Source: Pseudomonadota bacterium (GTDB lineage: Bacteria; Pseudomonadota; Gammaproteobacteria; Arenicellales; UBA868). Taken from it: DNA of 64,000 bases. Numbering within the stretch: the first letter of the stretch is position 1; every line of letters begins with the position of its first letter. Where the stretch lies: positions 1 to 64,000 of the forward strand of contig JABJIU010000012.1 in the NCBI GenBank assembly GCA_018661145.1. The letters are read 5' to 3'. The notes under the pieces are model-generated. The model had not been told where the DNA came from and searched no databases. It saw nothing but the letters and a program-made list of their open reading frames with translations. Below are positions 1 through 64,000 of the stretch, piece by piece. Both the position numbers and the translations under genes were made by a program.

Positions 1-19
1 GGAGCGGCGGACCTGCCGG

Positions 20-793
20 GTGATCGGTCTGGCGCGTAGTTCTCTGCAATACCAGGCGGCACAAAGAGATAGAGATGATGATGCCCTGCGGTTGGCTCTG
101 ATCCGGCTGGCACAGCAGTATGGCCGCTACGGCTATCGCAAGATAGCGGAGCTGCTGCGTATCGAGGGCTGGAAGGTAAACCATAAGAAGGTTGAGCGGA
201 TCTGGCGCGAAGAGGGACTGCAACTGCCGCAACGGCACAAGAAACGCCGGCGGCTCTATCATAAGGATGCTTCGATCATCCGGCTGCGGCCGACCCATCC
301 GAACCACGTCTGGAGCATCGACTTCGTGCACGACAAGCTCTGCAATGGTCGGAGCTACAAGATGCTGACCGTTCTCGACGAGTATACCCGCCAGGCGCTT
401 GCTGTGGCTGTTCGCACCAGGATGGGTGCCGAGGATGTACTTGAGGCGCTGTACCCGCTGCTCCTGCGCTACGGCACCCCGAAATACATCCGCTCCGACA
501 ATGGCCCGGAGTTCATCGCGCAGACGATGCAGGACTGGCTGGCAAGGGTCGGCATCAAACCCATCCGCATCTATCCCGGGTCACCGTGGGAGAACGGATA
601 CAATGAACGCTTCAACGGTACCCTTCGCCACGAGGTGCTCAATGCCGAGTGGTTCACCACGACGACGCAGGCTCAGATCGTCATCAATCAGTGGCTCAGA
701 CAGTACAACCACATCCGCCAACACCAGGCCCTCAACATGCGCCCTCCTGTTCCAGAAACTCTAATCAGGAATGGCACAGAACTTGGGGGATAG
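20..793 (+). CDS. IS3-family transposase OrfB (DDE integrase core), 5' part cut by window edge
   Basis: HVWSIDFVHD, IRSDNGPEF and ENGYNERFNGTLRHEVLN motifs of the rve/DDE core. The frame reads further upstream as ERRTCRVIGLARSSLQYQ, typical of IS3 OrfB, so the true start is probably before base 1. Confidence 0.93.
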   Translation: MIGLARSSLQYQAAQRDRDDDALRLALIRLAQQYGRYGYRKIAELLRIEGWKVNHKKVERIWREEGLQLPQRHKKRRRLYHKDASIIRLRPTHPNHVWSIDFVHDKLCNGRSYKMLTVLDEYTRQALAVAVRTRMGAEDVLEALYPLLLRYGTPKYIRSDNGPEFIAQTMQDWLARVGIKPIRIYPGSPWENGYNERFNGTLRHEVLNAEWFTTTTQAQIVINQWLRQYNHIRQHQALNMRPPVPETLIRNGTELGG

Positions 794-919
794 ACAGGTC
801 ATTAACGTTAGGGAATACAACTAGCTTATTTGTTGATCGGTTATTTTTTTGTCGCTGGATAACCACTTACCCGTTGATTCCTGATAGTCGATCTTGCATT
901 GGGCTTCAGTTTTGGCTTT

Positions 920-1951
920 TCACCGGTTTTTTTTGTTTATTGTTGACAGATTACCACTTGGTAGAACTTGGTCTGGAGCCTCTCCCCTCAAGTCGGAGCC
1001 TGCTTTGGAATCTCCCAATGACTGATCAGGAGAAGACGACGGCGGGGATTGTGCGTCCACGCTCCTAGTATCCAGGATCAAAGGTAATCCCGTCGCGCTG
1101 TTACCGATCACAACCACCTTGCTATTTCCGGATTCCGACAGTTTTAGAGTGGCCTCGATGCCCCGCCAGCGCAGGTAACTCTCTGTTATGGCAGGAGCCA
1201 CAGTTTTCTGAAAGTCGCGAATGCCCTCCGCCTCAATGAGCTTGCGCTGGCTTTCCAACCGTTCGCGCTCCAGTCGGTACACAAATTCCGCAGCCACTTG
1301 GGCTTGTTCCAACTTATTTTCAATTGCCTGTTTTATTTTCTCGGGTAATTCGATCCTCTCAATAAGGATATCCGTCAGGGCCACTACATCTTCATGTTCT
1401 TTAACCTCATGATCAAATTGTGAAACGATACCATTTCTAATAGAATCAGCAGTCGTAGTGTCATAAATCTGCTTCTGAACAGTTGCCCGCGCACTGGTAT
1501 ACAAATCCTCTGCACTAAAATGAGCCACAACTTCTCGTGCTGTTGAACCTATCTCTGGTACAAGAAGTTTTTCAACGTAATCTGGCCCCAGGGTTTGGTT
1601 CAAGTCGACAATATTTTCTCGTATAGCTCTCCAACGAAAACTCAGCGTTAACTGGAAATGCAATCCATCTTTTGACACAACTTGATAAGATTGCTGCTTG
1701 GTCTGCAACCGGAGATCGTATGTATAAAGTTTATCCCAAGGCATAATAATTTTGACACCTTCAGACAACGGACCTTCCGAGGTCCTCGTATAAGCCCAAG
1801 CTATCCGATGCCACTCAACGCCGGAATGTCCAACTGGGATCGTGTGAACCATTTGGTGGTACAAGATAACAAACAGGAAACAGACGATGAGCGCTACGAA
1901 GCTTAATCCAAGTGAGACGCGTTGTAGGATTTGAATGAGTTTCTGTTTCAA
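920..1951 (-). CDS. SPFH/Band 7 (prohibitin-like) membrane protein
   Basis: N-terminal TM segment, then a Band7-like core (IPVGHSGVEW...LQTKQQSYQVVSKDGLHFQLTLSFRWR) and a coiled-coil-like region (ENKLEQAQVAAEFVYRLERERLESQRKLIEAEGIRDFQ). Ser/Pro-rich tail. Overlaps the next gene by 4 nt. Confidence 0.85.
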   Translation of the reverse strand: MKQKLIQILQRVSLGLSFVALIVCFLFVILYHQMVHTIPVGHSGVEWHRIAWAYTRTSEGPLSEGVKIIMPWDKLYTYDLRLQTKQQSYQVVSKDGLHFQLTLSFRWRAIRENIVDLNQTLGPDYVEKLLVPEIGSTAREVVAHFSAEDLYTSARATVQKQIYDTTTADSIRNGIVSQFDHEVKEHEDVVALTDILIERIELPEKIKQAIENKLEQAQVAAEFVYRLERERLESQRKLIEAEGIRDFQKTVAPAITESYLRWRGIEATLKLSESGNSKVVVIGNSATGLPLILDTRSVDAQSPPSSSPDQSLGDSKAGSDLRGEAPDQVLPSGNLSTINKKNR

Positions 1952-3696
1952 CAGCCCATCTCCTCACTTAGTCTGCCGTCAATAATGTGCAAACGCCTGT
2001 CACAGCAGTGGAAATAACGCTCGTCATGGGTGATAGCCAAAATGGTAATACCCTCTTTTTTTAACGCTGGAATAATTTCTTCATAGAAAATTTTCCGGGT
2101 ATTGGGATCCTGGTCAGCCGCCCATTCGTCCAAAATCAAAACAGGCCGCCTTTCGGCAAGCGCCAGCGCTAGCGCAACCCGCTTACTTTGGCCAGTAGAT
2201 AGGTCAGCGTTTCCGAGATCTTCAATGTCGCCTGTGAATTGGTCCCGCACTTTTAACCGGATCAACCATTCTTCAAATACTTTCATCCCCTGCCGATCAA
2301 GGCCGTATGGCCGATCGAACGAATAGAAATCTGTAAATACGCTTGCGAATAATTCCCCATATTGTTGCGGCAACGCACTAGGCAATTCCTGTGCATTTAC
2401 GGAAATGCTGCCCGAAGCTCTAGGGTAGAGCCCGGTCAAAACCCTAATAAGAGTGGTCTTACCCGACCCATTTCCTCCGGTTAAGAAAACAATTTCTCCT
2501 TTTTCTATCCTTAGATCAATATCCTGGATCGAGAACCCACCGCTGCCCCGATGGGTATAACCCACTGATTTTAGGCTAATGCTTTGAAAGGGTTTAAACG
2601 CAGAATCGTCAAAAGTTGATTTTGTTTCTGTCGTACTTTCCGCGTGGCGTTCGGTAATTTCCGCTTCAAATGCATCAATAGAGTTTAGTGAAAATTGCGC
2701 CAGTGTTACTTGCTGAATAGTTTGCAGCACAGCTCCTATGGGGCCAAGTAAAAATATAATGGCGATCACAACCCTGGACATATCCATATCTGTTCGCGCC
2801 GAAACGACCAAAGGCATGATAAAAACTACGGCACCAGCCATGAGATAAGACACAGTTGTTCCAGTAGCAATCATCTCTGAAAAATGCGCATGAGATTGAG
2901 TGCGGCCCTTAGCAACAGCCGTTGAGACTGAACTCATAAGATCTTTCAACGCCGTTCTACGGTCTGAACTTAGTCGTAATTCCTTTGCTCCGCCAACGAC
3001 GGCATCCGTCAACCGACGATATTGCGCGTCTTCCTTTTCAGATGTTTTAAGCTCGGAGGCCATCTGTTTTTGGCGGTTCAAATAGCCGACCAACATCAGC
3101 GCGACAACCAACGTGGCTATTCCGGCGGCGAACGGAGACAGATAAAGGGTGTATCCAAAAAGGCAGATCAGAAGTATGAACGATTCAAAACCCGCTATCA
3201 CAGGTACGATGGCCTGTGACAACGACATATAGTGACCCGCCATGCCATCACGAATGCTATTGCTGCCGACCTCTTCGATATCCCGCAAGGATAGATCAAA
3301 AACTTTATAGACCACGCGCTGCCTTTGACGATCAAGCGCCTCTTCAACTTCGCGGGAGACGAATTTGATCAGGTAGTTTTGCGATGCGCGGTACAACACA
3401 AGCATCACTAAAAACAGCGCGCCCATCAGCGCATTGTTTTTATGAGTGTCAACGGCCTTTGCTTCTGCGTTTAAAATAAACAATACGGCAGTACCGCATA
3501 ACGCCGCTAATATAGCTATAAGTAACAAACGCGAAAGCGAATTAACGAGTGTTAACGCTAACAAATAGCTCGCAACTGAACCTCGTGGTCGATTGCCCGA
3601 TGGTTCAGACTTTCTCGGTTTTGGAATAAGCTCCAGTAACCTCTCTCCAATTTGAGAAGAACTTCTGGGCATTTCAAACTTACTTTCACACACCAA
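1948..3696 (-). CDS. Cyclic-peptide-export-type ABC transporter (fused TM + ATPase)
   Basis: N-terminal multi-TM region, Walker A GGNGSGKTTLIRVL, signature LSTGQSKRVALALAL, Walker B PVLILDEWAADQDP. DEWAADQDP is typical of SyrD/PvdE-like cyclic peptide transporters. Confidence 0.88.
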   Translation of the reverse strand: MVCESKFEMPRSSSQIGERLLELIPKPRKSEPSGNRPRGSVASYLLALTLVNSLSRLLLIAILAALCGTAVLFILNAEAKAVDTHKNNALMGALFLVMLVLYRASQNYLIKFVSREVEEALDRQRQRVVYKVFDLSLRDIEEVGSNSIRDGMAGHYMSLSQAIVPVIAGFESFILLICLFGYTLYLSPFAAGIATLVVALMLVGYLNRQKQMASELKTSEKEDAQYRRLTDAVVGGAKELRLSSDRRTALKDLMSSVSTAVAKGRTQSHAHFSEMIATGTTVSYLMAGAVVFIMPLVVSARTDMDMSRVVIAIIFLLGPIGAVLQTIQQVTLAQFSLNSIDAFEAEITERHAESTTETKSTFDDSAFKPFQSISLKSVGYTHRGSGGFSIQDIDLRIEKGEIVFLTGGNGSGKTTLIRVLTGLYPRASGSISVNAQELPSALPQQYGELFASVFTDFYSFDRPYGLDRQGMKVFEEWLIRLKVRDQFTGDIEDLGNADLSTGQSKRVALALALAERRPVLILDEWAADQDPNTRKIFYEEIIPALKKEGITILAITHDERYFHCCDRRLHIIDGRLSEEMGC

Positions 3697-3735
3697 CTGT
3701 GGGTTAACTTAAATAGCCGTATGACCAGCGCTTAG

Positions 3736-3933
3736 CTACAACCGGCCTGCCCCACCTTCCCTAACCGCCGAATCTTTTGGCGAAGTTACCAGCAGGACTG
3801 CACCCATCAGTATTGGGGTAAGCAGGAGCGAAAGCAAAAAGAAACCAACAAAGCCAATAGACCGTTTGCGGCCGATGCCCCCGATAATAACCGAGAACAC
3901 GATATATATTAAAGTTGCACTGGTAAGCACCAT
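3736..3933 (-). CDS. Small predicted membrane protein, function unknown
   Basis: 65 aa with two hydrophobic helices, same strand and tight spacing between the exporter and DUF697 genes. Confidence 0.5.
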   Translation of the reverse strand: MVLTSATLIYIVFSVIIGGIGRKRSIGFVGFFLLSLLLTPILMGAVLLVTSPKDSAVREGGAGRL

Positions 3934-3946
3934 AACGGTTGAGAGA

Positions 3947-4486
3947 CTACTTTGGAGTGGACTGGTTTTTCTTTACTCCTGCACTCCCGCTCGCACCAGC
4001 GAATTCTTCTTTTAACTCGTCTTCGATACTTTCGGCGCTGAAGTTTTTGAGCGTTCCGCCGTTTTCAAAATGACGCACAAAAACTTTACCGATCGCATAG
4101 GTTGCCGCCGCACTAAACGCCGAGACGCTTACGGAACCTAAGAGGGTACCGCCCCCGGGAATAAGTTTTAAGCTGGAGCCGACCAAACTTGTACTAACGA
4201 CTGTCGGCGCAAGACTACCGAGTACCGTAGCAACTAAAGATCTTACCACCTTGTCGTCTGATTTTATGCTGTATAACGAAGCCAAGTCACGGACCATTTT
4301 GAACTGAATAGTGCTCAACGTGACCAAATCAACGAATGGAACAGGGATTAATCCAGCTGCAGCAGACCATTTAACCGCATTTGAAATTATGACACTGGCA
4401 TCTGCGGAAAAATCAGCACGCTCCAGAGTATCTTCGCTTATCGTAGCTGCATCCATTAGAACAATCTCCCGCCATCTTGAATTCAA
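3947..4486 (-). CDS. DUF697/YcjF-like membrane-associated protein
   Basis: AVKWSAAAGLIPVPFVDLVTLSTIQFKMVRDLASLYSI ... IPGGGTLLGSVSVSAFSAAATYAIGKVFVRHFENGGTL matches the DUF697 pattern. Confidence 0.72.
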   Translation of the reverse strand: MNSRWREIVLMDAATISEDTLERADFSADASVIISNAVKWSAAAGLIPVPFVDLVTLSTIQFKMVRDLASLYSIKSDDKVVRSLVATVLGSLAPTVVSTSLVGSSLKLIPGGGTLLGSVSVSAFSAAATYAIGKVFVRHFENGGTLKNFSAESIEDELKEEFAGASGSAGVKKNQSTPK

Positions 4487-4619
4487 ATAATCGACAAGAC
4501 AAATAAAATTTTTATTTGTTTAATCTTTGAGCATGAGCGAAACGGTACACTTTTCCTGAGGGGATTGTCAATATAATTTGTGTGTTTTTTTCCGACGTTT
4601 TGTGCCATTTTTCATCAGA

Positions 4620-5095
4620 GTTTCGGGGGCAGGCGAAGCCGCGCACTCAGAGCCTTGTCTTGACGGATGTGATTGTAATGTCTCGGCGTCTGATTGATGA
4701 GAATCTGAGCCCGCGTTAGCGTCGCGAACTGTTCTGTATTACCCACTTGGTTCAGTTGAAGCTCTCATTCCATCCATTCTCGCAGGGTGATCGAGAATAG
4801 ATCCGGATGGGTTTGTGCCGACCGTTGCCAGCCAGTCCTGCACCGCTTTCTCGATTAACTCGGGATCATTACCGGATCGGATGTACCCCAGGACAGCGTG
4901 GCGCAGGATTAACAGGTAAAGCGTCCTGAAGATATTCTTCGGCACCGATCCTTGTGCGAACGGCCACAGCGAAGGGTTGGCGGGTGCACCCGTCGAGAAT
5001 ACTCAGTATCTTATAGATCCGACCGCAGCAGAGCCCGTCGTACACCAAGTCGATGCTACAGACGCGGCCGCGATAAGGAGTCTGCAGCCGGATGT
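4620..5095 (-). pseudogene. Decayed IS3-family transposase, same group as 20-793, inverted orientation
   Basis: ORF 4739-4945 reads LLILRHAVLGYIRSGNDPELIEKAVQDWLATVGTNP versus LLLRYGTPKYIRSDNGPEFIAQTMQDWLARVGIKP in the intact copy. Adjacent homologous pieces appear in shifted frames. Confidence 0.75.
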
Positions 5096-5358
5096 TTGAG
5101 CTGTCTTTATTTTAGACAGCAACGGCACTTCTTACGCCGTTGCAACATTTGCAACCCTTCTTCATGCCAGATCCGCTCAGCCATCCATCGTGCTCTTCTG
5201 CAGTTTACGCGCAGGCTTCAAAATTCAAAATGCCGCAAATGGATGAACCCTTGCCCGAAATTGATATGTCGCGACAGCAGTCCAACCTGATAGCACCTAA
5301 ACGGACGCTCGACTATTTTTAAGCCCATCATCGAAAGAACCTTGCCTCGTTAACCCTC

Positions 5359-5973
5359 TCAAGGTACCCCCCCCGGAGAAGGTGGGAGCCCCGGAGAAGG
5401 TGGGAGCCCCGGAGACGGTGGGAGCCCCGGAGACGCTGAGGGCTTCGGAAAAGGCTGGCTCTCAACTATTTTGGTGATGATTTGATCGCCAATGGTAATT
5501 TTTGTGTTCTCACTCTCTTTTTTCCATCCCTGACTAACCACATTGAGGACTGAATTGAAGACTTTGAGGGCCTCGTCTCAGCTGAGCTTCGCATTGTTGG
5601 TTAACTCGCAAGCACGATAGAATAACTCTCTTGCCATGAGTATTGCAGGAGTTCTCCCCATCATCTCTTCCTCTCCTGCGTTATCAGTTACCTTTGCCTC
5701 ATCTCCCCCGCCGGAATTCCCTACGTTTATTAAAGAGAGTTTGAAATCACCACTGTCAGAGGTCTCGAAGACTGCGTCCGCGCCTCTTCCCATACAAATT
5801 ATTCTGTGGTTCTTCGGGTCTTGGACCATCGTGTTATCTACGCTTGGGCTAGAAGATAAAGGCCTTCCTTAGGAAACGCTTCTATGTCTGTCTTTGGCAG
5901 AAAACCAGCCATTGGCAAGCAGCCGACAACAAGTAGCGCAGACAGCAAACAAAAACTCGTCTTTAAAGCCATT
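5359..5973 (-). pseudogene. Decayed lipoprotein gene (frameshift plus in-frame TGA)
   Basis: MALKTSFCLLSALLVVGCLPMAG (lipobox-like) from 5973, frameshift near 5830, then MVQDPKNHRIICMGRGADAVFE...MARELFYRACELTNNAKLS-TGA(5578-5580)-DEALKVFNSVLNVVSQGWKKESENTKITIGDQ in the same frame, ending in a Pro-rich tail. Confidence 0.65.
5371..5442. repeat. 18-bp tandem repeat, about 4 units (PSPGLP on the minus strand)
   Basis: Unit ccccggagaaggtgggag at 5371, 5389, 5407 (one change) and 5425 (diverged). Confidence 0.92.
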
Positions 5974-6064
5974 GCCAAATTTTTTTCTGATTTTTGGGTT
6001 ACCATTTAAGTATTCTTACAGTGATTCAGGATGACGTTTTCAGACTTCTTTGTATCGTAAAGAC

Positions 6065-6205
6065 CTTGTGATCGGCAACAGCGCATCGGGTTTACCATTA
6101 ATAATTTATGCTAGCGGCACCGACACCCCGCCCGTATCGCCGTCATCTCCTACCCCGCCAGTCGACGCTTCCGCAACTAGTTCGGAACAAAAGGCATCCG
6201 ATTAG
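6065..6205 (+). pseudogene. 3' remnant of a second SPFH protein gene
   Basis: Reads LVIGNSASGLPLIIYASGTDTPPVSPSSPTPPVDASATSSEQKASD-stop, resembling the C-terminus of the intact SPFH protein (VVVIGNSATGLPLILDTRSVDAQSPPSSSPDQSLGDS). Confidence 0.65.
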
Positions 6206-6415
6206 AGCCAAATATTTCCCAGTTACAATGCCCGGGCACACATTAAATTCGGTCTCCAGCCCTCCATAACCCGAACGAAGTAGATTTTGAGTCGTAAAGC
6301 CGATACAAACTCTTTCGGAAGCGGGAGAGCCATCGTTTCATTTGGTTTTTTCCCTCTATGAAGCTCTTTTATTTTTTATAACGAAGCTAGCAAATTTAAC
6401 GAAGTAGCACGCAAT

Positions 6416-9400
6416 TTGGCTTTCCACGGATTTGAATTTCCATCAACGCTCATCAGGTTAGATGAAGTAATACGATGGCGTTCCGCTACCCATCCAACCC
6501 GTACTGCCTTCACCTTCTTAGCGGACGGTGAGCGGCCAACGGATAGCTTGACCTACGCTAGATTGGATCAGAGAGCGCGTGCAATCGCCGGTTTTATGGG
6601 CCCCAGGACGGTCGGAATGCCTGTGCTCCTGTGCTATCCATCCGGCATAGAGTTTGTAACTGCCTTCATTGCCTGCCTTTACGCCGGCGCCATTCCGGTA
6701 CCTGCTTATGCGCCGGGAAACACGAGACATGCCTTTCGTATAAGGGCTATCCTGGAAGATAGCGGTGCAGCGCTCGTGTTGGCAGCCGGTTCTCCAGTCG
6801 AGCAGATCCGTATATGGTTGCAGGGCGACGGTGGCGCCGCGGGCGTTGAAGTCATCGACACCGACCTTGTCTGTGACGACGCTGCAGCCGAATGGCGTCC
6901 GGTTGCGGTCCAGCCGGCCGCCCCAGCATTCTTGCAGTACACATCAGGATCCACCTCCACGCCAAAGGGGGTGATGGTCAGCCACAGTAACCTGTTGCGA
7001 AACGGAGATGCAATTCGCGAGAGTATCGCGCTGCATCCGGACAGCTTGACGGTATCATGGCTTCCCATGTTCCATGACATGGGGCTGGTACTGACGCTGG
7101 TGGCGCCCCTACTGACCGGAACACCGCTTGTCATGATGTCTCCGGCGGCGTTCGTGCAACGTCCGATTCGATGGCTAAACGCGGTGTCCAGCTATCGTGC
7201 GACCCATTCTGCTAGCCCCAATTTTGCTCTTGAACTGGTGGTCGACCGCACGACACCAGCCCAACGCAAGCTTCTGGATCTATCTGGCTGGGAGACCTGC
7301 GTCAACGGATCGGAGCCGCTGCGCAAGTCCACTCTGGAGCGTTTCAATGATGCCTTCGCGGCAAGCGGATTCTCCCCGGAGGCCCATGTACCCGCATATG
7401 GCTTGGCCGAAGCGACCCTGTTCGTCACCTGCAAGCGGTTAGGCGAGCCAGTTGCAACTCGCCTAATTCGCGGGGCCGCCCTGCAGAAAAACCATGCAAC
7501 AAAGGCTGAACCGGAGGAGACCGGGTCTATTGACGTGGTCTGCAGCGGCGGTCAGGTGCTCGACACGGTCGTGGAGATCGTTGACCCGGAAACACGCCTG
7601 CGCGTCTCATGCGCTCAAATCGGAGAGATCTGGGTTCGCGGGCCCGGGATAGCAACGGGTTACTGGCAGCGACCAGAAGCGTCCGAACAGACCTTCAAAG
7701 CACGCCTTGCAGACAGTGGCGAAGGTCCATTTCTTCGCACCGGTGATCTTGGATTTCTGCACGAAGGTGGCCTTCACGTCACCGGACGCATTAAAGATAT
7801 GGTCATCTTGCGAGGGCAGAATCACTATCCCAATGACATTGAATTGACGGTAGAGAACTCTCACCCTGCCCTGAAGCGCGGCAATGGCGCGGCCTTCGGA
7901 GTGATTGTCGACGGCGAAGAAAAGCTAGTCGTCGTCCAGGAGGTGGATCGGACTTCATTGCGTGGCCTGGATGTGCCCGCAACGCTCGCGACAATCCGTG
8001 CATCTGTAGTCGCCGCACACGAGGTCGATGTTCATGATGTAGTTCTGATTGCGCCGCTGGAGGCACCAAAAACCTCAAGTGGAAAGATCCAGCGATCAAG
8101 GGCACGGGAACGCTACCTGACCGACGAATTTAAGATGGTCGGCAGCCTGCGCACCAGCTTACCGACGCCCAGACATCCCGAATTTGGTTCAGTCCCTCCA
8201 GAGCTGCCGGTCTACAACAAATCTCAAGACGCCATAAAACAATGGCTCGTCGCCCGTATCGCTCGGCTCCTAGGAGTTGCTACAATAGAAATCGACATCA
8301 ACCGGGCATTCGAGTTTTTTGGCATTGACTCCATCGTCGTAGTACAACTGGCAGATGAATTAACGCAATGGTTGGGGCGACCACTGCCGCCCACTTTGCT
8401 GTACAACTTCCCCGACATTGCAAGCTTATCAAGACACCTTGCCGGCGCCAGCCTCGAAAATCAGCAGCCCGCATCTACTGCTGGTGCCCACGAAGCCATT
8501 GCCATCGTTGGTGTAGGGCTTAGGTTCCCAGGCGCTGATACCCCACAGGAATACTGGGAACAACTGCTTCGCGGCGCAGACTTGGTCGAGGAAGTACCGA
8601 CCACCCGGTGGGCCGATGAGTCGGTCTCGATTGGCGACAAGGGAAGTCCTGGACAACTTGCCAGTGCCTCCGCTGGCTTCATTCGGGGTGTTGATGAGTT
8701 CGATGCGGAATTTTTTGGCATCTCGCCGCGGGAAGCCGTGGATCTCGATCCCCAACAGCGGGTCCTGCTGGAAGTCGCCTGGACCGCCCTCGAGGATGCA
8801 GGCATTGCGCCAAGCAGCCTGGCCGGCACCGATGCCGGCGTATTCCTTGGCATCAGTACGCGCGACTATGCAGAGATCATCTCGGGCGCTGGACCTGGCA
8901 GCCTTGGTCCATATTTTGGAACTGGCACCGCCGCAAGCGCAGCGGCGGGGCGCGTCTCTTATTTTCTCGGGCTACAAGGCCCGAGCTTGGTCGTCGACAC
9001 GGCCTGTTCATCGTCTCTTGTCGCCATTCATCTCGCGTCGCAAAGCTTGCGGAACGGAGAGTGTGAGGTCGCGCTTGCGGGCGGCGTCAATCTATTGCTT
9101 TCATCGGCCTTCAGCATCGCACTGTCACAGGCCCGCATGCTGTCACCGGCTGGGCGTTGCAAAACGTTCGACGAATCTGCCGACGGGTACGTGCGTGGTG
9201 AAGGCTGCGGCGTGATCGTGCTGAAACGTCTCGGCGACGCTATAGATCAAGGGGATCACATCCACGCTATTCTGCGCGGTACAGCGATTAATCACGACGG
9301 ACGAAGCAACGGACTAACAGCCCCGAGCGCCTCGGCCCAGGAACGGGTCATACGCTCCGCGTTGCAGGCCGCGTCGGTGTCTCCCCGGGAAGTGGGATAC

Positions 9401-12400
9401 GTCGAGGCGCACGGCACCGGTACGCCGCTCGGAGATCCAATCGAAGTAGAGGCGCTGGCTGCTGTTTTTGGTCCGCACCAAGCGGATCGCGAGCGCGCCG
9501 TTCTGGGGTCCGTCAAGACCAATATTGGGCATCTCGAAGCCGCGGCCGGTATCGCAGGTCTGATAAAAGTTGTTCTGGCCCTGAAAAATGGTCAGATCCC
9601 AGCGCACCTCCACCTCAACCAGCCCAATCCCGCCATCGACTGGGAGACCATGCCCTTCGTGGTACCCGACACGGCGACCCGCTGGCCTGCCGATCGTGCC
9701 CGCCGGTTGGCGGGTGTCAGTTCGTTCGGTTTTGTTGGCACGAACGCGCATGTCGTACTCGAAGCTCCGCCGGACGTACCTGCTGCTACCTCCGATGGCG
9801 CTCACCACGGAGGCTCCCACTTGTTGTGCCTTTCGGCACGCACCGAGGAGGGATTGACCGCCCTGACCGCTGGCTACGCCTCGATGCTGGCAGACCCAGC
9901 GGCGCCCAACCTCGGTGAGGTGTGTACCACCGCCGCTGCGGGCCGATCGCACTTCCGCCACAGGGTCGCCCTGATCACGGAATCGGCCGCCGACATGCAG
10001 GCAGGGTTGTCATCGACTATCAGCGGCAACGTCAAGTCGCCTTCTGGCTGTTGGATAAGGCGCGGCGAACAGACCGCAGGCCCTTCGACGCGTGTGGGGT
10101 TCTTATTCACGGGTCAAGGGTCTCAATATCCGGGAATGGCAAGCGGACTCTACGAGAGCGAACCCACATTCAGGCAGGCCCTTGATCAATGTGCGCAAGT
10201 CATGGAACCGCACCTGCCGATATCGCTCTTGTCCGTCCTTCATCCCTCGGATGCGAATGATCTGCGCATCCATCAAACGGAATTCAGCCAGCCGGCGCTG
10301 TTTGCTGTTGAGTGGGCGCTGGCGCAAATGTGGATTGCCTGGGGCTTGACCCCTTCAGCACTCATTGGCCACAGTATTGGTGAATATGTTGCGGCCTGCC
10401 TGGCCGAGGTATTTACCCTTGAGGAAGCTGCTACCTTGGTGGTCGCGCGCGGACGTGCCATGCAAAGCCTGCCGACGGGTGGCGCCATGGTGGCCGTCGC
10501 GGCAACGGAGCCGTTCATATTGGAGGCCATTAGTCGTGGCCACGAGACGGTGGCCATTGCGGCGGTGAATGCTCCATCTCAGTGCGTCATCTCCGGCGAG
10601 GCCACTGCCGTCCGAAGCCTGACGGCAGTGCTTGAGGAAAGCGATATCGCTTGCGAGCCATTGACTGTCTCACATGCGTTTCATTCTCCGTTAATGGAGC
10701 TGGCGCTCGATGAGATTGATCGGGCCTTAGCAAGCGTGAATTTTCAAACGCCGCGTATACCGATTTTTTCGAACCTATTTGGCCGTGAGGCAGCGGCGGG
10801 AGAGATCGACAACGCGGTTTACTGGCGGCGGCAGGTGACAGGCACCGTGCGTTTCGCGGATTGCGTAGCGGCGGCTGGCGAGTGTGGCACCAACACCTTT
10901 GTCGAAGTGGGCCCGCAACCGATACTGACGTCTCTGGCACGCCGGACGCTGGAAGCACGTACTGGCATTTTGGCCCCATCTCTGCGCCAGCGATCCGATG
11001 ATCAGCGCCAGGTTACGGAAGCTCTCGCGACGCTCTACACCGCAGGAGTGGACATCAACTGGAGGGCTGTATGCCAGCATCGAGGACATGCTCGCGCAGC
11101 GTTGCCGGGTTATCCCTTTCAACGCCAGCGATTCTGGAACGAAACACACACCGCACCCATTCGCTCCGATCGAGCGGCACATGCGCAAAAGCTATTCTCT
11201 GATGACGATCACCCGCTGCTAGGCCAGCGGGTGCCGCTAGGCGATGTAAAGCAACACACCTGGACTAAGCGCGTCGATATCGAAACGGTGGACTGGCTCA
11301 TTGACCACCAGATCGATGGCACGGTTGTTTTTCCGGGCATGGGCTTCATCGAGAACGGTCTCGCTGCCGCCAGCGAGGCGCTGGACGAGAAGAGCCTGCA
11401 ACTCTTCGACATCACCTTCGATCGCCCACTCGTGTTGCACGCTCACGAACACTGGGACCTTCAGGCCCAAGTGACCCGTGAGGGTCGGGGCGCGCGGGTG
11501 CATCTTTACAGTCGGGAAGGAGGCTCCGTGGGCGAATGGGCGCACCACTGTTCTATGAACGCCCGCCCCCCTGACACCATAGACCCTGTAATCACCAGCG
11601 AGGACCGCGCGAAGGTCATGGCGCGCTGCAGCACAGCGGTATCCGCCGCCGACTTTTATGAACAGTGGGATAGACGTGGCAATCACTGGGGCCCTGGCTT
11701 TCAGGGCATCGTGGAACTCCGTACCGCGGCGGGTGAGGCCATCGCCCAATTGCAAGCGCCAACAAATATCGCAGCGCAATGCGCTCTTCATCCCGCTCAT
11801 CCGGCCATACTCGACGCCTGTGTTCAAACGTTGGCGGCCACCGTGGGCGAAAGCCGAGCCGGCTCCTTCGTCGGCAAGTCAATCGGAAGCATGCGAGTAC
11901 ACTCGCAGCTCGGAGAAAGCCCCCTGTGGAGCCACGCGGTGCTGTCCAGCGCGCTGACCTCCGGGACCCGCACCATTTCCGGAGACGTATTCGTTACGGA
12001 CCGGGACGAACAGATAGTTATCGAGATGCGCGACGTCCGGTTCGAATTCTTAGACGTCACGAGCCCGGCTGCGCGCATACCAGAACTCTGGACGCATGAT
12101 ACCGAATGGACCAGCGTCGCCGCAGGATCCGACATGGCATTGCCCAGCAGTTGGCTCATAGCTCATTGCGACGAAGACCAGAAAGACGCGGAGCTCGTGC
12201 GAGCGGCCCTCGAAACCATCGACAACAGGGCCCGTCTCGTGTCACTAGGCCCAGTCGAGGACAGCATGCACGGCATCGCCGACCGCCTTCATGCTCTGAT
12301 TCTGGCCGCAAGCAACGTTGTGGAGCGTTCCGCGGATTCACCCGAAAATCTCATGATGCTGACCCGCGACGCCTGGCATCTGCCCGGTGACGCGCCAACG

Positions 12401-15400
12401 GTATCGCCCTTCGGAGCAGCTGTCTGGGGGCTGGGACGTACACTTGCGGCGGAACATCCCGAACTCGCCTTGACCCTGGTGGATCTTGATCCGGCGCACC
12501 GCGAGGCCAATTTCGTCCAACTGGCCGCACATCTTGCCGGCACTGCGGCCGAGAATCAGCTTGCTATACGTGATCAGAACTTACTCGTACCGCGGCTCTC
12601 GCGAAAATCTGTTTCCCATGACGACGAGTTTCAGATACGTGCCGATTCAACCTATCTAATAACGGGCGGGTTCGGTGCGCTGGGTTTACGCGTCGCACGT
12701 TGGCTGGTCGGGCACGGTTGTCGCCACGTGGCACTGCTGGGTCGAACCGCGCTGCCAGCCCGCGGCGGCTGGCACGAATGGGACCCCGCCTCCGACATGG
12801 GTCGGTGCATCGCTGACATTCTCGCCATGGAAGCGCTCGGGGCGCGAGTGCACGCAGTGACACTTGACCTCACTGATACCTTGTCACTGGAATCATGGCT
12901 GGCCCAGCACCGCCGAGAGATGCATCCACCCATTCGAGGGGTCATTCACGCGGCTGGACACATCGAGCAATCGCCATCACTCGAGCTGGACCGAGCAACA
13001 CTGAGGGAACACCTAGCGGCCAAGCTCGGCGGCGCACACACGCTCGACAAACTGTTCGCGGACGATGAGCTTGAGGCTTTTGTGCTCTTTTCTTCTGCCT
13101 CGGTCGTGCTTGGATCACCGGGGCTTGCCGCATACGCCGCCGCGAACAGCGGGCTCGATGCGCTGGCAAGTCTGCGCCGCGCACGAGGCGGGGCTGCCCT
13201 CAGCGTTCAGTGGGGTGCGTGGTCAGGTGGTGGCATGGCCGACGCTGCCATCGTGGCGGCCGGAAGTGCCCGCGCGGTCGACACAATCGAACCTGACGAG
13301 GCCTTGCGTTTGCTCGACACACTCTGGCAAAGCCCCAGCGCGGTAATGGCCGTCCTTCCTATGGACTGGAAATCATGGGAGTCGCGCTACCCATCACTCG
13401 CGAAGACCCCGTATCTGTCGCGGCTAATACGACAGGTCGAGACAAAGACGGACGATGCTTCAATCCGCCGTGAAGTTGCCGCCAGTCCACCTCAAGACCG
13501 CCTTAAAGTGGTCACGCGTTGGCTTGTCAGTCAGGTAGCTCAGGTCCTGCGAGCCGACGAGTCAACCATAGATCCTAATCAGCCCCTTACCGGCCTGGGG
13601 CTGGATTCGCTGATGGCACTTGAGATACGGAGCCGCATCCAGGAAGGACTGAGCGTCTCTGTTCCACTGGTAGAAATGGTTCGCGGGGCAACCATCGAGC
13701 AGATCGTTAGCTTGATTGAACAACGCTCAGAAGAAGCTCTCGTCACGACCAACGTCGCAAGGGTGCCATCGGAGGAAATCGGCGGACGTCCCTGGCCTCT
13801 ATCCCATGGCCAGCAAGCGCAGTGGCTGTTGCACTCGTTAAACCCGGGTAGCGCCTCATATCACGTGGCCTTCTCCGCTCGGGTGACTTCCACAGTAAAC
13901 ATTCCTGCCATGCGCCGCGCCTGGCAGGCGCTTCGACACAAACATGTGATGCTGCGCACGCGTTGGACCCGTAACGAGGACGGGTTGGCGCAGCAGGTTA
14001 ATGACGAGTTCGCGGAGTCCTTCGAAACGGCAAGCGGATATTCGACCCAACTCACCATCGAGTCCGATCTTCTCGCAGCTTACCGTCGGCCGTTCGACCT
14101 GGAGCAGGGCGAAGTTGCACGCCTACATCTTTTCACCCGCAACGAAACTGACCACACGCTCTTGCTCGTGGCCCATCACATAGCCTGTGATGGCTGGTCC
14201 CTGTGGATTCTTCTGGACGAGCTAAAGAGCATGTACGCATCCGAACATGCCGGGCGCCCTGAACCGCTTGAGGCCCCCGAGCAGTCCTACATAGACTTCG
14301 TCAACTGGGAACACTCTTTACTTTCGGGTCCCGAAGGTGACAGGCAGAGGAAATACTGGGGCGAACGTCTCGCTGGCGACTTGTCTGCTGTTGACCTCCC
14401 GGTGGACAGGGATCGTCCCACATTACAAACCGGGCGTGGTGCCTCCCACTCGTTTCATCTACCGGCGACGCTTCGAGAGACGTTAATGGGTCTGGCTGTG
14501 GCGCAAGACGTCACCGTCGTGACTGTGTTTGCGGCAGCCCTCGCAAGTCTGCTGCACCGCTATTCGGGCCAAAGTGATCTGCTGATAGGGATGCCCGCTA
14601 CAGGGCGTACCGAGGGCGCGTTCACCGGGGTCGTGGGCCACTTCGTCAATCAAGTGGTCTTGCGCACCGATCTACATGGTGACCCGGGCTTCCTGACCGT
14701 ACTGGCACGGACCCGTGATGCGGTCTTGGAAGCCATGGACTCGCAGAACCTGCCATTTGTGGACATCGTGAATCACCTTCGACCGGATCGGGCAGCCGGG
14801 CTCTCACCTCTCTTTCAAGTTAATTTCGTCTATCAGCGCGCACAGCAGGCTGGCGAACTTCTGGAGCTCATGAGCTCAACCGATCCCGCACTCTCAGTCG
14901 ACTGGGGAGGACTGCAACTGCGTCCACATACCCTGCGCCAGCAGGAAGGTCAGTTCGACTTAACCGTGGAGGTTATGGACACCGGGACATCCTTGTCAGG
15001 CGTCGTGAAATACAACCCGGATATGTTCGACCCCGAGACCATTACCCGATTCGAATCACACTATATGAATCTATTGACATCGGCAGCGCACACACCCGAG
15101 CTCACTATCAGCCAACTACAGCTTCTTTCGAGCGACGAGTCGGTTTTGGCCCTGTCGCATTGGAGCGGGGGCAAAGAGGAATGGCCCATCACCGATTGTT
15201 TGCACCATGCCTTTGAACGGGTCGCTCACGCCGCGCCGGGTGCCATCGCTCTGCTGCACGACGGCCGGGAACTTACCTACGGCGAATTGAATAGGAAAGC
15301 CAATCAGATTGCAGCCCTTCTCGGACGCGAAGGCGTTGGGCGAGAGAGCATCGTTGCCCTCCTATTCGAGCCGGGCATGACTATGGTCTGCGCCATCCTT

Positions 15401-17065
15401 GGTGTTATGAAAGCCGGAGGCACCTATCTGCCTCTGGACCCAAGCCACCCGGACGAGCGTATCGAATTCATGCTCGATGACTCGGGTGCGAGGATCCTAC
15501 TAACGCAAGGCGGCCTCGCCGACCGCCTTGCCGATCATGGCCGCCTGACCATGGACCTCGAACGAGAAGCCAGCGCGCTTGAAGCAGAACCAGGTCATGA
15601 TCTCGACGTGCCCCTGAGCCCCGCTAACAGCGCGTACTGCATCTATACCTCGGGTACCACTGGGCGGCCCAAGGGTGTACTGGTCGAACACCGTCAGGCC
15701 GCACGGCTCTTCCAAGCTACCAAGCGTCAATTCAGCTTTACCTCAGACGATGTGTGGACGCTGTTTCATTCTTACGCGTTTGACTTCTCCGTTTGGGAAA
15801 TCTGGGGTGCTTTGCTTCATGGTGGACAATTGCTAATTGTGCCCCGAAACGTTGCGCGCGACCCGGACATTTTTCATGCTCAGGTGTGCGAGTACGGTGT
15901 CACCGTACTCAATCAGACGCCCTCCGCATTCCGCGAATTCCAACTTGCGCACGAACGCTCTCCGGAACGAGACAGCTCGGCTCTGCGCCTGCTCATCTTC
16001 GGTGGAGAAGCTTTAGACACCCGCACGTTGCGCGGCTGGAAAAGCGCTGCAAACGGTCTTCCGAGCATCGTGAACATGTACGGTATAACCGAGACGACAG
16101 TTCATGTGACCCAAACAATCGTTGATCCTAGCGGGTCGGAGCAACACTGCGATATCGGTGTTCCGCTCTCCGACATGCAGGTCTACTTACTGGATGCGCA
16201 CATGCAACCCGTACCGGTGGGCATACGCGCCGAGTTGTACGTGGGCGGGGCTGGCGTCGCGCGCGGCTACCTGGGCCAACCCGCCCTGACCGCTGAGCGT
16301 TTCGTGCCCCATCCCTTCTCCATTTCCGCCGGCGCGCGGCTTTACCGTACAGGCGATCTCGGGCGGCACCGCTCCGACGGCAGCATCGAATACCTGGGGC
16401 GTATCGACCGCCAAGTGAAGATACGCGGCTTCCGTATCGAACGAGGTGAAGTGGAAGCCAGACTACGAGTCATGAACGGCGTCCATGATGCAATTGTCTG
16501 CGCACTCAAAGGCGCTGGGGGCGAGGATGCGCTTCACGCTTATGTCACCCTCAGCCCTGGCACCTCGCCCGACACTCTGGAGCTGCGCACGCAACTGCGT
16601 GCAGCTCTGCCAGAGCACATGGTTCCCGCTGTCATTCATACGCTGGAAACGTATCCGCTCACCATCAACGGGAAGATCGATGAGGAGGCCCTTGCGCTGC
16701 TTGGCACTTCCCCAACCGAGGCAATCGAGGCAGTCGTGCCTGCCCTGTCGTCCAACGATAGTGAGGCCGCAGTGGCTGAGGTCTGGCGAGAAATTTTGGG
16801 GGTGGAGAGTATCGGGCGATTCGATAATTTCTTCGATCTGGGGGGCCATTCCCTGCTCGTTCCTCGAGTCCATCGCCTCCTCAAGGATCGTTTTAACAAA
16901 GACATTTCCATGGTCGACATGTTCCGTCATACCACCCTGGCGGACCTCGCCACACATCTTCACGGTGAGGAGAAGTCCCGTGACCCGTTAGCGCTGAGCG
17001 AGGATCGTGCGAAAATGCGCCAGGTGAGGCGCACGGGCCGAACGCACGGAAAGCTCCCTTCGTGA
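6416..17065 (+). CDS. Hybrid loading/PKS/NRPS protein: FAAL-ACP-KS-AT-DH-KR-ACP-C-A-PCP
   Basis: FAAL (FLQYTSGSTSTPKGVMVSH, GLAEATLFV); ACP (FFGIDSIVVVQ); KS (VDTACSSSLVAIH, EAHGTGTPLGDPIE, KTNIGHLEAAAG); AT (GHSIGEYVAAC, HAFHSPLM); DH (DHQIDGTVVFPG, LDACVQ); KR (YLITGGFGALGL, SSASVVLGSPGLAAYAAAN); ACP (GLGLDSLMALEIR); C (HHIACDGWS); A (YTSGTTGRPKGV; hand-read code DFWNIGMVH(K), Thr-like); PCP (FDLGGHSLLVPR). TTG start. Confidence 0.95.
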   Translation: MAFHGFEFPSTLIRLDEVIRWRSATHPTRTAFTFLADGERPTDSLTYARLDQRARAIAGFMGPRTVGMPVLLCYPSGIEFVTAFIACLYAGAIPVPAYAPGNTRHAFRIRAILEDSGAALVLAAGSPVEQIRIWLQGDGGAAGVEVIDTDLVCDDAAAEWRPVAVQPAAPAFLQYTSGSTSTPKGVMVSHSNLLRNGDAIRESIALHPDSLTVSWLPMFHDMGLVLTLVAPLLTGTPLVMMSPAAFVQRPIRWLNAVSSYRATHSASPNFALELVVDRTTPAQRKLLDLSGWETCVNGSEPLRKSTLERFNDAFAASGFSPEAHVPAYGLAEATLFVTCKRLGEPVATRLIRGAALQKNHATKAEPEETGSIDVVCSGGQVLDTVVEIVDPETRLRVSCAQIGEIWVRGPGIATGYWQRPEASEQTFKARLADSGEGPFLRTGDLGFLHEGGLHVTGRIKDMVILRGQNHYPNDIELTVENSHPALKRGNGAAFGVIVDGEEKLVVVQEVDRTSLRGLDVPATLATIRASVVAAHEVDVHDVVLIAPLEAPKTSSGKIQRSRARERYLTDEFKMVGSLRTSLPTPRHPEFGSVPPELPVYNKSQDAIKQWLVARIARLLGVATIEIDINRAFEFFGIDSIVVVQLADELTQWLGRPLPPTLLYNFPDIASLSRHLAGASLENQQPASTAGAHEAIAIVGVGLRFPGADTPQEYWEQLLRGADLVEEVPTTRWADESVSIGDKGSPGQLASASAGFIRGVDEFDAEFFGISPREAVDLDPQQRVLLEVAWTALEDAGIAPSSLAGTDAGVFLGISTRDYAEIISGAGPGSLGPYFGTGTAASAAAGRVSYFLGLQGPSLVVDTACSSSLVAIHLASQSLRNGECEVALAGGVNLLLSSAFSIALSQARMLSPAGRCKTFDESADGYVRGEGCGVIVLKRLGDAIDQGDHIHAILRGTAINHDGRSNGLTAPSASAQERVIRSALQAASVSPREVGYVEAHGTGTPLGDPIEVEALAAVFGPHQADRERAVLGSVKTNIGHLEAAAGIAGLIKVVLALKNGQIPAHLHLNQPNPAIDWETMPFVVPDTATRWPADRARRLAGVSSFGFVGTNAHVVLEAPPDVPAATSDGAHHGGSHLLCLSARTEEGLTALTAGYASMLADPAAPNLGEVCTTAAAGRSHFRHRVALITESAADMQAGLSSTISGNVKSPSGCWIRRGEQTAGPSTRVGFLFTGQGSQYPGMASGLYESEPTFRQALDQCAQVMEPHLPISLLSVLHPSDANDLRIHQTEFSQPALFAVEWALAQMWIAWGLTPSALIGHSIGEYVAACLAEVFTLEEAATLVVARGRAMQSLPTGGAMVAVAATEPFILEAISRGHETVAIAAVNAPSQCVISGEATAVRSLTAVLEESDIACEPLTVSHAFHSPLMELALDEIDRALASVNFQTPRIPIFSNLFGREAAAGEIDNAVYWRRQVTGTVRFADCVAAAGECGTNTFVEVGPQPILTSLARRTLEARTGILAPSLRQRSDDQRQVTEALATLYTAGVDINWRAVCQHRGHARAALPGYPFQRQRFWNETHTAPIRSDRAAHAQKLFSDDDHPLLGQRVPLGDVKQHTWTKRVDIETVDWLIDHQIDGTVVFPGMGFIENGLAAASEALDEKSLQLFDITFDRPLVLHAHEHWDLQAQVTREGRGARVHLYSREGGSVGEWAHHCSMNARPPDTIDPVITSEDRAKVMARCSTAVSAADFYEQWDRRGNHWGPGFQGIVELRTAAGEAIAQLQAPTNIAAQCALHPAHPAILDACVQTLAATVGESRAGSFVGKSIGSMRVHSQLGESPLWSHAVLSSALTSGTRTISGDVFVTDRDEQIVIEMRDVRFEFLDVTSPAARIPELWTHDTEWTSVAAGSDMALPSSWLIAHCDEDQKDAELVRAALETIDNRARLVSLGPVEDSMHGIADRLHALILAASNVVERSADSPENLMMLTRDAWHLPGDAPTVSPFGAAVWGLGRTLAAEHPELALTLVDLDPAHREANFVQLAAHLAGTAAENQLAIRDQNLLVPRLSRKSVSHDDEFQIRADSTYLITGGFGALGLRVARWLVGHGCRHVALLGRTALPARGGWHEWDPASDMGRCIADILAMEALGARVHAVTLDLTDTLSLESWLAQHRREMHPPIRGVIHAAGHIEQSPSLELDRATLREHLAAKLGGAHTLDKLFADDELEAFVLFSSASVVLGSPGLAAYAAANSGLDALASLRRARGGAALSVQWGAWSGGGMADAAIVAAGSARAVDTIEPDEALRLLDTLWQSPSAVMAVLPMDWKSWESRYPSLAKTPYLSRLIRQVETKTDDASIRREVAASPPQDRLKVVTRWLVSQVAQVLRADESTIDPNQPLTGLGLDSLMALEIRSRIQEGLSVSVPLVEMVRGATIEQIVSLIEQRSEEALVTTNVARVPSEEIGGRPWPLSHGQQAQWLLHSLNPGSASYHVAFSARVTSTVNIPAMRRAWQALRHKHVMLRTRWTRNEDGLAQQVNDEFAESFETASGYSTQLTIESDLLAAYRRPFDLEQGEVARLHLFTRNETDHTLLLVAHHIACDGWSLWILLDELKSMYASEHAGRPEPLEAPEQSYIDFVNWEHSLLSGPEGDRQRKYWGERLAGDLSAVDLPVDRDRPTLQTGRGASHSFHLPATLRETLMGLAVAQDVTVVTVFAAALASLLHRYSGQSDLLIGMPATGRTEGAFTGVVGHFVNQVVLRTDLHGDPGFLTVLARTRDAVLEAMDSQNLPFVDIVNHLRPDRAAGLSPLFQVNFVYQRAQQAGELLELMSSTDPALSVDWGGLQLRPHTLRQQEGQFDLTVEVMDTGTSLSGVVKYNPDMFDPETITRFESHYMNLLTSAAHTPELTISQLQLLSSDESVLALSHWSGGKEEWPITDCLHHAFERVAHAAPGAIALLHDGRELTYGELNRKANQIAALLGREGVGRESIVALLFEPGMTMVCAILGVMKAGGTYLPLDPSHPDERIEFMLDDSGARILLTQGGLADRLADHGRLTMDLEREASALEAEPGHDLDVPLSPANSAYCIYTSGTTGRPKGVLVEHRQAARLFQATKRQFSFTSDDVWTLFHSYAFDFSVWEIWGALLHGGQLLIVPRNVARDPDIFHAQVCEYGVTVLNQTPSAFREFQLAHERSPERDSSALRLLIFGGEALDTRTLRGWKSAANGLPSIVNMYGITETTVHVTQTIVDPSGSEQHCDIGVPLSDMQVYLLDAHMQPVPVGIRAELYVGGAGVARGYLGQPALTAERFVPHPFSISAGARLYRTGDLGRHRSDGSIEYLGRIDRQVKIRGFRIERGEVEARLRVMNGVHDAIVCALKGAGGEDALHAYVTLSPGTSPDTLELRTQLRAALPEHMVPAVIHTLETYPLTINGKIDEEALALLGTSPTEAIEAVVPALSSNDSEAAVAEVWREILGVESIGRFDNFFDLGGHSLLVPRVHRLLKDRFNKDISMVDMFRHTTLADLATHLHGEEKSRDPLALSEDRAKMRQVRRTGRTHGKLPS

Positions 17066-20000
17066 CAACAGGCGCACCTAATTCTGCTGAGGACAAAATT
17101 GCTATTGTTGGGATGGCTTGCCAGGCTCCGGGCGCTCCGGATCTGGAAACCTTCTGGCGGAACGTCGTCAATGGCGTCGATTCCATCGAGACGCTGTCTG
17201 ATGACGAGTTGCGCACTGCCGGCGTTCCGGAATCCTTGGTTAAAGACCCGCAGTACGTGCGTTCAGGTGGTTTCGTCGCCAATGCCGATCGGTTCGATGC
17301 CGGTCTGTTTCAGTGCACGCCGCGCGAGGCGGCCATGCTAGACCCACAGCATAGGTTGCTGCTCGAATGCGCATGGCATGCGCTCGAACACGCAGGTCAT
17401 GGGCATCTGGCCACCTCAACGCGAACGGGGGTCTATGCGGGGGTCGCCAATAGCAATTACTACAGCACGCTGGTGCGCCCATCGCTGGACCCGCAGGATT
17501 CATCCGCGGCGTATCAAGCCTTGTTGTCCGGGGAACGCGACTTCGCGACAACCAGGCTGTCTTACTATTTCAACCTGACCGGCCCGAGCCTGGATGTTCA
17601 AACCGCCTGTTCTACATCTCTCGTTGCCGTCCACCTTGCTTGCCAGTCCCTCCTGTCCGGCGAATGTGACATAGCTCTGGCTGGTGGGGCAGCGGTGCGT
17701 ATGCCGCAGCGCATCGGCTATCTCTACGAAGAAGGGATGATCCTCTCCCCGGATGGCCGGTGCCGCCCTTTTGATGCGCGCTCGAACGGAACGACTATCG
17801 GGAATGGTGCCGGCCTCGTTGTACTTCGACGGCTCGAGGACGCTCTGACGGACGGCGATACCGTACACGCCGTGATCCTCGGTTCAGCAGTGAACAACGA
17901 TGGGTCGAGCAAGATCGGATATACGGCTCCAAGCATCGAGGGACAATCTGGCGTGGTGCTCGAAGCGCAACTCGTGGCAGGCGTAACAGCCGAATCGATA
18001 GGGTATGTCGAGGCGCATGGCACCGGCACCAGGCTAGGAGACCCGATTGAGGTTACCGCATTGACAGATGCATTCCGCCGTTCGACGACCGCCCGTGGTT
18101 TCTGCGCGCTAGGTTCGGTCAAAAGCAACATCGGACACCTCGACATCGCCGCTGGCGTGATAGGCCTTATCAAGGCTGCACTGGTGGTATCTCGCGGCAC
18201 GATCCCTCCGATGTTACATTTTAGGGATCCCAACCCCGCCCTCTCGCTAGACTCTACGCCATTTTATGTTCCAGGTGTTGCCCGGACGTGGCCCACGCAT
18301 CCCGTCAGGAGAGCAGGTGTCAGCTCGTTTGGTATCGGTGGCACCAACGCTCATGTCATCCTCGAGGCGCACGAGGACACGCGTCCCCCGGTCAGTCATA
18401 AACCTTTCGACGTGCTTGTCGTATCAGCCGCATCAGCGGCGGCCTGCCGTTCCACTGCCCACGCGTTGGCGGCCGGGCTTGAACTGGAGGACGCGCCAGC
18501 GTTGCCGAACGTTGCCTATACGCTCGCCGTCGGCCGCCGTTGGCTCGCGTATCGGCAGGCGGTCGCCTGTACCAGTCGCGCTGACGCTATTGAGCAATTG
18601 CGGGCGGCGTTCGAACCGGACGTAGCCGTCGATAACCTCGAAGTTGTGTGGGTTTTTCTTGATGATGCCGGCTCATACGCTGGTATGGGGCAGGATCTTG
18701 CCAAAGTAGAACCCGCGTATCGCACAGCCCAAACTGACGCATCTCTCGCTTTCTCGGCTTTTCCTCATGCGAGGCCAGAGGACATGGCGCTGTTCACCCT
18801 GCAGTATGGATTGACTGCTCTTTGGCGCGAATGGGGCGTGCAGCCCGTTACCATTCTGGGCCTCGGCACAGGTGAATACGCCGCAGGCGTGGCCGCTGGC
18901 GTGTTGACGCTTGACGACGCAGTGCGCTTGATCAGCGCCCGCGGCGATGCTGAGCGGTTTCAGGCTGAACTCTCCTGCACCAGACCATCGCAGAGCAAGG
19001 TGAACTGGCTATCGGCCCAGAACGGGCAATACACGCAAGGGCTTGCAGCTCGTGGCATCGAAGAGTGGCTGAGCCACCTCGAAGGGCGTTCGCATGCCCG
19101 AGTTGCACTTCGTGCACTTCTCGATGGCTCGGCTAAAGCGGTCGTCCAGATCGGTCCCGGAGATGCTATCACCGAATTTTCTCGAGGGTACGCTCCACCC
19201 TCAACAGTCATCGTAGGTTCGTGCCCTGGCAAGGCGAAGAATGAAAACTCCAGTATGGCCGATTCGGTCGCTGCGCTCTGGAAGGCCGGCGTTGACATCG
19301 ATTGGGAAGGCTTCCACCGGCAGCGCGGCGGGCGGCGAGTGCCTTTGCCCCTCTACCCTTTCGACCGGGCCCGGCACTGGTTCGATACACCAACATCAGA
19401 TACGAGCGCTTCGCCGCGCCCGGTCATCGCACCCGGGGTCAAGATCTACGCCCCCACATGGATGCGGATGCAGGGTCTTCCCAAGGACAATGGAATGAAC
19501 GGGCAGGATCAGCACTGGTTACTCGTGGGCGACCTCCATGGTCTTGCGTCCAAACTAGACGAAAGACTGCGCCGGAGAGGTTCGTCCGTCGTGAGATCGC
19601 GTCTGGATTCAGGGGACCTCGAAGCCGTTCTCTCCATCAATCGTGCACACCGCGTGGTCTATTTAGACGCGAACTACGATGGTATCGTTCGGCTGGGGCA
19701 GTTGCTCATATCCACGGGCATCGCTTCGAAGCACACGTCAAGCCTGATCGCCGTGACTGAATCCCTCCACCTGGTCAGCGGTGTCGAGGCAAGCGACCCG
19801 AGGCGGTCTCTGGCGTTGGGGCCCCTACTCGTCCTGCCCCAAGAACATCCGGAAATCCACTGCCGTAACATCGACATTGCTGGTAATCGGAGGGAGGACC
19901 TCGCCGCTCGTCTCTGCGACGAATGCGTCGTTGACGATGCGCCAGGGATCCTCGCTATCAGAGACACTCACCGCTGGCGCATGAGCGCGGAGCCTGTCGA

Positions 20001-21138
20001 TCCGATACCTTCAGTATCTATCGTTGCGAGCGAAGATGAGGCGCCGGTCTATCTGATTACGGGCGGCATGGGCAAGATCGGTCTTGCGCTAGCCAGGCAT
20101 CTCCAGAAGACGGAGGGAGCAAAGGTCGCACTCATTGGCCGACAAAGGCTTTCGGCGCTGCTGGACCCAGTGCAAGACGAAGACGAAATGGTAACCTTCG
20201 ACATCGATGATATTGACATGGAGACGCAGGCCGAAACGAGTTCCGGTCCTCGCGACCTATGCGCTGCTGATACGCTGCTGATAGAGGCCGACGTGAGTGA
20301 TGAGTATGCACTTCGACGCGCGTTCGCCGCGGCAGAAACAGCGTTCGGGCGCGTCGACGTCATCGTCCATGCCGCGGGCGCTGCGGCCAGAGAAACCTTT
20401 ACCCCCTTCGAAGACCTATCACCTGCTGTAGCGGCGCGACATTTTTCTCCAAAAGTTAATGCCGTCGACGTGCTGTGCGCTATAGCACGTGAGAAGCCGC
20501 TGCGTGCATGTGTGCTCATGTCATCGCTTGCAAGCTGTCTCGGCGGCTTGGGTTTCGCCGCGTATGCAGCCGCGAATGCGTATATGGATGCGGTAGCTCA
20601 ACGTGAGGACGGGGTTAACGGTGTGCGCTGGGTAAGCATCGGCTGGGACGCCTGGCAACCACCTGATAATGCCTTCCCGAAGGGTCGAAACGGCACTGCG
20701 CTCACAGGGGCTATTTCTGAAGACGATGGCGCGGCCGCATTCTCCCGCATACTCGCGTCCAATGCGGGACCCAATGTGCTGGTTTCTGCTACAGAACTTT
20801 TGAATCGCTTGAACCAGAGCGCACCGGCGGAGGCGGCATCCCGGCGCGATAAGGTCTCCCGGGTACTGTCTGACCCCGTCCCTCCAAGTGCGGATGAGCT
20901 GATCGCTTCAATCTGGTGCGAGCTTCTTGGTTTGGACAAGGTCGATCCCGACGATGACTTCTACGACCTCGGCGGTAATTCGCTGCTCGCCACCCAGGTA
21001 GCTGCCAGATTGCGCCGGGCATTCGGAATAGAACTGTCGGTACAGGTCGTGTTCGAGGAAACCACGGTGGAGAGCCTGGCTCGGCGTATAGAGGCGCTCG
21101 GTGCGAGCGAATCCGAGCAACCAGGCGAGACGAACTAA
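17062..21138 (+). CDS. PKS module: KS - degenerate AT - KR - PCP-like carrier
   Basis: KS VQTACSTSLVAVH, EAHGTGTRLGDPIE, KSNIGHLDIAAG. AT-like region with GLGTGEY in place of GHSxGEY. KR YLITGGMGKIGLALAR...MSSLASCLGGLGFAAYAAANAYMDA. Carrier YDLGGNSLLATQ. GTGA overlap with the upstream gene. Confidence 0.93.
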   Translation: MTTGAPNSAEDKIAIVGMACQAPGAPDLETFWRNVVNGVDSIETLSDDELRTAGVPESLVKDPQYVRSGGFVANADRFDAGLFQCTPREAAMLDPQHRLLLECAWHALEHAGHGHLATSTRTGVYAGVANSNYYSTLVRPSLDPQDSSAAYQALLSGERDFATTRLSYYFNLTGPSLDVQTACSTSLVAVHLACQSLLSGECDIALAGGAAVRMPQRIGYLYEEGMILSPDGRCRPFDARSNGTTIGNGAGLVVLRRLEDALTDGDTVHAVILGSAVNNDGSSKIGYTAPSIEGQSGVVLEAQLVAGVTAESIGYVEAHGTGTRLGDPIEVTALTDAFRRSTTARGFCALGSVKSNIGHLDIAAGVIGLIKAALVVSRGTIPPMLHFRDPNPALSLDSTPFYVPGVARTWPTHPVRRAGVSSFGIGGTNAHVILEAHEDTRPPVSHKPFDVLVVSAASAAACRSTAHALAAGLELEDAPALPNVAYTLAVGRRWLAYRQAVACTSRADAIEQLRAAFEPDVAVDNLEVVWVFLDDAGSYAGMGQDLAKVEPAYRTAQTDASLAFSAFPHARPEDMALFTLQYGLTALWREWGVQPVTILGLGTGEYAAGVAAGVLTLDDAVRLISARGDAERFQAELSCTRPSQSKVNWLSAQNGQYTQGLAARGIEEWLSHLEGRSHARVALRALLDGSAKAVVQIGPGDAITEFSRGYAPPSTVIVGSCPGKAKNENSSMADSVAALWKAGVDIDWEGFHRQRGGRRVPLPLYPFDRARHWFDTPTSDTSASPRPVIAPGVKIYAPTWMRMQGLPKDNGMNGQDQHWLLVGDLHGLASKLDERLRRRGSSVVRSRLDSGDLEAVLSINRAHRVVYLDANYDGIVRLGQLLISTGIASKHTSSLIAVTESLHLVSGVEASDPRRSLALGPLLVLPQEHPEIHCRNIDIAGNRREDLAARLCDECVVDDAPGILAIRDTHRWRMSAEPVDPIPSVSIVASEDEAPVYLITGGMGKIGLALARHLQKTEGAKVALIGRQRLSALLDPVQDEDEMVTFDIDDIDMETQAETSSGPRDLCAADTLLIEADVSDEYALRRAFAAAETAFGRVDVIVHAAGAAARETFTPFEDLSPAVAARHFSPKVNAVDVLCAIAREKPLRACVLMSSLASCLGGLGFAAYAAANAYMDAVAQREDGVNGVRWVSIGWDAWQPPDNAFPKGRNGTALTGAISEDDGAAAFSRILASNAGPNVLVSATELLNRLNQSAPAEAASRRDKVSRVLSDPVPPSADELIASIWCELLGLDKVDPDDDFYDLGGNSLLATQVAARLRRAFGIELSVQVVFEETTVESLARRIEALGASESEQPGETN

Positions 21139-24100
21139 TGAACACTGAGGACCAATTAGCAAGCGAGCTCATCGAGCGCCTCGCCGGGCTTGGTATCGAG
21201 GTGCAGGCGCGAGGTGACCGCTTGCTCTGTCACGGTTCGCGAAAAGTCGTAACACAAGAAATTCAGCGCGAGCTGGCATTGCGAAAACGCGAAATCCTCG
21301 CATTTTTGCAGCCCTCGACCGTACCTGCGGTGGATGACCACCCACTGTCATTCGCACAGCAACGGCTATGGTTTCTTGACCAGATGCAACCTGGCAGCGT
21401 CAGCTACTCGCTATCTATGGCACAGTATCTTTTCGGCCCCCTGGACACTCAGGCACTCGGCCGCGCCGTCACGGGCCTTGTCCGTCAACATGAGACACTG
21501 AGGTGTATTTTCCCAGTGGTCGATGACGCGCCGGTTCAGCGCGTGCTGCCGCCATTTGAAGCTGAAGTTTCCATAGTTGATCTGCGCCATTTACCTTCCG
21601 AAACCCGTGACCGAGAGGCACAGCGGCTCGCCCGCGTGGAAACAGAGAAGCCCTTCGATCTGGCAGTGGGCCCTCTCCTTCGGCTCAGTGTCTATCAACT
21701 CGATGAGTGGTCCCACATTTTTGTGCTGGTCGTGCACCACATGATTGCGGACGGCTGGTCCGTCGCATTACTCGGCCGTGACCTGTCTGCCTTTTATGCG
21801 GCCGAGGTCGAAGCTGCACGCCCCCCCCAAATGGTCGCAACACCTTCAACGCGATATACCGACTACTCAGGCTGGCAGCGAACAGCATTGGAAGGACAAG
21901 CTTTTCAGGACGACCTACGCTACTGGACCAAGCACCTAGCCGACGCCCCTCGTATTCTCGCGCTACCTCTGGACCGCCCTCGCCCACCGCTGCCGTCTTA
22001 CCGCGGTGGGAGAATCGAGTTCCTATTGGATGCTGTCCCAACCGCTGAGCTGCGCAAACTCGCCCGCCATGCGGGCGCCAGTCTGTACATGCTCTTGCTG
22101 GCAGTTAGCAGTGTTCTGCTGGCCCGCCAAACCCGCGAGACCTGCGTGACTATCGGCTGTCCCGTGGCGGGGCGTGACCGAGAGGAATGGGCCGAAGTGG
22201 TTGGCTGTTTCGTCAATACGTTGGCACTAAAGGTCGACTTGACTGGGGATCCGACCTTTATGGAGTTGCTTCGCCGGGTGCGCGAGACCTCGATTGCAGC
22301 ATATGAGCATCAAAACACCCCCTTCGAACAGGTGGTCGAGGCCCTTCAGCTGGAACGCGATCTCAGCAGAAACCCGCTTGTGCAGGTCTCTGTTGGCTTG
22401 CATAACGCGCCCGGTCAGACACCACTGGCCACGTTCCCATTACCGGGGCTTAAAGCAACTCCAATCGATCTCGGCGCAGGCACCGTTCGTTTCGACCTGG
22501 AGCTAGATATTTGGGAAGTGGCAGATGGCCTCCACATCCGTATGCAGTATGCCCTCGATCTCTTTGATGAGCCCACTGCGGCGCGTATAGCTTCGGAGCT
22601 CGAGGTGTTGCTGGGCGAGGTCGTTGCGGATGCTGAGAGACCCGTGTCCCGGCTACCTTTAGTGACCCTAGACCAGCGACGTTCATTGCTTGCCGCGTCG
22701 AATCCGCAAGCGGTCTTACCCCCGGGCGAGCTGCTGCTTCACGAACTGGTAAAGAACGCGGCGACAAGAGATCCGGACGCCGTTGCCGTCGTGGCTGGCG
22801 TAACTAGCTTGCGCTACGGCCAATTGGAGCGATGTGCCGAAGCTCTTGCCGCACGGCTGACCGAGGCGGGCGTTCGGGCGGGCGAGCCCGTCGGCCTTTG
22901 TATTGGCCGCGGCCATTCGGTCGTTATCGGTATCCTCGCGATCTTAAAGACAGGGGCAGCCTACGTCCCCCTGGATCCACAGCATCCACCAAGTCGTTTA
23001 CAGATGGTTCTCGATGACTGCGCAGCCCGAATCGTGGTCATGGAACCGCAGTTCGCGACCCTGTTCTCGACCAGCGTAATTAGCAGTGTGTACATCGACG
23101 CGGATGACATGGCGCAGTCGCCGCCTCACCCAGTGCCCGTGCGGCCGAGATACGCCGATGAGAGCACAGCCTACATTATGTACACGTCCGGTTCCACGGG
23201 ACGCCCGAAGGGGGTAGCTGTTCCACACCGGGCCGTGGCCGGGCTCCTGCATGCTATGCACCAAGTGCTTCCGCTCGGGCCACAAGACGTATTCCTCGCC
23301 GTAACTACCTTTGCGTTCGATATTTCTGTGCTGGAGCTCTTACAGCCGCTAATCAATGGCGCACGGCTCGTCATCGCGCAATACGAAGACACGATCGACG
23401 CAAGGAGGCTCTCGCAGACCCTGACCGATCGCCAAGTCACCTGCATGCAGGCGACCCCCGCCACCTGGAACATTCTGGTCGAGGACGGTTGGTCAGGCGC
23501 GCCACACATGACAGCAATGTGTGGTGGCGAGAGGATGCCGGCGCATCTTGCCGTAGCCCTGTCCACTCTTTGCAAACGCGTCTGCAATGTCTACGGTCCG
23601 ACCGAAGCGACCATTTGGTCTTCGATTGATGAAGTACGCGCCGATGCGCCGGTCACGATCGGATACCCACTAGAAAACAGTGAAATGTATGTGCTTGATA
23701 AGCACCTCGAACCATTACCATTGGGCATGGTGGGCGAGATCTGGATCGGTGGCCATAGCCTGTCCCACGGCTATTTCAAACAGCCACTGCTTACAGCAAA
23801 AAATTTCGTGCCCGATCCATTCAGCGCGCGCCCCGGCGCCAGGCTCTATCGCACTGGCGATCTGGGGCTCAAACGTGAAGACGGTCGTCTGGAGTGTCTT
23901 GGCCGGATTGACATGCAGCTCAAGTTTCGCGGATTTCGCATCGAACCGGGAGATATAGAGGCCGCCATCCTTTCAGATTCACGGGTCAGTCAGGCTGTCG
24001 TCAACCTGTTCGAAGAGGAAGCCGGGGAAGAACGCCTGGTGGCACATGTGGTTCCACATAACGGAAAGACACTTCAGGTTCACGACCTACATCTGTACTT

Positions 24101-24572
24101 GCAGGACCTCTTGCCCGCCTACCTCGTACCATCACAATACGTGATACTGAACAGCCTCCCCACGGGACCCAACGGAAAGATCGACCGGGCTTCGCTTCCG
24201 TCGCCCAAAACCGTCAACAAGCCGATGACTTCTAGCCCTGGGCCCAGGACGCAGTTGGAGCACATGCTGGCTGAAATTTGGGCGATGGTTTTGGGCATCG
24301 ATCAGGTAGGTCTGGATGACAGCTTTTTCGCCCTCGGTGGACACTCTCTTCTGCTCACCCGGGTCCGCGCAGAGATCGCCACACGCCTCGAAAGAGACGT
24401 TCCTGTGCTCGACCTGTTCCGTTGGCCAACTTTACGTGCCTTGGCCGCGCACCTTGACGGCACTGCTACAGAGCCCCCTGCATCAGGAAGCGCAGATGTA
24501 GTCTCACGCCAACTTGCCGCTCTAGAACGTTTGGCTCAGGCAGGTAAAGAAAGCCAGTTGACCAATGACTGA
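21138..24572 (+). CDS. NRPS module: TubC_N docking-C-A-PCP (Gly-like A code)
   Basis: N-terminus TEDQLASELIERLAGLGIEVQARGDRLLCHG resembles a TubC N-terminal docking domain. C VHHMIADGWS; A YTSGSTGRPKGV, hand-read code DILQMGVIW(K); PCP FFALGGHSLLLTR. Confidence 0.93.
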   Translation: MNTEDQLASELIERLAGLGIEVQARGDRLLCHGSRKVVTQEIQRELALRKREILAFLQPSTVPAVDDHPLSFAQQRLWFLDQMQPGSVSYSLSMAQYLFGPLDTQALGRAVTGLVRQHETLRCIFPVVDDAPVQRVLPPFEAEVSIVDLRHLPSETRDREAQRLARVETEKPFDLAVGPLLRLSVYQLDEWSHIFVLVVHHMIADGWSVALLGRDLSAFYAAEVEAARPPQMVATPSTRYTDYSGWQRTALEGQAFQDDLRYWTKHLADAPRILALPLDRPRPPLPSYRGGRIEFLLDAVPTAELRKLARHAGASLYMLLLAVSSVLLARQTRETCVTIGCPVAGRDREEWAEVVGCFVNTLALKVDLTGDPTFMELLRRVRETSIAAYEHQNTPFEQVVEALQLERDLSRNPLVQVSVGLHNAPGQTPLATFPLPGLKATPIDLGAGTVRFDLELDIWEVADGLHIRMQYALDLFDEPTAARIASELEVLLGEVVADAERPVSRLPLVTLDQRRSLLAASNPQAVLPPGELLLHELVKNAATRDPDAVAVVAGVTSLRYGQLERCAEALAARLTEAGVRAGEPVGLCIGRGHSVVIGILAILKTGAAYVPLDPQHPPSRLQMVLDDCAARIVVMEPQFATLFSTSVISSVYIDADDMAQSPPHPVPVRPRYADESTAYIMYTSGSTGRPKGVAVPHRAVAGLLHAMHQVLPLGPQDVFLAVTTFAFDISVLELLQPLINGARLVIAQYEDTIDARRLSQTLTDRQVTCMQATPATWNILVEDGWSGAPHMTAMCGGERMPAHLAVALSTLCKRVCNVYGPTEATIWSSIDEVRADAPVTIGYPLENSEMYVLDKHLEPLPLGMVGEIWIGGHSLSHGYFKQPLLTAKNFVPDPFSARPGARLYRTGDLGLKREDGRLECLGRIDMQLKFRGFRIEPGDIEAAILSDSRVSQAVVNLFEEEAGEERLVAHVVPHNGKTLQVHDLHLYLQDLLPAYLVPSQYVILNSLPTGPNGKIDRASLPSPKTVNKPMTSSPGPRTQLEHMLAEIWAMVLGIDQVGLDDSFFALGGHSLLLTRVRAEIATRLERDVPVLDLFRWPTLRALAAHLDGTATEPPASGSADVVSRQLAALERLAQAGKESQLTND

Positions 24573-27500
24573 TCGGGCCGTTCCACGCATCGGAGGTATC
24601 GCCGTCATCGGCTTTGCTTGCCGTGCTCCTGGAGCGCTTAACGCTGACCAGTTCTGGAGCAATCTTGTGGACGGCGTTGAGTCTATCAATCACTTCACGC
24701 CGCAAATCCTGATCGAATCCGGAGTAGATCCCGCACAGATTGCGGACCCCGCCTACGTGCCGGCTAGGGGCGTTCTTAGCGAGGCGGATTGTTTCGACGC
24801 GCCGCTGTTCGGTTTTACGCCGCACGAAGCATCGTTGATGGATCCGCAACACCGGATAATGCTTGAGTGTGCGTGGGAAGCCCTAGAGCATGGCGGGTAC
24901 GGCGCCCCCGGCCGGGGCGCCCGAGTGGCCGTATACGCTGGCGTCGCACTCAATACCTACCTCCTCCGCAACATTTTTGCCCATCAAGGCGTGCTGGCCA
25001 CGGAGGGTGAGCACCAATTGCTGGTTGCCAGTGACAAGGACTTTGTCGCACCACGCATCTCTCACCAGATGGGCTTCACCGGTCCGAGTATCAGCGTGCA
25101 AACAGCTTGTTCGACGTCGCTGGTAGCCGTACACATGGCATGCCATGCCTTGCTCAGCCATCAGTGCGACATGGCGCTCGCCGGGGGTGCGGCCATCACG
25201 GTGCCACAGGAGCATGGATACGCCTTTCGAGAAGGCGGCATTCTCTCCGCTGATGGACATTGCCGACCATTTGATGCTCGCGCGGCCGGCACGGTGCCGG
25301 GTAATGGCGCTGGCGTCGTGGTGCTCAAGCGGGTCACGGACGCCATCGAAGACGGGGACACAATCCATGCAGTGATCGCGGGCTCTGCAATCAACAACGA
25401 TGGCGCTAATAAAGTGGGGTTCACAGCGCCGAGCATCAGCGGGCAAACGGCCGTCATCTCTCAAGCGCTTGCCCTGGCGGGCGTGGGAGCGGGTTCCATC
25501 GGGTACGTCGAGGCGCACGGCACAGGCACCCCGCTGGGGGACCCGATAGAGGTGGCAGCACTCACAGCTGCATTTCGTCAGACGACCGCAGAACAAGGCA
25601 ATTGCTGGCTAGGTTCCGTTAAGGGCAACCTTGGCCATCTTGATACAGCAGCCGGTATCATCGGCTTGATCAAGACTGTTATGGCAGTGCACAGCGGAGT
25701 GGTTCCCCCCAGCCTGCATTTCGAGCAGCCGAACCCAGCACTTGACCTCGATACCAGCCCTTTCCAGGTGCCAACGACGACCCAACAATGGCGCCTCACA
25801 GGGCCGCGCCGGGCCGGAGTGAGTTCCTTCGGCATCGGCGGAACCAATGCTCACGTCATCGTAGAGGAGGCGCCCACCCCCAAAGTGCCGGACGGAGTGG
25901 CTCGCAAAGCTCAAATCTTTTGCATTTCAGCGCGCACGTCCGACGCCTTAGACCGGGCCTGCGCTTCACTCGCTCCAGCCGTCGCCGCCAGCAAGGCGCC
26001 ACTGTCAAACATCGCTTTCACCCTCGCCTCAGGTAGGCGCGCATTCGCGCAGCGACGTGCCTTCGTCGCGAGTAGTGCCATCGAAGCCACCGAACGGTTG
26101 AAGCATGCCGGAGCCGCAGTGCCATTCGTAGCCGACCGACCGACGGTGTGGTTGTTCCCCGGCCAAGGCTCGCAGTACCTCGGCATGGGCGAGGCACTTG
26201 CACGCCAGGAGCCGGCCTTTGATGCCGCTCTTGCCGATGCGACCGCCGCGCTAGAGCGGGCGGGGGTACCGGACATCCGAGCATGCATCTGGCCCGCGGC
26301 GCACGACAATGACGCATACGAGTGCCTCACGCGAACCGCGAACGCCCAAACCGCAATATTCGCCATAGAGTACGCACTCGCGGAGCTTTGGCGCTCGTGG
26401 GGAATGGTCCCCGGCGGGGTGCTCGGTCACAGCGTTGGCGAATTTTGCGCTGCAGTTATCGCAGGCGTCATGTCGCTGGAAGATGCGGCCCGGCTTGTGG
26501 CTGCACGTGGCCGCATGATGCAAAACATGGCTGCTGGTGTAATGCTTTCGGTCTCCCTCGACGAACGGAGCGCGACTGATTTTCTTCGGCCCGGGATCTG
26601 GCTGAGCGCGGTCAATACGCTCGATTCATGCGTACTCGGTGGCGCTCCGCAAGACATTGCTGAACTGGAGAATGAACTCAGCAGGCGTGACGTAGAAACA
26701 CGTCGCCTTAAGACATCTCACGCGTTTCATACCGGAATGATGGAACCCATGCTTGAGGATTTCCGTGCCGAGGCGGCCAAGGTCCCACTCCATGAGCCCA
26801 AGATACCATGGGTTTCGTCCGTGTCCGGCTCCTGGCTTGGTGCTGATGACACGATATCGCCCGACTACTGGGTCCGCCAGATCCGCGAGCCAGTACGTTT
26901 TGCAGCGGCGCTAACCAACATTATCGACAATGGCGACCCGGCGGTGCTTGAGGTAGGGCCAGGCATCGCCCTCACTACACTGACCCGCAAGAGTATTGGC
27001 TCCGGTAGTGTTGCCGTGAGTTCATGCGGCCAGCCAACTGGAGACGAAGTAGACGCCATAGCAAAGGCGCTTTCGACCGTGTGGGCCGCGGGTGTCGAAG
27101 TGGACTGGGCACGCTACTACGCCACTCAAGCTCCGGGCCGGGTACCGCTTCCAGGGTATCAATTCGATCGTCAACGGTACTGGATCGATCCCCCAAGTGG
27201 ATCATCAGACCGCGAGCCACCAGGCAGCGATTTGGCTGAAGACACCGCTAGCGCGCGCATGTTCGTGCCGGCTTGGGACGTGGCACCAGCCCCAGTGCAG
27301 CAAGAAGCTTCCTCGCGCTGGTTGCTCATCCTTGATCAATACGGGATCGGCGATGCATTAGCATTGCTCCTCGGAGCGCTAGGCGTGGAAGTACAGACAC
27401 TCCCCTGGCTGGATCGGGTCAGGGTCGATGCGCAGACCTATGCAGACATTCTAAGCGAAAGCCGACCCGACCATGTAGTGCACCTTGGCAGCATTACTGC

Positions 27501-30165
27501 GGGGCGACCGGTGACGCACGAGCAGATGCTGGAGTGCGGCTACGTCGACGTCCTCTCACTGTCCCAGGCGCTCGTAGTGCACGTCGGGGACAACGCAGAG
27601 CCGATTAAACTGACGGTCGTAAGTGACAACGTGCACTCCGTAACAGGCCGAGAGGGCGTACGTGCAGAAAAATCACTACTCCTTGGACCCGTCCGAGTTC
27701 TACCTCAGGAGCACCCTGAAATAAGCTGCCGGCTAGTGGATGTGGAGATGGACCGACCTAGCGACATACGTGTTCACATGCTGCTTACTGAATGCCTGGC
27801 TGACAAGCAGGAGGCGGTGGTCGCCCACCGAGGGCGCCAGCGTTGGACGCAGAGCGTCAAGGCCATTGAGACGCCGCAGTCACCCTTTTCGGGAGTGCGG
27901 CCGAGGGGGGTCTACCTGATCACGGGCGGGCTCGGCGCTGTCGGTCTGAGTATCGCGCGCCACCTGCACAAAACCACATCTGCACACCTCGTTTTGACCG
28001 GACGACGCCCCCCTCCAGAGCCAGAAGACTGGCCGGCACTCGTCGAGCCGGGGGATGACCTTGCAACCTTCGAGATCGAAGACCTGAACGATACTGATAT
28101 TTTGGACCTTCCTGAGCATGTGGACCCGCTCGCGATCGCCGCGCTGGACAGCGCAAACCAAGACCCCGAGACACTACCTTTAGCGACGCTGTCTTCTGCA
28201 GCAGCCACACTAGACCGATATTGCGTAGCACTCCTGTGCGAGTGTTTAGAGCAAGCCGGAGTGGACATGCAGCCAGGCATTCGGCACACGTTCGCCTCCA
28301 TCTCGAGCCAAATGGGGATAGTTCACCCATATAGTCGCTTCCTGAAGTTCATAGTTGATTTACTGCGCGACGAGGGCGTGTTCGAAGGGCCCGATGAGGA
28401 CATCTTGGTTCTCGCAACGACGCGTTATGACGTTTTGGACCTGCACGAACAGGCGGTTGAGGAACATCGCGAGCTTGAGGCTGTATTCAAGTTGCTAAAC
28501 GCATGCGCTCTTGGATACACCGGGGTACTGAGCGGCTCGGCTTCAGGCATCCAGGTTCTCTATCCCGATGGCGACAGCCGTGGTGTGAAAGCGGCCGTTG
28601 CGGCTATGGCGCATCGCACGAGCCACACGGGTCAAGCTGAGCTTCTGGCGCGCTTGCTCAGACGCATGGCCGACTCCCAGGCAAGGCCGCTTCGCATACT
28701 CGAGGTTGGCGGTGGCAATCGTTTCCTTACCAGCATCCTTGCGGCGGCGCTTGATGGTACATCCGTCGAATACTGGTTCACTGACATCGGTTCGAGTTTT
28801 GTTGGCGCCGCGCGGACTTGGGCCAAGGAGGCCGGTTACGAGCACCTTCACTTCGGTGTCCTGGACGTCTCACGAAATCCGGAAGCCCAGGGATGGGGAG
28901 ATACTTTTGATGCCGTCGTCGGCATGGACGTGGTGCACGCGACGCAGAACGTCGAGGTCACGCTGCGTCATCTCCACACATTGACCGGCTCCGGCGGCTC
29001 CGTGCACCTCATCGAAACGCTACCACCTGCCCGCTGGAACACAATGGTATGGGGCCTAACGAAGCAGTGGTGGCAATACAACGATGATATCAGGACCACT
29101 TCGCCGCTCCTTGATGGCTCTCACTGGATTGAAGCCCTGACCAGAGCTGGCTTCCAATCCGCGGACACGTATCAATCCGGAGCCCAAGATGACTGTGTGC
29201 TTTTGTTCGGACTTCGTCCTGCATCTACCGCCAAGGACGCGCGTCTGCTTGCGATTCAAGCCGACGTTACCGATCCCCGAGAAATGGCTGCTGTGGTGGC
29301 GCGTACGCGCGAACTCTTTGGTGGGATTAATGGCGTCATTCACGCGGCAGGTCTGGAGGCGAGCGGTGCACTCTCTCTGCAGCACGATGGCGCAGCATCG
29401 CCAGGACTTGCAGCAAAGGTCACAGGCACCCGCGTATTGACTGAGGCGCTGAAAGACGAACCGCTGGACTTCCTGATGCTGTGTTCATCGGTGACATCGT
29501 TGCTCGGTGGCGTAGGAAACGTCGAATACACCGCCGCAAATGCATATCTCGACTCATTTGCCCATGAACAGAAACCGTTGGGCTATCCGGTCGTGAGTGT
29601 GAACTGGGATCGCTGGCGTGGTCTCGGTATGGCTGCCATGGTCGAGGAGCGGCACCAGGCGCTCCTGGGAGAAACCCTAGGCGGTGGCCTCGCCGAGACA
29701 CAGGCTCTCAACTATTTCGATGCCATTGTCTCGGCACCCCGACTACCCCAAGTCATTGTGGCCCCAACTGGATTTGATGATGCTTGGCGTGACGCGGCGC
29801 TGGTAAACGTAAAGACGTTGGCAACTCGTCTAGTTGCGTCGGAGAACCATCCCAGGCCGTTCTTGGCGACGCCTTATGTGGCGCCGGCTAATGATATTGA
29901 GCGGCAACTAGCGTCAGCCTGGCAGGAAACGCTTGGCATCGAAGCGATTGGTGCAGATGATGATTTCATGGAACTTGGCGGCGATTCCTTAATTGCGATC
30001 AACGTCGTCTCTCGACTACGCGAAGTCCTCGGCTTGAGGCTGCAAGTTGCAGCGCTCTTCGAAGCTCCAACTGTCGCTCAGCTGGCCAAACGGGTCGAGG
30101 CACTGCGCTGGGCAACTGCCCCAACTTCGCCCGCCACCGAAAATGTTGAGGAAGGTGAGCTATGA
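24565..30165 (+). CDS. PKS module: KS-AT-KR with embedded C-methyltransferase-PCP
   Basis: KS VQTACSTSLVAVH, EAHGTGTPLGDPIE; AT GHSVGEFCAAV and HAFHTGMM; KR first half YLITGGLGAVGLSIARHLH; MT LRILEVGGGNRFLTS...FDAVVGMDVVHATQNVEVTLRHLHTL...WGLTKQWWQYND; KR second half LLAIQADVTDP...LCSSVTSLLGGVGNVEYTAANAYLDS; carrier MELGGDSLIAINV. Confidence 0.93.
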   Translation: MTDRAVPRIGGIAVIGFACRAPGALNADQFWSNLVDGVESINHFTPQILIESGVDPAQIADPAYVPARGVLSEADCFDAPLFGFTPHEASLMDPQHRIMLECAWEALEHGGYGAPGRGARVAVYAGVALNTYLLRNIFAHQGVLATEGEHQLLVASDKDFVAPRISHQMGFTGPSISVQTACSTSLVAVHMACHALLSHQCDMALAGGAAITVPQEHGYAFREGGILSADGHCRPFDARAAGTVPGNGAGVVVLKRVTDAIEDGDTIHAVIAGSAINNDGANKVGFTAPSISGQTAVISQALALAGVGAGSIGYVEAHGTGTPLGDPIEVAALTAAFRQTTAEQGNCWLGSVKGNLGHLDTAAGIIGLIKTVMAVHSGVVPPSLHFEQPNPALDLDTSPFQVPTTTQQWRLTGPRRAGVSSFGIGGTNAHVIVEEAPTPKVPDGVARKAQIFCISARTSDALDRACASLAPAVAASKAPLSNIAFTLASGRRAFAQRRAFVASSAIEATERLKHAGAAVPFVADRPTVWLFPGQGSQYLGMGEALARQEPAFDAALADATAALERAGVPDIRACIWPAAHDNDAYECLTRTANAQTAIFAIEYALAELWRSWGMVPGGVLGHSVGEFCAAVIAGVMSLEDAARLVAARGRMMQNMAAGVMLSVSLDERSATDFLRPGIWLSAVNTLDSCVLGGAPQDIAELENELSRRDVETRRLKTSHAFHTGMMEPMLEDFRAEAAKVPLHEPKIPWVSSVSGSWLGADDTISPDYWVRQIREPVRFAAALTNIIDNGDPAVLEVGPGIALTTLTRKSIGSGSVAVSSCGQPTGDEVDAIAKALSTVWAAGVEVDWARYYATQAPGRVPLPGYQFDRQRYWIDPPSGSSDREPPGSDLAEDTASARMFVPAWDVAPAPVQQEASSRWLLILDQYGIGDALALLLGALGVEVQTLPWLDRVRVDAQTYADILSESRPDHVVHLGSITAGRPVTHEQMLECGYVDVLSLSQALVVHVGDNAEPIKLTVVSDNVHSVTGREGVRAEKSLLLGPVRVLPQEHPEISCRLVDVEMDRPSDIRVHMLLTECLADKQEAVVAHRGRQRWTQSVKAIETPQSPFSGVRPRGVYLITGGLGAVGLSIARHLHKTTSAHLVLTGRRPPPEPEDWPALVEPGDDLATFEIEDLNDTDILDLPEHVDPLAIAALDSANQDPETLPLATLSSAAATLDRYCVALLCECLEQAGVDMQPGIRHTFASISSQMGIVHPYSRFLKFIVDLLRDEGVFEGPDEDILVLATTRYDVLDLHEQAVEEHRELEAVFKLLNACALGYTGVLSGSASGIQVLYPDGDSRGVKAAVAAMAHRTSHTGQAELLARLLRRMADSQARPLRILEVGGGNRFLTSILAAALDGTSVEYWFTDIGSSFVGAARTWAKEAGYEHLHFGVLDVSRNPEAQGWGDTFDAVVGMDVVHATQNVEVTLRHLHTLTGSGGSVHLIETLPPARWNTMVWGLTKQWWQYNDDIRTTSPLLDGSHWIEALTRAGFQSADTYQSGAQDDCVLLFGLRPASTAKDARLLAIQADVTDPREMAAVVARTRELFGGINGVIHAAGLEASGALSLQHDGAASPGLAAKVTGTRVLTEALKDEPLDFLMLCSSVTSLLGGVGNVEYTAANAYLDSFAHEQKPLGYPVVSVNWDRWRGLGMAAMVEERHQALLGETLGGGLAETQALNYFDAIVSAPRLPQVIVAPTGFDDAWRDAALVNVKTLATRLVASENHPRPFLATPYVAPANDIERQLASAWQETLGIEAIGADDDFMELGGDSLIAINVVSRLREVLGLRLQVAALFEAPTVAQLAKRVEALRWATAPTSPATENVEEGEL

Positions 30166-33100
30166 GCTCTGTGAGCAATCTGCTCGATGAGCTGCAAAAC
30201 TTGAACGTAGTACTCTGGCACGACGGCGAGCGCGTACGCTATCGGGCACCAAGTGGCTTGCTTACCCCCGAACTGCTTGCGCGGGTAACGCTGCACAAAG
30301 CCGAACTCACCAAGTTTCTGGCCGCGGCCCGTGATGCAGCTGAACACGGCGCCCAGCAGCCGATAACCGAGTGTTCCGGGGACGGACCCGAGCGCTTGTC
30401 ATTCGCCCAGGAACGGCTCTGGTTTATTCAAAAACTCGAGGAATCGGAGGATGGTCTCGGCGCAACCTACAATGTATCCGCTGCCATGCGTTTACGTGGA
30501 TCGCTTGACGTCTCTGCGTTACGACGCAGCCTCGAAACGATCACTGGGCGCCACCGCGTCCTGCGCACCAGGTTCACCGACTCGCACGACGGTGCAGTGC
30601 AAACAGTTGATGATGAGCTCGCGAACCTGAATCTGATCGATTTTACCAACACCCCAACTACTCAACGAAGGGATGCGGTTCAAACTTTCCTCGAAAAAGA
30701 AACGGAATACTTATTCGATCTTGAAGCAACGCCACCCGCGCGCTTTTCTTTGCTAGAGATCGGCGCAAATGAGCATATTCTGTGTTGTGTCTTCCACCAC
30801 TTGGTGATGGACGGCTGGTCTATGGGGGTGCTGTCGCGCGAGCTGGTGTCGCTATACGATGCCTTCTCCAGCGGTCAAGCGTCACCGCTGCCCAGTCTTG
30901 CGCTCCAATACGCGGATTACGCGGCCCATCAGCGACGCACTCTAACGCCCCAGGCAATCGCCGCCGACTTGGTATACTGGCAAGATCAGCTCGGTGGGGC
31001 GCCGGCGTCCATCTACTTACCCCTTGATTTCCCGAGACCTGCACGCCAAAGCTATCGCGGCGGCGTCGTGCGTTTCGAGTTCGACAAAAACATGTCCGAC
31101 GCGTTGAAAAGGCTTGCGCGTGAGTGTAACGCCAGCCTTTTCATGCTGCTGCTGGCCTCCTACGCATTGCTGCTCGCACGCTATTCGGGCCAGACGCAAA
31201 TAATGATCGGGACCCCCGTGGCCAACCGCGACCACCCCGATGTGGAACCGCTCATCGGACCGTTCTCAAACTACATCCCACTCCGGGTCGATCTTGAGGC
31301 CGATCCGGACTTCAGAACAGTCGTTGAGCGTGTCCGGTGGATGACTCTGGACAGCTTCGCACATCAAAATATTCCGTTCGAGAAGCTCGTGGAAGTGGTC
31401 GACTCAGGACACCGACTGGACCGCGCTCCCTTGTTCCAGGTCGCTCTTGTATTGCAGAACCTGCCAACAGTTCCGCTGGCCCTCTCAGGTCTGGATGTGG
31501 AGCGGATCGACGTTACGCGCACCACCGCAAAGCTGGATCTATCGATGCTCTTAGAGGAGGATAATGGTGCGATCAGAGGGGAGCTTGAGTTCTGCCGAGA
31601 CCTGTTCTCGCAAGTCACTGCCAAGCGCATGGCGAGGCACTTTCTCTCCATCACTGAGGCCATCATTAAGACACCGGATTTGCCAGTCTCTCAAATCTCT
31701 TTGATCGAAGCGGCCGAACGCGTAGAAATTCTTGAGCACTTGAGCGGAGCTAGATCACTCCGGCCCGTGAACCGCCTCGTCCATGAACAATTTCACGACC
31801 AGGTCCGGCGGACACCACACGCTCGGGCCCTTGTGGCGGGAGACACACAACTCAGCTACGAGGAATTGGCCCAGCAAGCGTCGCGGTTGGCCCGACATCT
31901 CATATCGACAGGCGTTGAAAGAGGCTCGCGCGTAGCGGTCTGTCTACCGCGTTCCACCGATCTCATCGTCGCCTTACTTGCCGTACTTGAGGCCGGCGGT
32001 GCCTACGTGCCGCTGGACAGTGCCCATCCCGATCAACGACTTGCCTCGATAATGGATGACGCGGGTGCAACGGTGCTTTTGACCGTCTCCGAGTTGGCAG
32101 CGCGTCTGCCGCCGATACGTACCGTCATCTGCGTCGACGCTGAGGCGGGCACTGTTGCAGGGCACGAACCACACGCCGTGCACGCCGAGGGCTCGCCGTC
32201 CCAGCTCGCCTACGTGATCTACACCTCCGGCTCCACCGGCCGGCCCAAGGGGGTCATGGTGGACCACCGCTCCGTGTGCAGCATGGTGCGCGGCCTCGCC
32301 GACACGGTCTACCGCGATGAGCCCGCATGCATCCCAGTGGCGTTGACAGCGTCGGTGGCCTTCGATGCATCCGTACAGCAGATATTCGGTAGCCTACTAC
32401 TCGGTCATACGCTGGTGATAACAGATAACGAGACACGGCAGGATGCGCACCGACTACTGGACTTCTATCAACAGCATCAGATCAAGGTTGCAGATGGTAC
32501 GCCCAGTTTATTGGGCCTGCTGCTGGAGGCCGGCCTTGGCCAACGTCCTGGGCTAAAGCTCCAGCATCTGTTGATCGGCGGAGAGGCGTTACCGTCCCGA
32601 CTCGTCCATCAGCTGCAAGTACAGGATACTCAAGCGCGGATTGTGGTGACAAACCTCTACGGCCCCACGGAGTGTGGGGTCGACATAACTGCGCGCAGCG
32701 TGCGGCCCGGAGAGCGGTTGCTGAGCGAATTCGTCCCGATCGGGAAAGTCTTATCCAATGCGCGGATCTATGTTCTCGACCCCCATGGCGCCTGCACCGC
32801 CGCGGGGGTCCCAGGTGAGATCTGGATCGGTGGCCCTTGCCTCGCTCGCGGCTACCTAGGACAACCCTCCCAGACAGCGGCCGCCTTCCGCCCCGATCCA
32901 CGGCGTGACGGAGAGCGGCTTTATGCGTCCGGTGATCGGGGCCGCTGGACGGACAACGGCGAGTTAGAGTTCCTTGGTCGAACGGACACGCAGGTCAAAG
33001 TGCGCGGCTATCGCATGGAGACTGCCGAGATCGAGGCGGCCTTGCGCCAGCATGACGCGGTCACTGATGCAGTCGTCGTGGTCACACACTCTGGCACTGA

Positions 33101-34967
33101 CCGTGCCCAACTCGTCGCCCATATAATACCCGGAGCACCGGTGCCCACCGTCGAACAGCTACGCGACCACCTGGCGACCACCCTCCCCCCCTACATGCTG
33201 CCGTCTGCATTCATGCTGCTCGACCGGTTCCCGGTCAATGCCAGCGGCAAACTTGATCGCGCCAGCTTACCCGAAGCTGACCAGGAGCTGGAGCTGGAGC
33301 AAGGAACCGCATACATTGAACCGAGAAACGAACGCGAGGTTGCCCTAGCGGCGGCATGGGCTGCGGTTCTCGACCGTACCCGTATCGGCGCTGGAGACCG
33401 TTTCTTCGCCCTTGGAGGGGACTCCATCAAAGCGCTTCAGGTGGTCTCCAAACTTCGCCAGTCGGGGCTACGCCTGGCTGTCCGAGACCTCTTTGTGCAT
33501 CAGACCCTATCGACACTGGCCCCACTATTGACCCCGATGACAGAGCCACTGGCGACAACACAGACCCCTGTGTCAGGGATAGATGTGCCGCTGGGGCCAG
33601 TTCAGGCAGCTTTTCTGCATCACCACACGGTTCTTCCCAATCATTTCCATCAAGCGGTTCTGCTGGATCCCGGTGCACCGACGTGCTTGGAATCGTTGAA
33701 CCGAGCTATTTCTGCCGTGTATGCCCAACATCCCGCCCTTTCCGCAAATTTCACTCGGTCAAAAGACCGCTGGGTTCAAGCATATTCTGCTGAGGACAAC
33801 GCGCCGAGCCTGGAACTGGTGGACTTGACCCAGGCCGGGGAGGCACACGCGGCGCTCAAAAAACACGCGACTGCCTTGATGAGCAGTACCGAGCTCGCTC
33901 ACGGACCGCTGTTTCGGGTCGCGGTGTACCGAATGGCGAGCAGCGAGCGCATTCTACTCTGCGCCCATCACCTCTTGGTAGATGGCGTCTCCTGGAGAAT
34001 ACTAGTCGAAGACCTCCATACGGCCTACACACAGGCCCACGCCATGGTTACGATAGAGCTCCCGCCCGTCACAGACTCATACGGTTCGTGGGCGTCCGGC
34101 ATGAATACATTGTCGCTGAACATGGAAGAGGCAGAGCTACGCTACTGGAGAGAAGTCGAAGAGATACCATGTTCTGTACCACCAGTACAAAGTCCTGAAA
34201 AACCTCGGCATCGAGACCGGATCGAACACCGGTTCAGCCTGCCCCGGACGGTCACGAAGGCCCTCCTGACTAATGCCCACGATGCTTACGGTACCCGCAT
34301 GAACGACCTGCTTCTGACAGCCCTCGGGAAGGCGATGACTATTTGGCCCGGCATGCCGCGATGGAGGGTGCTGCTGGAAAGCCACGGGCGCGAGCCGCTA
34401 TGGCCTGGCGCGGACGTGAGCCGCACTGTGGGATGGTTCACGGCCCGCTATCCGGTAGTGATCGATTTCGAAGGTATCGACGTTCTCGACATCGGACGAC
34501 AAATCAAGACAGTCAAAGAGATGCTTCGCCGAGTACCCCAGGCAGGCGGCACCTATGAAGCCAGCAGATACATTGCCCGGGGGGCGCCCCCTGAAACGGT
34601 GCTACCTCATATAGCTTTTAATTATCTGGGGCAGTTGGGGCAAGATCTACGCGCTGGCTCATGGCGATGGGTAGATGAAAACCCAGGCACGGTGATTTGC
34701 GCAGACGCGCCGCTGCTCCACGCCCTCGAAATCATAGGCTTTGTTGACGCGGATCAACTTCATATCTGCATCGCGCGCGCACAGACAGGGTTTCACGATG
34801 AACAGATAGCCACACTTACGCACGCCCTGCAGCAGGCGATCATCGACGTGGTAAACCACACCACGCGCAAAACCTGCCCTGAACTAACCCCGTCCGACAT
34901 AGATCATGAGGGGTTCGGGATCGAAGATTTGGAGAATTTTGTGAACAATCTTGAAAATCAAACTTAA
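30162..34967 (+). CDS. NRPS module: TubC_N docking-C-A-PCP-E (Gln-like A code)
   Basis: N-terminal docking-like MSSVSNLLDELQNLNVVLWHDGERVRYRAP; C FHHLVMDGWS; A YTSGSTGRPKGV, hand-read code DAQDLGLVD(K); PCP FFALGGDSIKALQ; E HHLLVDGVSWRILVEDL. The acidic C-terminal tail resembles a COM donor helix. Confidence 0.93.
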   Translation: MSSVSNLLDELQNLNVVLWHDGERVRYRAPSGLLTPELLARVTLHKAELTKFLAAARDAAEHGAQQPITECSGDGPERLSFAQERLWFIQKLEESEDGLGATYNVSAAMRLRGSLDVSALRRSLETITGRHRVLRTRFTDSHDGAVQTVDDELANLNLIDFTNTPTTQRRDAVQTFLEKETEYLFDLEATPPARFSLLEIGANEHILCCVFHHLVMDGWSMGVLSRELVSLYDAFSSGQASPLPSLALQYADYAAHQRRTLTPQAIAADLVYWQDQLGGAPASIYLPLDFPRPARQSYRGGVVRFEFDKNMSDALKRLARECNASLFMLLLASYALLLARYSGQTQIMIGTPVANRDHPDVEPLIGPFSNYIPLRVDLEADPDFRTVVERVRWMTLDSFAHQNIPFEKLVEVVDSGHRLDRAPLFQVALVLQNLPTVPLALSGLDVERIDVTRTTAKLDLSMLLEEDNGAIRGELEFCRDLFSQVTAKRMARHFLSITEAIIKTPDLPVSQISLIEAAERVEILEHLSGARSLRPVNRLVHEQFHDQVRRTPHARALVAGDTQLSYEELAQQASRLARHLISTGVERGSRVAVCLPRSTDLIVALLAVLEAGGAYVPLDSAHPDQRLASIMDDAGATVLLTVSELAARLPPIRTVICVDAEAGTVAGHEPHAVHAEGSPSQLAYVIYTSGSTGRPKGVMVDHRSVCSMVRGLADTVYRDEPACIPVALTASVAFDASVQQIFGSLLLGHTLVITDNETRQDAHRLLDFYQQHQIKVADGTPSLLGLLLEAGLGQRPGLKLQHLLIGGEALPSRLVHQLQVQDTQARIVVTNLYGPTECGVDITARSVRPGERLLSEFVPIGKVLSNARIYVLDPHGACTAAGVPGEIWIGGPCLARGYLGQPSQTAAAFRPDPRRDGERLYASGDRGRWTDNGELEFLGRTDTQVKVRGYRMETAEIEAALRQHDAVTDAVVVVTHSGTDRAQLVAHIIPGAPVPTVEQLRDHLATTLPPYMLPSAFMLLDRFPVNASGKLDRASLPEADQELELEQGTAYIEPRNEREVALAAAWAAVLDRTRIGAGDRFFALGGDSIKALQVVSKLRQSGLRLAVRDLFVHQTLSTLAPLLTPMTEPLATTQTPVSGIDVPLGPVQAAFLHHHTVLPNHFHQAVLLDPGAPTCLESLNRAISAVYAQHPALSANFTRSKDRWVQAYSAEDNAPSLELVDLTQAGEAHAALKKHATALMSSTELAHGPLFRVAVYRMASSERILLCAHHLLVDGVSWRILVEDLHTAYTQAHAMVTIELPPVTDSYGSWASGMNTLSLNMEEAELRYWREVEEIPCSVPPVQSPEKPRHRDRIEHRFSLPRTVTKALLTNAHDAYGTRMNDLLLTALGKAMTIWPGMPRWRVLLESHGREPLWPGADVSRTVGWFTARYPVVIDFEGIDVLDIGRQIKTVKEMLRRVPQAGGTYEASRYIARGAPPETVLPHIAFNYLGQLGQDLRAGSWRWVDENPGTVICADAPLLHALEIIGFVDADQLHICIARAQTGFHDEQIATLTHALQQAIIDVVNHTTRKTCPELTPSDIDHEGFGIEDLENFVNNLENQT

Positions 34968-35000
34968 TACTAAGTTGAAATAAATGCAAAAAAACCCCAA

Positions 35001-36527
35001 CAAGCGAGCACTGCTTTCGAAATTCGTTCTGCGCTCGCTGAGCGTATTGAATGTGAGCTGGCGGACACAAAATTCACCGAGTCGACGCACGACAACGACG
35101 GACTTCTAGCAAGTATCGACACGGCCTAAGAAGCTTTCGACAGGGCTTTAACCACGGAAATGGATGCTCAACATACTGCGAGCCTGGCGCGTGTTCGCGA
35201 TTACCCGGACTGTAGTGAAGCGTGGTTCAGTTTTGCTGAGGTGCAACGACGCCAGGGAAAGCTAGACGACGCTCAAATGGCGCTACAGCGCGCGGTCGAG
35301 CTAGCGCCGAGCTATTCGACGGCACTAGTGTCCCTCGCCGCCGTGCACCGAGCCCAAGGCAACTTTGACCTAGCGGTGACTTGCGGCGAGCGGGCACTTT
35401 TGTGCTGAGTAGACGAGGCAAATACCCACCGAGAGCTCGGCAATAGCCTGAGAGCGGCGGGGCGTCTCCACGAGGCTGAGCGAGCGTATCGTACTTCATT
35501 ACAGCTTGAGGACGACCCCAATACCGACGTCGCTCTCGGACTTTTGCAGGTCTGGCAAAATCAGATTCCAGCGGCGCTGAGCTCGTTTGACGCCGCACAT
35601 CAAGCCGCAGGATCTGCACAAAAACTTGCCGACAGCGCACTCCCACGCATCGCTCACGAGGCAGATCAGGTTGAGTACCTGCGCGCCCAGGATCTAATCA
35701 GTGCCGAGTTTGACGACTACGCCGCATCACTGCGAGCGCTTGAACGCAACTATCGAAATCCTCGCCAAGGACAAGATGTTTCTGATCACGGCGCAACGAC
35801 CAGTGCACAATCTTTGCACCGGTTCGAATCAGTGTTTCATGCCGGACCATCGACTACGCTTTCAGGAGCCGGTGTTAATCCAAATCTTAGTACAGCAAAA
35901 ATCCAACAGGACTATCTGAACGCGAAGCCCGGGATGGTCTGCATCGATGACTTCGTCACGCCACAGGCGCTATAAGCCCTGAGACGCTGCTGTCACGAAG
36001 CGGGGGTATGGAAGATGGGTTTTCCCGCTGGCTATAAATGCGCATTCTTACGTGACGGCTTTTCGCCTGCATGTCTTTTCCAGATCGCCGAAGAACTCAG
36101 GCTCTCGCTGCCAAATATCTTTCTCGACCATCGCCTACTCGCGGCATGGGCCTTCAAATACGACCAACGCATGCTGGGCATAAACATTCACGCAGATCCC
36201 GCTGTCATCAACGTGAACTTCTGGATCACGCCGGACGAGGCAAACCTGGATCCATCCAATGGCGGTCTCGTCGTCTGGGATACTGCAGCGCCGGAAGACT
36301 GGTCATATCCCGATTACAACATCAACGTTGCTCGCATGAAACGCTTCATTGCGAGCTCTGGAGCCAAGGCTAAACGCTTTGCCCACAGGCAGAACCTTGC
36401 GGTCATCTTTAACTCCTCACTGTCGCACAAGACCGATACACTAAATTTCAAGTCGGGCTATGAGAATCGCTGAATCAATATCACCCTACTGTTCTGCGAA
36501 GCCCGCGGAATGCGGCACTTTTACTGA
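35001..36527 (+). pseudogene. TPR-2OG-Fe(II) oxygenase-like gene interrupted by four in-frame stops
   Basis: One continuous frame: STAFEIRSALAERIECEL...DTA-TAA(35127)-EAFDRAL..TPR..ALLC-TGA(35406)-VDEANTHRELGN...FVTPQAL-TAA(35973)-ALRRCCHEAG...GINIHADPAVINVNFWITPDEAN...SSLSHKTDTLNFKSGYENR-TGA(36471)-INITLLF. HxD and distal H motifs are retained. Confidence 0.75.
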
Positions 36528-36777
36528 CCGTAGTAGTTGGTCGAGGCCCGCGGACACCAGTGCCCGCTGCCACAACAGAGCATCGCGATAACATCGTGAA
36601 CGGCGAGAGCAGGCAGGCCTTCGTGGCGCTTGATCTCGTCCTGAAAGGTGTTCTGAAGCCTTCACAAATCTCTGCGCGTAATATAGTTTCTCAATAGGCA
36701 AAAATCGCCCGATGACAGATACTACTAGACAAGATCTTTAGTCCGATGAAAATCACATAATCGTCACCGAGACATCT

Positions 36778-37653
36778 ATGAAATCTGTTGAACGGATAGA
36801 CACCCGTGCGCTTACCCCACAAACATTTGCAAGCAGATACTGCTCTGGGGAAGGACAGCCGGTCGTGCTCACCGGCGCATTTAAAGGGCTGCCAACATGC
36901 TCACCCGAGTGGCTTGTCGATCTTCTCCCCGACGCTCCGTTTCCCGCCCGACTTTACGGGAAAGACCACTTCCGCCAGGCCAAGTCCACTTGGACGACCT
37001 ATGCAGACACCCTCCAACTGACGCCATCTACCTATGCGCAGATGCTTGCGGATCGCTCCGCACATGACCAGAACGTTTACATGGCTCAGGTCCCAGTCAG
37101 AGATACGGCCCTGGCGGATATCATTCGGCCCTACGTTGATGTGATGGGCGGTCACACGGGCTTGAAAGCCGCCATCGACCTCAATCTTTGGTGGGGGCCT
37201 GGTGGCCATACCGAGCCACTTCACTTCGACTCCGGGGATGGCACGCTGGTCCAGTTGCACGGTAAGAAGAGAGCCGTGCTATTTCCTCCCTCCCAGTCAA
37301 AAAACCTGTACCCGTTTCCCATCCGCCGAAAAGGGATCGCCCCCTGGTTTAGTCAGGTTTACATAGAAAACCCAGACTTCAAACGGTTTCCAAATTTGGC
37401 CACCGCATTGCCCGAACGAATGGAAGTAACACTGGCACCCGGAGAGGTGCTCTTCATCCCGGCAAACTGGTGGCATGAAAACAGTTCGCTTTCCGACGAC
37501 TATAGTTGTTCGATCAACCGCTTCTGGAAGGTTTCGCAACTCTCCAGGCTTTTCACGAATCGCATCACACCAGCGATCTACGGCCTCTCCATGATCGCGC
37601 TGGCGATCGCCGGAAAAAAATACAGACCCCCAGCCGCCAATGAGACTTCATGA
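36778..37653 (+). CDS. JmjC/cupin_8-type 2OG-Fe(II) oxygenase-like protein
   Basis: HTEPLHFDSGDGTLVQLHGKKRAVLFPPSQSKNLYPF...APGEVLFIPANWWHENS: HxD plus distal His in JmjC context. Confidence 0.85.
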   Translation: MKSVERIDTRALTPQTFASRYCSGEGQPVVLTGAFKGLPTCSPEWLVDLLPDAPFPARLYGKDHFRQAKSTWTTYADTLQLTPSTYAQMLADRSAHDQNVYMAQVPVRDTALADIIRPYVDVMGGHTGLKAAIDLNLWWGPGGHTEPLHFDSGDGTLVQLHGKKRAVLFPPSQSKNLYPFPIRRKGIAPWFSQVYIENPDFKRFPNLATALPERMEVTLAPGEVLFIPANWWHENSSLSDDYSCSINRFWKVSQLSRLFTNRITPAIYGLSMIALAIAGKKYRPPAANETS

Positions 37654-38543
37654 GCATTTCGGAAGATGCAATAGAGCGCCTGGATGAGTTTCCTGAGCAG
37701 TTCACGGAGCTGCACCGCGACACGAAAATGCCCGTCATTATCTTGGGCGCCGCGGCCAACTGGCCTGCCTCTCGTTGGACGCCAGCGACGCTCGCAGCGG
37801 AATTCGGAAACCAGGAAACATCAGCCACCATCCAGTTACCCGAATCAGGTGTTGTATACTTGGAGACCGAGAAGGCGCACCGACGCACCCTCAAGCTGAG
37901 TGAGTTCACTGAACTCATGGGGTCCGGCGCTCCTTGTTACATCGATCAGGCCGACCTCAGCATGTTCCCGGGCCTCGCCGACGCCTGCCTAATTGATACC
38001 CTGATTCCGCAGGGGCGTCGCTTCGTCAATCTATGGATGGGAGCGCGGACCCGCTCTGGCCTGCATTACGACCCGATGGACAATTTTCTCGTGCAAATTT
38101 ACGGGAAAAAAAAGGTATTTCTTGCAGCACCCGCAGAGCGCACTCGGCTCTACCCATTCGCCGACAATATCAGCAAGAGCCGCGTTGATCCGGAACACCC
38201 CGATGTCCGACGTTATCCGCGTGCAGCAAAAGTTATTTTTCTGCACGGGACCCTCAACCCCGGGGATCTGTTGTATATTCCAAGGGGGTGGTGGCACCAT
38301 CTTTGCGCCCCCGTGCAATCCATCTCCGTCAATCTCTGGCATGAACCGACGCTTGCCATGCGGGATGAGTTTGCCGCGATCCTCGCGCTCGGGCCGGCCG
38401 GCTGGGCAACGGTAGTGAAAGATTTCACCTGGCATGGTTTGTTGCGGCAACCATACGAACGGCGGCTGTATAGTCCGCCACCCACCGGAAAACAGCTATT
38501 CGACCTATTCGCCATGACAGTTACTGGGTCAGCAAAGCGATGA
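37650..38543 (+). CDS. JmjC/cupin_8-type 2OG-Fe(II) oxygenase-like protein (tandem paralogue)
   Basis: SGLHYDPMDNFLVQIYGKKKVFLAAPAERTRLYPF...NPGDLLYIPRGWWHHL. ATGA overlap with the upstream gene. Confidence 0.87.
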   Translation: MSISEDAIERLDEFPEQFTELHRDTKMPVIILGAAANWPASRWTPATLAAEFGNQETSATIQLPESGVVYLETEKAHRRTLKLSEFTELMGSGAPCYIDQADLSMFPGLADACLIDTLIPQGRRFVNLWMGARTRSGLHYDPMDNFLVQIYGKKKVFLAAPAERTRLYPFADNISKSRVDPEHPDVRRYPRAAKVIFLHGTLNPGDLLYIPRGWWHHLCAPVQSISVNLWHEPTLAMRDEFAAILALGPAGWATVVKDFTWHGLLRQPYERRLYSPPPTGKQLFDLFAMTVTGSAKR

Positions 38544-40543
38544 TGATCATTGGCCTTTCGGGCGGTTTCGACCCTAGCTGGCGCCTCAGCTACGACCTTT
38601 CAAACGACTACTTTCATGACTCCGCGGCACTGTTGCTGGAAAACGGAAATGTGGTCGCCGCAGTAGAGCAGGAACGCCTTAATCGGATAAAACATACTAA
38701 CCGTAGCGCCATCCCCGCAATCCGCGCATGCTTGGATGCCCATGGCGCCACCATTGAAGACATCGACAGCTTCGCGTACTACGCTACCGAGGCTAACGTC
38801 GATCAGGTCCTCTATTCGTACCACACTCGAATGGGCGTGGGCCCCGAGCGGGTGGGGATTCGAGCCCTTCTCCAAAAATTACTGGAAGAAGAATTCGATT
38901 GCACCATCCCTGCCGAAAAGTTCCATTTTTCTGACCACCACATGTGCCATGCGTTGGGGGCGTACGTCCACTCGGGATTTTCTGATGGACTTGTGATCAC
39001 GCTTGATGGGGCAGGTGAAGGAAACTCAAGTCTAGTTTTACGCGCTCGGGGAACAGACCTCGAACAACTCCGCTGGGTGCCTGATTCGAACTCTCTCGGA
39101 TACTTCTATCGTGAGGTAATCCGCTTCCTCGGTTACGACATGTTCGAGGAATACAAGGTGATGGGTCTCGCACCCTATGGGGACCCCAGCCGCCACCGCA
39201 GCTTATTCGAAACGCTATACGATTTGCTCCCTGAGGGAGAATACGTTGTCTATTTACATCGTATATCCGACCTACATTCACTGCTCGCGCCACGGAAGGC
39301 GGGAGAACCCTTCACCACCCTGCACAAAGACATTGCCGCGTCCTTACAGGAGGCCTTGGAGGTGTTGGTCTTTCACATGCTACGGCACTTCCGAAAAACC
39401 ACGGGCGAGACCCGTCTATGCCTGTCCGGCGGCGTGGCGCTCAACTCGAGCCTCAACGGCAAGATCTTGCTTTCCGGATTGTTCGATCAGGTGTTCGTAC
39501 ATCCAGCCTCCCACGATGCCGGCGGCGCCTTGGGCGCTGCAATAGACGCCCACCGAACGCTGTGCCCGAACATACCGGTGGGCAAGCTCGATCATCTGTT
39601 CCTTGGCAAGGACATTGGCGATATCCCGAGCGTTTGCGCGGGCATAGAACGGTGGAGATCGTTGGTCACGGTCGAGCATCTGGAGAATCCATGCGCAACT
39701 GCGGCGCAGATGCTAGCCAATGGCAAGGTCATAGGATGGGTGCAAGGACGCTCTGAGTTCGGTCCTCGCTCACTCGGAAACCGCAGCATTCTTGCCGATC
39801 CTCGCCCGGCCGAGAACATGACCCGCATCAACAAGATGATTAAAAAGCGTGAAGGCTACCGACCGTTCGCCCCCAGTGTTCTGGCACAGCATGTCGAAGA
39901 ATATTTCGACGTACCGCCCGGTGCCACAGAACTTCCCTACATGATCTGTGTAGTGCCCGTGCGGTCAGAAAAACGGGCGCTACTCGGAGCGGTGACACAT
40001 GTAGACGGTACCGCGCGCGTTCAGACGGTCACGTACTTGCAGAACAAACGCTACTTCAAACTCATCGAAGCTTTTGAAGAATGCACCGGCGTACCAGTCC
40101 TGCTCAATACCTCGTTCAACAACAATGCCGAGCCCATTGTCGACACGCTTGACGAAGCAATAGCATGCTATCTCACCACCGGCCTTGATGCTCTTTTTCT
40201 GGGAGACTTCCTGATAACACGTGCGAACGAGGACTGGACTGGCCTCTCAGAAATGGCCGTAGTCGTGCCAGACACGGTCGCGGTTCAACACGTCGACAAG
40301 AGCACCGGCAAGAACAAACGCACACAGTCCCGAGAGCTAGTCACTCTAGCCAGCAATCGTCGCCGCCGGCAGGTGTCTGAAGAGACATGGAAACTCCTGC
40401 TGACGACCAGACAAAAGCGTACATTGGCAGACCTCATGGACGCTGCCGGTTTGGAGGCACAAGCCCGCGAAGCGGTACTAAGCGAGCTGCGAGAACTGTG
40501 GGGTGAACGCCTGATCCTCGTTCTGCCGATTGAGGCTAATTAG
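38540..40543 (+). CDS. O-carbamoyltransferase (NodU/CmcH/TobZ family)
   Basis: HDSAALLLENGNVVAAVEQERLNRIKHT; DHHMCHALGAY; ITLDGAGEGNSS; CLSGGVALNSSLNGKI; WVQGRSEFGPRSLGNRSILADPR; VLLNTSFNNNAEPIVDT. Confidence 0.95.
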   Translation: MMIIGLSGGFDPSWRLSYDLSNDYFHDSAALLLENGNVVAAVEQERLNRIKHTNRSAIPAIRACLDAHGATIEDIDSFAYYATEANVDQVLYSYHTRMGVGPERVGIRALLQKLLEEEFDCTIPAEKFHFSDHHMCHALGAYVHSGFSDGLVITLDGAGEGNSSLVLRARGTDLEQLRWVPDSNSLGYFYREVIRFLGYDMFEEYKVMGLAPYGDPSRHRSLFETLYDLLPEGEYVVYLHRISDLHSLLAPRKAGEPFTTLHKDIAASLQEALEVLVFHMLRHFRKTTGETRLCLSGGVALNSSLNGKILLSGLFDQVFVHPASHDAGGALGAAIDAHRTLCPNIPVGKLDHLFLGKDIGDIPSVCAGIERWRSLVTVEHLENPCATAAQMLANGKVIGWVQGRSEFGPRSLGNRSILADPRPAENMTRINKMIKKREGYRPFAPSVLAQHVEEYFDVPPGATELPYMICVVPVRSEKRALLGAVTHVDGTARVQTVTYLQNKRYFKLIEAFEECTGVPVLLNTSFNNNAEPIVDTLDEAIACYLTTGLDALFLGDFLITRANEDWTGLSEMAVVVPDTVAVQHVDKSTGKNKRTQSRELVTLASNRRRRQVSEETWKLLLTTRQKRTLADLMDAAGLEAQAREAVLSELRELWGERLILVLPIEAN

Positions 40544-40548
40544 TCACT

Positions 40549-43500
40549 ATGGCTAGTTCGAAGATCAAGGTTCAGAACGTCTATCCGCTTACGCCTATGC
40601 AGGAGGGTATGCTTTTTCATGCGCTCCTAGAACCCGACTCTGCAGCCTATTTCGAGCAACTATCTTGGAGTGTGCGGGGAGAACTGGACGTTGCCGCGTT
40701 CGAGGCAAGCTGGAATACGCTAATCGAACGCCACGCAGTTCTACGCACTATGTTCGTGCACGAGGGGACCGATCGACCTGTGCAGGTCGTTCTCGAATCC
40801 CGCCCTATTTCGGTCCTGGAATTGGATCTTCGGGGACCAGGATGTGACGAACGTGCTGAGGAGTACCGGCTTGCAGATCGCGATCGACCATATGTACTAG
40901 CCCGTGATCCATTGCTGCGGGTCATGGTCTTGCGAGTTGCGGCGGACCGTTTCGAGATCGTGTGGAGCCACCATCACATCATTCTTGATGGATGGTCCAT
41001 TGGCTTGCTGATAGCCGAACTACTTGAGATCTACATAGCACTCAGGGCGAATGTCATTCCGAAGCTAGCCACAACGCCGTCGTTCGCCACATTCGTCAAG
41101 TGGTTACAAGCCCAAGACCGAGACGACGCGCTAGATTACTGGGCGCGCCGTCTTCAGGACTGCGAAGAACCAACTGGCATTAACCATACACGACGAACGG
41201 ATGCTGTCCTTGGCGGCGCACGCGAGACCATCCACTTCGAACTCGGCGTCGCCACTACAGAAGGACTCAAAGCTCTGGCCTCAGGCCGGGAATCCACGCT
41301 TGCCATGATCTTGCAGGCTATATGGGCTTTGCTGCTCAGCCGCTATACAGATCGAGGAGACGTCGTGTTCGGGTCCGTCGTCTCCGGTCGCCCTCCTGAG
41401 ATACCCGGCGTCGAAGGCATCGTTGGGAACTTCATCAACACCATCCCTATCCGGGTCCGATTGGACGAGGGAGGGACCTTCAATGAGCTGCTGGCACGGA
41501 TGCAGCTAGATGCCGCCTACGCCAATGCATTTGAGCACTTGGCACTCAGCGAGATATTGGCTCAGACCCGGCTCGGGGATGCGCTCTTCGGTACCCTTGT
41601 CTCGTTCGCCAACTACCCGGTGGACCCTAAGCTGACCGGTGAAGCCGGGTGGTCGGGTGTGGGATTCGGCGTGGACGCTGCGCGCCACGTAGAACAGACC
41701 CACTACGATGTCGATGTGCAATTCATACCTACCCCAGAACTGCAGGTGCGCATTAGCTATGCCCGTCAGTTCCATTGTGCGGCGCAGATGGAGGAGATCG
41801 AGGGGCATTTTGTCGCTGTGGCAGAGGCAATCCTCGCAGATCCGGATACGCTTCTGGATGACATTGATCTGCTGAGTGTTGACGAACATTTGGCTTTGAC
41901 TAGCGGCATTGGTTCAGACGAGCCCCCCAACAGCGCAGATACCCTAACCACCGCGTTTGAACAACAGGCAGCACGGACCCCCAGGGTGATGGCCGTGGAG
42001 GCAGAGGATGCTCGTCTTACCTATGCCGAACTGGACCGTCGCGCTAACCAACTCGCTCTAGCGATCGCGAGCGCCACCCGAATCGAAACGGATACGACAA
42101 TCGCCGTCTTCGTTGAGCGCACGACTGACCTGCCTGTTGCCCTACTGGCGGTGCTCAAATCAGGTGCCGCGTATGTGCCAATTGATCCGTCGCTACCCCT
42201 TGAGCGAGCAAAACAAATTATCTCTGACGCGAATTGCAGCGCTATCGTTGCATCGCACAGCACTGCCGCAGACTGCAAGGCTATATCGCTCGTTCCCATT
42301 GTGGAAGTGGGCGGGTATTCGACTATGTCAACGCTTTTCGAATCCGCCCGGGTACATCCCACCGACCTAGCATATATAATTTATACCTCCGGCTCCACGG
42401 GACAACCTAAGGGAGCAATGATAGAGCACCGGTCGGTCCTCAATCTTGTTCATGGGTTAAATTTGAAAGTGTATAGAGGCCATAAAGAGGTTGCTCTGCG
42501 CATCGCACTGCTCGCCTCCTACGCTTTCGATGCTTCGGTGCAGCAGATCTTCCCGGCACTCCTGCTTGGTCATACGTTAGTTATCGTGGATGAGGAGACG
42601 AAGCAGGACGGCGCTCGACTTAATCGCTTCCTGGCGAAACGTGAGATAGATCTGTTCGATGCCACGCCGACCCTGCTTCGGGTCATGGTGCATTCGGACG
42701 GTTTCGCCGCAGTGCAGCGAAACGTCCTCCATGCGCTGGTCGGTGGTGAACCCTTGTCTTGGGACCTTACCGCCAAAGCGACAAGTGCCGGCGGCATGCG
42801 TATCAGCAATTTGTACGGTCCGACCGAGTGCTGCGTCGATGCGTCCATTCAATTCGCACTGACTGACCCTGCCTGTGCAGCGTCCACCGTGCCTGTGGGC
42901 CACTCAATGCCCAATGTCCACCTCTTTGTGGTTGGGCGAACCGGTCACCTTGCGCCCATGGGCGCACCTGGCGAAATTTGCATTGCAGGCATCGGGGTCG
43001 GTCGAGGCTATATCAACGACCCACAACTAACGGCTCGTAGGTTCGTTCGGCTGGCGTCGCTTGGTGGCATTCGTCATTACCGAACCTCGGACTACGGACG
43101 AAGGCTCGCGAACGGAACGATTGAACTCCTCGGCCGTACCGACGGCCAAATCAAAGTACGCGGCTATCGTATTGAGCTGGGGGACGTCGAACACCACCTC
43201 GTTACACACCCGTGCGTTGAGCAGGCTGGCGCGTATGTGGCGAGTTCGAGCACCGGCGATGAACTCCGTGCCGCGCTGGTTACCAATGCACGAGTTGATG
43301 CGGATGAGCTGCGGATCCATCTTGGCCGTAGCCTTCCCGAATACATGATCCCTATCCGCATCGTGGTCGTCGACCAACTGCCACGCACCAGCGCCGGCAA
43401 GCTTGACCGGAAACACCTTGCCGTCGCGGAACCAGGCACCAGATTGGAGCTGGGCACGGCCCACGCCCCGCCGCAAAACGATGTCGAGCGTCAACTCGTC

Positions 43501-45051
43501 GAAATATGGCAAGCCGTATTGGAAGTCCCCAGTGTCGGCATTGACGATAACTATTTCTCGTTAGGAGGCGATTCTATAAAAGCCATCCAGATCCTATCGA
43601 GAACTCTCCGCCAGGGATTGCACATAGAGATGCAAGACCTGATGCATCACCGTACCATCCGGCACCTTGCCCCACTCGTAACGCTAAGCGAACCTGTTGC
43701 GCCAGCCGTCAGCGACGCTCAGTCCGCAGGTCACCTCAAGCTTAGTGCCGCCCAAGCCCGATTTTTTACTGAGCATCTGGTGGTGCCTGGCAAGTTTCAT
43801 CACGCAGTTTTGTTCGAAGTCAGGATAGCGATTGATGCCAAAACCCTGGGCGCTGCCTTTGCTGCGGTACGTGACAGACACGAAGGTTTGCGAACCACCT
43901 TTTCTCCGGGGCCAATGGTTGCTCCGCCTGGCGCACCGGCGCCATATGTCAGGGAAGTGACAGACCTTTCGGCAGTGCTCCCGGAAATGATGGCACCTTT
44001 TGACCTAGCAGCCGGCGAATTGTTTCGGTTGGCCATCATCCGGTCAGGAGAAAGCGCCCGACTACTCATCGTGGTCCACCATTTGTGCATCGACGGGGTC
44101 TCTTGGCGCGTTCTGGCAGAGGAGCTCGGCATACTGCTGTCAGCAGCAGTGACCGGGACGACACCATCGCTTCCACACCCGTCTGATGGCTTGACGGATA
44201 TAGCAAACCACTTGGCCAGTCATGCCCAATCGGCGGCGGTGCATGGAGAGTTGGCGTACTGGCAATCGATCGAGGCACGGTGTGGCTCGTTGGTGGAATT
44301 TCCACGGCACAAACCGTCCCTGTATCGCGACAGGAAGACGCTAACATTGGTGCTGGACGCGGCTGCCACCAGCGTTGTTCTGACAACGGCAAACGACGCT
44401 TACGGCACCAGCCCGGAGGATTTGCTTCTCACGGCTCTTGCACGTGCGTTCCACTCGGAAGTGGAGGCGATGTCCACCGGCATCTTGCTCGAGTCACACG
44501 GCCGCTACCCGATGGTTAGCGGAGCCGATGCCAGCCGCACCATCGGCTGGCTCACCAGTCTGTTCCCATTCGTGTTGTCTGTGGACCCGCAGCGCCAAGT
44601 CGGTTTTCAGCTGAAGTCCGTTAAGGAAGCGATCCGCGCAGTGCCTAGTCACGGCATTGGTTATGGACTGCTGCGCTATCTAGAAAACGCGCAACTGGAG
44701 GCAAGGCCTCAGGTGAGTTTTAACTACCTCGGCCAGCTAGATGCAGGGCATTCCGACGCGCCCCTGCGGTTTTTGCCGGACGTCCTCTACGGCAACGTCA
44801 GCCCTGATGCCGAGACACTCGCGGAACTCGAGGTGAGTGCCTACGCACTTGCGGGGCAATTGCGCTTGACGCTGGCATTCAGTGAACAGCGGTTCGAATC
44901 CGTTATGGCAAGTGCGTTGCTCGATGTCTGGAGAAATCAGCTGATGGTCATTGTGGAGCACTGCTCCGACAGGACTCACATTGAGCTGACCCCTGCAGAT
45001 CTCTCATACTCCGACATCACGATTGACGAACTCGAAGACATCTTCAAGTGA
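40549..45051 (+). CDS. NRPS module: C-A-PCP-E (Gln-like A code)
   Basis: NVYPLTPMQEGMLFH and HHHIILDGWS (DCL-like C); A YTSGSTGQPKGAM, hand-read code DAQDLGLVD(K); PCP YFSLGGDSIKAIQ; E HHLCIDGVSWRVL. Confidence 0.93.
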   Translation: MASSKIKVQNVYPLTPMQEGMLFHALLEPDSAAYFEQLSWSVRGELDVAAFEASWNTLIERHAVLRTMFVHEGTDRPVQVVLESRPISVLELDLRGPGCDERAEEYRLADRDRPYVLARDPLLRVMVLRVAADRFEIVWSHHHIILDGWSIGLLIAELLEIYIALRANVIPKLATTPSFATFVKWLQAQDRDDALDYWARRLQDCEEPTGINHTRRTDAVLGGARETIHFELGVATTEGLKALASGRESTLAMILQAIWALLLSRYTDRGDVVFGSVVSGRPPEIPGVEGIVGNFINTIPIRVRLDEGGTFNELLARMQLDAAYANAFEHLALSEILAQTRLGDALFGTLVSFANYPVDPKLTGEAGWSGVGFGVDAARHVEQTHYDVDVQFIPTPELQVRISYARQFHCAAQMEEIEGHFVAVAEAILADPDTLLDDIDLLSVDEHLALTSGIGSDEPPNSADTLTTAFEQQAARTPRVMAVEAEDARLTYAELDRRANQLALAIASATRIETDTTIAVFVERTTDLPVALLAVLKSGAAYVPIDPSLPLERAKQIISDANCSAIVASHSTAADCKAISLVPIVEVGGYSTMSTLFESARVHPTDLAYIIYTSGSTGQPKGAMIEHRSVLNLVHGLNLKVYRGHKEVALRIALLASYAFDASVQQIFPALLLGHTLVIVDEETKQDGARLNRFLAKREIDLFDATPTLLRVMVHSDGFAAVQRNVLHALVGGEPLSWDLTAKATSAGGMRISNLYGPTECCVDASIQFALTDPACAASTVPVGHSMPNVHLFVVGRTGHLAPMGAPGEICIAGIGVGRGYINDPQLTARRFVRLASLGGIRHYRTSDYGRRLANGTIELLGRTDGQIKVRGYRIELGDVEHHLVTHPCVEQAGAYVASSSTGDELRAALVTNARVDADELRIHLGRSLPEYMIPIRIVVVDQLPRTSAGKLDRKHLAVAEPGTRLELGTAHAPPQNDVERQLVEIWQAVLEVPSVGIDDNYFSLGGDSIKAIQILSRTLRQGLHIEMQDLMHHRTIRHLAPLVTLSEPVAPAVSDAQSAGHLKLSAAQARFFTEHLVVPGKFHHAVLFEVRIAIDAKTLGAAFAAVRDRHEGLRTTFSPGPMVAPPGAPAPYVREVTDLSAVLPEMMAPFDLAAGELFRLAIIRSGESARLLIVVHHLCIDGVSWRVLAEELGILLSAAVTGTTPSLPHPSDGLTDIANHLASHAQSAAVHGELAYWQSIEARCGSLVEFPRHKPSLYRDRKTLTLVLDAAATSVVLTTANDAYGTSPEDLLLTALARAFHSEVEAMSTGILLESHGRYPMVSGADASRTIGWLTSLFPFVLSVDPQRQVGFQLKSVKEAIRAVPSHGIGYGLLRYLENAQLEARPQVSFNYLGQLDAGHSDAPLRFLPDVLYGNVSPDAETLAELEVSAYALAGQLRLTLAFSEQRFESVMASALLDVWRNQLMVIVEHCSDRTHIELTPADLSYSDITIDELEDIFK

Positions 45052-48000
45052 TCAATCGGGACAACCTTCAAGACCTCTACCCGCTTGCCCCGATGCAGGA
45101 GGGTATGCTGTTCAGCTGGCTGATGGCGCCTGAATCCAATGCCTATCGTGAGCAAATTGTTTACCGCCTGCGCGGGCCCCTGGACATCTTACGCTTCGAA
45201 AAGGCATGGAAGGCACTGGCCCAACGCCACGACATTCTACGAACAGTTTTTGTTCACGACAAAGCCGATCGCCCGCTTCAAATGGTGCTCAAGGAGGTCG
45301 ATGTCGGGTTTCGTACAGAGGACCTAAGAGGCCAGAAGCGCGAACAACGGGCGACGCACGCTTTGGCCTGCCGTCAGTTGGAGCGCGAACAACCTTTCGA
45401 CCTAGCGCGGGAGTTGTCGTCACGCGTCACAGTAATTCGATTATCCGAGAATGAATTTGAGGTCGTATGGACTTTCCATCACATCATTCTCGACGGCTGG
45501 AGTGTCGGCTTGCTAATGGCCGACCTCCTGCGCCTTTATGCGGGCATTGCGCTTGCGCCGACACCAAAACCCTATAGCCATTATATCAAATGGCTGGAGG
45601 CCCGGGACCAAGCGGCCAGCAGAGAGTTCTGGTGTGAAAGCCTTGCCGGCTACGCGGGTCAGGCAACCCTCCCCTCATCACGCCCCGGCTTCACTTCGCC
45701 CGACTACGAAGCCGCAACAACGACCTTCAACTTCGAGCCGGACGAGACCGCAGGGTTAGAACGCTTCGCCCGCGAACAAGGCGTCACCACAGGTGCTTTG
45801 ACACACGCCCTCTGGGCCATACTACTTAGTCGCTATCAGTCATTCGGCAAAGACATGTCGGGCGGTCACGATCTGGTATTGGGGACGGTGGTATCCGGTC
45901 GCCCGCCGTCACTTTCGGGCGTAGACACTATGGTGGGTCTGTTCACGAACACCGTCCCGTTGCGCCTCAAATTCTCAGATGATGATACTTTGGCGGAGGT
46001 TCTTTCACGAGTGCAGGACGGCATGCTGGCGGTTCAAGAGCATGCCTACCTCCCGCTCGCCGAGCTGCAATCCAAGTCGGGTATGGTAGAGCATGTCATC
46101 GCATACGAGAACTACCCGCGGGACCAGCAAATATCGGCGTCTGTCTCAGCCGGTGAATTTGGCTTCCAAGTAGAATCGGTCGAGGCGCTCGAACAGACGC
46201 CATATGATCTCAACGTCGTTTTTGTTCCCGGCGAGCGGCTCCACGTCACATTCTACTTCAACTCATCGCACTACAGTTATCAGCAGATAGAGCGACTCTT
46301 TGAGCAGCTGCGCACGCTTGCGTTAGCGATAGAGTCGTCACCACGCGCAAAAATTCGTGACCTCGACTTACTTCCAAAGCCGGAACGGGCCCTCCTAGCA
46401 ACCTTCACTAACGATCGTATCGACCGAGCCGGTCCAAAGACTATCAGCGCCTCCGTTGCCCAGCACATTCAGGCGACGCCCGACGCGCCGGCGATTATAG
46501 TCGGCGACAAGGTTCTTACCTACGAACAGCTTGACAGGCGGGTCGCACAGCTCGGCAGAGTTTTGTGCAAGGAGTTTGGCTTGGCTGCCGGGATGCGGGT
46601 AGCAGTAGCAGTCGAACGCGGACCGGAAACCCCGATCGCTTGGCTCGCAATTATGCGAGCGGGCGGAGTCTATGTTCCCATCGATCCGGATTTTCCGGCA
46701 GAACGCACGGCGTTTATGGTCAAGGACAGTAATTGCGCCATGGTTCTAACCGGTGCTGCGCACCTGCAAACACTGCGCGCCACTCTGAAGGACGTGGCTG
46801 TCCATGACATCCGCTCGCTGGCAGCGGCCGGCGCGATAGAACCGGTGCATGACGATCGCATGGTCGATGAAAGCGCCTACGTAATCTACACGTCCGGCTC
46901 TACCGGCCTTCCCAAGGGTGTTGCTGTAGGTCATCTTGGCGTACTGAACGTTGTCGCCCACATGGGCGAGCTTTACCCGATCGGGCTGGGTGATCGAGTA
47001 GTGTTCTTCGCATCACCATCATTCGATGCCTCCATCTGGGAAATGTGTATCGCGCTCTGCCATGGAGCCACGCTCGTGATTGCGGACCAGGCAACCGTAG
47101 CCGATCCAGGCCGCTTTGGTGCTTTCCTGCGTCACCACGGCTGCACAGTTACGATCCTGCCGCCGTCTTATGTGCGCCTTCTAGAACTGGAGGATCTCTC
47201 GGCGCTAAAGCTGTTGGCGACCGGCGGAGAGGCAACGGATACGGTCACTGCAGCTCGGCTCAGCGGTAGGCTCCTCTACGCCAATCTGTACGGACCGACA
47301 GAAACCAGCATCATGGTCACTTCCCACGTGGTGTCACCGCGCACGCGCTACACGCGCTCGGTGCCAATCGGTGCCCCCATACCCAACGTCGAAGCGCTGG
47401 TGTTGGACCAGGAAAACAGACTAGTGCCGATCGGCGCCCCTGGCGAATTATGCGTAGCGGGGGTCAACGTTGCGCTGGGTTACCTCAATCGCCCGGAACT
47501 CAACGCTGAACGGTTCCCCCCGCATCCGATGGACGACGGACAGAGCATGTATCGGACAGGCGACATAGTTCGATGGCTGGACGATGGGACGCTGGAACTC
47601 GTCGGGCGAGTGGACGATCAGGTAAAGGTCCGCGGTCATCGGGTTGAACTCGGCGAAGTACAGGCAGCCCTCCTCTCCTGCCCCGGGGTCCTCCAGGCGG
47701 CTGTCACGGCAGACCAATCCCCGGAGAGGACAGGCGAACTGAGTGCCTACATCGTTTCGCGCGCAGACCTGTCGTCCGCAGAGATTAGAAAGTATTTGCA
47801 GCGTACACTCCCGGAGTACATGATTCCCTCGCTGATCTCGTTCCTGAGTGAGTTGCCGCTGACGACCCAAGGCAAGCTGGATCGCGCAGCCTTGCCGGAG
47901 ATCTACCCCCATCGCCAGTCCCCGTCACCAACGGAAGTATCGTTCAACCCGCTGGAGACAAAGCTCCTGGATATCTGGCGCGAGGTCCACGGCACCCCCA

Positions 48001-51000
48001 ATGCCGGCGTCAACGAGAGTTTCCTTGACCTAGGCGGGCATAGCCTCACTGCTATTCGCCTTGCTGTGGAGATACGCAAGCGGATCGGCTATGAGGTTGG
48101 AGTGCGCGACATTTTCCTGCACCCGACCGTGGCCGATCTTGCACTGGCGTTGCATGGCGGCAACACGTCGATCGAAGCATCTATCCCGCGCATCCCGGAC
48201 GCGCCGCACTATGCTGTATCTGCCGCGCAGCATCGGCTTTGGCTCATACACAACCTTGGCGGTGACCCGGTCGCCTACAACGTCTCTGGAGCGTTTTCTA
48301 TTCAGGGACCGGTTGACGTAGAAGCCCTAAAGCGCGCTTGCTTTCACTTACTTGCCCGCCATGAAGCACTGCGGACCACCTACAGCCAGCACGACGGACA
48401 GCCGAGGCAGCAGCTTTGCCCGCCCGCTGACGACACGCTTGTTAGCACGGACGTAACAACCGCGTCCAACCCGCACGCAGAAGCCATGGCCCTATTCCAG
48501 CAGCTCAGCGAACAAACGTTCGACCTGGTACACGGTCCCCTGATCAGGATGCGGCTGGTAAAAGAGGGACATGAACACCACCTACTCATCGTCGTCCTCC
48601 ACCACATTGTCGCGGATGGCTGGTCAGTGGACATCATCATCCGTGAGCTTTCAGCGCTTTACGCGGCGAAAACGCAAGGAACTGATGACGGACTCCCCCC
48701 CCTCAGCGTGCAGTATCGCGACGTCTCGGCGTGGCTCAACGCACGGCCGATGACGGAACATGCCAACTACTGGCGCAGTAAGCTTGGTGGCCGCTTGGCC
48801 CAGCTCGAACTACCCCTGGATAGACCTCGGCCCCCGACGCGCACCTTTCGAGGGACAACCCACCGCTACGAGATCCCCGACCACGTCGTCCGAAACCTTC
48901 GGGTATTAGCCCGATCGGCGAACGCCACCCCTTTCATGGTGCTCGTCGCCGTCGTAAAAATACTGCTATCCCGCTACTCAGGGCAAAGCGACATATTGGT
49001 CGGACACCCTGTCGCGGGGCGCGACCATTCGGACCTGAAGGATCAGGTAGGTTTTTTCGTCAACACCATTGTGCTGCGCGACGAGGTTAGAGCGGACCAA
49101 GCCTTCTCGGTCTTTCTGGCCGAAATCCGGCAGACGGTGCTGGAAGGGATCGAACATCAGGCCTACCCTTTCGACCAGCTGATAGAGGAACTGGGCGCCG
49201 TGCGGACGCCCAGCAGGCACCCAGTCTTCGACGTGATGGTCTCCTACGAGGGCTCGCCGTCCGGCATCTTGGAACTTCCAGGCCTGCAGGTTGAGCCTGT
49301 CGACATAACCTCCCGGACAAGTAAATTTGATCTGCTCTTTGCGTTCAACGAGACCGCCGCCTCAATACACGCGGCGATCGAGTACTCAACGGACGTCTTC
49401 AACACATCCACCGTCGAGCGCATGTGGGGTCATCTGTTGACCCTTCTCGAAGCTGCGACAGCAGCGCCGCAGACAATCCTCCAACTCCTTCCCATGCTAA
49501 CCGGTGAGGAGCATTCACCGATACAACTTGGCGAGCCGACGCTGAGCGCGACCAGCACGGATGACAGTCTCGTCTCGCGCATCGAGCGTGCAATCGCGAC
49601 CTGCGCAGAGACCACCGCCGTGGTGTGTGGTGATGTTCGGCTCAGCTATCGCCAACTCGACAAACGGACCAGCGCACTCGCGCGGCGACTGGTGGCAGCC
49701 GGAGTGGTGCGCGATGTTCCCGTCGGGCTATATATAGACCGGTCTGTGGACATGCTCACAGGCATCATCGGCATCCTCAAAAGCGGTGGTGCCTACTTGC
49801 CACTCGACCCAAGCCTGCCGCCCCATCGTCTTCGCTCAATGCTTAACGACGCTGGCGCGACAATAGTAGTCAGCCACACTCGACTAGCATCGGAGGCTTC
49901 GCCGCTTGGGGCTCGGGTCATGCTTCTGGATAGCACCGGCTCCGAGGCTGACCACGTCCCCCTGCCCCTGGTAGGCGCCGTTAACCTTGCCTACGTTATG
50001 TTCACATCAGGATCTACCGGTAGGCCAAACGGGGTCATGGTAGAACATCGCAACGTGCTCGCACTGCTGGATGCGTACGAAAAACTGGCGCCCGCGCAGG
50101 CAGAATTGTCCGGCGCTGCACTTTGTCCATTTGGTTTTGACGTCTCCGTATGGGAAATATTCTCGGTGCTCACACACGCCGGCACGCTGCATCTGCTTGC
50201 CAGAGAAGATGCTGCAAACGGGCTTAGGCTGGTCGAGTACCTGCACAAACAGGGTATATCGAGCGCTTACGTGCCTCCTGCTCTGGTCGACGAGGTGGCA
50301 AAAGCCATCGCGGAAAGCGGCCGCTCGTCATTAAATCGATTGCTGGTCGGCGTGGAGCCGATTCTCCAGGACACTCTCGACCGGCTCCGAACCACCGTTC
50401 CTGGGCTGCGTATAGTGAACGGCTACGGCCCAACGGAAGCAACGGTCTGCGCCACGTTTCTGCTTTACGAGGGCCGCCCAGGTTCGGATACCCCCACACC
50501 TATCGGCACTGCCGCTGCTGGGTATGAAGTACATATCCTCAATGCAGACATGGAGCCTGTGCCAAAAGGCGTGGCCGGCGAGATCTTCGTTGGCGGCGCC
50601 GGCCTCTCGCGTGGATACGCCGGCAATGCCCCTCTAACCGCACAGCGATTTATTCCCAACCCCTTTGCGCGCTTGGCTGGAAAACGCCTTTACAGAACCG
50701 GCGATCTGGCGCGAATTCTGGCCGACGGCAACATCCAGTTCCTCGGGCGCAGAGACCAGCAGATGAAGCTGCGGGGCATGCGTATTGAGCCAGGTGAGAT
50801 CGAATACATCTTGTGCACTAGCTCGGCCGTACTTGAAGCCGCAGTGATGCTCCAGGACGCGCCGACCGGCGACAAGCAGCTGGTGGCGTATGTCGCGGGA
50901 GGCATCACTGGTGAGCAAGTGCCTCAGCTTCGAGCGCTGCTGAAGACGAAACTCCCCGAATACATGATCCCTGCGGCGTTCGTAGCGGTCCCGTCGCTGC

Positions 51001-54000
51001 CACGGACGATCAACGGGAAGGTGGACCGCGCTGCCCTCCACTTGCCCGCCACCCCCCTGCTTGCGCCACAGACCGCGGCTGGCCCACTGACCGCTACAGA
51101 GGAACGGCTGCTCGTCTTGTGGTCGGAAGTACTTCAAGTGGAACACCTCGGATGCGACGACGACTTCTTCGAGTTGGGAGGACACTCTCTGCTCGCGACA
51201 CGGTTGCTGGGCCGAGTACACGAGGCCACGGGGATTGAGTTGCCGTTACGGCAACTGTTCGAAGGGCGAACGATTCGCGAAACGGCAGCTTACCTGGATG
51301 CGCTCAACTCCGAAAAGCGCGACGAGCCGTCGCGGGTGCCGATAGATCCTGTCCGTCGCGACGCCACGCTGCGGCTGTCCTATGCACAGGAGCGTTTGTG
51401 GTTCCTCGAGCAGCTCGAACCCGGTTCAGCTTACAACGTCCCGGCCATTCTCGAACTAGACGGAGAGCTTGAACCCAAACGATTGGAGCAAGCCTTTAAC
51501 ACGGTCATCGACCACCACGAGGTTCTGAGAACGAGCTTCATCTCCATCGATGGACAGCCGGCCCAGGAAATCCTCGCCAGCCGGCCCGTTTCTATCCCCT
51601 GTCACGATCTCGGCAACCTCGACCAATCCTTGCAATCGGCCGAAGTGCGGCACCGCGCTGAGGCTCTTTCGTCTAGCCCCTTCGATCTAGTCAATGACGC
51701 GCTGGTTCGAGCGATCCTGCTGCGGCTTGCTCCGCAGCGACATGTCCTGCTGCTTTCGATCCATCACATCGTCGTGGACGGTTGGTCAATGAACGTTCTC
51801 TTAAAAGACTTGAGTGCCAGCTACAGAGGAAAGGCGCTTGCCCGACTACCGCTCCAATACGCCGACTTTGCGGCTTGGCAAAGGCATAAGGGGTACGAAG
51901 GGATGCTGGCAAGACAGGTCGATTACTGGCGCCACCGGCTCGCCGACCTGCCGCCGCTCCTTCCGCTTCCCATCGACCACCCACGCGAAACGGAGCGAAC
52001 AAGGAAGGCCGCCATCGAGCGGTTCATGATTGGAACCGAGCTGGTATGCGCAGTGAAGTCACGAGCCAGTGAATTACAAGTCACGCCTTTCATGATGACG
52101 CTGGCCGCTCTGGGGGCCTTGCTTGCGCGGACTACCGGTCAGAAAGACATTCCCATTGGCACGCCAATCGCGAACCGCACTCGCGCCGAGCTCGAGGACC
52201 AGATCGGGTTCTTTGCCAACACGATTGTTGTTCGCCTCGACCTGGAAGACAATCCAAGCTACGCCGACCTCGTCAGGCGAACCCGCGAAGCGACCGTTGA
52301 TGCCTATGCACATCAAGATGCGCCGTTCGAGCAGATCGTTAGCGCCCTCCAGCCTGAGCGAAGCCTAAGCCATACACCTTTGTTCCAGGTGCTCTTCATC
52401 ATGCAACACGAGGAGACATATTCTGCCTCGCTGCCCGGCCTGCAGGTTCGCTCTCTCCCACAGCCAGCAACGACAGCAAAGTTCGACCTGACCGTCGCGC
52501 TCGAAGAGAGGAACGGGACGTATACGGGTGCCATCGAATACGACAGTAGCCTTTTCGACCCCGGCACCGTTCGCTCGATGTGTTCACAGTTCCACACCCT
52601 GTTAGCCAGCGCAGTCGGCCACCCGGAAGAGCGCGTCAGTCGCCTGCCATTGCTGACCAATGCACAGCGTGAGGACATTGCCGAGCGGCAGACCGGAAAT
52701 GTAGCCGCTATATCCGAGGCTAAAACGGTAGGTGGGCTCTTCGCTGCCCAAGTCCAACGCACACCTCTTTCTGTTGCCATCGAAGATGGTTACACAAAAA
52801 CAACTTACGCAGAATTGGACGCACGAGCCTGTCGCCTGGCGCGCCATCTACGCAAACACGGCGCTGGACGGAATGTGCCAGTCGGCCTTTCTATTTCACG
52901 GAACACCGATGCTCTCGTGGGCCTCCTAGCCATCATCAAGGTCGGCGCAGGCGTGGTTCCGATCGATCCGTCTTATCCTTTAGAGCGCCAGTCGGCCATG
53001 CTCCGGGACGCAGGCGTATCGCTACTGGTCGGAATGAGCCTGCGGCAGCCAGCCGATACCATCGGCCCGGAGCACGTTGACCTACAGCACATTGACCTGC
53101 AGCGCGATGCAGCGCGCATTGCTGGGGAACCATACGAAGCGCTCCCGATAGAGAATACACCGGACGATCTCTTCTATTTATTGTTCACCTCCGGTTCTAC
53201 TGGCGTGCCCAAGGGCGTACAGGTCCCGCACCGCGTCATTACCAATCTGCTCGCGTGGGGAAGAACCGAAGACGATTTCGCAACACCCGCCCGCACGCTG
53301 CAGTTCACCTCCATGAGTTTCGACGTCTCGTTCCAAGAAATTTTCAGCTGCTGGGCCCATGGGGGGACGCTCGTCCTTATAGACGATGAACGGCGTCGTG
53401 ACTCGATGGCCCTGCTGGCTTTCCTCCAACAATATCGAATCGAGCGTCTGTTTGCGCCTTATGTCGCCCTCCAGGGACTGGCGGAGGCAGCGATCAACCA
53501 GCCTTACGATTGCCTGCCCACCTCCCTGAAGCAGATTGTAACCGCCGGGGAGCAGCTACGGACCACCCGCGCGCTAGTGCAGCTGTTCACGCGCCTGGAC
53601 GAATGCCGGCTGTATAACCACTACGGTCCAACCGAAACCCACGTCGTCACGGCCCATCGACTCAGCGGACCGCCATCAGAATGGCCGGCTCTGCCACCCA
53701 TCGGCCGGCCGCTCGCCGGCGTCAGGCTCTATCTGCTCGATGAGCAACAGAACCACGTTCCTGCTGGCGTAATCGGAGAGCTCCACGTTGGCGGCGTTGC
53801 GGTTGCCAGCGGCTACATCAACCGCCCCGGGCTGACGGCGGAACGCTTCCTGCCCGACCCGCACGGTGACGGAAGCCTAATGTACCGCACAGGCGACCTC
53901 GCGCGGCACCGCACCGATGGCTGCTACGAATTCTGTGGGAGAGCCGACGCGCAGATCAAAGTTCGTGGATTTCGTGTTGAACCCGGCGAGATCGAAGTTG

Positions 54001-55886
54001 CACTCATGCAGCACGAAAACATCGGTCAGGCGGTTGTCACGCTCAACTCCGGCAAAGGTCAGGATCGCCTGGTAGCCCACGTTTGCCCGAGCCCTGGCGC
54101 GGAGATCAATGTTGTCGAACTGCGCCAACATATAGCCAGCCTACTGCCTGAATACATGATTCCGTCTGCCTTCTCGATCCTGTCCAGCATACCGCTGACT
54201 GCAACCGGCAAGGTCGATCGAATACGGTTGCCGGATGCGGAGGCTGCACCTGAGCGACAGCGCATACCGCCCGAGACCGCTACCGAGCGCGCCCTCGCAG
54301 AGATATTCGAGCAAGTGCTGGAAGTGAATGATCTCGGAGTGACCGACAATTTCTTTGAACTCGGCGGGCACTCACTTCTTGCGACGCGCCTCATTTCGCG
54401 TATCCTCGGTACTTTCGGAGCACAACTCGCACTGAGAAGCCTGTTCGAGGCACCGACGATCAGGGAGCTCGCACGGGTCATCGAGGCTGCTAACACCAAC
54501 GCGATGCCCGAAGCAGTAATGAGTGTCGAACGGACCTACCCGCTACCACTCTCGTACGCGCAGGAACGACTCTGGTATCTGGACCGACTTTCGCCCGGGG
54601 CCGGCTACAACATGCCAGCAGCGCTTCGGCTTCAGGGGCCTCTTAATCTAAACGCACTTCAGGGCGCATTTGACGCCATAATTGAACGGCACGAGGTCCT
54701 TAGAACACGTTTTGTCGAGCAAGCGGGCGTTCCCGTTCAGTGCGTGGATACCGAGCAGGCCGTCGAAATAAAAATGATTTCGTTGCGGTCTGGCAACCCG
54801 GACGAGCGCGCGGCAGAAGTGCGTCGGCTTGCAGAGACGCAAGCAGGCACGCCCTTCGAACTCGCCAAGGGGCCGCTTCTCCGTCTGACCCTCCTCGACC
54901 TCGGTCAGAGAGAACACGTCCTGATCATTGTGCTGCACCATATTATTGCCGATGGCTGGTCCATATCGGTGCTGACCCGCGAGCTGGTCGCCTTCTACGT
55001 CGCGCTTTCTAGAGGCGTTCCTCACGTGCTACCTCCATTGCCACTCCAGTACGGCGATTTCTCCTGCTGGCAACGAGGAACGCAGACCACTCGAATACTG
55101 GAGTTACAACGGGAGTATTGGGCCGACAAACTGAAAGGTGCCGTCCCAGCCATTGCGTTGCCCGTGAGCAGGCAACGTGTCGGCAGGTCCGACATGAGCG
55201 GGGCAACCGTTGCGTTCGAGCTACCCCAAGAACTTGGCGACGCCGTCAGGGTTCACGCACAGGCCACTAAAACAACCGTCTACGCAACGCTCCTGAGCGC
55301 CTTTCTCGCACTACTCTTTCGCATCAGCGGGCAGTCTGATCTGACCATTGGCACGCCAGTGGGTCATCGCCCGCGACCTGAATTCGAACCTCTTATTGGA
55401 CTATTTCTGAACATGCTGCCCCTTCGAGTTCGCTGTGACGCGAACATGAGTCTTGCTGGATTGTGCGACGCGGTCCATGCGACTGCACTTGATGCCTTCG
55501 CTCAAGGCGACCTGCCCTTCGAGCAAATAGTGAATGCTGCAGAAACCAATAGAGAATCCACCCAATCGCCGCTATTCAACGTAGTGTTCGTGATGCAGAA
55601 CGCACCAAGCACTGAACTGGTTCTGGATGGCATCGACATCACACCCGTCGAATTCGAATCCGTGGTGGCCAAGTACGACATCACGCTGGCGCTCAAGGAT
55701 TCGGGCGGCTGCATCTCTGGTGGGCTTGAGTACGCAACCGACATACTCGACCTCGGAACAGCTAAACAATTGGTCGATGCGTTCATCGAGGTGGTAAACG
55801 CCATGACCAACGACCCGTCTGCACTTCTGATGGATCGATCAACCAACCTAAACCAAGCCGTCGACGACGAGGACTTCACATTTTGA
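45048..55886 (+). CDS. NRPS: C-A-PCP-C-A-PCP-C-A-PCP-C (ends in a condensation domain)
   Basis: Four HHxxxDG motifs (FHHIILDGWS, LHHIVADGWS, IHHIVVDGWS, LHHIIADGWS); three A domains (hand-read DAWIAGLIM(K) unassigned, DVWYLGGVC(K) unassigned, DVQFVAHVV(K) Pro-like); three PCPs (LGGHSLTAIR, LGGHSLLATR x2). No A or PCP after the fourth C. Confidence 0.94.
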   Translation: MINRDNLQDLYPLAPMQEGMLFSWLMAPESNAYREQIVYRLRGPLDILRFEKAWKALAQRHDILRTVFVHDKADRPLQMVLKEVDVGFRTEDLRGQKREQRATHALACRQLEREQPFDLARELSSRVTVIRLSENEFEVVWTFHHIILDGWSVGLLMADLLRLYAGIALAPTPKPYSHYIKWLEARDQAASREFWCESLAGYAGQATLPSSRPGFTSPDYEAATTTFNFEPDETAGLERFAREQGVTTGALTHALWAILLSRYQSFGKDMSGGHDLVLGTVVSGRPPSLSGVDTMVGLFTNTVPLRLKFSDDDTLAEVLSRVQDGMLAVQEHAYLPLAELQSKSGMVEHVIAYENYPRDQQISASVSAGEFGFQVESVEALEQTPYDLNVVFVPGERLHVTFYFNSSHYSYQQIERLFEQLRTLALAIESSPRAKIRDLDLLPKPERALLATFTNDRIDRAGPKTISASVAQHIQATPDAPAIIVGDKVLTYEQLDRRVAQLGRVLCKEFGLAAGMRVAVAVERGPETPIAWLAIMRAGGVYVPIDPDFPAERTAFMVKDSNCAMVLTGAAHLQTLRATLKDVAVHDIRSLAAAGAIEPVHDDRMVDESAYVIYTSGSTGLPKGVAVGHLGVLNVVAHMGELYPIGLGDRVVFFASPSFDASIWEMCIALCHGATLVIADQATVADPGRFGAFLRHHGCTVTILPPSYVRLLELEDLSALKLLATGGEATDTVTAARLSGRLLYANLYGPTETSIMVTSHVVSPRTRYTRSVPIGAPIPNVEALVLDQENRLVPIGAPGELCVAGVNVALGYLNRPELNAERFPPHPMDDGQSMYRTGDIVRWLDDGTLELVGRVDDQVKVRGHRVELGEVQAALLSCPGVLQAAVTADQSPERTGELSAYIVSRADLSSAEIRKYLQRTLPEYMIPSLISFLSELPLTTQGKLDRAALPEIYPHRQSPSPTEVSFNPLETKLLDIWREVHGTPNAGVNESFLDLGGHSLTAIRLAVEIRKRIGYEVGVRDIFLHPTVADLALALHGGNTSIEASIPRIPDAPHYAVSAAQHRLWLIHNLGGDPVAYNVSGAFSIQGPVDVEALKRACFHLLARHEALRTTYSQHDGQPRQQLCPPADDTLVSTDVTTASNPHAEAMALFQQLSEQTFDLVHGPLIRMRLVKEGHEHHLLIVVLHHIVADGWSVDIIIRELSALYAAKTQGTDDGLPPLSVQYRDVSAWLNARPMTEHANYWRSKLGGRLAQLELPLDRPRPPTRTFRGTTHRYEIPDHVVRNLRVLARSANATPFMVLVAVVKILLSRYSGQSDILVGHPVAGRDHSDLKDQVGFFVNTIVLRDEVRADQAFSVFLAEIRQTVLEGIEHQAYPFDQLIEELGAVRTPSRHPVFDVMVSYEGSPSGILELPGLQVEPVDITSRTSKFDLLFAFNETAASIHAAIEYSTDVFNTSTVERMWGHLLTLLEAATAAPQTILQLLPMLTGEEHSPIQLGEPTLSATSTDDSLVSRIERAIATCAETTAVVCGDVRLSYRQLDKRTSALARRLVAAGVVRDVPVGLYIDRSVDMLTGIIGILKSGGAYLPLDPSLPPHRLRSMLNDAGATIVVSHTRLASEASPLGARVMLLDSTGSEADHVPLPLVGAVNLAYVMFTSGSTGRPNGVMVEHRNVLALLDAYEKLAPAQAELSGAALCPFGFDVSVWEIFSVLTHAGTLHLLAREDAANGLRLVEYLHKQGISSAYVPPALVDEVAKAIAESGRSSLNRLLVGVEPILQDTLDRLRTTVPGLRIVNGYGPTEATVCATFLLYEGRPGSDTPTPIGTAAAGYEVHILNADMEPVPKGVAGEIFVGGAGLSRGYAGNAPLTAQRFIPNPFARLAGKRLYRTGDLARILADGNIQFLGRRDQQMKLRGMRIEPGEIEYILCTSSAVLEAAVMLQDAPTGDKQLVAYVAGGITGEQVPQLRALLKTKLPEYMIPAAFVAVPSLPRTINGKVDRAALHLPATPLLAPQTAAGPLTATEERLLVLWSEVLQVEHLGCDDDFFELGGHSLLATRLLGRVHEATGIELPLRQLFEGRTIRETAAYLDALNSEKRDEPSRVPIDPVRRDATLRLSYAQERLWFLEQLEPGSAYNVPAILELDGELEPKRLEQAFNTVIDHHEVLRTSFISIDGQPAQEILASRPVSIPCHDLGNLDQSLQSAEVRHRAEALSSSPFDLVNDALVRAILLRLAPQRHVLLLSIHHIVVDGWSMNVLLKDLSASYRGKALARLPLQYADFAAWQRHKGYEGMLARQVDYWRHRLADLPPLLPLPIDHPRETERTRKAAIERFMIGTELVCAVKSRASELQVTPFMMTLAALGALLARTTGQKDIPIGTPIANRTRAELEDQIGFFANTIVVRLDLEDNPSYADLVRRTREATVDAYAHQDAPFEQIVSALQPERSLSHTPLFQVLFIMQHEETYSASLPGLQVRSLPQPATTAKFDLTVALEERNGTYTGAIEYDSSLFDPGTVRSMCSQFHTLLASAVGHPEERVSRLPLLTNAQREDIAERQTGNVAAISEAKTVGGLFAAQVQRTPLSVAIEDGYTKTTYAELDARACRLARHLRKHGAGRNVPVGLSISRNTDALVGLLAIIKVGAGVVPIDPSYPLERQSAMLRDAGVSLLVGMSLRQPADTIGPEHVDLQHIDLQRDAARIAGEPYEALPIENTPDDLFYLLFTSGSTGVPKGVQVPHRVITNLLAWGRTEDDFATPARTLQFTSMSFDVSFQEIFSCWAHGGTLVLIDDERRRDSMALLAFLQQYRIERLFAPYVALQGLAEAAINQPYDCLPTSLKQIVTAGEQLRTTRALVQLFTRLDECRLYNHYGPTETHVVTAHRLSGPPSEWPALPPIGRPLAGVRLYLLDEQQNHVPAGVIGELHVGGVAVASGYINRPGLTAERFLPDPHGDGSLMYRTGDLARHRTDGCYEFCGRADAQIKVRGFRVEPGEIEVALMQHENIGQAVVTLNSGKGQDRLVAHVCPSPGAEINVVELRQHIASLLPEYMIPSAFSILSSIPLTATGKVDRIRLPDAEAAPERQRIPPETATERALAEIFEQVLEVNDLGVTDNFFELGGHSLLATRLISRILGTFGAQLALRSLFEAPTIRELARVIEAANTNAMPEAVMSVERTYPLPLSYAQERLWYLDRLSPGAGYNMPAALRLQGPLNLNALQGAFDAIIERHEVLRTRFVEQAGVPVQCVDTEQAVEIKMISLRSGNPDERAAEVRRLAETQAGTPFELAKGPLLRLTLLDLGQREHVLIIVLHHIIADGWSISVLTRELVAFYVALSRGVPHVLPPLPLQYGDFSCWQRGTQTTRILELQREYWADKLKGAVPAIALPVSRQRVGRSDMSGATVAFELPQELGDAVRVHAQATKTTVYATLLSAFLALLFRISGQSDLTIGTPVGHRPRPEFEPLIGLFLNMLPLRVRCDANMSLAGLCDAVHATALDAFAQGDLPFEQIVNAAETNRESTQSPLFNVVFVMQNAPSTELVLDGIDITPVEFESVVAKYDITLALKDSGGCISGGLEYATDILDLGTAKQLVDAFIEVVNAMTNDPSALLMDRSTNLNQAVDDEDFTF

Positions 55887-55914
55887 ACTTTAGCAGCGCA
55901 CGAGGTGCAAAGAG

Positions 55915-57924
55915 ATGCTGGTCCTAGGATGGCACGGCGGGCTCCGATCTGATGAGGCAACCGACCGAACCGGTGGCTACTCGACCCATGATGGTGCGGC
56001 GGTGCTGGTTCAAGACGGCAATATCGTTGCCGGCATAGAGGAAGAGCGGCTCAATCGAATAAAGCATTCGAATTTCTTCCCCGTTCTTAGTATCAGGTTC
56101 TGTCTTCAGCGCGCCGGCGCCCAACTGAGCGACGTTGACCTCATCGCACTGGATGCACAAGAGTCGGTGGTAGACGAATACGCGACCTTTCGTGCCCTGG
56201 TGGCACCAGAGCAACCGTTGATAAGCGGGCGCGAGATGATAGCACGCGTGTTCGAGGACATTTTCGGCGATGACGTGCGTCACAAACTACGTTTCTGCCG
56301 ACACCATTTGGCCCATATATACAGTGCTTTGTATGCATCCGGAAAACCGCATGGACTCGCCGTGGCACTCGACGGCGAGGGCGACCAACGTTCCGGCATG
56401 GTAGCGACGTTCACGGACTCCGGGATTACACCTTTACGCGAGTACTCTCCGGCTCAATCGCTAGGAGGTTTTTATACCACGGCGATCGCCATGCTTGGCT
56501 ATCGCCGCTTTGATGAGTACAAGGTAATGGGGCTTGCGCCCTACGGTGACCCCACGAAATTTCGACCACTGTTCAGCTCGCTATACTCACTTCTTCCCGA
56601 TGGTCAGTTCGAGTTCGTGCCTGATGGCCGACTTGTTAGCCTGTTCGCCGAGAAAGGCCTGTTGAGCCAGATTCGTCGGCGTGGTGAGCCCTTCACGCAG
56701 CTGCACAAAGACCTGGCCGCAAGCCTGCAGGAAGCAGTAGAACGGGTAGCCATGCACATTTTCGAACACCAGTCTCTCTCGACCGGTGAACGGACCCTAT
56801 GTTATTCTGGCGGGGTGGCGCACAACTGCACACTGAATGGGAAGTTGCTCTATAGCGGTCTGTTCGACAACATCTTTGTACAACCCGCAGCTCACGACGC
56901 AGGAAACGCGCTAGGAGCGGCGCTGGCGGCCGGCGCCGATGAGGGCATGCCCCTGAGAGTCGGGAACCGGTTAAATCTCTACCTGGGCACCGATGTGGGG
57001 ACAGAAGAGGTGATTGCAGAACGTCTGCAGGCCTGGAGCGGTTTGGTGCGTTACGAGCACCACAATGATATCACCGAACGTGCCGTTGACTTGCTTGTGG
57101 ATGGCTCAGTCATCGGTTGGGTGCAGGGGTGCTCGGAATTCGGACCGCGCGCACTGGGTAACAGAAGCATTCTGGCTGACCCACGACCACCTGAGTTCAA
57201 GCACCTCATCAACGCGATGGTCAAGAAGCGAGAAGGGTTTCGACCTTTCGCACCCTCTGTTCTAGAGGAACAACTGCACAACTTCTTTGAGGTTCCGGAC
57301 ACGTGCCAGTCCCTCCCGCATATGGTTTTCGTGGTCAGAGTCAAAGAAAAGGTACGGGAGTTACTTGGCGCAATCACCCATGTGGACGGCACAGCGCGCG
57401 TACAGACCGTCTCCCTGGACGACAACCCAAAGTATCACGCGCTAATAAAGGCTTTCGAAGATCGAACCGGCGTTCCGATACTGCTCAACACGTCCTTCAA
57501 CAACGACGTGGAACCAATAGTAGATTCAATCGACGATGCAGTGGTCTGCTTCCTGACCACCGACATCCACCATCTGGTGATCGGTAACCACCTGGTTTCC
57601 AAGCCGAAAGAGCTAGATCTACAAAGTATGCGCCTACTGATTCCGGGACTTCGGGCACATCAGAAGCTTGTACGTCAGACCCTTGAATCAGATCGTGATC
57701 ACCATCGGCATTCCATTGAGAGTACAGCGAGCGACTTCTTCGTGAAACCGGCAATAGACATCACAAGTGACACTTTTGCGGTGTTGGCGGCAGCTGATGG
57801 TGCCAGCACGCTCGATGCAATTTGTCGCGCTGCGCACGGCTCTGATGAGGAGCGGTCAGGCGCGGTTGTGAGCGAGTGTGCATATCTATGGGCTCGGCGT
57901 GCGGTAGTCCTTCTACCGACCTGA
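55915..57924 (+). CDS. O-carbamoyltransferase (NodU/CmcH/TobZ family), second copy
   Basis: HDGAAVLVQDGNIVAGIEEERLNRIKHS; CRHHLAHIYSAL; LCYSGGVAHNCTLNGKL; WVQGCSEFGPRALGNRSILADPRPPEF; ILLNTSFNNDVEPIVDS. Collinear paralogue of 38540-40543. Confidence 0.95.
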   Translation: MLVLGWHGGLRSDEATDRTGGYSTHDGAAVLVQDGNIVAGIEEERLNRIKHSNFFPVLSIRFCLQRAGAQLSDVDLIALDAQESVVDEYATFRALVAPEQPLISGREMIARVFEDIFGDDVRHKLRFCRHHLAHIYSALYASGKPHGLAVALDGEGDQRSGMVATFTDSGITPLREYSPAQSLGGFYTTAIAMLGYRRFDEYKVMGLAPYGDPTKFRPLFSSLYSLLPDGQFEFVPDGRLVSLFAEKGLLSQIRRRGEPFTQLHKDLAASLQEAVERVAMHIFEHQSLSTGERTLCYSGGVAHNCTLNGKLLYSGLFDNIFVQPAAHDAGNALGAALAAGADEGMPLRVGNRLNLYLGTDVGTEEVIAERLQAWSGLVRYEHHNDITERAVDLLVDGSVIGWVQGCSEFGPRALGNRSILADPRPPEFKHLINAMVKKREGFRPFAPSVLEEQLHNFFEVPDTCQSLPHMVFVVRVKEKVRELLGAITHVDGTARVQTVSLDDNPKYHALIKAFEDRTGVPILLNTSFNNDVEPIVDSIDDAVVCFLTTDIHHLVIGNHLVSKPKELDLQSMRLLIPGLRAHQKLVRQTLESDRDHHRHSIESTASDFFVKPAIDITSDTFAVLAAADGASTLDAICRAAHGSDEERSGAVVSECAYLWARRAVVLLPT

Positions 57925-58216
57925 GCTATGCCCGCACCGTTGCCGGTTTGGATCTCCCGTTCCGGCAAATAACCTTGACGCACAACCCAGCGCCGCCCCT
58001 CGGCGTCGGTCAAATCAGCGTAAACCGCGATATGGCCCTCAACTTCAGCCTCAATCGCCTGGGCCAGAAATTGCTGCGCCTGGGCCCGAAGCCAGAAATT
58101 GCTGCGCCTGGGCCCGAAGCCAGAAATTGCTGCGCCTGGGCCCGAAGAATGTCCGTCAGAGGATCATCGGAAAATGAACTTGGATGGCGTAATTCAACAA
58201 CTGTATCGTCTCTCAT
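57925..58216 (-). pseudogene. Truncated IS256-family (Mutator) transposase N-terminus
   Basis: MRDDTVVELRHPSSFSDDPLTDILRAQAQQFLA...(28-bp repeats)...QAIEAEVEGHIAVYADLTDAEGRRWVVRQGYLPEREIQTGNGAG resembles the IS256 transposase N-terminus. Homology stops at the end of the carbamoyltransferase gene. Confidence 0.8.
58063..58146. repeat. 28-bp perfect tandem repeat, 3 copies
   Basis: gccagaaattgctgcgcctgggcccgaa at 58063, 58091 and 58119. 28 is not a multiple of 3, so it shifts the transposase frame. Confidence 0.95.
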
Positions 58217-58283
58217 GACGCACCCCTTTCTTCGGAAAATCGGCGTCTTCATCAACGCCAAAATACGCAACCTTCAATCTCCA

Positions 58284-61200
58284 TTAACGAGTTTCAGCCA
58301 CAGCTCCTATTTCCTCACGCAGAACGTCAGCTACCCGGGCTACCAACGGCTCTCTGAGCAAATCGAAGTGTGTCCCCTCCAGCGAAACGACCCTCAGGGA
58401 ATGCGTTACGAGGCTCTGCCAGCCGTGCTCGGAATCATTAGGGTCCAATACCGCACCTGCGATATCCTCCTGCGCGGCGAACATTAAAACGCTCCCGGCG
58501 TACGACACTGGATGGTAGGCCTCACACGCCGCACCGATGGCGCCGAAGACCCGTAGCAGTCGGCGAGCGTCCTCAACGCCGTAACCTTCTGGCACCAAGC
58601 TGGCGGCCCGAGCGCGTGAAACGACGTATTCGAGGCGACGCTCAGGATCTTGGCGAAGCAAGTCCTCTTCGGTAAGCGAGAGACTATCACCAAACAGGCT
58701 CAGGACCTGTACTACCTCATCCGCGACCAGGTCGGCAGTCATCTTCAAGGCAGAAGGCGCGTAGGTATCAACAAGCGCCACCAGCGCCACAGTATGGCCG
58801 CGAGCGCGAAGCTGTTGCGCCATCTCGTAGGCGATTAGACCACCGGCTGACCAGCCGCACAGGTGGTATGGACCCGCGGGTTGACCCACCTGAATCGCGG
58901 ACACATAGGCCGAAGCCATAGCTTCGATCGTGTCGATAGGCGTTTGCCCTTCGAGCAAACCGCTGGCCTGCAGGGCATACACCGGATACTCCGGGCCAAG
59001 CGCATTTACCAGATCACCATAGCATGAAATAGATCCGCCCGCGGGATGGACGCAATACAGCGGCGGAAATACACCCTCGCCGCGCATGGTCACCAACGGC
59101 GACCACTCCGGCAAACTTGTGCCCTGCTCACGGATCATGCGGGCCATATTTTCCACCGTGGGTTGATTCAGAACCGCAGTTAGTGGCAAATCGACACTGA
59201 ATCGCTCCCTAACCTCTGCCAGCAGCCGAACTGCCAAGAACGAGTGTCCACCCAGGTCAAAGAAATTGGACCTGACCCCGATACCCTCGCGCTCGAGTAG
59301 TATTTCCCAGACAGCAACGACTTCCGTCTCAATAGCGTCGCGGGGCTGGACTGTCAGGGCATGCTCAATCGTTGCAACGACTGGCGGTCGTAACGCGTTT
59401 CGCGCAATGCTACCCTTCGCGGTACGGGGCAACTTCAAAGACACGTCGAACAGTTCCGGCTGCATATAGTAGGGCAAGTGCGCTCTCAAGTGTTCCTGCA
59501 TGCCGCCCACATCCACCATCTTAGGCTCGGATACCTCCACGTACGCAACCAGACGAATGTGACCCGGGGTGTCTTCTCGGATCACCACCGCGACATCGCC
59601 CACCATTGGATACCGACGCAGCACGGCCTCGATCTCGGTCAGCTCAATTCGATGGCCCCGGACCTTTACCTGCGTGTCGGTGCGCCCCAGAAATTCGATC
59701 TGCCCGTCTGGCCTGAAACGCGCACGGTCACCTGTTCGATACAGACGCGCCCCCGGCACGGTGCCAAACGGATGAGGAACAAAGCGCTCCGCCGTTGCGG
59801 ACCCATTGCCAAGGTATCCGCGCGCCACGCCCAAACCGCCCAGCCACAGTTCACCCTCGCTACCAGGCACTACCGGACGCATGCCGGTGTCCAGCACGAA
59901 CGTTTCCATATTTGCCATCGGTCGACCGATCGACGGGTCCCCCCTATCACCACCCGGATGACATCGTCCAATCGTGGCGCATACCGTCACCTCAGTAGGT
60001 CCGTAAGCGTTAAGAAACGTTCGTCCTGCAGACCAACGCTCGACAAGGCTTGCCGGACACGCCTCCCCTGCCACCACCAGCGTCGACAGCCCCGGCAATG
60101 GAGCGTCGGGAAGCAGTTCCAAGACCGAGGGTACAAGCGTAACATGTGTGATGCGTTCTCGTTTTAGAAACTGATGCAGGTTATCGCCCGGGAAGAGCTC
60201 GTCACGGCTTCCCAGGACTAGGGTCGCCCCAGCTGCAAGTGTCATGGCCATCTCGGAAACGGATGCATCAAAACCGAAGGATGCGAACTGCAGAACCCGG
60301 CTTGACGCGTTCACATTAAACGCGCGAATCTGCGCCGCCGCCAAGTTCGCAAGCCCCCGGTGGTGACACGCCACCCCCTTCGGATTGCCGGTCGAGCCCG
60401 AGGTGTAAATGATGTAGGCAAGGTTGTCAGGAACTGATTCTACGTGGTCTGTTAAATCCACTTGGGCGGTATCCGCAGTCTTTGCGCTCGAATCCGGTTC
60501 CAGTGATGGGCAGGACAGATCGCCCAACCGCGCATGGCCCGTTGGGTCAGCGATCACGACTCGTGGCCCAGCCTGCCCAAGCATGTACTGGAGTCGGGCA
60601 CCCGGATTTTCTGGGTCGAGAGGCAGGAAGGCCCCACCCGCCTTCAGTACGGCAAGAACTGAAACGACGCGCGCTATCGATGGTTGAAGGCACAAACCGA
60701 CGACCCGCTCTGGGCCGACGTCGAGCCGTCTTAGACGCATAGCGAGCTGGTCCGAGCGCGCATCCAGTTCCCTATAGGTTAGGCGCTCGCCAGCACACTC
60801 GACTGCCGTTGCTTCGGGGGTTTCCGTTGCTCGAAGCCTGAACGCTGTGTGCAATAGCGTATCGTCGAGCAGCTCCGGCGCCTGCATCCACTTCGTCAGA
60901 ACCTGGGATTTCTCAGTGCTCGTCAGCAGGTCCAAGTCGGCCAGGCGCACATCAGGGTTTATAACGCCCGCAGACAATGCTTCGCCAAGGCGCCATTTGA
61001 AGCGCTCAATGGTTGACTCGTCGAACAGAGCTGGCTTGTAAGTAATCTCAAGACCCAGCGCCTCCTCAGTCGGCGACATCAGAATGGCTATGTCCTCCGT
61101 CGTAGAGGGCAACGGACCGTGCAGGCCAGTACAACGGACGGATACATCAAAAAGAGGATATCTCCCGGCCTCTTCAGAAAGCCCTAAATCCCTGACTATG

Positions 61201-61691
61201 GAGGTATGCGGATACTGCTGGTGACGGTACGCTTTTTGAGCCACACCCTTTATATGAACAAGCAGTTCACGAAAGGTCTGTCCTTCGGAGAGGTCCATCA
61301 CCAACGGCAACGCGTTGGGTTCCAAGTCTTCGCCGCGAGGCGGTGAACCCAGCACCACGACACCAGAGCCTGTAATTCGGTGGAGCACCGATGCTACAGC
61401 GGCGAGAACAACCAAGTTTACCAAACTTGGTTTGCTTTGGGTCAGTACTTTCACCTTGCTCCACGTTGCACCAGTAATGCTCGAAAGCGAGGATCCGGTG
61501 CGCGCGTCCGATGCATCCCTGTTGCAGCGATCAGCCGGCACCGTGGACGAGCCGATATCTCGCGTCAAAGCTCCTCGCCAGAAATCTCTTGCCGCCAGAG
61601 TGTCTTTGTCGAACAGAAAGAGGCCTTGCCCTTGATGGCGCTCGGGACCTGATTGTGGAAAATTACTCACCATATTCCATCTACAGCGCAA
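58284..61691 (-). CDS. Terminal NRPS module: C-terminal half of a C domain-A-PCP-TE (Tyr-like A code)
   Basis: Begins in the C-terminal C subdomain (LAARDFWRGAL...VNLVVLAAVASVLHRITGSGVVVLGSPPRGEDLEPNALPLVMDL) with no HHxxxDG. A YTSGSTGNPKGV, hand-read code DASTVAAVC(K); PCP FFDLGGHSFLAVR; TE LCGWSAGGLIAYEMA. Listed start is TTG; an ATG at 61673 is more likely. Confidence 0.92.
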   Translation of the reverse strand: MRCRWNMVSNFPQSGPERHQGQGLFLFDKDTLAARDFWRGALTRDIGSSTVPADRCNRDASDARTGSSLSSITGATWSKVKVLTQSKPSLVNLVVLAAVASVLHRITGSGVVVLGSPPRGEDLEPNALPLVMDLSEGQTFRELLVHIKGVAQKAYRHQQYPHTSIVRDLGLSEEAGRYPLFDVSVRCTGLHGPLPSTTEDIAILMSPTEEALGLEITYKPALFDESTIERFKWRLGEALSAGVINPDVRLADLDLLTSTEKSQVLTKWMQAPELLDDTLLHTAFRLRATETPEATAVECAGERLTYRELDARSDQLAMRLRRLDVGPERVVGLCLQPSIARVVSVLAVLKAGGAFLPLDPENPGARLQYMLGQAGPRVVIADPTGHARLGDLSCPSLEPDSSAKTADTAQVDLTDHVESVPDNLAYIIYTSGSTGNPKGVACHHRGLANLAAAQIRAFNVNASSRVLQFASFGFDASVSEMAMTLAAGATLVLGSRDELFPGDNLHQFLKRERITHVTLVPSVLELLPDAPLPGLSTLVVAGEACPASLVERWSAGRTFLNAYGPTEVTVCATIGRCHPGGDRGDPSIGRPMANMETFVLDTGMRPVVPGSEGELWLGGLGVARGYLGNGSATAERFVPHPFGTVPGARLYRTGDRARFRPDGQIEFLGRTDTQVKVRGHRIELTEIEAVLRRYPMVGDVAVVIREDTPGHIRLVAYVEVSEPKMVDVGGMQEHLRAHLPYYMQPELFDVSLKLPRTAKGSIARNALRPPVVATIEHALTVQPRDAIETEVVAVWEILLEREGIGVRSNFFDLGGHSFLAVRLLAEVRERFSVDLPLTAVLNQPTVENMARMIREQGTSLPEWSPLVTMRGEGVFPPLYCVHPAGGSISCYGDLVNALGPEYPVYALQASGLLEGQTPIDTIEAMASAYVSAIQVGQPAGPYHLCGWSAGGLIAYEMAQQLRARGHTVALVALVDTYAPSALKMTADLVADEVVQVLSLFGDSLSLTEEDLLRQDPERRLEYVVSRARAASLVPEGYGVEDARRLLRVFGAIGAACEAYHPVSYAGSVLMFAAQEDIAGAVLDPNDSEHGWQSLVTHSLRVVSLEGTHFDLLREPLVARVADVLREEIGAVAETR

Positions 61692-61728
61692 TCACCCATA
61701 GCAGAATACCTGTCATTATAGGTTACGG

Positions 61729-62115
61729 TCATGATCGTCTTTCCCTCAGCCCTTGGCTGCCTGTGGAATGTTCTGGATGGCGCGCCGCCACACCGAAGAT
61801 CTCGGCGCGACACAAAGTATCAAAGGCTTCCAAATCGGTCCGGCGAATGAGATTTACTCTGTGCAACCTAATGCCGGTCAATATGACCCCGACTGCCGTG
61901 ATCGAGGTGAACAATTTGAATCTCTGCGCATAAACATAGAGCGCCATATTGGTACAAAACAAAACCAGCAACACCGTGGAGTTGATGATGGCCAGCAGCA
62001 CGGCGTTGGAGACTCCCGCAAAGAAAACGAGCCCCGTCATATCAAAATTGGATCGCCTCGAGTTACATCCGAGCAGGTGCATGAGAGAAAAGGTATTTAA
62101 AAATGCGTACTTCAA
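61729..62115 (-). pseudogene. 5' remnant of a cyclic-peptide-type ABC exporter (TM domain only)
   Basis: NTFSLMHLLGCNSRRSNFDMTGLVFFAGVSNAVLLAIINS...YAQRFKLFTSITAVGVILTGIRLHRVNLIRRTDLEAFDTLCRAEIFG resembles the N-terminal TM region of SyrD-like cyclic peptide transporters, then homology ends. No ATPase domain follows. Confidence 0.55.
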
Positions 62116-62975
62116 ACTCGCCTGTTTCCCAAGTTTCTCGCCATCGGCGACTGACGCCAGCTAATAATGGGCGACCCCTTGTCTCTTCCTTAGCAGAGAC
62201 GGCCTCGAGAGCGCCGCCCAAGCATAAAAACGGCCTAGTATAACCACCTATCAGGTTGGAGGGGCACGCATATCAATGCTAGCACTGGTGCGTCGCTGGC
62301 AGACGGCATGGCGTAAAGAAAGGGCGCCAAGAAGGACGACCGTACACGTCGACGAGATTGCAGTCTAGGTCGCCTTGGGGTTGGCAAATTATCACAATCC
62401 GAGACATATTCCTGCATTCACTTTCAAGGCCAGAAATCGGGAGACTAATAAAAGCCCTTTGGTCACAACGTGCGATTTACCTAGCGAGTGCCCAGCGTCA
62501 GAATTTGTTAGACAGACCGTCGCAATTGAATAAGAGAGCATTTTTGGTTCATCGTAGTCCCTGGAGGAGCAAAGGTGAGACCAGAACAACATCGGCAATC
62601 TGACGCCTACCAATGTTTACTTTGGGCGGGGACAGATAATTCTAATGAAGAGGGAGACAATCAAACGAAACACCATCCAGCAACTGCGCTTGCACGACCG
62701 AAAAAAACGCCGCTTAAAATGACAAATCAGATGCGCGGGACACTCAGTTAAACGATGCAGCCATCTGCCTCAAATAATCTGACCTCGGACAGTGGGTACC
62801 ATCCTAGCGGGATGTTCCGGCATCCCTCAGCTGCCCCGAGATTGGGTGGACTACGCCGAGGCCTGCCCGGAGCCATCCAATCGGCTGAGGCGGACTACCC
62901 TCGTTCGACCCGATCAGAAACACCAAAAATTAATTTGAGTTTCTGCAACTTTGATACCTGAATAGCCTAGGTATT

Positions 62976-63590
62976 CTAGACACCCTCGGTTCTCATTTTC
63001 TGCTGTCGTTCGAAGTCGACGGACCACAACATACCATTTCTCGCATGCTTTCGCTTTGGGTTATGGAGCATCTTGACATAGTCCGACACGTCCTGCCTCG
63101 TCTCGGCTCGCGTTTTATAGACGCTGCGCCGTCTACGTTTCCGCTTGAGCAAATTAAAGAAGCAATCCAAGACCGCGCTGTCATGACAGTTTCCGCGCCG
63201 GCTCACCGAATGCTTCAGAGTGTGCGCTTTAGGACTGACGCCCAGTCCCTGCTAGTGAACTGTCCCCCTGCCCTAGTCCGAGTAGGTCAGTACTCTGTTC
63301 TTCGGTTTCTTAAACCACACCGCAATGAGCAATGCCTGCAGGACGACATCTGTGGTCTGACGGCTTTGCATTAATCAGCCGATGAAGCGACAGGAGTAAA
63401 GATCGATCACAACGGCCAGATAAGAGAAACCTTCCCGTGAGCGAATGAGTCCTGACCCTGCGCACCAGATGAGATGGTATCAAGAATGCTGCCAGAGAAC
63501 CTGCGGTTCAGATCGGATGTCGCGGCAGTGAATGTGCAATCAAGGGATTCCTGGTTCCCCAGTCACAGCCAGAACGAGTGACTCACTTTT
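62976..63590 (-). pseudogene. Decayed IS3-family transposase (C-terminal part intact in 62976-63206)
   Basis: MSRRGNCHDSAVLDCFFNLLKRKRRRRSVYKTRAETRQDVSDYVKMLHNPKRKHARNGML is an IS3 OrfB C-terminus. Upstream minus-strand pieces REGFSYLAVVIDLYSCRFIG*LMQSRQTTDVVLQALLIAVW and TYSD are interrupted by stops/frameshifts. Confidence 0.8.
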
Positions 63591-64000
63591 CTTTTGCCGT
63601 TAACAAAGCCCCTATGCGTCAACTAACGCAACAATGCGGAGAGGTTGAAAACGAAACTCGCATGCGGTACACCCTTTGAGCCTGAGTCCTTTCTCTCACC
63701 ACCTGAAGATTAGACGTTATGGTCGCGGTTAAGAAAATAACCCCTAAGAAAGTGCAGTCAAAAAAGAAAACTCTGTTAGAGTTGATGCCGCGCGGTCCTT
63801 GCGAGGCACTTCCAGATGCGGCCGCGGGTGATGCGGAAACTGCGGAACCCTGCCTAGGCACGGTCGAGTGGGCAACCCATGCGGCATGTGGTATTAGCCG
63901 CCGTGATAGGCCCGTAGTGGCCAGCTTGTGATGAAGCGTCGCTCTCTTTCGCCTTGGTTCGTATCGTGGCATCAGCGGCCAGATGCAGAAATTCGTCTGT

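Follow-up and report, generated by a model that had tools for sequence, protein, structure and literature searches.

An orphan terminal condensation domain and an opposite-strand half-C-A-T-TE protein as a possible split NRPS termination module in a gammaproteobacterial lipopeptide cluster

RESULTS

Gene content and domain organization of the locus

The 64,000-nt stretch analysed here (the window) belongs to contig JABJIU010000012.1, which is 69 kb in length and extends past the window. The contig is part of the draft assembly GCA_018661145.1 (2.46 Mb, 263 contigs, about 90% complete), which was searched as a whole. The cluster in the window is a lipopeptide synthetase, an assembly line of the peptide-antibiotic type. 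The features around its right end are listed in Table 1.

Table 1 Features of the split region and its flanks (coordinates are those of the window and its continuation on the contig)
Feature	Position	Strand	Evidence
NRPS (C-A-T)x3-C, proposed upstream half of the split	45048..55886	+	Pfam
Complete C domain closing the NRPS, with HHIIADG and followed by neither A nor T	54543..55832	+	Pfam Condensation 5-442 of 456, alignment
C-terminal tail (...NQAVDDEDFTF) with the putative docking motif [DE]-hydrophobic-x-F	55833..55883	+	Tail comparison
Carbamoyltransferase, NodU type, between both halves	55915..57924	+	Profile match
Decayed IS256-family transposase N-terminus, abutting the carbamoyltransferase stop	57925..58216	-	tblastn, 57.5% to IS256 transposase, E 2e-12
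Perfect tandem repeat, 3 x 28 bp, within the IS256 remnant	58063..58147	.	Repeat search
Half-C-A-T-TE protein of 1135 aa (1129 aa if started at the ATG at 61673), proposed downstream half of the split	58284..61691	-	Pfam, AlphaFold
Type I thioesterase domain, GWSAGG, Asp and His present	58353..59063	-	Pfam, alignment
T (PCP) domain with LGGHS	59133..59312	-	Pfam, alignment
A domain, nine-residue pocket DASTVAAVC	59391..60839	-	Pfam, alignment
Ser761 codon in place of the A10 catalytic lysine (GrsA K517)	59409..59411	-	Alignment
C-lobe stub of a C domain, without N-lobe, IGxFVNT segment and second loop	60906..61604	-	Pfam 189-455, alignment
Remnant of a cyclic-peptide export ABC transporter	61729..62160	-	tblastn, E 2e-7 to an annotated cyclic peptide exporter
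IS3 transposase remnant, C-terminal end	62976..63251	-	NF033516 E 1.2e-13, PF13333 E 7e-7
Type II thioesterase gene	63910-64677 (63910..64000 inside the window)	+	TE match 63994-64668
PPTase gene	64739-65523	+	3' of the type II TE gene

As the original prediction stated, the large plus-strand NRPS finishes in a complete fourth condensation (C) domain that is followed by neither an A domain nor a PCP. This protein does not extend to 57.9 kb, however: the NRPS stops at 55886, and position 57924 is the end of the carbamoyltransferase gene. The third A domain of this NRPS has the code DVQFVAHVVK, which we take to be Pro-like.

The prediction also held that the sole TE-bearing module lies on the minus strand and lacks the HHxxxDG half of its C domain, and the domain profiles agree. 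Over the whole assembly a single type I TE was found, that of the minus-strand protein; the second strong TE match is the free-standing type II TE (63994-64668, plus strand) of the same contig. An overlooked HHxxxDG half upstream of 61691 had been named as grounds for abandoning the idea. A C-domain HMM run at full sensitivity over the six reading frames between 55.8 and 69.0 kb returned no N-lobe and no other HHxxxDG, which rules out a hidden N-lobe or a frameshift upstream of 61691. A second NRPS fragment runs off the end of contig C237, and with the assembly about 90% complete a C-A-T-TE gene may lie in sequence missing from it.

The AlphaFold model of the minus-strand protein has an overall pLDDT of 82.8, with the C-lobe folded with good confidence, and a structure search with this model retrieved ordinary C-A-T-TE termination modules (4zxh, 5ja1 and 2vsq), as expected. 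TubC_N beta-hairpin docking domains are present on the products of 21138-24572 and 30162-34967 and absent from that of 58284-61691. A promoter scan for the minus-strand gene gave nothing above chance.

The minus-strand gene lies between mobile-element debris

The IS256 remnant, whose reading frames are broken, directly abuts the carbamoyltransferase stop, and this point therefore marks either a genuine rearrangement or a join made in assembly. A repeat-bearing IS remnant exactly at the junction of a 263-contig draft is what would be expected had the minus-strand segment been wrongly joined to the carbamoyltransferase end through the remnant and its 28-bp repeats. We regard such an artefact as highly improbable, since neither another copy of the remnant nor any IS256 was found elsewhere in the assembly, the NRPS tail and the stub form a matching pair (see below), and the base composition of the segment agrees with that of the cluster: GC3 of the minus-strand gene is 0.615, compared with 0.60-0.655 for the NRPS/PKS genes of the cluster and 0.46 for the left-flank genes. 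In codon usage the gene falls at the low end of the cluster range. No IS256 copies that could have driven the rearrangement were found elsewhere in the assembly.

On its other side, the gene is flanked by the exporter remnant and the IS3 remnant, after which the plus-strand operon resumes with the type II TE and PPTase genes; beyond the PPTase gene the contig carries an IS3 transposase and then an integrase. The gene thus sits between the IS256 and exporter remnants inside a plus-strand operon, as anticipated for an inverted end of the cluster, and the debris on both sides, taken with the cluster-like composition, would fit a local inversion or a re-insertion of a cluster gene. A search for an orthologous cluster of the same gene order yielded only carbamoyltransferase homologues at 41-48% in unrelated contexts, and a plasmid search for close DNA relatives found none.

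The half-C is an old C-lobe stub

Stand-alone half-C-A-T-TE proteins were found in a Methylobacter, a Rhodoblastus and a Synechococcales MAG, and N-terminal C-lobe stubs also occur in multimodular cyanobacterial NRPSs. The half-C-A-T-TE proteins at three loci (L028, L072 and L075) have no C-ended partner in their flanks. A search for more stub proteins in 399 genomes of one phylum fetched candidates that were contig-edge or full C domains.

All of the more degenerate stubs, including that of the window, lack the IGxFVNT segment and the second loop. In published structures a latch and a floor loop extend from the C-lobe to the N-lobe (PMC11546977), and we infer that these are the segments absent from the stubs. 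The loss of the same two loops from independent old stubs indicates that the half-C is old and rules out a recent truncation of a normal C domain. A simple inversion that split one C domain is likewise ruled out, since the plus-strand C domain is complete and overlaps the part of the model covered by the stub. The half-C is an old C-lobe stub and no catalyst. In the C-lobe tree the stubs require at least two origins, with the window stub forming a long branch whose placement is unsure.

The existence of the same architecture on its own in the Methylobacter, the Rhodoblastus and the Synechococcales MAG raises the alternative that an independent, stand-alone half-C-A-T-TE enzyme landed next to the cluster. 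We find this improbable, as the gene has the base composition of the cluster, is embedded between cluster genes and lies close to an orphan C domain with a matching tail.

The A domain has lost its A10 lysine while the reading frame has stayed open

Core motifs A1-A9 are kept in the minus-strand A domain. Its pocket, DASTVAAVC, which is presumably Tyr-like, is shared in full with the nearest related A domain, that of the L015 terminal module. The A10 motif reads AKGSIAR, with Ser at the position of the catalytic lysine. Lys occupies this position in 144 of 144 other aligned A domains, making Ser unique among the 145, and all other half-C-A-T-TE proteins keep it. The adenylation half-reaction is stabilized by the A10 lysine, which is regarded as an invariant, essential residue (PMC11253843). 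Its replacement by Ser therefore suggests that self-loading by this A domain is probably impaired and makes present-day loading of an amino acid by the protein doubtful. The A domain may be slow, the T domain may be loaded by another enzyme, or the protein may be in early decay.

Deviations at conserved positions are unusually frequent in the C-lobe and the A domain but not in the TE, where none of 25 near-invariant residues is altered. By a rough estimate, an amount of neutral change sufficient for the excess deviations of the A domain would have brought about 3-4 stops into the frame. The ORF is nevertheless fully open across its 1135 codons, and the absence of the expected stops suggests that selection probably maintained it for most of the time since the deviations arose.

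These observations bear on the alternative that the minus-strand gene is a decaying remnant: the pair would once have worked, and since the rearrangement and the loss of the A10 lysine no residue would be loaded, the chain being released by the terminal C domain, by the type II TE or by hydrolysis, or the pathway being dead. The A10 change from Lys to Ser with changes in neighbouring motifs, the excess deviations in A and C-lobe, the debris on both sides of the gene and the lack of a detected promoter all speak for it. The open ORF of 1135 codons, the intact TE and T motifs and the retention of the other core A motifs speak against it, and on balance we judge a mere remnant somewhat unlikely.

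Collinear relatives occur in Paenibacillaceae

Relatives in which the final module is collinear, proposed earlier as a check, were found in eight Paenibacillaceae genomes: among 105 genomes searched from the family containing Paenibacillus whitsoniae, eight had open frames of 1087-1109 aa. In the genomes read closely, an NRPS whose last domain is a complete C is followed 40-200 bp downstream, on the same strand, by a half-C-A-T-TE protein whose half-C matches positions 188-443 of the Pfam model and precedes the A, T and TE domains. In some of these clusters the pairing recurs internally, where a C-ended protein precedes an A-starting protein that begins with a stub. Comparison of the A-domain codes with Table 1 of PMC3479019 gave Dab-like DVGEISAIDK and, at the terminal protein, Leu-like DAWIIGAIVK, which suggests that the clusters specify octapeptin-like lipopeptides.

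Set beside these split modules, the window has a C-ended NRPS and a separate A-T-TE protein without a complete C domain; the gene for the latter lies on the opposite strand, with the carbamoyltransferase gene and the IS256 remnant in between, and its A domain has no A10 Lys.

A C-terminal tail motif accompanies the stub

The C-ended NRPSs share more than their last domain. The pattern [DE][FILV]xF, which has a composition chance of 7e-4, stands at the extreme C-terminus of all nine distinct intact C-ended NRPS tails (a set in which the eight Paenibacillaceae tails fall into two related groups, the pattern itself having been generalized after the window tail was seen) and in none of 167 other distinct NRPS tails or 1348 other ORFs. 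The Paenibacillaceae tails end in ...IEFAF, ...AIDIVF and ...AIDFVF, and that of the window in ...DDEDFTF. Two apparent C-ended proteins without the motif (L056 and L031) have seemingly broken reading frames and were not counted.

In the window, then, a C-ended protein with a DFTF tail is accompanied by a partner that starts with a C-lobe stub from which the N-lobe and two loops are missing. No description of a docking pair of this kind was found in the literature searched, in which subscription journals are thinly covered, and the shared tail and stub suggest an undescribed docking pair. That the orphan C domain and the half-C protein are complementary, as first proposed, is supported by the collinear occurrence of the same pair in Paenibacillaceae and by PlpE/PlpF of pelgipeptin as annotated in print, as well as by the motif in the window tail. 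The docking or structural role proposed for the half-C fits as a role; that it is exercised today is doubtful, the A10 lysine being missing.

The tail also bears on the possibility that a free amine takes the peptide from the terminal C domain, in the manner of glidonin or rhabdopeptide-type systems, with the minus-strand protein uninvolved. Free amines are known substrates of some terminal C domains (PMC10587159), and release by C domains has been reviewed (PMC11546977). Here, however, gene content and tail motif correspond instead to the pair of C and half-C, and no amine-supplying gene was seen, so that release onto an amine seems improbable.

DISCUSSION

We favour, with a probability of roughly one half, the interpretation that the locus carries a split termination module of a known kind, in which the last module is spread over two proteins encoded on opposite strands and acting in trans, the half-C being a docking stub, and that its second half was later relocated. 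The peptidyl-T domain of the last plus-strand module would be the donor, and the T domain of the minus-strand protein, carrying the last residue selected by the Tyr-like pocket, would be the acceptor. The terminal C domain of the plus-strand NRPS would join the two, and the TE of the minus-strand protein would free the product. The half-C would stay packed on the A domain and probably offer an N-terminal docking surface for the [DE]-hydrophobic-x-F tail. The second half would have been inverted or re-inserted later among mobile-element debris, and its A domain has lost the A10 lysine. Of this picture, the domain organization, the collinear relatives, the common tail and the lysine loss are observed, whereas docking, the identity of the last residue, chain transfer in trans and activity today are inferred.

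More tentatively, the C-lobe stub and the acidic [DE]-hydrophobic-x-F tail could constitute a distinct, undescribed docking pair at the boundary between C and A domains, one that arose more than once (in Paenibacillaceae and in the lineage of the window) and that works here across opposite strands.

Annotation usually discards half-C domains as truncated or inactive sequences. Should they be docking modules that a short C-terminal peptide recognizes, the boundary between C and A, where NRPS engineers most want to swap parts, would offer a natural place to cut, and genome miners could pair split modules that are not neighbours. The loss of the catalytic lysine from an otherwise conserved module would, in addition, offer a case for studying the erosion or change of role of a release module.

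Several described systems share single traits with the window. The ThdA loading module of thermoactinoamide biosynthesis also has an N-terminal truncated C domain, called probably inactive (PMC7253712), but it is an initiation rather than a termination module. In syringomycin biosynthesis the last module is likewise divided over two proteins, SyrB1 and SyrE, that act in trans (PMC8949500); there, however, the split is between A-T and C-T-TE, a shuttle enzyme is used and no half-C stub has been described. Module 13 of glidonin, also terminal, combines a defective A domain with a TE (PMC10587159); its C domain, however, is within the same protein and uses free putrescine.

The pelgipeptin system of Paenibacillus elgii is closer, in that PlpE ends in a C domain, the separate terminal protein PlpF (122.9 kDa) comprises A-T-TE, and the gene order matches the product (PMC3479019). 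It differs from the window in its collinear genes and in an A domain with Lys517 and a Ser code. No half-C has been reported for PlpF (PMC3479019), although its mass leaves room for one; by our estimate it is about 250 residues above the need of three domains.

The Paenibacillaceae loci (L153, L156, L157 and L159-L167) share with the window a C-ended NRPS with the [DE]-hydrophobic-x-F tail, the start of the half-C (187-188) and the loop losses. Unlike in the window, the two genes lie on one strand 40-200 bp apart, the catalytic Lys is kept and the code is of the Leu type. The Paenibacillaceae stubs are 23-26% identical to that of the window and are not its sister, and in the C-lobe tree neither the stub nor the terminal C domain of the window is sister to its Paenibacillaceae counterparts, which would point either to parallel evolution or to a very old pair.

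Genomic context of the proposed split NRPS module

The proposed split module lies in a large FAAL-PKS-NRPS lipopeptide cluster, which also encodes two carbamoyltransferases and two cupin/JmjC-type hydroxylases and whose A-domain codes we take to be Thr-, Gly-, Gln-, Gln- and Pro-like. A search of 109 genomes from the order revealed no orthologous cluster. In one PKS module, the Pfam match to the AT domain is limited to positions 64–117 of the 319 in the model, so this AT is probably degenerate and would need loading in trans. The GC content of the Band 7/SPFH and exporter genes contrasts with 55–60% in the adjoining cluster, and IS3 elements lie close to both ends of the contig; together these suggest that the region is a horizontally acquired island.

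Features of the window and of contig C237
Feature	Position	Remark
Band 7/SPFH protein and cyclic-peptide-type ABC exporter	920–3696	GC 46–47%
FAAL-PKS-NRPS cluster	6416–45051 and 55915–57924	
PKS module	17062–21138	
Perfect tandem repeat, 3 × 28 bp	58063–58147	within IS256 remnant
Second NRPS of the same genome (L002)	C237, 1–2054	starter-like C domain; A domain

The A domain of the second NRPS is broken off by the contig edge, and an 87-bp stretch at the opposite end of C237 is 79% identical to the IS3 remnant (window 62974–63060).

Half-C-A-T-TE proteins also stand alone at three other loci (L028, L072 and L075). The fetched flanks of these genes contain no further C domain, and their neighbours are polysaccharide or housekeeping genes.
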